A stretch of 34,312 bases of DNA from Actinomycetes bacterium. GTDB lineage: Bacteria; Actinomycetota; Acidimicrobiia; Acidimicrobiales; Acidimicrobiaceae. Shown one piece after another: positions 1 through 34,312 of this stretch. The notes beneath the pieces were generated by a model. It ran no database searches. It was given only the letters and a program-made list of their open reading frames with translations, and had not been told where the DNA came from. The stretch spans positions 1-34,312 of the forward strand of contig JAJYHR010000081.1 in assembly GCA_021784675.1 (NCBI GenBank). Direction: 5' to 3'. The position numbers and the translations under genes were made by a program. Each line of letters starts with the position of its first letter. The first letter of the stretch is position 1.

Positions 1-208
1 GACGGATGAGGTCACCTACCGTCGTGTCCTGCGCGGCATGACCACCCCCGGACACCTCGGTGACGAAGCGGGCGAGCGCCTCTTCGGCGTCTCGCTTGCC
101 ACCTCGGAACGTGCGGGTGACGTACCGCTGTCGGTTAGTAATCGGGTCGATCCCGGCGTAGGCCCGCAGCTCCCACGCCTCACCTCGCTTGCGCAGGTGG
201 CCCTTCAT
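1..208 (-). CDS. Tyrosine recombinase / phage-type integrase, N-terminal part (runs off left edge)
   Basis: Minus-strand frame open to window edge: MKGHLRKRGEAWELRAYAGIDPITNRQRYVTRTFRGGKRDAEEALARFVTEVSGGGHAAQDTTVGDLIR; typical integrase N-terminal arm-binding domain; GGGAGG RBS upstream. Absent from the ORF track because it has no stop in the window. Confidence 0.85.
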   Translation of the reverse strand, partial: MKGHLRKRGEAWELRAYAGIDPITNRQRYVTRTFRGGKRDAEEALARFVTEVSGGGHAAQDTTVGDLIR

Positions 209-228
209 CGTGCCTCCCGGAGGCCCTT

Positions 229-280
229 GCTACTGCCCTCGCAGTAGCAGCTCCGGAGCAAACAGTAGCATTCAGTAGCA
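229..280. repeat. Short repeats upstream of int: GCTACTG(229-235)/CAGTAGC inverted pair and two direct CAGTAGCA copies (263-270, 273-280)
   Basis: Direct reading of sequence; direct copies spaced 10 bp start to start. Confidence 0.6.
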
Positions 281-338
281 GGCCAAACGTGTCATCGCAG
301 GTGAGGAGTCGAAAACCACCCTCTGGCCTGGACCTTTC

Positions 339-414
339 TGGCGCGCTCGGAGAGATTCGAACTCCCAACCTTCTGATCCGTAGTCAGATGCTCTATCCGT
401 TGAGCTACGAGCGC
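339..414 (-). tRNA. tRNA-Arg (anticodon ACG), encoded CCA
   Basis: Minus strand GCGCTCGTAGCTCAACGGATAGAGCATCTGACTACGGATCAGAAGGTTGGGAGTTCGAATCTCTCCGAGCGCGCCA; acceptor GCGCTCG/CGAGCGC pairs; anticodon loop CTACGGA. Confidence 0.95.
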
Positions 415-461
415 ACGCGTAAACACTATAGTGGCGACAACCGAACCTGCTAGAGGTGAAG

Positions 462-809
462 ATGATCGACGCCACTGAAGTCGTTACCACCACCGACTCA
501 AAGGAGGTGCTGGAAGCCATCTCCGCGGTTCTGCGAGAGGAGCGGCTAGCTGCTTGCTTGAAGATGAGCGGTCCGGTCAGTTCCACTTACAATTGGCACG
601 GGGCCTGGGAGGAGGCTCAGGAGTACGTGCTGGTAGCAACCACCTTGCCGGAGTTCGTTACGCGGGTCAGGCGGGTGATGAGGGAGAAGCACAACTACGA
701 GACCCCGGAGATAGTTGCCCGAACCGTTGCTGTGGTCGACGACGACTATGCCGAGTGGCTGCTCCGGTCGCTGCATCCGACGGCCGGGAGGCCCGATGGA
801 GGCTACTGA
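462..809 (+). CDS. cutA: CutA1-like divalent cation tolerance protein
   Basis: RLAACLKMSGPVSSTYNWHGAWEEAQEYVLVATTLPEF...NYETPEIVA..V...YAEWL is the CutA signature; RBS gaggtga before ATG 462. Confidence 0.9.
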   Translation: MIDATEVVTTTDSKEVLEAISAVLREERLAACLKMSGPVSSTYNWHGAWEEAQEYVLVATTLPEFVTRVRRVMREKHNYETPEIVARTVAVVDDDYAEWLLRSLHPTAGRPDGGY

Positions 810-1275
810 CCCAACCCATCTCGGATTCATGCGCTTGGCGCTTGCCCAAGCGGAAGAGGCGGCCTCTGCCGGCGAGGTCCCAGTTGGAGCGGTGCTGGTT
901 CGCGATGGGCGGACCATTGCCGTGGGGCACAACCTGGTCATGGAGGAAGCTAGCGCACTCCGGCACGCGGAGATGGTAGTCCTTGCTTCCGGTGCACGCG
1001 CGGTGGGAGACCGTGTTCTTACTGGGTCGACTCTCTATGTGACGCTGGAGCCGTGTCCGATGTGCGCGGGGGCGATCATCCTATCCAGGGTTTCGAGGGT
1101 GATCTTTGGAGCGCCGGATCCAAAGTGGGGATCGTGCGGCTCCCTCTACAACCTCTGCGTTGACCCCAGGTTGAACCACGAGGTCGAGGTGACCCCGGGG
1201 GTTCTTGCCGCCGACTCCTCCGAGTTGCTCAAGAGCTTCTTCGCGACTAGGCGCAGAGACGGGCTATCCCTCTAA
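796..1275 (+). CDS. tadA: tRNA-specific adenosine deaminase / nucleoside deaminase
   Basis: HAEMVVL and PCPMCAGAI zinc/catalytic motifs; GDPKWGSCGSLYNL-like C-terminal half; likely start ATG 796. Confidence 0.9.
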   Translation: MEATDPTHLGFMRLALAQAEEAASAGEVPVGAVLVRDGRTIAVGHNLVMEEASALRHAEMVVLASGARAVGDRVLTGSTLYVTLEPCPMCAGAIILSRVSRVIFGAPDPKWGSCGSLYNLCVDPRLNHEVEVTPGVLAADSSELLKSFFATRRRDGLSL

Positions 1276-1291
1276 ACTGATTCACTGGCTC

Positions 1292-1381
1292 GGAGGGATG
1301 CGAGAGTGGCCGAATCGGGCGGTCTCGAAAACCGCTGTACCCGCAAGGGTACCGTGGGTTCAAATCCCACTCCCTCCGCCA
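1292..1381 (+). tRNA. tRNA-Ser (anticodon CGA), encoded CCA
   Basis: GGAGGGA/TCCCTCC acceptor; anticodon stem-loop GCGGT-CTCGAAA-ACCGC; long variable arm; GGTTCAAATCC T-loop. Confidence 0.95.
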
Positions 1382-1456
1382 CCGCCATGCTCCCGGGCCA
1401 AGTTTGAGCACCCGGTCTCTTCCGGCGGCGCCCCGGGACGCACTCAAGTGATCCGT

Positions 1457-2374
1457 TCAGGGCTGCTCAGCTTCCCTCCGCTTCCGGATCCACCGGATGA
1501 TCCCCTCCGCGTTGGCATGGATGCCGGACAGGGTCAGCAGCCTCTCCTTGGCGGCCGGGTCCACCTGGTCGAGGGTGGGCACGTAGGCCCGTGCCAGCGC
1601 CTCGTCTACGTCCTCTCCCTCCGCCACCGCCCTCTCGGCGACCGAGCACCAGCCGGAGACCAGATCGGCGCCCTCGCCGAGGATCTCCATGGCGTTCTCG
1701 TACCGACCGTAATGGGCGAATGCGAGGTGGCTCGGAGAACGTGACGCCATGTACTCCAGGCTCGACCGGACCAGTGAGAGGTCGAAGTCCGGGGGCGGCG
1801 TGGCTGGCCAAAGGACGCCGACATCGGGAAGTTTGACCCCGACGGCGTCTCCGCAGAACATCGTTCCGGTGGGCTCGTGCCAGAGCGAGACGTGGTGCTT
1901 GGCGTGCCCGGGGGTGAGCAGAGCCTTCAGGTTCAACCCGCTGGTGATGGCGATCTCCTGGCCGTCCTCCAGCGGCACTATCCGCTCTGCCGGAGTTGGG
2001 TCGAGGCGCCCGTAGAGATCGTCAAGCAAGGGGCCGTACACCCGTGCCGCCGACGCGACCAGCCGTGACGGGTCGGCGAGGTGGCGAGCCCCTGCGGGGT
2101 GGACAAAGACGGTTGCCTTGGGGAAGGCTCTAGCGAGGTCTCCGACACCTCCGGCGTGATCCAGATGGATGTGGGTGACCACGATAGCGGCCAGCTCCTC
2201 GGGGGCTACCCCCATACTGGCCAACTCCGCGACGAGATGGGGCGCGCTCGACTGCGAGCCGGTCTCTATGAGGACCGGAGATCTTCCGCTGAGGAGGTAT
2301 CCGGCGGTTATCCGGCTCCAACCGCCGAGCCTGGTATCGATCTGAAAGATTCCGTCGGCGATCTGTTCTGGCAT
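1457..2374 (-). CDS. MBL-fold metallo-hydrolase
   Basis: VVTHIHLDHAGGVGDL (HxHxDH), TPGHAKHHVSLWHE, FCGDAVG motifs. Confidence 0.9.
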   Translation of the reverse strand: MPEQIADGIFQIDTRLGGWSRITAGYLLSGRSPVLIETGSQSSAPHLVAELASMGVAPEELAAIVVTHIHLDHAGGVGDLARAFPKATVFVHPAGARHLADPSRLVASAARVYGPLLDDLYGRLDPTPAERIVPLEDGQEIAITSGLNLKALLTPGHAKHHVSLWHEPTGTMFCGDAVGVKLPDVGVLWPATPPPDFDLSLVRSSLEYMASRSPSHLAFAHYGRYENAMEILGEGADLVSGWCSVAERAVAEGEDVDEALARAYVPTLDQVDPAAKERLLTLSGIHANAEGIIRWIRKRREAEQP

Positions 2375-2429
2375 AACGAGATTGAGCCTACTAGCGCATG
2401 GGAGGCTAGTGCGGGTCGGGATGTGTGTC

Positions 2430-3635
2430 CTAGGGAACGCAGCCCTGGGTGGAGACCGGAACCTGCGGACCTGAGAGCGCCTTCTGGACCTCCTGCATCA
2501 CCGCCGGCGCCGCTAGGGCAAAGCCCACGTACGGGTTGGTAGTGGACCGGGAGAATACCACCCCGATCACCTGGCCGTTGAGATTCACCAGCGGTCCGCC
2601 CGAGTTCCCCGGGCGGACGATGGCATCGATCTCGTAGACCAGCCTGGTGGTCAGGCCCTGGTTATAGATGTCCCGCCCAACGGCATCGAAATTCGCCATC
2701 ACGCCGGCCGACCCGTAGGTGAGCGGACCGCCTTCAGGGTAGCCGAGCACCACGCCGCCGGTTCCGCGGCCCTGCACCTGGGTGTCCCAGTGCAGGGTGG
2801 GCAGGTTTAGTCCGGGAACCTTCAAGACTGCCAGATCGAGGTGCGGATCGAACCAGATGACCGTTGCCGGGATCTGGTTGCCGTTGGCGAGCACGTAGGT
2901 TCTTTGCTCGCCGGCCACCACGTGTGCGTTGGTCACCAGGTACCCGGGCGCGATCTCGAAACCCGACCCCTCCTGGATCTCGGAGCAGGCGAGGCCCTCT
3001 ATCTTCACCACCGAGGCCGATACCTTTGCCTCGGTGGCCCGTACCTGAGCCGCGGAGGGAAGCGAGACCGGACCGGCAAGTGCCGGAGGGATGGACGCGA
3101 ATACCGGCGGAAATCCGGCGGTGGAGAACAGGCTGTCGACCTGGGCGAAGAGGCTTGGAGCCGGAGGAAGGATGTTGTCGAGGGCACGCACGACGCGGGA
3201 GCCGGACACCTGGGAGGAGAGCGCTGGAATCGGAGCGTTCAGGGCTAGCGCCGCAACTATCCAGATGATGAGGAGCGTCGAGATCACTGAGACCACCGCC
3301 CCGACGCCGGCGTCCGCACTTCCGAGGTGGAACCGTGCCAGCTTGGATGCCAGCCGGGATCCCACGCTCCGTCCCAGCGCGGATGAGAGCGAAGCCAGGC
3401 CGAAGAGGATGAGCAGCGAGGCGAAGGTTCTCAGCAGGCCAGGGGAGAGCAGCTTCGCGCCGTAGGGGGCGACGATAGCGCCAAGGAAGAGGCCTACCCA
3501 AAAACCGACGTACGAGCCAAGTTGGATGGTCGCACCGACCCGCATGCCCCGCACCGCGGCTATGCCTACGAGTACCAGAATGACAAGGTCGGCAAGATCA
3601 AATCCGGCTATTGCACCTAGGACGGGTGCGGCCAC
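2430..3635 (-). CDS. MarP-like membrane serine protease (CvpA domain + trypsin-like domain)
   Basis: N-terminal CvpA-type 4-TM region; protease region with TNAHVV, DLAVLKV and RPGNSGGPLV motifs. Confidence 0.88.
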   Translation of the reverse strand: MAAPVLGAIAGFDLADLVILVLVGIAAVRGMRVGATIQLGSYVGFWVGLFLGAIVAPYGAKLLSPGLLRTFASLLILFGLASLSSALGRSVGSRLASKLARFHLGSADAGVGAVVSVISTLLIIWIVAALALNAPIPALSSQVSGSRVVRALDNILPPAPSLFAQVDSLFSTAGFPPVFASIPPALAGPVSLPSAAQVRATEAKVSASVVKIEGLACSEIQEGSGFEIAPGYLVTNAHVVAGEQRTYVLANGNQIPATVIWFDPHLDLAVLKVPGLNLPTLHWDTQVQGRGTGGVVLGYPEGGPLTYGSAGVMANFDAVGRDIYNQGLTTRLVYEIDAIVRPGNSGGPLVNLNGQVIGVVFSRSTTNPYVGFALAAPAVMQEVQKALSGPQVPVSTQGCVP

Positions 3636-3691
3636 GGTCCATTCTCCCTGCGCAAAGAGTTACAAACTTACTTCAGTGTAGGAGTGCGAGG

Positions 3692-4147
3692 GTGAAGGGG
3701 GCGACCTTTGAACTTACTACTTTGCTCATGTGGGGAGATGCGGTGCTTGCTAGCTGGCTCGTGGCTCTTCGGTTAACTCTCCACGTACTGGCTGCGTCGG
3801 TTTGGGTTGGGGGCCAGATCACCCTGGCGGGGCTGGTCCCGTCGGTGAGGAGCCGGGCGCCGCAGGCGTTGGCCGCGGTGGCACAGCAGTTTGCCCGGAT
3901 CGCCTGGCCCGCCTACGTGGTCCTGCTGGCGACCGGAGCCTGGAACGTAGCCGCCCTCAACCTGGCGAGGACCTCCTTCGCCTACCGCGCCGTCCTGGCG
4001 GCAAAGGTTGTGGTCGTGCTCTTGGCCGGCCTCGCCACCCTGCTGCACCAGCGGTCGAGATCGGCGGCCTGGATGGGCGTCTGGGGAGGGGTTGCCGCCC
4101 TTGCGTCGGTAGCGGCTCTCTCCATGGGGGTGCTCCTGCAGGGCTGA
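3692..4147 (+). CDS. CopD-family-like integral membrane protein
   Basis: 4-TM hydrophobic pattern, LHVLAASVWVGGQITLAGLVP; GTG start at 3692 after taggag. Confidence 0.65.
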   Translation: MKGATFELTTLLMWGDAVLASWLVALRLTLHVLAASVWVGGQITLAGLVPSVRSRAPQALAAVAQQFARIAWPAYVVLLATGAWNVAALNLARTSFAYRAVLAAKVVVVLLAGLATLLHQRSRSAAWMGVWGGVAALASVAALSMGVLLQG

Positions 4148-4338
4148 CCGGCGCGGGAGCGATCGCGGTGCCGGGCTCCGCGCCCGGGTTCGCGGCAGCT
4201 TGCCCGCGCAGCCACTCCGGTGAGGGCTTGTTGCGAGTGGCAATGATTCCGTAATCTGCGGGCTACAATTGGAACCCCAGGGTCAATGGTGTCCCGCTCC
4301 CGTAACTCTATGTGATTACTAGCAAAGGATGCGGACCT

Positions 4339-7300
4339 ATGCACCCCGATCTGCCACCCCTGTACCCCGCGGGAATGGAGCACGACGCCTGCGGGATCGC
4401 CTTTCTCGCCGATCTGCACGGCAGCCGATCGCACCGAATTGTCCAGCAGGGCATCGATGCGCTCATCAACCTGGAGCATCGCGGAGCCCAGGGAGCAGAG
4501 CCCAACACCGGCGATGGCGCGGGAATTCTCATCCAGAACCCGGACCGCCTTTGGCGCAAGGTCACCTCCGAAACGCTTCCCGCCGAAGGCTCCTACGCGA
4601 CCGGTATCGCCTTCCTCGACGGTGACCAATCCAAGGTACTCGAGCAGCTATCTGCGCTGTTCGGGCCCCGCGGGCTGGAGATCTTTGCCAGCCGTGAGGT
4701 CCCCCGCGACGACTCGATGCTTGGTCCCTCAGCCCGCGACGCGCAACCGGAGATGGTGCAGATCTTCGTCAAGGCCGAGGACGGCGCCTCTGGTTTAGAC
4801 CTGGAGCGCCGCGTCTGGGCCGCAAGGCGGCTCTCGGAGCGCGAAGTTTCCGAGGTGTACTTCGCCTCCCTCTCTACCCGGACCTTCGTCTTCAAGGGGA
4901 TGCTCTCCGCGCCGCAGGTTGCCGAGTACTTCCTCGACCTCAAGGACGAGGCGACCGAGAGCGCCATCGTCCTGGTTCACTCCCGGTTCTCCACCAACAC
5001 CTTCCCCTCTTGGCGGCTCGCCCACCCATTCCGCATGGTCGCCCACAACGGTGAGATCAATACCATTCGCGGAAACCGGAACTGGATTACCGCCCGGGAG
5101 TCGCTGCTCGCCCACCCCTCAGTCCCGGGAGATATCGGCGATATCCTGCCGATCATCGAGCGGGGGGAGTCGGACTCCGCCTCCCTCGATGCGGTCTTCG
5201 AGCTGCTAAGCATGACCGGGCGGTCGATGGCCCACGCCATCATGATGATGATCCCCGAGGCCTGGGAGAACAACGACGGCATGGATCCCGCGCTGAGGGA
5301 GTTCTACCGGTTTCACTCGTCGTTGATGGAGCCTTGGGACGGTCCGGCCGCAGTCGCCTTCACCGACGGGACGGTGGTAGGAGCGGTGCTCGATCGGAAC
5401 GGCCTGCGCCCGGCGCGCTACTGGGTGACCAGCGACGGCCTGGTAGTGATGGCCTCCGAGGTGGGCGTGATCGATATCGATCCCGCCAGGGTGGTGGAGA
5501 AGGGGCGCCTGGAGCCGGGGAGGATCTTCCTGGTCGACACCGCCCAGGGAAGGATCCTGGACGATCGGGCGGTGAAGATGGAGTTGGCCACCTCCGAGCC
5601 CTGGGGCGAGTGGCTTTCGGAGCAGCTCCTCGAGATCGAAAGGCTGCCGCCGAGGTACATGCTGGTTCCCCAGCACGCCTCGGTGGTGGCGCGCCAGCAA
5701 CTCTTTGGATACTCCGAGGAAGAGATCCGCATTATCCTCTCGCCGATGGCTCTGGGGGGAGCGGAGCCGCTGGGGTCGATGGGTTCCGATACCCCGCTAG
5801 CGGTCCGCTCCGAGCGCTCGGTCCCGCTCTTCAACTACTTTTCCCAACAGTTCGCGCAGGTGACCAACCCGCCGCTCGACGCGATCCGCGAACAGCTGGT
5901 CACGTCGGCGGGTGGGACCATCGGTCCGGAGGGGAACCTGCTCTCCCCCGACCCGTCTTCGGTGCGCCAGATCCACCTTCCCAATCCGATCATCGACAAC
6001 GACGAGCTCGCAAAGCTGATCTATATCGACGAGGACGGCACCAACGTGGATCTGCGTGCCTACGTCATCGACATGCTCTTCCCGGCCGAGCGTGGGGGCG
6101 ATGGTCTCCGGGAGGCGCTCGATCTGATCCGGAGGCAGGCGGAGGAGGCGATCGGGTCGGGAGCTTCGGTCATCGTGCTCTCCGATCGCCACGCCGACGC
6201 CGACCGGGCTCCGATTCCTTCGTTGCTGGCGGTCTCCGCCGTCCACAACCACCTGGTGAGGACGCGGCTTCGAACGCGGGCAGGGCTCGTGGTCGAGTGC
6301 GGGGATGCCCGCGAGGTTCACCACTTCGCTACCCTTATCGGGTTCGGCGCCGCGGCCGTGAATCCGTACCTGGCCTTCGATTCGGTGGTCGACCTCCTCC
6401 GTGAGGACAAGGTCAGCGATATCCCCCCTCTGAAGGCGATCCGCAACTACGTGAAGGCCGCGACCAAAGGCGTGATCAAGGTGATGTCGAAGATGGGGAT
6501 CTCCACCGTCGCCTCCTACACCGGTGCCCAGGTCTTTGAGGCTGTCGGGCTCTCGCGCCAGGTCATCGACGAGTACTTTCCCGGTACGCCGTCGCCGCTG
6601 GGGGGCGACGGAATCGACGAGATCGCCGAGGCGGTCCTGCACCACCACCGCCGGGCGTTCTTTGACCGGGACGAGGAGCAGCGCTTCCTTCCTCTCGAGA
6701 CCGGAGGCAACTACCAGTGGCGCCGCGATGGCGAGTTCCATCTGTTCAACCCGGAGACGGTCTTCCTGCTCCAGCACGCGACCAGACAGAAGCGGCTGGA
6801 CGTCTTCAAGCGCTACAGCCAGCTGGTCGACTCGGAGTCGAGGCGGGTGGCTACCCTTCGCGGCCTTCTCGGACTTCGCGAGGGCGTGCTTCCTCCGGTG
6901 CCGCTGGAGGAGGTCGAGCCGGTAAGCGCGATCATGGCACGCTTCTCTACCGGGGCGATGTCCTACGGATCCATCTCCAAGGAGGCACACGAGACCCTGG
7001 CCATCGCCATGAACCGGATCGGCGGGCGCTCGAACACCGGCGAGGGCGGAGAGGATGAGGAGCGCTTTGTTGCCGGCGAGGATGGGCTCGACCGGCGTTC
7101 CCGGATCAAGCAGGTTGCGTCGGGCCGGTTCGGGGTGACCAGCGAGTACCTGGTCAACGCTGACGATCTGCAGATCAAGATGGCGCAGGGCGCAAAGCCT
7201 GGCGAAGGCGGGCAGCTTCCGGGGGAGAAGGTGTACCCGTGGATCGCCAAGACCAGGCACTCTACCGCCGGGGTGGGGCTGATCTCGCCGCCGCCGCACC

Positions 7301-8844
7301 ACGACATCTACTCCATCGAGGATCTGGCCCAGCTCATCTACGACCTCAAGTCGTCGAACCCGAGGGCCCGGGTGCACGTGAAGCTGGTATCCGAGGTTGG
7401 GGTAGGAACCATCGCGGTCGGTGTCGCCAAGGCTCACGCCGACGTGATCCTGATCTCGGGGGCCGACGGCGGTACCGGAGCCGCCCCGCTGACCTCGCTC
7501 AAGCACGCCGGCGGGCCGTGGGAGATCGGGCTTGCCGAGGCGAACCAGACCCTGCTCGCCAACGGGATGCGTGATCGGGTGGTGGTGCAGGTAGACGGGC
7601 AGCTGAAGACGGCTCGCGATGTGATCGTGGCTGCGCTTCTCGGAGCGGAGGAGTTCGGCTTTGCGACGGCTCCGCTGGTGGTGTCGGGGTGCATCATGAT
7701 GCGGGCCTGCCACCTGGACACATGCCCGGTGGGCATCGCCACCCAGAATCCGGAGCTGAGGGCCCGCTTCTCGGGCAAGCCCGAGTTTGTGGAGACCTTC
7801 TTCCAGTTCCTGGCCGGCGAGGTTCGCGAGTACCTGGCCCGGCTCGGTCTCCGGAGCCTGGACGAGGCGATCGGGCGGAGCGATCTGCTGGAGGTGGCGG
7901 ATGATCCAGCCGCCCGGAGCCTGGAGCTGGAGCGGGTGATCGCGCTGGTCGAGCCGTGGCCCGGTCAGGAGCGCAGGAACGTCCGGGCGCAACAGGATAT
8001 CCTCGAGGGTTCGCTCAACCGGAAGCTCATCGAGCTGGCGGAGCCCGCCCTCGAGCGGGGGCAGCCGGTCTCGATCAACCTGCCGGTGAGCAACACCGAT
8101 CGGGCGGTCGGGACCACGCTGGGTTACGAGTTGACCAGGCGCTTTGGCAGTGCCGGGCTGCCGGAGGATACGGTGAGCATCTCGCTCTCGGGTTCGGCTG
8201 GGCAGAGCTTCGGCGCTTTCCTCCCGGCGGGGATCACCATGGAGCTGGTCGGGGATTCAAACGATTACGTAGCCAAGGGCCTCTCCGGCGGCCGGATCTT
8301 CATCCGCCCTCACGCCACCGCCGCCTTCACACCGGAGGAGGCGATAATCATCGGCAATGTCGCCCTGTACGGGGCGACGCGGGGTGAGCTCTACGTCCGT
8401 GGCGTAGCCGGCGAGAGGTTCGCCGTCAGAAACTCCGGGGCGAGTGCCGTGGTCGAAGGAGTTGGCGACCACGGGTGCGAGTACATGACCGGAGGCACCG
8501 TCGTGGTGCTCGGGCGCATCGGCAGGAACTTCGCGGCCGGCATGTCCGGCGGGACTGCCTTCCTCTACAATCCCGCGCCGGAGTTGCTTGCCAAGGTGAA
8601 CCGGGAGATGGTCGATATCGAACCGGTAGGCGACAGCCAGGTCGAGACGCTTTACAGGCTGCTCAACCGGCATTGCGAGGTCACCGGCTCTGAGACCGCG
8701 GCGAGGATCCTGTCCCGCTGGGAGGAGGAGATCGAGCGATTCGTGTGCATCTTCCCGCGCGACTACAAGCGGGTGCTCGAGGTCGAGAGGGCGCGGAAGG
8801 CGGAGCTGCTCGCATCGGGAAAGGAGCTGGTGGATGCCGGCTGA
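4339..8844 (+). CDS. gltB: Glutamate synthase large subunit
   Basis: 1.5 kb-aa [17 protein letters not shown] (N-terminal Cys amidotransferase), [39 protein letters not shown] begins 4312, start codon choice uncertain. Confidence 0.97.
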
Positions 8845-10294
8845 CCCCAGAGGATTCATGAAGTTTTCGCGCCTGGTCCCGCCGAGGCGTCCGGTCGGGA
8901 GGCGGCTGGAGGACTGGCGCGAGGTGTACGAGCCTCTCGACAGCGGCGCCGTGGTGGAGCAGGCGCGGCGGTGCATGGACTGCGGGATCCCGTTCTGTCA
9001 TGGCGGCTGCCCGCTGGGGAACATCATCCCCGAGTGGAACGAGCTCTTCGGCAGTGACCGCAGGCGCGCGGCCTCCCAGCGGCTGCTGGCGACCAACAAC
9101 TTTCCCGAGTTCACCGGGCGGCTGTGCCCGGCTCCGTGCGAGTCGGCGTGCGTCCTCGGGATCAACCGGGATCCGGTGGCGATCGAGCTCATCGAGAAGA
9201 CCATCGCGGAGAGCGGCTTCGAGAACGGCTGGGATCAGCCGCTACCCCCGACCGTGCTCACCGGCTACCGCGTGGCGATCGTGGGATCGGGTCCGGCCGG
9301 GCTTGCCGCAGCCCAGCAGCTTACCCGGTCTGGGCACGCCGTGACCGTCTTCGAGCGCGCCGACCGTCCGGGCGGCCTTCTCAGATACGGCATCCCCGAG
9401 TTCAAGCTTGAGAAGTGGGTTCTCGATCGCCGGCTAGCTCAGATGGAGGAGGAGGGCACCACCTTCGTAGTCGGTGCCGAGATCGGGCGCGATGCCACCC
9501 TCGAGGAGCTGAGGGGCAGGTTCGATGCTGTAGTCCTCGCTCTGGGCTCGACCATCCCCCGCGATCTTCCGGTGCCGGGCCGCGAGTCGGAAGGGATCCT
9601 GGCCGCGATGGACTACCTCCCCGGCGCGAACCGGGCGGTCTTCGGAGCACCGCCCGCTGGCATGGTCACCGCGGAGAACCGGCGCGTGGTGATCCTCGGC
9701 GGCGGTGATACCGGAGCCGACTGCCTGGGTACGGCGCTCCGTCAGGGGGCGGCCAGCGTGGTCCAGCTGGAGCTCCTCCCGCAGCCCCCGCTGGAGCGGC
9801 CCGCTTCGCAGCCGTGGCCGACCTACCCGATGCTGTTCAGGACCTCCTCCGCGCACGAGGAGGGGGGAGAGCGCCGGTACGCCCGGCTAACGGTCGGGTT
9901 CGAGGCCGACGATGCCGGCTGGGTGAGAGCGTTGAGGACGGTTGGGGTAGCCATGGAGGGTGGCCAACCGGTGCAGATCCCGGGCACGGAGGAGGAGATC
10001 GAGGGCGATCTGGTCCTGCTTGCCATGGGTTTCATCTGCCCCGAGCTCGACCGGATCGATCCTGCAGGGCGGCTGGAGCGGACGCCGGCCGGCACGATCG
10101 CGGTCGACTCCTCCTGGCAGACCGGCATTCCCGGGGTCTTCGCCGCCGGAGACGCCAGGAGGGGCCAGTCGCTGATCGTGTGGGCGATAGCCGAGGGGCG
10201 CTCGGTGGCGAGGGCGGTCGATAGCTACCTCTGCAAGGAGACCGAGCTTCCGGCGCCTATCGATACTTCGGCGAGGCCGCTTGCGGTGGGTTGA
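8834..10294 (+). CDS. gltD: Glutamate synthase small subunit
   Basis: [66 protein letters not shown]; overlaps gltB stop by 11 nt. Confidence 0.96.
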
Positions 10295-11363
10295 GCCCAG
10301 CAAGCCACCATGCCAGCGGCGCGGGGTCGCCCGCCCGGTATGCGGCGGAGTGTGGCCTCGCCAAGCCGCCACCACTCCGAATTCAAGCGGTAGCCGTAAG
10401 GTGGCGTTCTTGACGTTCGGATCCGCCAGCGAAGAAGTTCGTGCTGGATCCGCACGGGGTGCTGTCGAAGTAACTCGGAAAGCATCGCACCAGGGGTTCC
10501 GTGCAGGCCCCCTGGTGTGATTCCGTCTCTGCAAGGACCAGGCGCAGGTTGCAGGGATGAGGGACCAGCCGTGCTCGAGGCGCGCCGTTTGCCAAGAGTT
10601 CCGCGCCACTTCCGGCGGCCTCAGGTGGCCCGAAGATGAGGACCGGTAGCACTCAGAGCAGCGCCGCTGCCCGGGGCGGTCCCGGTGCAGAGCGGGGCCG
10701 GCGTGCCGGGTCGGGGGTGTTTCACCAGCGTGCCGCGAGGTCAACGACCGCAAGTCCCGTCATCCCGCGGGGGAGACCTCGTTCACACTCTTGGAGGACG
10801 GTGCGAGGCCGCCACTCCAATGGAGTCCGGCTTCACATTCTCCCCCGGGCACGGCTCCGCCGGCGGCCTCGCCGCCTTCGGTTCGGGGATATACGAAAAC
10901 GCCGGTCGGAATGAGGAGAGCGTGCACCTTCGCCTCGTTGATTCTTGCTGATGCCGCGGCGGGCCGGTAGCAAGCAGGTTTGGTCGGGAGACGCCGCCCA
11001 TCTGCCCTCGGGCCACGAGATCGTGGCTCTCCTGCGGCAGGCGCGATGGATCGTGCCGCGCGTCGTGATTGGATTCCGACCAGCCGACCGGTTGTGTCAA
11101 TTCCAGTCTCGGGAGATCGACTCCGTAAACCCGGAGGATCGCTGACGCCACTGCTGGAGGCTCCGTCAGCCGTCTCCAGGATGCCCATTATCGGTCGTAA
11201 GGAATGTTCGAGAAGGCAGCGCGCGTTCCGCTTCGAGAAGGCCGCTTGCTAGGGCTGAGCGTCCGCGATGGTCGAACACGTGCCGGTTGGGCTGCTCTGC
11301 CTGGCGGCAGGGTGGCGGCGGAAGTTTCGAGATCTCCGCGGGGAAATTTTGTGGCACGGGTGA

Positions 11364-11392
11364 TTGACAATGCCTGAGGCAGTTGCTAATGT
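11364..11392 (+). promoter_or_regulatory. Putative sigma70-type promoter, TTGACA - 17 bp - TAATGT
   Basis: TTGACA 11364-11369; TAATGT 11387-11392; spacer exactly 17 bp; ~120 bp upstream of the first operon gene. Confidence 0.65.
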
Positions 11393-11403
11393 CGGGCAAA
11401 GTA

Positions 11404-11417
11404 GTAGGACGTCATAC
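11404..11417. promoter_or_regulatory. Candidate regulator operator GTAGGAC|GTCATAC
   Basis: Near-perfect inverted repeat (6 of 7 half-site positions) just downstream of the predicted transcription start. Confidence 0.4.
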
Positions 11418-11511
11418 AACTTTCTCAAGGTTACCGGGAGCAAGGGGCACAGCCGTCCTTCGGAGGAGTGGTCTCGGGGACGAGTCCGCGAGTGGAGAGC
11501 AAGAGGGATCT

Positions 11512-12417
11512 GTGACGGAGCAGGGATGGGTGGCGCGGACCCACGGCATTGCGGCGGGAATCCGGCGAAGGGTTCTTGAGCACGTACTTGCCGAGGGTGA
11601 GGGGTATCTGTCGCAGGCTTGCTCGTCCGCGGAGATCCTGGCGCTGCTGTACGCGCGGATCCTGATGCTTGGGGCCCCGGAGCCGTCCAGATGGGCCGAG
11701 ACGTTCCCGGGCGTTCCCGGGCGTGGTGGAGCCCCTGCCGGGCTGGGAAGGTGGGTTCACGGTGCCGCGGACCCGCGGTTGGACCGGTTGGTGTTCTCAC
11801 CGGCGCACTACGCGCTGCCGCTCTATGCCGCGCTGATCGAGGTTGGGCGGTTACCCGAGAGAGCCTTACGAAGCTTCAATCGCGACGGCTCCACGCTTGA
11901 CATGATCGGAGCCGAGCACTCCCCAGGGTTCGAAGTCACGACCGGTTCGCTTGGTCAAGGGCTGAGCCAGGCGGCGGGAATCGCCACGGCGCGAAAGACC
12001 CGGGGAGAGTCCGGAAGAGTCTGGGTGTTCCTTTCCGATGGCGAGTTCCAGGAGGGGCAGACCTGGGAAGCGCTGGCTAGCGCGTCCTTTTACAACCTGG
12101 GAAACCTGCGTGTTGTGGTAGATGCCAACGGCCAGCAGTGTGACGGGCGGATCTCCGGCGTGCTCGGAATCGAACCCCTCGGTGAGCGGGTCCGGGCGTT
12201 CGGCGCGTATGCCCGGGAGGTCGACGGGCACGACGTCGTCGCCTTGGAGGAGGCGTTGTCTGGTCCGGCCGAGGGTCCGCTTGTCGTCATCGCGAGGACG
12301 GATCCAACGAGGGGACTTCCGGCTCTCAGTAAGCGGAAGATGCTGCATACGGTCCGGCTGGCGAGTGGCGAGGATCGGCGTCCCTACGAGATCGCGTACC
12401 AGGAGATGCTGGGGTGA
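11512..12417 (+). CDS. Transketolase-like, N-terminal (TPP-binding) subunit
   Basis: GAEHSPGFEVTTGSLGQGLSQAAGIA; SDGEFQEGQTWEALASASFYNLGNLRVVVDANGQQCDG; likely GTG start 11512. Confidence 0.9.
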   Translation: MTEQGWVARTHGIAAGIRRRVLEHVLAEGEGYLSQACSSAEILALLYARILMLGAPEPSRWAETFPGVPGRGGAPAGLGRWVHGAADPRLDRLVFSPAHYALPLYAALIEVGRLPERALRSFNRDGSTLDMIGAEHSPGFEVTTGSLGQGLSQAAGIATARKTRGESGRVWVFLSDGEFQEGQTWEALASASFYNLGNLRVVVDANGQQCDGRISGVLGIEPLGERVRAFGAYAREVDGHDVVALEEALSGPAEGPLVVIARTDPTRGLPALSKRKMLHTVRLASGEDRRPYEIAYQEMLG

Positions 12418-13442
12418 GTTTCGAAGTGGTGTCACGACCCCACGTGGAGAGCTTCATCGCATGGGCAAAGGACAAGCCCGAGGTGGTAGTGCTTACGGCC
12501 GACCTTACCAACTCTTGCGAAGTTGGACTCTGGCGGGACACCTATCCCGACAGGTTCTTCTCGCTGGGGATGGCCGAGCAGAATCTCTTGAGCTTCGCCG
12601 GCGGGCTCGCCAGGGAGGGGTATACACCGTTCGTCCACACCTTTTCGGTCTTCCTATACCGCAGGGCCTACGACCAGCTGGCGATGTCGATCGCTTATCC
12701 CAACCTCCGTGTCCGCCTAGTCGGGTTCCTTCCCGGCCTGACAACGCCGGGGGGTGCCACCCACCAGGCGATAGAAGATATCGCCATCATGCGGGCGACG
12801 CCGAACATGACCGTGCTGGAGGTCGGGGACGCGACCGACGTGGAGACGGTCCTCGATGTCGCCCAGTCCGTACCCGGTCCGGTTTACCTGCGCATGCTGC
12901 GCGGTGACGTACCCCGGCTCTTTCCTGCGAGTGATCCCCTCGAGTTCGACAGGGCTCGGGTGCTGAGCGACGGCGATGACGTGACGATCTTCAGCGCGGG
13001 CATCGAAACCGAGCACGCCATGGTTGTGGCGCGCGCGCTTGCCGAGTCGGGCATCGGCGTTCGCCACCTGCACATCTCGACGCACAAACCGTTTGGTGAC
13101 CCGCAGATCCTCTCCAGCGCCGCGCGGGCTCGAGTGGGCGTGGTGACGGTGGAGAACCACACAGTCGTCGGGGGTCTCGGCTCCGCGGTTGCGGAGGTGA
13201 TGGCGGAAGGGGCGGCCGGAAAGCGGCTCGTCCGGGTCGGCATTGGCGATACCTACGCGCACGGAGGGAGCCGGCAGTACCTCCTGGCCGAGTACGGGCT
13301 GGATGCCAGCGGAATCCTCCGGGCGGTCGAATCCTTGCTGGGGTCCCCTACCGGGATCGTCCCCAGCGACCTCGACCGCCTCCGCATGGACCTCGGCTTC
13401 GGCGCGGCCAGCAGGCCGGTGAACGCGGAGGACTCGCTGTGA
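12414..13442 (+). CDS. Transketolase-like, C-terminal (pyrimidine-binding) subunit
   Basis: VVLTADLTNSCEVGLWRDTYPDRFFSLGMAEQNLLSFAGGLAREGYTPFVHTFSVF; GTGA overlap with the preceding gene. Confidence 0.9.
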   Translation: MSFEVVSRPHVESFIAWAKDKPEVVVLTADLTNSCEVGLWRDTYPDRFFSLGMAEQNLLSFAGGLAREGYTPFVHTFSVFLYRRAYDQLAMSIAYPNLRVRLVGFLPGLTTPGGATHQAIEDIAIMRATPNMTVLEVGDATDVETVLDVAQSVPGPVYLRMLRGDVPRLFPASDPLEFDRARVLSDGDDVTIFSAGIETEHAMVVARALAESGIGVRHLHISTHKPFGDPQILSSAARARVGVVTVENHTVVGGLGSAVAEVMAEGAAGKRLVRVGIGDTYAHGGSRQYLLAEYGLDASGILRAVESLLGSPTGIVPSDLDRLRMDLGFGAASRPVNAEDSL

Positions 13443-14587
13443 TCGACTGGAACTGCCGCGTCGAGACGTCGGGGGTCCGGTTCGCGGCCCGATACCAGAT
13501 TTTCGGCGACCCTGCCACCGTTCCCGAGCGGGCCGGCGCTCTGGCGGTCGAGGAGACTATCGAGTTTCCCGCCGACCTGGTGCGGGGAACGGATGTCGGG
13601 AAGCACGTCGTGGGCAGGGTCGAGGCGATCGAGCCGGTGGGGCCGACGGCGACGTCGGCCACGGTCAGCTACGCGGTGGAGGTCGCCGGTGGCGAGCTGC
13701 CTCAGCTGCTTAACGTTCTCTTCGGGAACTGCTCCCTTCTTCCAGGCGTGCGCCTCACGGGCGTCGAGCTGCCTGCCGACCTCCTGGCGTCCTTCGGAGG
13801 GCCAAGATTTGGTCGGCATGGCCTCCGGGACCTCGTAAGCGTGCCAGATCGGCCGCTGCTGGCTACCGCGCTCAAGCCGATGGGCCTCGATGTCAAGAGT
13901 CTCGCGGAGATGTCCGGCACCCTGGTGCGAGCGGGGGTCGATATCATCAAGGACGACCATGGGCTGGCGAACCAGCCGTTCGCGCCCTTCCAGGCTCGCG
14001 TGGAGGCATGCGCGACGGCGGTCACCAAGGCCTGCGAAGCAACGGGGCTCCGGGTCCTTTACTTTCCGTGCGTGAATGCACCGGCGGATCAGCTTTTCGA
14101 ACGGGCACGATTTGCGAAGGAGGCGGGCGCCTCAGGCCTGCTAGTCATACCGGGATTTAGCGGGTTTGACGCCATGAGGGCTCTGGCTGTGGACGATGCG
14201 CTGGGCTTGCCGGTGATGGCGCACCCAGCCTTCCTTGGCTCGTTCGCCACCCATCCTGAAGGTGGAGTTGCCCACGGAGTCCTGTTCGCGACGCTCATGC
14301 GCCTCGCGGGAGCCGACATGTCGATCTTCCCGGGCCATGGCGGCCGGTTCGCGTTTACCAGGGAGGAGTGCGAATCGATCGCAGTCGAGGCCGCATCGCC
14401 GATGGGCGGACTCCGCGAGCTGCTGCCGGTCGTGGGTGGCGGGATGGCGGTCGAGCGCGTGGGCGAGCTCGTTGAGCTTTACGGCCGCGAGTTCGCCCTC
14501 CTGATCGGTGGCGGCCTTCACCGGGGCGATCTGGCCATCAACGTCAAGCGGATCAGAGACGAGGTTTCTCATGTCATTGAGAGATAG
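13439..14587 (+). CDS. RuBisCO-like protein (form IV, RLP)
   Basis: LLATALKPMGLDVKSLAEM, RAGVDIIKDDHGLANQPFAPF, MAHPAFLGSF, LPVVGGGM align to RuBisCO large-chain active-site blocks; GTGA overlap with transketolase C subunit. Confidence 0.9.
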   Translation: MIDWNCRVETSGVRFAARYQIFGDPATVPERAGALAVEETIEFPADLVRGTDVGKHVVGRVEAIEPVGPTATSATVSYAVEVAGGELPQLLNVLFGNCSLLPGVRLTGVELPADLLASFGGPRFGRHGLRDLVSVPDRPLLATALKPMGLDVKSLAEMSGTLVRAGVDIIKDDHGLANQPFAPFQARVEACATAVTKACEATGLRVLYFPCVNAPADQLFERARFAKEAGASGLLVIPGFSGFDAMRALAVDDALGLPVMAHPAFLGSFATHPEGGVAHGVLFATLMRLAGADMSIFPGHGGRFAFTREECESIAVEAASPMGGLRELLPVVGGGMAVERVGELVELYGREFALLIGGGLHRGDLAINVKRIRDEVSHVIER

Positions 14588-14732
14588 GTGCAGGGGAATG
14601 AGGGCGTAACAGAGAGGCAAGGAATCCGGGGAAACTTGCCCGAGTTTCGAGGGCAATGATCCGGTGAACACGGGAAATGGGGGAGTAACGGTTATGGATA
14701 GGCGTATCCGGATACAAAGGGGGAAGGTCGTA

Positions 14733-15779
14733 ATGAAGTCTAGAGTGTGGGCAACTTCGGTCGCCGCGGCGGCCTTGCTGGCAGCCTGCGGGTCAACGTC
14801 CGCTTCAAGCAAGTCACAGAGCACGGTTCAGAAGCTGCACAAGCTTACCGTTGGGGTCGTCATGTACGACTCGACAGGACCGTTCTTCAGCACGTGGGCG
14901 CGGGGTGTGAAGGCGGAGGCTTCCGCGCTCGGGATATCGCTCGACTTCGCGGGTGCCAATGCCGATGAGGCGACGCAATCGCTGTACGTGCGCGATGACA
15001 TAGGTCGGGTGCAGGGAATGCTCGTTGGCTGGGGGTACAACCCGACCCTCAACCCGGTCATAGACCAGGCCATCAGCCACGGGGTCAAGGTTGCGTCCTA
15101 CGGGATCCAGCCGAGCAACCCGGGTGTCTACCAGGTGCACCAGAAGGACGCTGTGATCGCGCAGCTCTCCATCGGTCAGCTGAACGACTGGATACATGGC
15201 AGCGGGGACGTGATCTATATCAACGTTGGTGGTATCTACCCGCTCGATGTCAGGAACGGGGTCTGGCAGGCGTACCTGGCGTCCCATCCCAGCGTCCACC
15301 AGGTGGCCCATGTCGGCGAGTTGAATGCGACCACGGTGACCACGGTGGCCTCGGAGGTCGAGGCGGCCCTGCTCGCGAACCCGAACGTCAAGGCCATCTT
15401 CGCCCCCTACGACGCGTTCGCTCAGGGTGCGACGATCGCGGTCAACCACCTCGGGAGGCAGAGCACGGTGAAGATCTTCGGGGCGGACACCTCGACGACC
15501 GATATCGGCATCATGACGGCCGCGAACAGCCCGTGGATCGCAAGTGGCGCCAGCTACGCGTACACCGACGGCGCGGTAGCCCTTCGGACGGTGGTGATGG
15601 CGGCCATGGGGAGCAAGATAAGCCACCATGTCTACATACCGCCGGTACTGATCACTAGCTCGTTCCTGCTCTCCCATCACGTGACCGCCTCCTCGCAACT
15701 GCTGAAGTACTTCCCGACTCTGACGACGAGCAACCTTGCGTGCGCACCGTACATGAAGTCGGAACACGCGTGCCTGTGA
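14733..15779 (+). CDS. Sugar ABC transporter substrate-binding lipoprotein (RbsB/periplasmic-binding type 1)
   Basis: Signal peptide with lipobox LLAACGS; KLTVGVVMYDSTGPFFSTWARGVKAEASALGI; VKAIFAPYDAFAQGA; ATG 14733 with ggggaagg RBS. Confidence 0.9.
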   Translation: MKSRVWATSVAAAALLAACGSTSASSKSQSTVQKLHKLTVGVVMYDSTGPFFSTWARGVKAEASALGISLDFAGANADEATQSLYVRDDIGRVQGMLVGWGYNPTLNPVIDQAISHGVKVASYGIQPSNPGVYQVHQKDAVIAQLSIGQLNDWIHGSGDVIYINVGGIYPLDVRNGVWQAYLASHPSVHQVAHVGELNATTVTTVASEVEAALLANPNVKAIFAPYDAFAQGATIAVNHLGRQSTVKIFGADTSTTDIGIMTAANSPWIASGASYAYTDGAVALRTVVMAAMGSKISHHVYIPPVLITSSFLLSHHVTASSQLLKYFPTLTTSNLACAPYMKSEHACL

Positions 15780-15799
15780 CACGGGAGCACGGGAGCGTC

Positions 15800-15825
15800 G
15801 GTCCCCCGACAGCCGGCGGGGGACC
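15800..15825 (+). promoter_or_regulatory. Intercistronic GC-rich hairpin GGTCCCCCG-(8 nt)-CGGGGGACC
   Basis: Perfect 9-bp inverted repeat between SBP stop and ATPase start. Confidence 0.6.
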
Positions 15826-15847
15826 AGGGGTTCGGGTGTAGCCGGGA

Positions 15848-17443
15848 ATGGTTCACTTCGCTGGTGAGGGGATCGGCAAGATCTACGGTAGCGCAGAGGT
15901 CCTCCACGGCTGCTCGGTGGAGCTTCACGGCGGCCGCATAACCGGCCTTGTCGGGAGCAATGGAGCGGGGAAGTCGACCCTGATCCGGATCCTCTGCGGC
16001 GCCGAGCGGCCGAGTCGCGGGCGGTTGAGCTGGAACGGGAACGAGGTCAGCTTCGCGGGACCGCGGGATGCGAAGCGGCGCGGCATCGAGGTGGTCCACC
16101 AGAATGTCGCGCTTGGCTTGCTCCCGGGAAGGAGCGTTGCAGAGAACCTTATGCTTGACGCGCTGGCGGGGAAGCAGTGCCCGGTGCTGGTGAGCCGAGC
16201 GTGGTTCGAGTCCGCCGCATCCCAGATGCTGGGGAGCCATCTCTTCAGCTTCGACCCGGAGAGATCTATCGACGATCTCAGCGTGGCGGAGAGGCAAGAG
16301 GTCGTCCTGGCGCGCGCAATCGCCCAACAAGCGAGCGTGATGATCCTGGACGAGCCTACTGCCAGCTTGTCGGAGCGAGAGGCGGGCGTCCTGTTCGAAC
16401 GGCTTCGGCACCTGCGCGACCAGGGCGTGGCGGTGATGGTGGTCTCGCACAGGTTGGGCGAGGTTAGCCAGATCTGCGACAGCGTGTTCGTTCTCCGCGA
16501 CGGGGTGGTGGTGGACAGGCTCGAGGCGCGGGACGGAGCCCTGCTGGACGTGGGGCGGATGGCGATGGGAATCATCGGCGAGGCAAGGGTGAGCGCGGCT
16601 CGACTCGGGGGCGGGTTCTCCGGGTCGGACCGCACGGCACCAACTGCGGTGGAAGGCTCGACGAGGGCCGGAGAAGTGGCGCTCGAAGGTGTGGGCATTC
16701 GTCCCCACCCGCAAGGACCGGAGGTGCACATCTCCGTCCATTACGGCGAGGTTCTCGGACTTACCGGCCTGGTCGGAGCGGGAAAGACCGAGCTCCTAGA
16801 GCAGCTTGTCGGCGTTCGCCCGCTTGCTAGCGGGGAGGTATCGCATCGCGGGCAACCGCTTCAGGGCTCGGGAATCGCCGCCGCTATCGCGACAGGGATC
16901 GGGTTCGTTCCGGAGGATCGGACCCGATCGGCCATCTTTCCCGGGTGGTCGGTCAGGCGGCACCGGACGATCCCCTTCCTGAAGCGATTCTGCCGGCACG
17001 GGCTCGTACACGCGGGAAGGGAGGCGCGTGCCGGCGAGGATCTGATGGACCGTTTCGACGTGCGGGGAGGCCGCTCCGATATTGCGGTCGACTTCCTCTC
17101 CGGGGGCAACCAGCAGAAGGTGATCGTGACGCGGTGGCTTGCGGAAGGGGTCGACGTGCTGGTGCTGGACGAGCCGTTTACCGGCGTCGATATCGGCGCG
17201 CGTGGCGACATAGGGGCCCAGTTGAGGTGGTTCGCGAGGGAGCATTCGAAGGCGATACTGGTGGCATCCTCGGATCCGCGGGAGGTTGTCGAGGTTGCCG
17301 ATCGGGTGATGGTGCTGGTGGACGGGCGGGTCGCGTGGGAGGGTCCGGTTGGCGACGACACGTTGAGCAGCGTAGGGAGAGCGATCGCATCCACCGGCGA
17401 CCGCGAAGCAGGCGCTACCGGGACGGTAGAGGGGGAGTCATGA
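15848..17443 (+). CDS. Sugar ABC transporter ATP-binding protein (RbsA type, tandem ABC domains)
   Basis: Two Walker A motifs (GSNGAGKST, GLVGAGKTE), LSVAERQEV and LSGGNQQKV signatures, VMILDEPTASL and VLVLDEPFTGVD Walker B. Confidence 0.95.
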   Translation: MVHFAGEGIGKIYGSAEVLHGCSVELHGGRITGLVGSNGAGKSTLIRILCGAERPSRGRLSWNGNEVSFAGPRDAKRRGIEVVHQNVALGLLPGRSVAENLMLDALAGKQCPVLVSRAWFESAASQMLGSHLFSFDPERSIDDLSVAERQEVVLARAIAQQASVMILDEPTASLSEREAGVLFERLRHLRDQGVAVMVVSHRLGEVSQICDSVFVLRDGVVVDRLEARDGALLDVGRMAMGIIGEARVSAARLGGGFSGSDRTAPTAVEGSTRAGEVALEGVGIRPHPQGPEVHISVHYGEVLGLTGLVGAGKTELLEQLVGVRPLASGEVSHRGQPLQGSGIAAAIATGIGFVPEDRTRSAIFPGWSVRRHRTIPFLKRFCRHGLVHAGREARAGEDLMDRFDVRGGRSDIAVDFLSGGNQQKVIVTRWLAEGVDVLVLDEPFTGVDIGARGDIGAQLRWFAREHSKAILVASSDPREVVEVADRVMVLVDGRVAWEGPVGDDTLSSVGRAIASTGDREAGATGTVEGES

Positions 17444-18576
17444 ACGTGCAAACACCAGAAAGTGACACCACGTTGGAGGAACGGTCATCGATGCCGGCGG
17501 GGATCTCTCGCGAGCGGCGGCACTCCGATCGGAAGCTCATGCTTTCGCAGATGAGCTTGAAATACGGCCTTGTCAGCGTGTTTCTGGCGATGATGGTTGG
17601 ATTCTGGATGCTCTTGCCAGCCTTTGGGTCTATGAGCAATATCTGGGTCATCCTGGAGTCGATGGCGATCGTGGTTGTGGCGGCGCTAGGGGTGACTTTT
17701 TCGCTTGCGGTGGGCGGCTGGGACCTGTCGATCGGATCCAACATCAGCTTCGTCGTCATGGTCGGCGCGATCTTTCTTGTCGAGTTCAACTCGGGCGCGG
17801 TAGTCGCGCTGGTCGCTTGCCTTGCCACGGGCCTCCTGATCGGCGGTGTGAATGCGCTGCTGATTGTCAAGGGGAAGGTCCCCGACATGATCGCCACCCT
17901 TGGAACGATGTTCGTCTTCCAGGGCTTGGCGCTCGTGATCGCCGGGGGCAACAACATCGCACCCGGGATGACGCTAGCCAACGGGCGCACGGCGCCAGGG
18001 GCGATGGGGGCGGTCTTCAACTGGATCGGAAACGGGACGATCGGGCTCGGGATCCCGGGCTTGGTGGTGATCCTTGCCGCCACGGTGGTGGCCGTCTTCG
18101 TCCTTCTGGAGCTAAGCCGCTTCGGCAGGACCATGTACGCCCTCGGCATCAACCGGGAGGCTGCTCGCCTTGCCGGAGTTCCGGTGAACCGCTACCGCGC
18201 CGCAGCCTACCTGCTCTCGGGCCTCCTGGGGGGAGTGGCGGGCGTGATGCTCCTCGGGCTGCTGGGCAACGGCCAGGTTAACGCGGGGAGCCCGTACCTG
18301 CTCGAGTGCGTTGCCGCGGCGCTTATCGCCTATGCCTTCCTGGGCCTCAAGAGGCCATCGGTTCAGGGGACGGTGTTCGGAGCGCTCTTCGTGTCGGTCG
18401 TGATCAACGGGTTGACGATGTTCAACGTCCCCTACTATGCGGAGGACACGACCTATGGTCTGCTCCTCATGCTGGCGCTGATCCTGACGTTCTCGGTGGG
18501 TGGTAGGAGCCAGCCCACCGGATCGTGGCTGCTTCGAGGGAGGATTGCCAGGAGGCGGGGAGTTCCGGCGCCCTAG
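17440..18576 (+). CDS. Sugar ABC transporter permease (RbsC type)
   Basis: VGGWDLSIGSNISFVVMVGA, VKGKVPDMIATLGTMFVFQGLALV, ALGINREAARLAGVPV; ATGA overlap with ATPase. Confidence 0.93.
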   Translation: MNVQTPESDTTLEERSSMPAGISRERRHSDRKLMLSQMSLKYGLVSVFLAMMVGFWMLLPAFGSMSNIWVILESMAIVVVAALGVTFSLAVGGWDLSIGSNISFVVMVGAIFLVEFNSGAVVALVACLATGLLIGGVNALLIVKGKVPDMIATLGTMFVFQGLALVIAGGNNIAPGMTLANGRTAPGAMGAVFNWIGNGTIGLGIPGLVVILAATVVAVFVLLELSRFGRTMYALGINREAARLAGVPVNRYRAAAYLLSGLLGGVAGVMLLGLLGNGQVNAGSPYLLECVAAALIAYAFLGLKRPSVQGTVFGALFVSVVINGLTMFNVPYYAEDTTYGLLLMLALILTFSVGGRSQPTGSWLLRGRIARRRGVPAP

Positions 18577-18680
18577 GGAGCGTTGCTGCGGCAGAACGCG
18601 CGGGGAGATCAAGGCTTTCAGAGTTGGAATGAAGGCGAGCTTGAGATGGAATACGAGTAAGTAGGAGGGTGTGGCAGAGG

Positions 18681-19721
18681 ATGCGAGAAGAGCTCCGACC
18701 AGTTTCGTGGACCGGGAAGGCGATCCGCCTGATCGATCAGACGGCGCTTCCAGGAGAGATGACTTACCTGGAGATTAGCGATATCGACAGCCTTGTTGAA
18801 GCGATCCAGCGGCTCAGCGTACGTGGCGCACCGGCGCTTGGAGCGGTGGGCGCGCTCGGTGTTGCGGTCGCCATGCAGCAGCGTGAACGCGAGGGCTGGG
18901 ACGTAGAGGCGTTTTCCAGCGCCCTGGACCGGCTGCGCAACGCCCGGCCGACCGCACGGAACCTGGCTTGGGGGGTCGACGCGGTAGCGGGGATGGTCGA
19001 GCTTGGCGAGGCCGCGGTGATCGGCGAGGCATTGAAGCTCATAGCAGAGGACGAGGCGAACAATCACGAGATCGGCCGGCTCGGTGCGGATTGGATACTC
19101 TCCCGAGTTCGGAACCGGCCGGTCAACGTGCTTACCCACTGCAACACGGGGGCGCTGGCGACGACTGGCTGGGGAACCGCCCTCGGGATCGTCAGGGAGC
19201 TCCACCGGCGAGGGGCGCTCGGGGTAGTGTACGTGGACGAGACCAGACCCCTGCTGCAGGGTGCTCGGTTGACGGCCTTCGAACTTGGCCGGGAGGGGAT
19301 CCCTCACTTCGTGCAGGCCGATGCGGCCGCGGCAAGCACGATCCTCTCGGGCAAGGCGGATGTGGCCATCATTGGCGCGGACCGCATCGCCGCCAACGGT
19401 GACACCGCAAACAAGATCGGCTCGCTCGCGGTTGCCCTTGCGGCGCGCGAAGGCCAGATCCCCTTCGTAGTCGCGGCCCCGGAGTCCACCGTCGACGTGG
19501 CCACGCCGAGTGGAGATTTCATCCCAATCGAATACCGCTCGGAGGCCGAGGTGCTCTCTTGGGCAGGCGTACCGGTTGCGCCCGAGGGCAGCCGGGGCTA
19601 CAATCCCGCCTTCGACGTGACGCCGGGGAGGCTGGTGAGTGCCCTCGTAACCGAGGAGCGTGTTCTCGAGGTCGCCACCGGCGAGGTGCCGGCGCCTGCG
19701 CAGGAGGTAACCGCGCCATGA
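18681..19721 (+). CDS. mtnA: MtnA-family aldose-1-phosphate isomerase (S-methyl-5-thioribose-1-phosphate isomerase-like)
   Basis: VRGAPALGAVGALGVAVAM, HCNTGALATTGWGTALGIVREL, DETRPLLQGARLTAFEL, IIGADRIAANGDTANKIG, YNPAFDVTPGRLVSALVTE; track gives GTG 18669, ATG 18681 equally possible. Confidence 0.93.
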   Translation: MREELRPVSWTGKAIRLIDQTALPGEMTYLEISDIDSLVEAIQRLSVRGAPALGAVGALGVAVAMQQREREGWDVEAFSSALDRLRNARPTARNLAWGVDAVAGMVELGEAAVIGEALKLIAEDEANNHEIGRLGADWILSRVRNRPVNVLTHCNTGALATTGWGTALGIVRELHRRGALGVVYVDETRPLLQGARLTAFELGREGIPHFVQADAAAASTILSGKADVAIIGADRIAANGDTANKIGSLAVALAAREGQIPFVVAAPESTVDVATPSGDFIPIEYRSEAEVLSWAGVPVAPEGSRGYNPAFDVTPGRLVSALVTEERVLEVATGEVPAPAQEVTAP

Positions 19722-21721
19722 CCGGTGCATCCGCAGACGGCTTTGACCTTGACGTGCTGGCTGGCTGGACCCGCCGACTGGCCTCCCAGCCATCCTGGAC
19801 GGTCGCCGGGGGCGGGAACACGTCGATGAAGGGCGTTGCCCGGGACGCTCTCGGTCGCGAGCGCCAGGTCCTGTGGGTGAAGGGCTCGGGGATCGACATG
19901 GGACAGGCAGTCGCTGCCGACTTCGCAACGCTTGATCTGGAGCGACTCCGGGTACAGGGAGCGACGGAGGTGCCAGACGATGCCGCGGCTAGGGTTGTGG
20001 TCGAAGGAGCGGTCATCCAGCCGTCTGGCCCGCGGCCGTCCGTCGAGAGCCTGATGCACGCCTTGATGCCCGCCGGGTTCGTATTCCACGTTCACGCCGA
20101 TGCTATCTGCGCGATTGCGAATCATGCGGACGGGGGCAGGCGGGTCACCGAGATTCTCGGCGAGCGCTTTGCTTGGCTCGGCTGGGTGCAACCCGGCCTG
20201 GATCTGGCGAGACAGGTGCGGAGCCTAGCCAGCTACGACGGAGTCGCGCTAGCCCACCATGGGCTGGTCGCATGGGATGACGATCCGGAACGCTGCTTCC
20301 GGAGGATCGAGACGGCGATCGGGCGCGCGCAGCGGCATCTAGCCGCAGCCGGTGCCGCGGCGGCGATCCCGCTGGAGGCGACGGAGCTTACCGCGGTCGA
20401 GGAGGAGCGGTTCCTCCTTGCGGTCCGGGGCCGGCTGTGCGAGCGCGGCCACCGGGTGGTGGTGGTGGATCGCCGCCTTCGCGAGATCTCGGATCGCGCG
20501 GACCTTGGCGATATCGTTCGCGCGGGCGTCTCCAGCGCGGACCACGTGCTCTGGATCGGGCCGTGGTCGTGTGCGGTAGCCGATCCCCGCGACATCGGGT
20601 CGGCACTGGCTGCCATCGACGCCTACGGGGAGCGATTCGCCAGCTTCGCGGGACCGGGGGAGGATGAGCTGGAGAAGCGGGGCGAGCTGCTCGGAGAGCG
20701 GACTCCCCGCGTCCTGCTCGCGCCTGGGATCGGCGCCATTGTGACGGGGTCGACCGAGCGCGAGGCCCGACAAAGGGCCGAAGTCGCCCTGCACACGCAC
20801 GCGACCGCGGGTGCGGCAATCGCGGCATTCGGCAAGGTCGATGGCCTGGATGACGCCACGCTCTTCGAGTGGTCGAAGTTTCCCCTTGAACTCGCCAAAC
20901 TGAAGGACAGGCCAGCGCCCGGGAGGCTGGGAGGCCGAATATTCATCGTCACCGGGGCGGCCTCGGGAATCGGTCGCACGGTCGCGCGCGAGCTTGCCAG
21001 CCAGGGTGCGAGCGTCGTGGCAGCCGACCTCAACGGGGAGCTGCTCGAGTCGCTCGCGCGCGAGTTCGAGGAGGCTGGCCTCCCTGAACTCGCGCCGGTC
21101 ACGGGTGACCTCGCGGACGAGGGGGTGGTGTCGGGAGTGGTGGCTACCGCCGTGCAGCGGTTCGGAGGTCTTGACGGCGCCGTAGTGAATGCGGGGATTG
21201 GAGTGAGCGGGAGGTTGGAGGAGCTTGGCGTCCGCGAGTGGCGCAGAGCGCTTGACGTCAACCTGACCTCGGCATTTCTTCTGACCCGAGGGGCGATGAG
21301 GGCGCTGCGAGCGCAGGGCATCGGGGGATCGCTGGTCTACATTGCCAGCAAGAACGCGTTCGGACCTGGGGCAGGGTTCGGCGGTTACTCGGTCTCGAAG
21401 GCGGGCATGGTGCAGCTGATGCGGATCGCGGCGCTGGAGGGAGGCGAGGCGGGTATTCGCGCGAACGCCATAAATCCCGATGCCGTCTTCGACAACTCGC
21501 GTTTCTGGTCGGGTTCGCTGGCAAGCGAGAGGGCGGCCGCGCACGGCGTTGCGGAGGGCGGCCTCGCCGAGTTCTATGCGGAGAGGAACCTGCTGCACCG
21601 GCGGGTGAGAACCAGCGACGTCGCCGCCGCGGTTGTCTTCTTGCTGTCGGACGAGTCGTCCCGTACCACCGGGAGCGTGATCCCCGTAGACGGTGGCGTG
21701 GCGTCCGCGTTCCCGCGGTAA
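19718..21721 (+). CDS. Bifunctional class II aldolase / short-chain dehydrogenase (RhaD-SDR fusion type)
   Basis: N-terminal aldolase: GGGNTSMK, VKGSGIDMG, PSVESLMHALMPAGFVFHVHAD, ALAHHGLVAW; C-terminal SDR: IVTGAASGIGRTVA, VYIAS, YSVSK; ATGA overlap with mtnA. Confidence 0.93.
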   Translation: MTGASADGFDLDVLAGWTRRLASQPSWTVAGGGNTSMKGVARDALGRERQVLWVKGSGIDMGQAVAADFATLDLERLRVQGATEVPDDAAARVVVEGAVIQPSGPRPSVESLMHALMPAGFVFHVHADAICAIANHADGGRRVTEILGERFAWLGWVQPGLDLARQVRSLASYDGVALAHHGLVAWDDDPERCFRRIETAIGRAQRHLAAAGAAAAIPLEATELTAVEEERFLLAVRGRLCERGHRVVVVDRRLREISDRADLGDIVRAGVSSADHVLWIGPWSCAVADPRDIGSALAAIDAYGERFASFAGPGEDELEKRGELLGERTPRVLLAPGIGAIVTGSTEREARQRAEVALHTHATAGAAIAAFGKVDGLDDATLFEWSKFPLELAKLKDRPAPGRLGGRIFIVTGAASGIGRTVARELASQGASVVAADLNGELLESLAREFEEAGLPELAPVTGDLADEGVVSGVVATAVQRFGGLDGAVVNAGIGVSGRLEELGVREWRRALDVNLTSAFLLTRGAMRALRAQGIGGSLVYIASKNAFGPGAGFGGYSVSKAGMVQLMRIAALEGGEAGIRANAINPDAVFDNSRFWSGSLASERAAAHGVAEGGLAEFYAERNLLHRRVRTSDVAAAVVFLLSDESSRTTGSVIPVDGGVASAFPR

Positions 21722-21753
21722 CGGTTGTTGATCGGCTTCGGAACGGAGGTGAC

Positions 21754-22995
21754 ATGAAGGACACGGAATCGGCGTCCGGCTACCGGCGGCTCACGCTCGA
21801 GACCGTTGGGGCCTACGTGGGTGCGACGGGACCCCTGAGGGGAATCATCGACGGGGATAGCCTCGCGGAGGCGGCTGAAATCGGCGACGGAAACCTCAAT
21901 CTGGTGTTCATACTCAAGGACCGTGCCCGGCGGGGGCTGGTCCTCAAGCAGGCCTTGCCCTACGTCCGGCTGGTCGGGCCCTCCTGGCCGCTTCCCGTGG
22001 ACCGCGCGCAGCGGGAGGCCGAGGCCTTGAGGACCTATGCCGGGTTCGCTCCCGACCTGGTGCCGAAGCTCTATCACTTCGACCCGCGGCTGTTCGTGGT
22101 TGCTCTGGAGGACCTATCGGATCATCAGGTTTGGCGGAGCGCCCTCAACGCCGGGGAGCGGCACGAGGGAGTTGCGTCGGATCTCGGGCTGTTCGTGGCC
22201 CGCCTTGCCTTCCACACCTCGGCATTCGGGCTCGGCGCGGAGGCCGAGCGTGCGGCGCTCGCGCGTTCGATCAACTCCGAGCTCCGGGTCATCACCGAGG
22301 ACCTGGTCTTCTCGGAGCCCTATGTGGGCTCACCCCGAAACTCGGTGCTGCGGGAGAACGTCAAGGACGTGCAGGCGCTTGCCAACGACGCCGCCATGGT
22401 CCGGGAGGTTGGGTGGTTGAAGTGGCAGTTCATGACCGAGGCCGAGGCTCTGATCCACGGGGACCTGCACACCGGATCGGTCATGGTTCGCGAGGCCGGC
22501 GATGGGCGGGAACGCTCGACCAAGGTCATCGATCCGGAGTTCGCCTTCTACGGGCCCGTAGGGTTCGACATTGGCGCCCTGTGGGCTAACTACATCCTTG
22601 CCGCGGCACGAGCTGTTGCGCTCGGCGAGGGGGAGAGGGCGGCTTGGTGCCTCGGATTGATCGGCGAGACCTGGGACTCCTTTTACGGCGAGTTCGAGGC
22701 CCTCTGGCCCGGGGTTCGCGATGATCGGGTTTTCACGACGGCTACGCTGCGCCAGTACGTGGACAAGGTGAAGGTCGACAGCTGGGGCTTCGCGGCGACC
22801 AAGGTCGCGCGGAGAATAGTCGGGCTGGCAAAGGTCTCCGACATCGAGACCCTGGGCGAGCCCGTTCGCGTTGGCGCTGCTCGCGGGGCGCTCCGCGCGG
22901 CACGCACGATGGCCGTAGCGCGGCACCGGTCCCCCGGGATCGAAGGCATGGTCGACGAGATCGGCAGCCTGCTTGTCGAGAGTGCCACATGCTGA
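21754..22995 (+). CDS. mtnK: S-methyl-5-thioribose kinase family (sugar C1 kinase)
   Basis: IGDGNLNLVFI, LVLKQALPYVR, ALIHGDLHTGSVMV, VIDPEFAFYGPVGFDIGALWANYILA are MtnK hallmarks. Confidence 0.93.
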   Translation: MKDTESASGYRRLTLETVGAYVGATGPLRGIIDGDSLAEAAEIGDGNLNLVFILKDRARRGLVLKQALPYVRLVGPSWPLPVDRAQREAEALRTYAGFAPDLVPKLYHFDPRLFVVALEDLSDHQVWRSALNAGERHEGVASDLGLFVARLAFHTSAFGLGAEAERAALARSINSELRVITEDLVFSEPYVGSPRNSVLRENVKDVQALANDAAMVREVGWLKWQFMTEAEALIHGDLHTGSVMVREAGDGRERSTKVIDPEFAFYGPVGFDIGALWANYILAAARAVALGEGERAAWCLGLIGETWDSFYGEFEALWPGVRDDRVFTTATLRQYVDKVKVDSWGFAATKVARRIVGLAKVSDIETLGEPVRVGAARGALRAARTMAVARHRSPGIEGMVDEIGSLLVESATC

Positions 22996-23049
22996 ACGGG
23001 GGTGGTGATTCGATGGTGGGCCACCGGTGGCCGGACTTGGAGGTGGCGG

Positions 23050-23502
23050 ATGCTCAGGGGACTTGATCCGCTGATGAGCCCCGCGCTCCTGTACCATCTG
23101 GCATCGATGGGCCACGGGGATGAGCTGGCCGTCGTTGATCGGAACTTCCCGGCATCGGCGACGGCCAGCCGGCTGGTACGGCTGCCCTCCGCGGGCCTGG
23201 TAGCCGCGGTCAAGGCGATCTTGACCGTCTTCCCGCTGGACCAGTGGGGGAAGACGCCGTTCTCCGCGATGGCGCGGGGCGGGAGCCCGGCGACCTTTGC
23301 GCCCTCGGTAACGGCAGCCTTCGAGATGTCGCTGGAGGCCGCGGGGCGATCGTTCGAGATCGAGGCGCTAGAGGCTCAGAGTTTTTACACTAGGGCGCGA
23401 TCGTCGTTTGCGGTGTTGGCTACCGGAGAGGAGCAGCTTTACGGGTGCATCCTGCTTCGCAAGGGGGTCGTACTCCCAGAGGAGACACATGACGTCCAGT
23501 GA
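23050..23502 (+). CDS. RbsD/FucU-family sugar mutarotase
   Basis: MLRGLDPLMSPALLYHLASMGHGDELAVVDRNFPA (LL..LA.MGHGDE...D.NFP). Confidence 0.88.
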   Translation: MLRGLDPLMSPALLYHLASMGHGDELAVVDRNFPASATASRLVRLPSAGLVAAVKAILTVFPLDQWGKTPFSAMARGGSPATFAPSVTAAFEMSLEAAGRSFEIEALEAQSFYTRARSSFAVLATGEEQLYGCILLRKGVVLPEETHDVQ

Positions 23503-23734
23503 ACACCATGCCGTCGGGGCAGCGGGTAGCCTCGAAGTCGGATTCGATGCGCCATTGCGCGGCCGCTCGTCGGTCGGCGGTTTGGAGCCGGTCGTTTCAA
23601 GGTACCAGCTGCGCGTTGAAGGTGGGTACCGCCGGCTGCGCCTGGCGGTCGAAAGCGAAACCGTGCCGAGGACGGCTCCGGCACTTGCGGGAGGCTGGGC
23701 CGGTCTAGGAGGCGAAGATGAGTCGGAATTTTGA
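23489..23734 (+). CDS. Possible 81-aa small protein, unknown
   Basis: ATG with good upstream RBS (agaggaga), overlaps RbsD stop and GntR start; no recognised motif. Confidence 0.3.
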   Translation: MTSSEHHAVGAAGSLEVGFDAPLRGRSSVGGLEPVVSRYQLRVEGGYRRLRLAVESETVPRTAPALAGGWAGLGGEDESEF

Positions 23735-24476
23735 TGGGGCGGCGGAGCCTGGCCTGCGCCCGGTGAGGCTGCGCCCGCTTCGGGTAGTGGTGCGGGAGGA
23801 GCTTCGCCGGCGCATCCTGGCGGGGGAGTGGGCAGTCGGGGAGCGCCTTCCTACCGAGGACGAGCTGTGCCGGGAGTTCGCGGTCTCCCGAGTGACGGTA
23901 CGTTCCGCCATCCAGGCGCTGGCGGCCCAAGGGCTGGTCGACATCCGCCACGGATCGGGCACCTACGTGGCGACTTTTGGCGGGCAGCTTCGGGCCGGAT
24001 TGCAAGAGCTTCGATCGATGACCGAGGTTATCCGGGAGCTTGGCCACCACGGCGGCTCTGTGCTTGACTGGAAGGAGACGCGGTATCCTACGGAGGCAGA
24101 GGCCAACCTGCTTGGCATCGCCAGCGACAGCCATGTCGTCTCGATGGAGCGGACATGGATGGCGGACGGCGAGGTGGTTGGCTACTCCTTCGATGCCATT
24201 CCCGCCGACATGCTCCCTCCCGCGCTGACGGAGAGCCTCGGGAGTGAGAGCACATTCACCACGTTCAGGCGCTTTGGGATAGAGCCGGCACGAGCGATGG
24301 CCGAGCTTCATGCGGTGGACGGGGTGCCGCCGGCTCACAACTCCAACGCGGTTGAGGGGTCGTTGTATCTCCTGCTTGACCAGGTTCATTACGATCGGGG
24401 CGCCCGCGCGATCATGTATAGCCGCACCTACTTCGTCGAGGGCCGGTTCAGTTTCGTCATCTTGCGGACGGTGTGA
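23718..24476 (+). CDS. GntR-family transcriptional regulator, HutC/UTRA type
   Basis: [62 protein letters not shown] wHTH; C-terminal UTRA-like domain ending [10 protein letters not shown]. Confidence 0.93.
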
Positions 24477-24529
24477 GAAGGAGTGCGGGTTGCGGGACCA
24501 TGAGCTTGCAGGGAAGAGGAGGTAGCGAA

Positions 24530-25429
24530 ATGCCAGAGGTTGACGTCGTTGAGGAGAAGGAGTTTTTCGTCCATATACCCCCTCCGGATCAGGGGTTTTT
24601 CTTGAAGGGATCGGCTGGGTACGACTGGGGGATGAAGAACCGGCTGGCAAGGATCTTCAACCCGGCCACAGGCAGGACGGTCATGCTGGCTTTCGATCAT
24701 GGTTACTTCCAGGGGCCGACGTCCGGGCTCGAGCGGATCGACCTCTCGATCGTTCCCATCGCCCCGCGCGCCGACGCGCTGATGTTGACGCGCGGGGTCC
24801 TACGGTCCGTGATACCGCCGTCGCATCGGGGTGGACTGGTCATCCGGGCCAGCGGCGGCCCCAGCATCCTTCGCGAGCTCTCCAACGAGCGATTGGCTCT
24901 GGACATGGAGGATGCCGCCCGGATGAACGCCAGTGCGGTAGCGGTGCAGGTCTTTGTGGGTGGGGAGTTCGAGACGCAGTCGGTGGAGAACCTTACCCGT
25001 CTCGTGGATGCGGGGTATCGCTTCGGGATCCCCGTCCTCGGCGTGACCGCGGTGGGTCGGGGTTTGGACCGTGATAGCCGCTACCTGGGATTGGCGACAC
25101 GCATGTGTGCCGAGCTTGGGGCGCAGATCGTGAAGACGTACCACTGCGACGAGGGATTCGAACGCGTGGTTGCGGGTTGCCCGGTGCCGGTGGTGGTGGC
25201 AGGGGGGAAGAAAATGCCAGAGCAGGCGGCTCTCGCCATGGCTCACCGTGCCATCCAGGAGGGGGCGGCTGGCGTCGACATGGGCCGGAATGTGTTTCAG
25301 TCGCCGGCACCGGTCGCAATGCTGGAGGCTCTCGCGAAGGTAGTCCATGAGGATATGGAGCCTGGCGATGCCTACAAGCTATACAAGGACCTGGAGAAGT
25401 CCCACGGGAGTGTCGGGGGGTACCGGTAG
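24530..25429 (+). CDS. LsrF-family class I aldolase/thiolase (3-hydroxy-5-phosphonooxypentane-2,4-dione thiolase-like)
   Basis: [93 protein letters not shown] agaggaggt. Confidence 0.9.
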
Positions 25430-25606
25430 ACCGGTCCGTCTCGCTCACCTGGCGGAACAGAGGCCGCCGCGCTGCTCTAGCCCGAAGTTACACCCCCTCG
25501 GCGAGCTTTCCTACGCCCCGCCAGGGAAAATAAGTAAGCCTGGGCGAGATCTACTGGCTACATGAGCCGGAGGGGCACCGGTACGCCCAGGAGTTCGAAC
25601 ACCGTT

Positions 25607-25648
25607 CGCCATCGCCATCGCCATCGCCATCGCCATCGCCATCGCCAT
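25607..25648. repeat. Hexanucleotide tandem repeat (CGCCAT)x7
   Basis: Seven uninterrupted copies of cgccat. Confidence 0.97.
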
Positions 25649-25749
25649 TGGCGTTGCGCTCTCTGGCTTCCTTGGCCTTCGCCCCTGGTGAGGTCGCGGC
25701 GGGTGTGACCGGGTTGTAGCGCACCGGTCGCGCCTCGCCAGCAAAGGCC

Positions 25750-27178
25750 GGCAAAGGTTACTGGGGTGAGCACTTTTCGCAGGTGCTAGGCGAGATAGTC
25801 CCCCAGCATGCAGAGGGGCACACGGGAGCGCAGCCGCTCCTCCAGGCGGTGGTGGATGGGGCGCGGGTAGATGTCGTCGATCTTGATGTGACGGAAGTCC
25901 CGCTCTACCTGGGATAGGTCTTTGTAGGCGCTCACCACACCTGGAGCATCAAGGTGGTCGTCGGTCAGCGTGGTGCGCAGCACGTAGATCCCGTCCAAGG
26001 CGGCCCCGGAGTCGGTCGTGGTTCCTGGTGAGGGTGGCTTCGCCCAGGGACAGCTTGAAGTGCTCGGCCACCTTGCGCTCGTTGATCACCTTGCCGAGAC
26101 GCAGTCCGATCTTGCCGGCACTGGCCAGGCGGCCTTCATCGACTGCGGTGATGATCGGTGAAAGTGCCGCTCCGGTGGCCGCGAGCAGCTTTTGGCGCTT
26201 TCTCCGCGCTCTTCGGCCAAGAGAGGGCTCCAGCACGCTATTAGGCGCTCTCCTGGGTAGTCGGGGTGGGTGAACTCGGCCAGGTCGGTCTCATCAAAGA
26301 GGGAGAGCTGGAGTGGACCGTCGTCTTTGGCCAAGGCGGCGATCTGTGGGGCACGAAGGCATGCCAGCCACCCGAGGTCGCCTGCCTCACGCAGTGCCGT
26401 GATCCGGGCACGGGTGATCATGCCCCGATCGCAACCCGCCGGCCGCCAGCATCGGTGAGAAGCCCGTAGGCGATCTGGGCCATGCCACGCTTCTTGTCAC
26501 GTGAGTACCCCGGGGCCGCGAGTCCGTTATGGGTTCCTTCCACCCAGGAAGGAGTGGTCGAAGCAGGCGAGGCCAGGAGGGTTCGACGTCTTGCCCAGGT
26601 GCCGGGGGCGAGGGAGGTCTCGATCGTCACCTGGCACTCGACCAGCCAGCCCATCGCCGCGCGGGCCTCGCCGGTGCCGGCATCTTCCAGTCCCAGGTCA
26701 CTGGCGAGCGTCGTGCCACCCCACCACTTGGTGGTGGCGAGCTTGGGCAGCGGATGGACGGCCCGGGAAAGGATCAGCCCATAGGCGATGCTACGCTCAT
26801 TGCGCGCTAGACCGAGAAGCTCACCGAGCCCGAGGGACTTCGCCATGGTGGCCACCGCCGCCAGACGGCCGTGGGGAAGCGAACGGAAGATCGCCAGGCT
26901 CCGCGCCGGCTGCGGCGAGTGTCTCGCCCGAAAGGCGCCGAGCGCAGCGGGTGGCAACGCCGGGACGGGAAGGGCCGAGACGTTCCCGAGGGTCTCGTGG
27001 CGGGTCTGCTTGTCCTCGCGGTAGCTGCGGCGCAGCGCCTGGGAGACCGATTCTCAGCTCTCGCCGCCTCTGGTCCGGTACTTGCGTACGACCCGTGCGG
27101 TATGCACGGCGCCCGCTCACCCAGTCACAGAGCAGCACAAGCACAGGCTTCCGGAGTGCGCGACGATTAACCTTGCCA
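25750..27178 (-). mobile_element. Degenerate insertion sequence, IS1634-type transposase, with possible imperfect terminal repeats
   Basis: Left GGCAAAGGTTA (25750-25760); right end reverse complement GGCAAGGTTA (27168-27178); transposase fragments between them. Confidence 0.6.
25786..27130 (-). pseudogene. IS1634-family-like transposase pseudogene (frameshifted, internal deletion, C-terminal truncation)
   Basis: Ordered fragments in different frames: SYREDKQTRHETLGNVSALP / LAPGYSRDKKRGMAQIAYGLL / MITRARITALREAGDLGWLACLRAPQIAAL...LQLSLFDETDLAEFTHPDYPGERLIACWSPLLA / DGIYVLRTTLTDDHLDAPGVVSAYKDLSQVERDFRHIKIDDIYPRPIHHRLEERLRSRVPLCML. Confidence 0.88.
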
Positions 27179-27371
27179 CCCCTTGTCGTGCCAGACCAAC
27201 CCTAAATGCTGCCCAGCGGGCAGATCGGAGGGGAGATGGCACGTAGCGTCGGCTTATGTCAGGGTAAGAGCGTCAACCGGGTCGGCGGGGCCGATACGCC
27301 GGGTGGCATCTGATCGGGGTGGAACGCACCTCGGAGATTGGCCACCGATCGCCACTCCTTGCGGTTGTCCG

Positions 27372-27640
27372 TCATTCGGTTCCGGCACCCCGGCGAGTCC
27401 CGGCGAGGACACCCATCGTCGAGACGCACGTGGGGATCACGTAGTCGAGGGCGACGCGGGCCCAAACCACCCAGCTGGTATCTCCAGAGATGAGCACGCC
27501 ACCTTGATTGATAACCACCAGCAGCGACCCGACGACCGCGGCGATCAGACCGATGCGTCGCCGGTTCGGGCGGTGCAGGCAGACAGCGAGTGCTTCGGAA
27601 GCGGTTCGCCAGCTCCGCGGGCCGTCGACCCGCTCGAAGG
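27372..27640 (-). CDS. NrtS-like small membrane protein region; start unclear, possibly degraded
   Basis: RPNRRRIGLIAAVVGSLLVVINQGGVLISGDTSWVVWARVALDYVIPTCVSTMGVLAG resembles NrtS; no convincing start, and the upstream ORF extension overlaps arsR. Confidence 0.5.
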
Positions 27641-27712
27641 AGCTTGGTGCCGCATCTGGACCAGCCCGACGATCGTCACCCACCGGCTGCCCGGCCGCCA
27701 CTCCCCCCATCC

Positions 27713-28090
27713 TCAGACCGGCGCGGAGACCCTGACGCACGCGGCGATCGATGCGGCGTGGTCGGCGACGACCTCCTGGCCGATTCCGACCAGCTCGGCC
27801 ACTCTGGGATCGGTAACCCGGTAGTAGGCGAACCGGCCCTGGCGGCGTACCGAGACCAGCCCGCACGAGACCAGGCAGGCCAAATGGGCAGAGACCCGTC
27901 CCTGGGAGAGCCCAGTCCGTTCCACGCACTCACTGCCGGTCCGCTCGCCTTCGGCACAGAACTCGAGCAGGTCGAGCCGGGTGGGATCGCCGAGCGCCCG
28001 GTAGAACTTGGCCATCAGCCCCCGCCCCGCCGGGTCAGCGGGGAGCGGTGAGGCTGGTGACCAGCGACTGGAGGCGAGCGAAGTACTCAT
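27713..28090 (-). CDS. ArsR/SmtB-family metalloregulator
   Basis: MAKFYRALGDPTRLDLLEFCAEGERTGSECVERTGLSQGRVSAHLACLVSCGLVSVRRQGRFAYYRVTDPRV; ATGA overlap with merA stop. Confidence 0.92.
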   Translation of the reverse strand: MSTSLASSRWSPASPLPADPAGRGLMAKFYRALGDPTRLDLLEFCAEGERTGSECVERTGLSQGRVSAHLACLVSCGLVSVRRQGRFAYYRVTDPRVAELVGIGQEVVADHAASIAACVRVSAPV

Positions 28091-29472
28091 GTTGCGCAGC
28101 ATGACAGCTTGGCGACATCGGTGGAGAACGACTGGGCGGCCAGCTTGATTCCCTCAGCCATCGTCAGATACGGCGCCCAGGTGTGGGCCAGTTGGTCGAC
28201 GGTCATGTTCGCCTCCAAGGCGTAGGTGGCAGCCAGGATGGCGTCGCCGGCGTTGGCCCCGATCATGTGGATCCCGACTACGCGTCCCGTGCCGACCTCA
28301 GCGACGATCTTCACCACGCCCCGGGTGTCACGGTTGACGATGGCCCGGGGCACGTAGCTGAGTGGCAGCACCCGGCACGTGCACGACAGCCCGGCCGGCC
28401 CGACCTGCGCATCCGTGAGACCGACCGCCGCGATGTTGGGGGTGGTGAAGGTCACCCGGGGCAGGTGCGAGTAGTCCACCCGGTGCCCTGACTCCTCGAA
28501 GGCGTTCTCCACCACCATGGTGCCGTGTGATCCGGCCACGTAGACGAACTGGGGTGATCCGGTCACGTCCCCAGCCGCCCAGATCCTGGGGTTGGCCGTT
28601 CGCAGCTCGTCGTCCACCACGACTGCCCCAGTCGGGCCGACTTTGACACCCACCACATCCAGACCCAGCCCTGTGGTGTTGGCCCGGCGCCCAGTGGCCA
28701 TCAGGATGCCCTCTGCCCGGACCTCTCGGCCGTCTGCCACCGTGGCCACAACCTTCTTGCCCTTCCGGGACACCTTAGCCAGCGACGCGGATGTCCACAC
28801 CTCGACGCCCTCGTCGGCGAGTACGCCTTCGATAACCTCGGAGATCTCGGGTTCCTCGCCGGCCGCCAGTCGGGGAAGCGCTTCGAGGAGGGTGACGGCG
28901 CTACCCAGGCGGGCGAACAGCTGGCCCAGCTCCAACCCCACGTAGTTGCCTCCCACCACGATCATCGACTCGGGCAGGTGGTCGAGCTCGAGGGCGGTGG
29001 TCGAGGTCAGGTAGCCGGTCTCCTCCAGACCCGGGACGGGGGGAACCCACGGCGACGCCCCGGTCGCCACCAGGTAGTGGGCGGCCTCGATCCGCTCGCC
29101 ATCCACCACCAATGCCGGGCCCTCCACGAAGCGAGCGCTACCGCGGCGTACTTCCCAGCCGTACTCGGTGGCCAGGTCCTCGTACTTCTCCCGTCGCAGC
29201 ATCTCGACCAACTCGACCTTGCCGGCGACCAACGAGGTCATGTCGACAGGACCGGCGGACGTGGCGATCCCGGGGAAGGCCCGTCCAGCGGCGACGTGGC
29301 GGCCTTCGGCCGCGGCCAGCAGTGCCTTGGAGGGAATGCAGCCCACGTTGACGCAAGTCCCGCCAATAGTAGACCGCTCGATCATCACCACCGAGTGCCC
29401 CCTGATCGTCGCCGCGATGGCAGCTGCGAACCCCGCACTTCCGGAACCGATGATCGCCAAATCGTAAGCCAT
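28087..29472 (-). CDS. merA: Mercury(II) reductase (no N-terminal HMA domain)
   Basis: GSGSAGFAAAI, GGTCVNVGCIPSKALL active-site disulfide, ATGRRANT, C-terminal KLSCCAT vicinal cysteines. Confidence 0.92.
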   Translation of the reverse strand: MAYDLAIIGSGSAGFAAAIAATIRGHSVVMIERSTIGGTCVNVGCIPSKALLAAAEGRHVAAGRAFPGIATSAGPVDMTSLVAGKVELVEMLRREKYEDLATEYGWEVRRGSARFVEGPALVVDGERIEAAHYLVATGASPWVPPVPGLEETGYLTSTTALELDHLPESMIVVGGNYVGLELGQLFARLGSAVTLLEALPRLAAGEEPEISEVIEGVLADEGVEVWTSASLAKVSRKGKKVVATVADGREVRAEGILMATGRRANTTGLGLDVVGVKVGPTGAVVVDDELRTANPRIWAAGDVTGSPQFVYVAGSHGTMVVENAFEESGHRVDYSHLPRVTFTTPNIAAVGLTDAQVGPAGLSCTCRVLPLSYVPRAIVNRDTRGVVKIVAEVGTGRVVGIHMIGANAGDAILAATYALEANMTVDQLAHTWAPYLTMAEGIKLAAQSFSTDVAKLSCCAT

Positions 29473-29813
29473 ACCGCCCTCTTTCTCACATATCCGCCTA
29501 TGCGAATGATAGCATGAGAGGTAGACGAGCGGATGCCTTTTTCGTTATTTATGGGGACGGCTAAGGCGCAGTCAGGGGGTGAGCGCAACGATGGCGTTGC
29601 AGATGTCGGTAGGATCGACAAGGACAGGGGAGCCGGCAAAGGCTTTCTTTTTCTTCACAGCTTGAGAAGCTACAGGTTCCCCCGTCACTCCTCTTCCCAA
29701 GCTGCCTCAGCTACCTGGCCGGTGATCCGAGAGCGTCAGACCCCGCTAAAAGCTGAAGAGCCCGTATACGTGGTGTATCGCGGACTGATGTTGGAGCAGT
29801 TCGCCACCCCAAG

Positions 29814-29884
<71 letters not shown>

Positions 29885-29903
29885 AGAGTGGACTCCTCCG
29901 GTG

Positions 29904-29977
29904 TCGGGAAGGCGGGATTTGAACCCGCGACCCCCTGCTCCCAAAGCAGGTGCGCTACCAAGCTGCGCCACTTCCCG
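29904..29977 (-). tRNA. tRNA-Pro (anticodon TGG)
   Basis: Minus strand CGGGAAGTGGCGCAGCTTGGTAGCGCACCTGCTTTGGGAGCAGGGGGTCGCGGGTTCAAATCCCGCCTTCCCGA. Confidence 0.95.
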
Positions 29978-30011
29978 AGGAGGTCCCAGTATACCCGCGA
30001 GGAGCCCTCCG

Positions 30012-30629
30012 CTACTCCAATCCTACCAGCCGCCTCCGCTGGCGTAACCGGACCACCACGAAGCCAGCAAGCAGCGCAATGACGACCGCCGCAGCCAGAT
30101 AGCCGATCTGCTGGAAGATGTTGACCACTATGGAGTAGTTGCCGCCGAGCCAATAACCGGCAAGCGTGAGACCGACCACGAATGGGATCGACCCGACCAG
30201 GGTGTAGAGGCTGAACTTCCCAACTGGCATCTCGGCAACGCCCGCGGGGAGCGAGATCACCGACCGGACCACCGGCAGCAAGCGAGAGACGACCACCGCC
30301 GCCTCCCCCCTGCGGGCGAACCACCGCTCCGCCCGATCCAGATCCCTGGGTTTCAGAAAGACGTAGCGGCCGAACCGTTCCACCAGGGCCCTTCCGCCCG
30401 TCCGTCCGATAACCCAGAGCAGCACGCTACCGACGACGTTGCCGACTACACCGGCCAGCATCGCCCCCAGCAGGCTCATGCGCCCGGTAGCGGCGAAAAA
30501 GCCCGCCAGACTCATAACCAGCTCCGAAGGAACTGGAACCAGCGCCGACTCCAGCGTCATCAGCACCAGGATGGCCAGCAACCCGTAGGTGCTCACGATG
30601 TGGTTTATAAACGCCTGCATACGCTGCAC
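30012..30629 (-). CDS. DedA-family membrane protein
   Basis: ESALVPVPSELVMSLAGFFA, GNVVGSVLLWVIGRTGG, RLLPVVRSVISLPAGVAEM. Confidence 0.9.
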   Translation of the reverse strand: MQRMQAFINHIVSTYGLLAILVLMTLESALVPVPSELVMSLAGFFAATGRMSLLGAMLAGVVGNVVGSVLLWVIGRTGGRALVERFGRYVFLKPRDLDRAERWFARRGEAAVVVSRLLPVVRSVISLPAGVAEMPVGKFSLYTLVGSIPFVVGLTLAGYWLGGNYSIVVNIFQQIGYLAAAVVIALLAGFVVVRLRQRRRLVGLE

Positions 30630-30674
30630 AGGCTAGACGATGTGCACTCCGGGGGCGGGTCCTAGACTCCGATC

Positions 30675-31529
30675 ATGCGGGGAAAACCAGGAGATACACG
30701 GTCTTTGCCTTCAGCGCCGCCTCAGACAGTCGAGCTCGACGGGCCGGAGCCCTGCGTCGTCATCCTGCACGCCGGGGGTTTCTCCGGCGAGTGCTACCAC
30801 GAGATGGCCGAAGCCCTGCCCTTCCACGCTGTCGCGGTGGATCTCCCCGGCCACGGCCGCAATGAAAGCCTGCTTCCCGAGACCGAGGTGCTCAACTGGA
30901 GGATCTTCGCCGACGCCGCCGCCGCCGCGATCGCCGCTATCCAGGGTCCCAAGGTCGTCTTCGGCCACTCCCTCGGGGCAGCCTCGGCGATCCTGGCAGC
31001 AGCCGATGGGAGGGAGAAGATCCTGGGACTAGCGCTCTACGAGCCGGTGACCGTAGACCCATCCGATCCCCGATCGATCATCGAGGCGAACGCACTGGCG
31101 GCGAGGACGCTCTCTCGCAAGGCCCACTTCCCGTCGGAGCAGGCTGCGTTGGCCAACTTTGCCGTCAAGCCCCCGATCTCCCTCTTCACCAAGCGCTCGC
31201 GGGAGGCCTACGTGAGAAGCTGCTTCAGGGGTGGCCCGCAGGGAGTTACCCTGAAGCTTCCCGCGCTCACGGAAGCTTCGATGTACCGCGGCGGCCCCTT
31301 CAACGAGACCCTGGAGCGGCTCTCCGACCTTGATTTACCCATACTGTTCATGGGCGGGGAGGTGTCGGACTCGTTCGGAGAGGGCTACGTCGAGCGGCTC
31401 GCCGCCGGCTACCCTGCCGGCAAGGTGACAACGTTCCCGGGGCTTGGTCACTTCGGTCCGATGGAGCAGCCCTCGGTAGTAGCGGGTGCGGTAGCTGCTT
31501 TTGTCGGCGATCTGGCGCGTAGCAGCTAA
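30675..31529 (+). CDS. Alpha/beta hydrolase
   Basis: HAGGFSGECYHEMAEALPFHAVAVDLPGHGRN, VVFGHSLGAASAIL, FPGLGHFGPMEQP (His). Confidence 0.88.
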   Translation: MRGKPGDTRSLPSAPPQTVELDGPEPCVVILHAGGFSGECYHEMAEALPFHAVAVDLPGHGRNESLLPETEVLNWRIFADAAAAAIAAIQGPKVVFGHSLGAASAILAAADGREKILGLALYEPVTVDPSDPRSIIEANALAARTLSRKAHFPSEQAALANFAVKPPISLFTKRSREAYVRSCFRGGPQGVTLKLPALTEASMYRGGPFNETLERLSDLDLPILFMGGEVSDSFGEGYVERLAAGYPAGKVTTFPGLGHFGPMEQPSVVAGAVAAFVGDLARSS

Positions 31530-31538
31530 CCTTGACGT

Positions 31539-32348
31539 ATGGGCTTCCCGTTACCGTGTTCGCTTACCCCTACCAAGGTAACGGCCTTCAAGGACTGCGC
31601 TTACTCATTCCGGCTCTCTGTGATCGACAAGGTTCCCCAGCCCCTCTCTCTGTGGACGGTGAAGGGCGTCATCGCCCACAAGGCCCTCGAGCGCTTCTAC
31701 TTCAACCTCGAGCCCGGCGAGCGAAGCCCGGCGTCGGCGATGGAGTCGATCGACGCCGCGTGGGAGAGGGCATTTGACGCTGGGCACGCCGCTTCCTTCC
31801 TATCGGAGCTCACCCCGGAGCGCAAGCGGTCGCTCCGAAGCGAGATCGACGAGCTGATCCTCAACCTCTTCACCGTCGAGGATCCCTCCAAGATCCGGGT
31901 GATCGGCACCGAGATCATGTTGGAGAGCCCCATTGGGGACTTCCTGGCGCGCGGCATGATCGATCGACTGGAGCTGGACAGCAACGGTGACCTGGTGGTC
32001 GTCGACTACAAGACGGGACGGTCCCCATCCCACCTCCGCGAGCAGGATAAGCTTGCCGCGGTGCTCTTCTACGCTCTGCTGGTGGAGCGGGTGATCGGTA
32101 AGCGCCCGCGAGCGGTAAAGCTCATCTACCTCAAGGACCGCATCGTCATCGAGACCGAGGTCACGCCGCAACGGCTGAAGGCGGTCGCCACCCGCACCAG
32201 CGCGGTGTGGCACGCGGTCAGGGCGGCTTGCGAGACCGAGAGCTTCCGTCCCCGGCCCTCGCGGCTCTGCAACTTCTGCGCCTACCGGTGCCAGTGCCCC
32301 AGCTTCGAAGCCCAGGGGCAACCGTACCCGCAGCACGCCACCGGGTAG
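31539..32348 (+). CDS. PD-(D/E)XK nuclease family protein (RecB-like)
   Basis: GVIAHKALERFYF, LARGMIDRLELDSNGDLVVVDYKTGRSP, C-terminal Cys cluster CNFCAYRCQCP. Confidence 0.88.
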   Translation: MGFPLPCSLTPTKVTAFKDCAYSFRLSVIDKVPQPLSLWTVKGVIAHKALERFYFNLEPGERSPASAMESIDAAWERAFDAGHAASFLSELTPERKRSLRSEIDELILNLFTVEDPSKIRVIGTEIMLESPIGDFLARGMIDRLELDSNGDLVVVDYKTGRSPSHLREQDKLAAVLFYALLVERVIGKRPRAVKLIYLKDRIVIETEVTPQRLKAVATRTSAVWHAVRAACETESFRPRPSRLCNFCAYRCQCPSFEAQGQPYPQHATG

Positions 32349-32357
32349 GCTGTCCTG

Positions 32358-32873
32358 GTGGCCCTGATCGACTCCATCGACTCGAAAGCTGACGCCGCCT
32401 TCGAGCACCTTCGCGGCTTCCGGCGGGCGAACCAGGTCTTCTACTCCCTCTCCGCGGTAGCCGACCACTCCTTGCTCTGGTTCCTGTTCATCGGCATCGA
32501 GGCGTTGATACCCGGGCGCTACCGGCAGGCCCGCCGGGCAGCCGTGGCCATGATCGCCGAGTCACTGATCGTCAACCTGCTGATCAAGAGCGCCTTCCGC
32601 CGCGAGCGGCCGATCGACCGCGACTTCCCACACCCCCACGCCCTGCGCTTCCCTCTCACCTCCAGCTTCCCCAGCGGCCACGCCACCTCGGCCTTCGCCG
32701 CGGCCCAGCTGATCGCGGGCGGCTCGCTTCTCCGGGCGCCGCTCTACGCGCTCGCGCTTGCGGTTGCCCTCTCCCGGATCCACGTCAAGATCCACCACGC
32801 CTCGGACGTGGCCGGCGGAATCGTCATCGGATCGATCTATGGCTGGCTGGTCCGGCGCATCGTCCGCGCCTAG
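32358..32873 (+). CDS. PAP2-family phosphatase
   Basis: KSAFRRERP, SSFPSGHATSAFA, SRIHVKIHHASDVAGGIVIG; GTG start. Confidence 0.9.
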   Translation: MALIDSIDSKADAAFEHLRGFRRANQVFYSLSAVADHSLLWFLFIGIEALIPGRYRQARRAAVAMIAESLIVNLLIKSAFRRERPIDRDFPHPHALRFPLTSSFPSGHATSAFAAAQLIAGGSLLRAPLYALALAVALSRIHVKIHHASDVAGGIVIGSIYGWLVRRIVRA

Positions 32874-33273
32874 CCGCACGCTGGTCCGCGCCGCCGGCGG
32901 GGTGGTGATCGATCCCGCTAGCGGCTCCGTCCTCCTCGTTCACCGAGCCCACTACCGCGACTGGTCTTACCCCAAGGGGAAGCTCCATCGGAACGAACCA
33001 GCGGCTGCGGGCGCGCTCCGGGAGGTGGCCGAGGAGACCGACACCTCTCCAGCCATAGTTGCCCCGCTTGGCGCTCACCGCTACGCGCTCCCGGACGGAA
33101 GCACCAAGGTGGTGTGGTACTACCTCATGACGGCGGCATCGGCGGGGGGGGCGCCGGACGGTCGGGAGGTGGACCAGATAGAGTGGCTCCCCCTGCGCGA
33201 AGCGGCCGAACGGCTCACCTACGCTCCCGACGCCGAGCTCGCGGTGCGGATCCTCCAACTCCTGGCCGGATAG
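32839..33273 (+). CDS. Nudix hydrolase
   Basis: WSYPKGKLHRNEPAAAGALREVAEETD Nudix-box-like; ATG 32839 overlaps the PAP2 gene by 35 nt. Confidence 0.88.
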   Translation: MAGWSGASSAPSRTLVRAAGGVVIDPASGSVLLVHRAHYRDWSYPKGKLHRNEPAAAGALREVAEETDTSPAIVAPLGAHRYALPDGSTKVVWYYLMTAASAGGAPDGREVDQIEWLPLREAAERLTYAPDAELAVRILQLLAG

Positions 33274-33311
33274 GCTCATAGAAAAGAAAACAGTGAAAGG
33301 AGTCTGGAGAA

Positions 33312-33908
33312 GTGCGCTTCGGAATCAACTGGGACTACCGGTGCCCCTTCGCCCGGAATATGCACGAGCATCTCGTCACCGCGCTGCAGGACGGGGCTGG
33401 CTACGAGGTCGAGTTCATCCCGTTCTCACTCAGCCAGGTTCACGTCGAAGAGGGCGAGCCTTCCGTCTGGGCCGATCCCAACCGCCATCACGAGCTGCTG
33501 GCGGTGATGTCGGGAATGGTGACCCAGAAGCTCTTCCCGGACCGCTTCTACGCAACCCACCTGGCCCTCTTCTCCGCCCGCCACGACCAGGCTCTCGACA
33601 TCAGCGACCGCGAGACGGTAGCGGGCGTTCTGGAGGCCAATGGAATTGCCTCCGGCAAGGTGTTCGCCGAGATCGACTCGGGATGGCCACTCGCCGGCTT
33701 CCAGGAGGCTCACACCAGGAGCGTCGAGGAGTTTCACGCCTTTGGGGTTCCCACCTTCTTCATCGGCGAGAACGCTGCCTTTGTCCGGGTGATGACCAGG
33801 CCAGAGGGCGACGCTGCCGCCGCCCGCCGGACCATCGACCGGATTCTGGAGACGCTGACGGGCTATCCCGAGCTCAACGAGATCAAGCAGACCCGGATCG
33901 CCCGCTAG
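33312..33908 (+). CDS. DsbA-family thioredoxin-fold protein
   Basis: NWDYRCPFARNMHEHLV, AFGVPTFFIGENAAFV; GTG start after aaaggagt. Confidence 0.8.
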   Translation: MRFGINWDYRCPFARNMHEHLVTALQDGAGYEVEFIPFSLSQVHVEEGEPSVWADPNRHHELLAVMSGMVTQKLFPDRFYATHLALFSARHDQALDISDRETVAGVLEANGIASGKVFAEIDSGWPLAGFQEAHTRSVEEFHAFGVPTFFIGENAAFVRVMTRPEGDAAAARRTIDRILETLTGYPELNEIKQTRIAR

Positions 33909-34312
33909 GGAATCAGGGAGTACTCGCCCTCTCTCGCCTCCTCCCTCAACCCGAAACGGCGATTGGCGTCCGAAGAGGCGTGTGGGACTCTGCCGGTCTT
34001 GACACCAACCAGGGAGCCGACCGAATCGGCAAGCGCCGTCAGGCGCTCCACGACTCGTTGCGCCTCGTTCACCGCCTCGAAGGAGGCTTTGGAACTCCGG
34101 TTCACCTGATCCATAGCCACCGCGATCTGCTGAGCCCCGGCGACCGACTGCTCGGCCACCCGCGATATCTCGTTGGTGGTCACCGACTGCTCCTCGACCG
34201 CCGAGGCGATCGAGGACTGGATGTCGTTGATGTTGGCGATCACGGCGCTGATGTTGCCGATGGCGTCGACCGCGGCGAGGCTCTCTCCCCTGATCGACTC
34301 CAGCCTCCGAGC
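33905..34312 (-). CDS. Methyl-accepting chemotaxis protein, C-terminal part (runs off right edge)
   Basis: IGNISAVIANINDIQSSIASAVEEQSVTTNEISRVAEQSVAGAQQIAVAMDQVNRSS; frame open to window edge. Confidence 0.88.
   Translation of the reverse strand, partial: ARRLESIRGESLAAVDAIGNISAVIANINDIQSSIASAVEEQSVTTNEISRVAEQSVAGAQQIAVAMDQVNRSSKASFEAVNEAQRVVERLTALADSVGSLVGVKTGRVPHASSDANRRFGLREEAREGEYSLIP

Follow-up and report, generated by a model that had tools for sequence, protein, structure and literature searches.

Described routes and layout of the locus

Enzymes that use SAM, radical-SAM enzymes among them, give rise to the toxic by-products 5'-deoxyadenosine and MTA, and to our knowledge the disposal of these compounds is only partly known in most anaerobes and in the Actinomycetota. 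The published 5-deoxyribose disposal cluster encodes a kinase, an isomerase and a class II aldolase, together with transporters and a homologue of mutarotases (PMC6079011), and E. coli grows by way of such a trio (PMC10986504). This DHAP shunt (DrdK-DrdI-DrdA; mtnK-mtnA-ald2) yields acetaldehyde. The MTA-isoprenoid shunt of R. rubrum and R. palustris combines MtnA with a RuBisCO-like protein (RLP) of the DeepYkr type and a cupin methylsulfurylase (PMC5893883). LsrF belongs to AI-2 degradation (LsrG/LsrF), where it acts on 3-hydroxy-5-phosphonooxypentane-2,4-dione (P-HPD) derived from phospho-DPD, and known split transketolases (TKs) of two subunits include that of PDB 6yaj/6yak and those of the sulfoglycolysis and apiose pathways.

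Within the window (the whole stretch of 34,312 nucleotides that was analysed), gene calls and Pfam/NCBIfam profile searches place 12 intact co-directional genes that fill positions 11512-25429:

11512-12417, + strand: TK_N, TPP-binding half of an altered split transketolase (Pfam Transketolase_N; closest PDB 6yak, a split TK; H26 to Tyr, H100 to Met)
12414-13442, + strand: TK_C, pyrimidine-binding/C-terminal half of the altered split transketolase (Pfam Transket_pyr and Transketolase_C; PDB 6yaj; D469 to Gly; E411, S385 and R520 kept)
13439-14587, + strand: RLP, DeepYkr type, probable 5-X-ribulose-1-phosphate 1,3-isomerase (Pfam RuBisCO_large; closest PDB 3qfw; nearest known in the tree, R. 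palustris RLP1)
14733-15779, + strand: SBP, sugar-binding lipoprotein of an ABC importer (Peripla_BP_4; lipobox LLAAC in the translation)
15848-17443, + strand: importer ATPase with two ABC domains (ABC_tran, twice)
17440-18576, + strand: importer permease, ribose/arabinose type (BPD_transp_2; best NCBIfam matches ribose and arabinose permeases, below cut-off)
18669-19721, + strand: MtnA, (5-X-ribose)-1-phosphate isomerase (TIGR00512, 385 bits against a cut-off of 279; PDB 1t9k and others; Cys and Asp motifs kept)
19718-21721, + strand: class II aldolase fused to a short-chain dehydrogenase (SDR) (Aldolase_II and adh_short; HVH...HH metal motif and Y-x3-K in the translation)
21754-22995, + strand: MtnK, 5-methylthioribose/5-deoxyribose 1-kinase (TIGR01767, 392 bits against a cut-off of 275; PDB 2pyw, 2olc; catalytic motifs kept)
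about 23050-23502, + strand: FucU/RbsD-type sugar mutarotase (Pfam RbsD_FucU; best NCBIfam match L-fucose mutarotase, 90 bits, below the cut-off of 141)
23718-24476, + strand: GntR-UTRA regulator (Pfam GntR and UTRA)
24473 (GTG) or 24530 (ATG) to 25429, + strand: LsrF-type CoA-dependent thiolase (NF006081, 455 bits against a cut-off of 297; PDB 3glc, E. coli LsrF, 374 bits; Lys203 kept)

The preliminary description had counted 11 co-directional genes; the shared direction holds and all of the genes it named are intact, while the count rises to 12. The overlaps it had noticed are four-base overlaps at TK_N/TK_C, TK_C/RLP, ABC/permease and MtnA/aldolase-SDR, and the regulator and LsrF do close the operon, as it had stated. 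Since no intergenic gap is wider than about 216 bp (FucU-GntR), the next widest being the 146 bp of RLP-SBP, a single transcript for all 12 genes is likely, as predicted from spacing and overlaps. The folds of the encoded proteins are clear from sequence alone. Curated NCBIfam cut-offs are exceeded by MtnK, MtnA and LsrF; the RLP, the TK and the aldolase-SDR score above no specific NCBIfam equivalog cut-off, and the aldolase-SDR falls below every cut-off of the rhamnulose-1-phosphate aldolase/SDR models. Vertical inheritance within the window's family was considered but not seen, with no close RLP in the sampled relatives and a catabolic core closest to Chloroflexi loci (L025 and L026).

With the DHAP shunt the operon shares an MtnK-type kinase, an MtnA-type isomerase, a FucA-type class II aldolase, a transporter, a mutarotase homologue and the substrate class, but the aldolase is fused to an SDR, unlike DrdA, and the RLP, the altered split TK and LsrF are additional; LsrF would yield acetyl-CoA instead of acetaldehyde. 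MtnA and a DeepYkr-type RLP expected to perform a 1,3-isomerisation recall the MTA-isoprenoid shunt, whereas no cupin methylsulfurylase stands beside the RLP within the operon, where the altered split TK takes its place. The likeness to AI-2 degradation lies in LsrF and, if the proposal below is right, in P-HPD and its products acetyl-CoA and DHAP; P-HPD would here arise from a 5-deoxypentose through MtnK, MtnA and a dehydrogenase, not from phospho-DPD.

Proposed pathway

The operon on balance probably imports and degrades 5-deoxy-5-X-riboses that originate from SAM enzymes, with a branch point at 5-X-ribulose-1-phosphate. The substrate class itself can be predicted with much greater assurance, and within it 5-methylthioribose (MTR; X = SCH3) is as likely a candidate as 5-deoxyribose (X = H); an MTA/SAH nucleosidase is encoded in the genome and therefore both sugars would be supplied. 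Following uptake by the ABC importer, the FucU/RbsD-type protein would give the correct anomer, MtnK would form the 1-phosphate and MtnA would convert this to 5-X-ribulose-1-phosphate, and the two Mtn steps are predicted with high confidence.

Three fates of this intermediate are proposed. Branch A would begin with oxidation of the C4 hydroxyl by a dehydrogenase (in this operon the SDR half of the fusion); when X = H this would give P-HPD, which LsrF and CoA would cleave to acetyl-CoA and DHAP; that this branch operates seems rather probable. In branch B, the RLP would shift the carbonyl from C2 to C4, yielding a 1-X-(xylulose/ribulose)-5-phosphate (DXP if X = H), and the altered split TK would split this product into glyceraldehyde-3-phosphate and a TPP-bound X-CH2-C(OH) fragment that is released or transferred. 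The isomerisation is a likely function of the RLP, and the exact TK reaction is offered tentatively. In branch C, the aldolase half may cut 5-X-ribulose-1-phosphate to DHAP and X-acetaldehyde; its HxH...H metal motif is retained, so the DHAP-shunt cleavage would be equally available alongside the LsrF route. That a single operon should serve three branches from the same intermediate seems redundant, which counts against this proposal. Further, known members of the SDR half's family oxidise lactaldehyde in the rhamnose pathway, and the SDR half may therefore act on the aldolase product and not on 5-X-ribulose-1-phosphate. The predicted LsrF and RLP-TK routes each recur in many bacterial phyla, and no published description of either was found in the literature.

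LsrF, its dehydrogenase partner and MtnA

In a survey of 45 LsrF neighbourhoods, drawn evenly from three phyla, a dehydrogenase adjoins LsrF in 35, namely a threonine-dehydrogenase-like ADH in 28 and an aldolase-SDR in seven. Six loci from other phyla (L160, L162, L235, L241, L249, L253) combine LsrF with MtnA/MtnK and/or a dehydrogenase with no RLP or TK alongside. Some clusters are minimal (PNP-AhcY-ADH-LsrF-MtnA), lacking aldolase, RLP and AI-2 genes. By their gene content, two of the six loci, PNP-AhcY-ADH-LsrF-MtnA (L253) and AhcY-LsrF-ADH-MtnA (L249), are read as salvaging SAM by-products with neither an aldolase nor an RLP. LsrF and MtnA, as parts of a proposed LsrF-dehydrogenase-MtnA module, also co-occur at the level of genomes: among the Actinomycetota, MtnA occurs in 27 of 34 genomes with LsrF versus 142 of 313 without (Fisher p = 1.2e-4; p = 1.2e-6 leaving out four AI-2-type genomes, all of which lack MtnA). 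Lys203 is retained in all 62 aligned LsrF rows, the window's LsrF groups with that of E. coli, and its profile score as a thiolase far exceeds those for aldolase/ADH-synthase models.

These loci and the co-occurrence lend independent comparative support to the chain from MtnK and MtnA through an oxidation to LsrF that had been put forward from the first reading of the locus. The RLP/split TK branch and the aldolase cleavage had been overlooked, and LsrF lies outside the most conserved core, being present in 14 and absent in 36 of 50 TK-RLP genomes.

Threonine dehydrogenase and KBL oxidise a carbinol next to a methyl group, whereupon CoA removes acetyl-CoA. The chemistry proposed for branch A is alike and the ADH beside LsrF is Tdh-like, but a sugar phosphate replaces the amino acid and LsrF is unrelated to KBL. 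The dehydrogenase-LsrF module would offer a testable disposal route leading directly to acetyl-CoA, with no acetaldehyde, and, if true, LsrF gains a role beyond quorum sensing.

The RLP and its altered split transketolase

The TK_N-TK_C-RLP arrangement is conserved across many phyla: about 71 RLP loci were informative, and 58 of these have it, with neighbour genes assigned by homology-weighted calls. Culturable carriers include Ensifer sp. PDNC004, Rhizobium rosettiformans, Alicyclobacillus sp. ALC3 and Marichromatium gracile. It adjoins MtnK, MtnA, ABC and aldolase-SDR genes in Rhizobiaceae and Chloroflexi, and MtnK/MtnA in Firmicutes, while in L012, L031, L059 and L095 it lies beside purine-nucleoside or MTA/MTI phosphorylases and/or MTA-deaminase-like enzymes, with an S-oxide reductase also in L012; in L036 the RLP is followed by RPE. 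MtnA is present in 48 of 50 TK-RLP genomes, and acireductone dioxygenase (MtnD, PF03079), an enzyme of the universal methionine salvage pathway, is clearly present in one of 51 (the window's own genome included) and was not found in the window's genome (86% complete). Two further points weigh against the branched proposal. Most TK-RLP genomes lack LsrF, and none was seen in the TK-RLP loci of Rhizobiaceae, so branches A and B would be separable. Many TK-RLP loci are solitary, with neither MtnK nor an importer, and the module and the operon may therefore have different substrates.

The RLP-linked TKs resemble other split TKs (6yaj/6yak) in having two subunits and the TPP/Mg and catalytic residues, with D155, N185 and E411 (the catalytic Glu) invariant across 62-67 sequences. 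They differ in their usual RLP partner, in signatures of their own (GYLSQACSxAE, IGAEHSPG and GFLPGxxTPGGxTHQ) and in three substrate contacts of classical transketolase, H26 (Tyr), H100 (Met/Leu in 61 of 62) and D469 (Gly in 67 of 67), which we take to be donor/acceptor ligands, H100 that of the C1 hydroxyl. The alignment column of H461 is ambiguous by a residue and was left out. The RLP matches R. palustris 3qfw best (242 bits; MtnW reaches about 143), and in the tree its nearest known relative is R. palustris RLP1, with the TK-linked RLPs forming a separate subclade. Assignment as an MtnW enolase was rejected (below cut-off, with MtnW an outgroup in the tree), as was the OiaX/apionate type (94 bits against a cut-off of 700). 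Taken together, the RLP and split TK are read as forming a module that is conserved, has an altered active site of its own and needs a separate branch. It would provide a testable disposal route in MtnA-bearing genomes, nearly all without the oxygen-dependent MtnD, and, if true, many unannotated RLPs gain a partner and a probable reaction.

Alternative explanations

An AI-2 (lsr) uptake and degradation operon would account for the LsrF score and its grouping with the E. coli enzyme, but LsrK, LsrG, LsrB and LsrR are all missing from the operon and the AI-2-type LsrF genomes of the survey are those without MtnA; this reading is hardly credible. Scarcely less improbable is an ordinary pentose pathway, from ribose-1-phosphate through ribulose-1-phosphate to xylulose-5-phosphate and a normal transketolase. 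The FucU/RbsD protein, the ribose-type importer and RPE beside the RLP in L036 would fit, but the near-universal replacements of the C1-hydroxyl ligand (H100) and of D469 do not, and MtnK with deaminase and MTIP partners suggests 5'-deoxy-nucleosides. An elaborated DHAP shunt is a more serious contender, though still unlikely: MtnK, MtnA and the aldolase half would give DHAP and (methylthio)acetaldehyde, the SDR half would oxidise or reduce the aldehyde, and LsrF would act as an aldolase or on an unrelated compound. The trio with its transporters and mutarotase matches the published cluster on whose enzymes E. coli grows, the aldolase metal motif is intact, and in the rhamnose pathway fused aldolase-SDR enzymes link the cleavage to oxidation of the aldehyde. 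Against this, LsrF accompanies MtnA and an ADH where aldolase is undetected (L235, L249, L253), it scores as a thiolase, and the RLP and TK are left unexplained.

Somewhat less doubtful, if still not favoured over the branched pathway, is oxygen-independent methionine salvage, in which the RLP would form 1-methylthioxylulose-5-phosphate, the TK would convert this to glyceraldehyde-3-phosphate, acetyl-phosphate or acetate and CH3SH, and LsrF would be an add-on. The RLP-linked split TK would on this account be a new TPP enzyme that expels methanethiol, with the LsrF route also running in the window; we hold this, too, to be possible but rather unlikely. Analogous expulsions from TPP adducts are those of water by phosphoketolase and of sulfite by Xsc. 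If the TK does expel methanethiol, such salvage would extend to many bacterial phyla. The hydrophobic C1 pocket (H100 to Met/Leu), the MTI/MTA phosphorylase neighbours, the S-oxide reductase of L012 and the prevalence of MtnA with the near absence of MtnD speak for it; LsrF in the window favours X = H. The TK also stands where the methanethiol-releasing cupin stands beside the same RLP type in L016, L083 and L100, and the RLPs of L083 and L100 are nested among the TK-linked ones in the tree; on the opposing side, a further cupin locus, L044, is weak, with the cupin on the other strand.

Operon, host genome and proposed chemistry

The gene set and domains of the preliminary description are all present, intact and co-directional on the forward strand (11512-25429) and agree with domain searches, though the genes number 12 rather than 11. 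Against NCBIfam, MtnK, MtnA and LsrF scored 392, 385 and 455 bits (curated cut-offs 275, 279 and 297, respectively), while the RuBisCO-like protein (RLP), both halves of the split transketolase (TK_N and TK_C) and the aldolase-SDR had superfamily matches only and reached no specific equivalog. LsrF matches E. coli LsrF (PDB 3glc) at 374 bits, far above archaeal aldolases. The host genome (1.95 Mb, 86% complete; the window is its contig C50) encodes an MTA/SAH nucleosidase, so that, apart from import, methylthioribose and 5-deoxyribose might reach the operon from inside the cell. The same genome holds a second, stronger RuBisCO large-chain homologue (G000:C87:4445-5368, 455 bits, 461-aa open frame), and a true RuBisCO and the RLP may coexist there. 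Glutamate synthase large and small subunits (4312-10294) lie upstream of the operon across a gap of about 1.2 kb, and a short tandem (CATCGC)n run (25605-25650) lies just 3' of it.

The chemistry suggested earlier, in which C4 oxidation of 5-deoxyribulose-1-P would give 3-hydroxy-5-phosphonooxypentane-2,4-dione (P-HPD), is sound, as P-HPD is a known LsrF substrate; C4 oxidation of DXP would give the same product. Starting from 5-methylthioribose (MTR), the same steps would yield methylthioacetyl-CoA, and either 5-deoxyribose or MTR may be the preferred substrate. In the window, oxidation would fall to the SDR half of the aldolase-SDR, the weakest step of the scheme, since the known activity of SDRs in such fusions is oxidation of the aldehyde that the aldolase releases.

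LsrF neighbourhoods

LsrF occurs in 14 of 50 RLP-carrying genomes and stands beside pathway genes at loci L025/L155, L156, L029/L157, L036, L042, L069, L073 and L078. Two further loci group LsrF with MtnK, aldolase-SDR, ABC and RPE genes (L160) or with SBP, MtnA, MtnK and ABC genes (L162), RLP and TK not adjoining. Sampling three phyla evenly, with LsrF present in 25/301 Chloroflexota, 34/347 Actinomycetota and 6/349 Bacillota, provided 45 further neighbourhoods, 28 with a Tdh-like zinc ADH (≥40% identity to the L036 ADH) beside or within about 4 kb of LsrF, seven with an aldolase-SDR and about seven with AI-2-type genes. The recurrent ADH-LsrF pair mirrors threonine dehydrogenase and KBL. Minimal clusters read PNP-AhcY-ADH-LsrF-MtnA (L253), AhcY-LsrF-ADH-MtnA (L249) or LsrF-ADH with MTIP and MtnA nearby (L235), and their AhcY and PNP genes point to nucleoside by-products of SAM. 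Within the Actinomycetota draw, phylogeny ignored, MtnA was present in 27/34 LsrF-positive versus 142/313 LsrF-negative genomes (p = 1.2e-4); leaving out the four AI-2-type LsrF genomes, which lack MtnA, raised this to 27/30 (p = 1.2e-6, phylogeny likewise ignored). Lys203 of LsrF is conserved in 62/62 alignment rows. The LsrF of the window falls in a group with that of L241, another MtnA/ABC/aldolase-SDR cluster. A ribulose-phosphate-epimerase-like gene, recalling LsrE, is repeatedly near LsrF (L155:8277-9482, L156, L160, L221-L223, L242, L163) and also occurs inside a true lsr operon.

MtnA was found in 48 of the 50 RLP-carrying genomes (47 above cut-off), nearly all of which have the TK module, and acireductone dioxygenase clearly in only one of 51 once the window's genome was added (Alicyclobacillus; one further match was marginal), so that MtnA flux in these genomes rarely goes through the oxygen-dependent pathway.

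RLP and its transketolase partner

The best PDB match of the RLP was the R. palustris DeepYkr protein 3qfw (242 bits; MtnW about 143 bits), which we take to be RLP1 of the R. palustris paper. The published activity of that DeepYkr RLP is 5-methylthioribulose-1-P 1,3-isomerase, and the RLP-cupin pairing is also published (PMC5893883). So is the pathway of kinase, isomerase and aldolase, together with its transporters and a homologue of mutarotase (PMC6079011; PMC10986504). A search limited to a set of open-access articles, with subscription papers and preprints outside its scope, turned up none that links LsrF to MtnA/MtnK or an RLP to a transketolase, and the novelty of both links is thus provisional.

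A genome scan returned at least 545 RLP relatives, and the best-scoring 80 loci, hence biased toward this subclade, had an adjacent TK half (58), a cupin (3), neither (10) or a contig end too near to judge (9). Flanking sequence is limited by contig ends, and many genomes are draft. Carriers include Chloroflexi, Firmicutes, Spirochaetes, Planctomycetes, Proteobacteria, Elusimicrobia and Actinomycetota. Among these 80, MtnA neighbours the RLP in 18 loci and MtnK in 12; purine-nucleoside or MTI/MTA phosphorylases and MTA/5'-deoxyadenosine-deaminase-like enzymes lie near the RLP in L012, L031, L059 and L095, and a ribulose-phosphate epimerase in L036. In the tree, the RLPs of the cupin-bearing Firmicutes loci L083/L100 are nested within those linked to TK, so cupin and TK look like alternative RLP partners. 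Rhizobiaceae and Mariluticola plasmid records carry the same set (regulator, aldolase-SDR, SBP, permease, ATPase, mtnK, mtnA, TK_N, TK_C and RLP), with LsrF absent from the annotated stretches. On a Ponticoccus alexandrii plasmid, a gene for a BisC-type S/N-oxide reductase separates MtnA from TK_N (L012:8779-11055), which suggests salvage of MTA/MTR sulfoxide, and a Vibrio nigripulchritudo plasmid has TK_N-TK_C-RLP with an FGGY kinase, MtnA not being found nearby (L014:10000-15635), which suggests another entry sugar.

Altered transketolase active site

Across 62 TK_N and 67 TK_C sequences (E. coli TktA numbering), H26 is replaced by Tyr (62/62), H100 by Met/Leu (61/62) and D469 by Gly (67/67), while D155, N185, E411, F434, F437, H473 and R520 are unchanged throughout and S385 in 65/67. 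In transketolase H100 touches the C1-OH of the donor, and the equivalent residue is Phe in Dxs, which uses a donor lacking C1-OH. From these residues the RLP-linked TK seems to be a TPP enzyme still capable of catalysis, with a donor that probably has no hydroxyl at C1; 1-X-xylulose-5-P (X = H or SCH3), the putative product of the RLP, would fit. D469 is also the position engineered to accept non-hydroxylated aldehydes (PMC3657141). The C2 unit might be released as X-acetaldehyde, transferred, or lose methanethiol by expulsion, a putative chemistry resembling that of phosphoketolase and Xsc.
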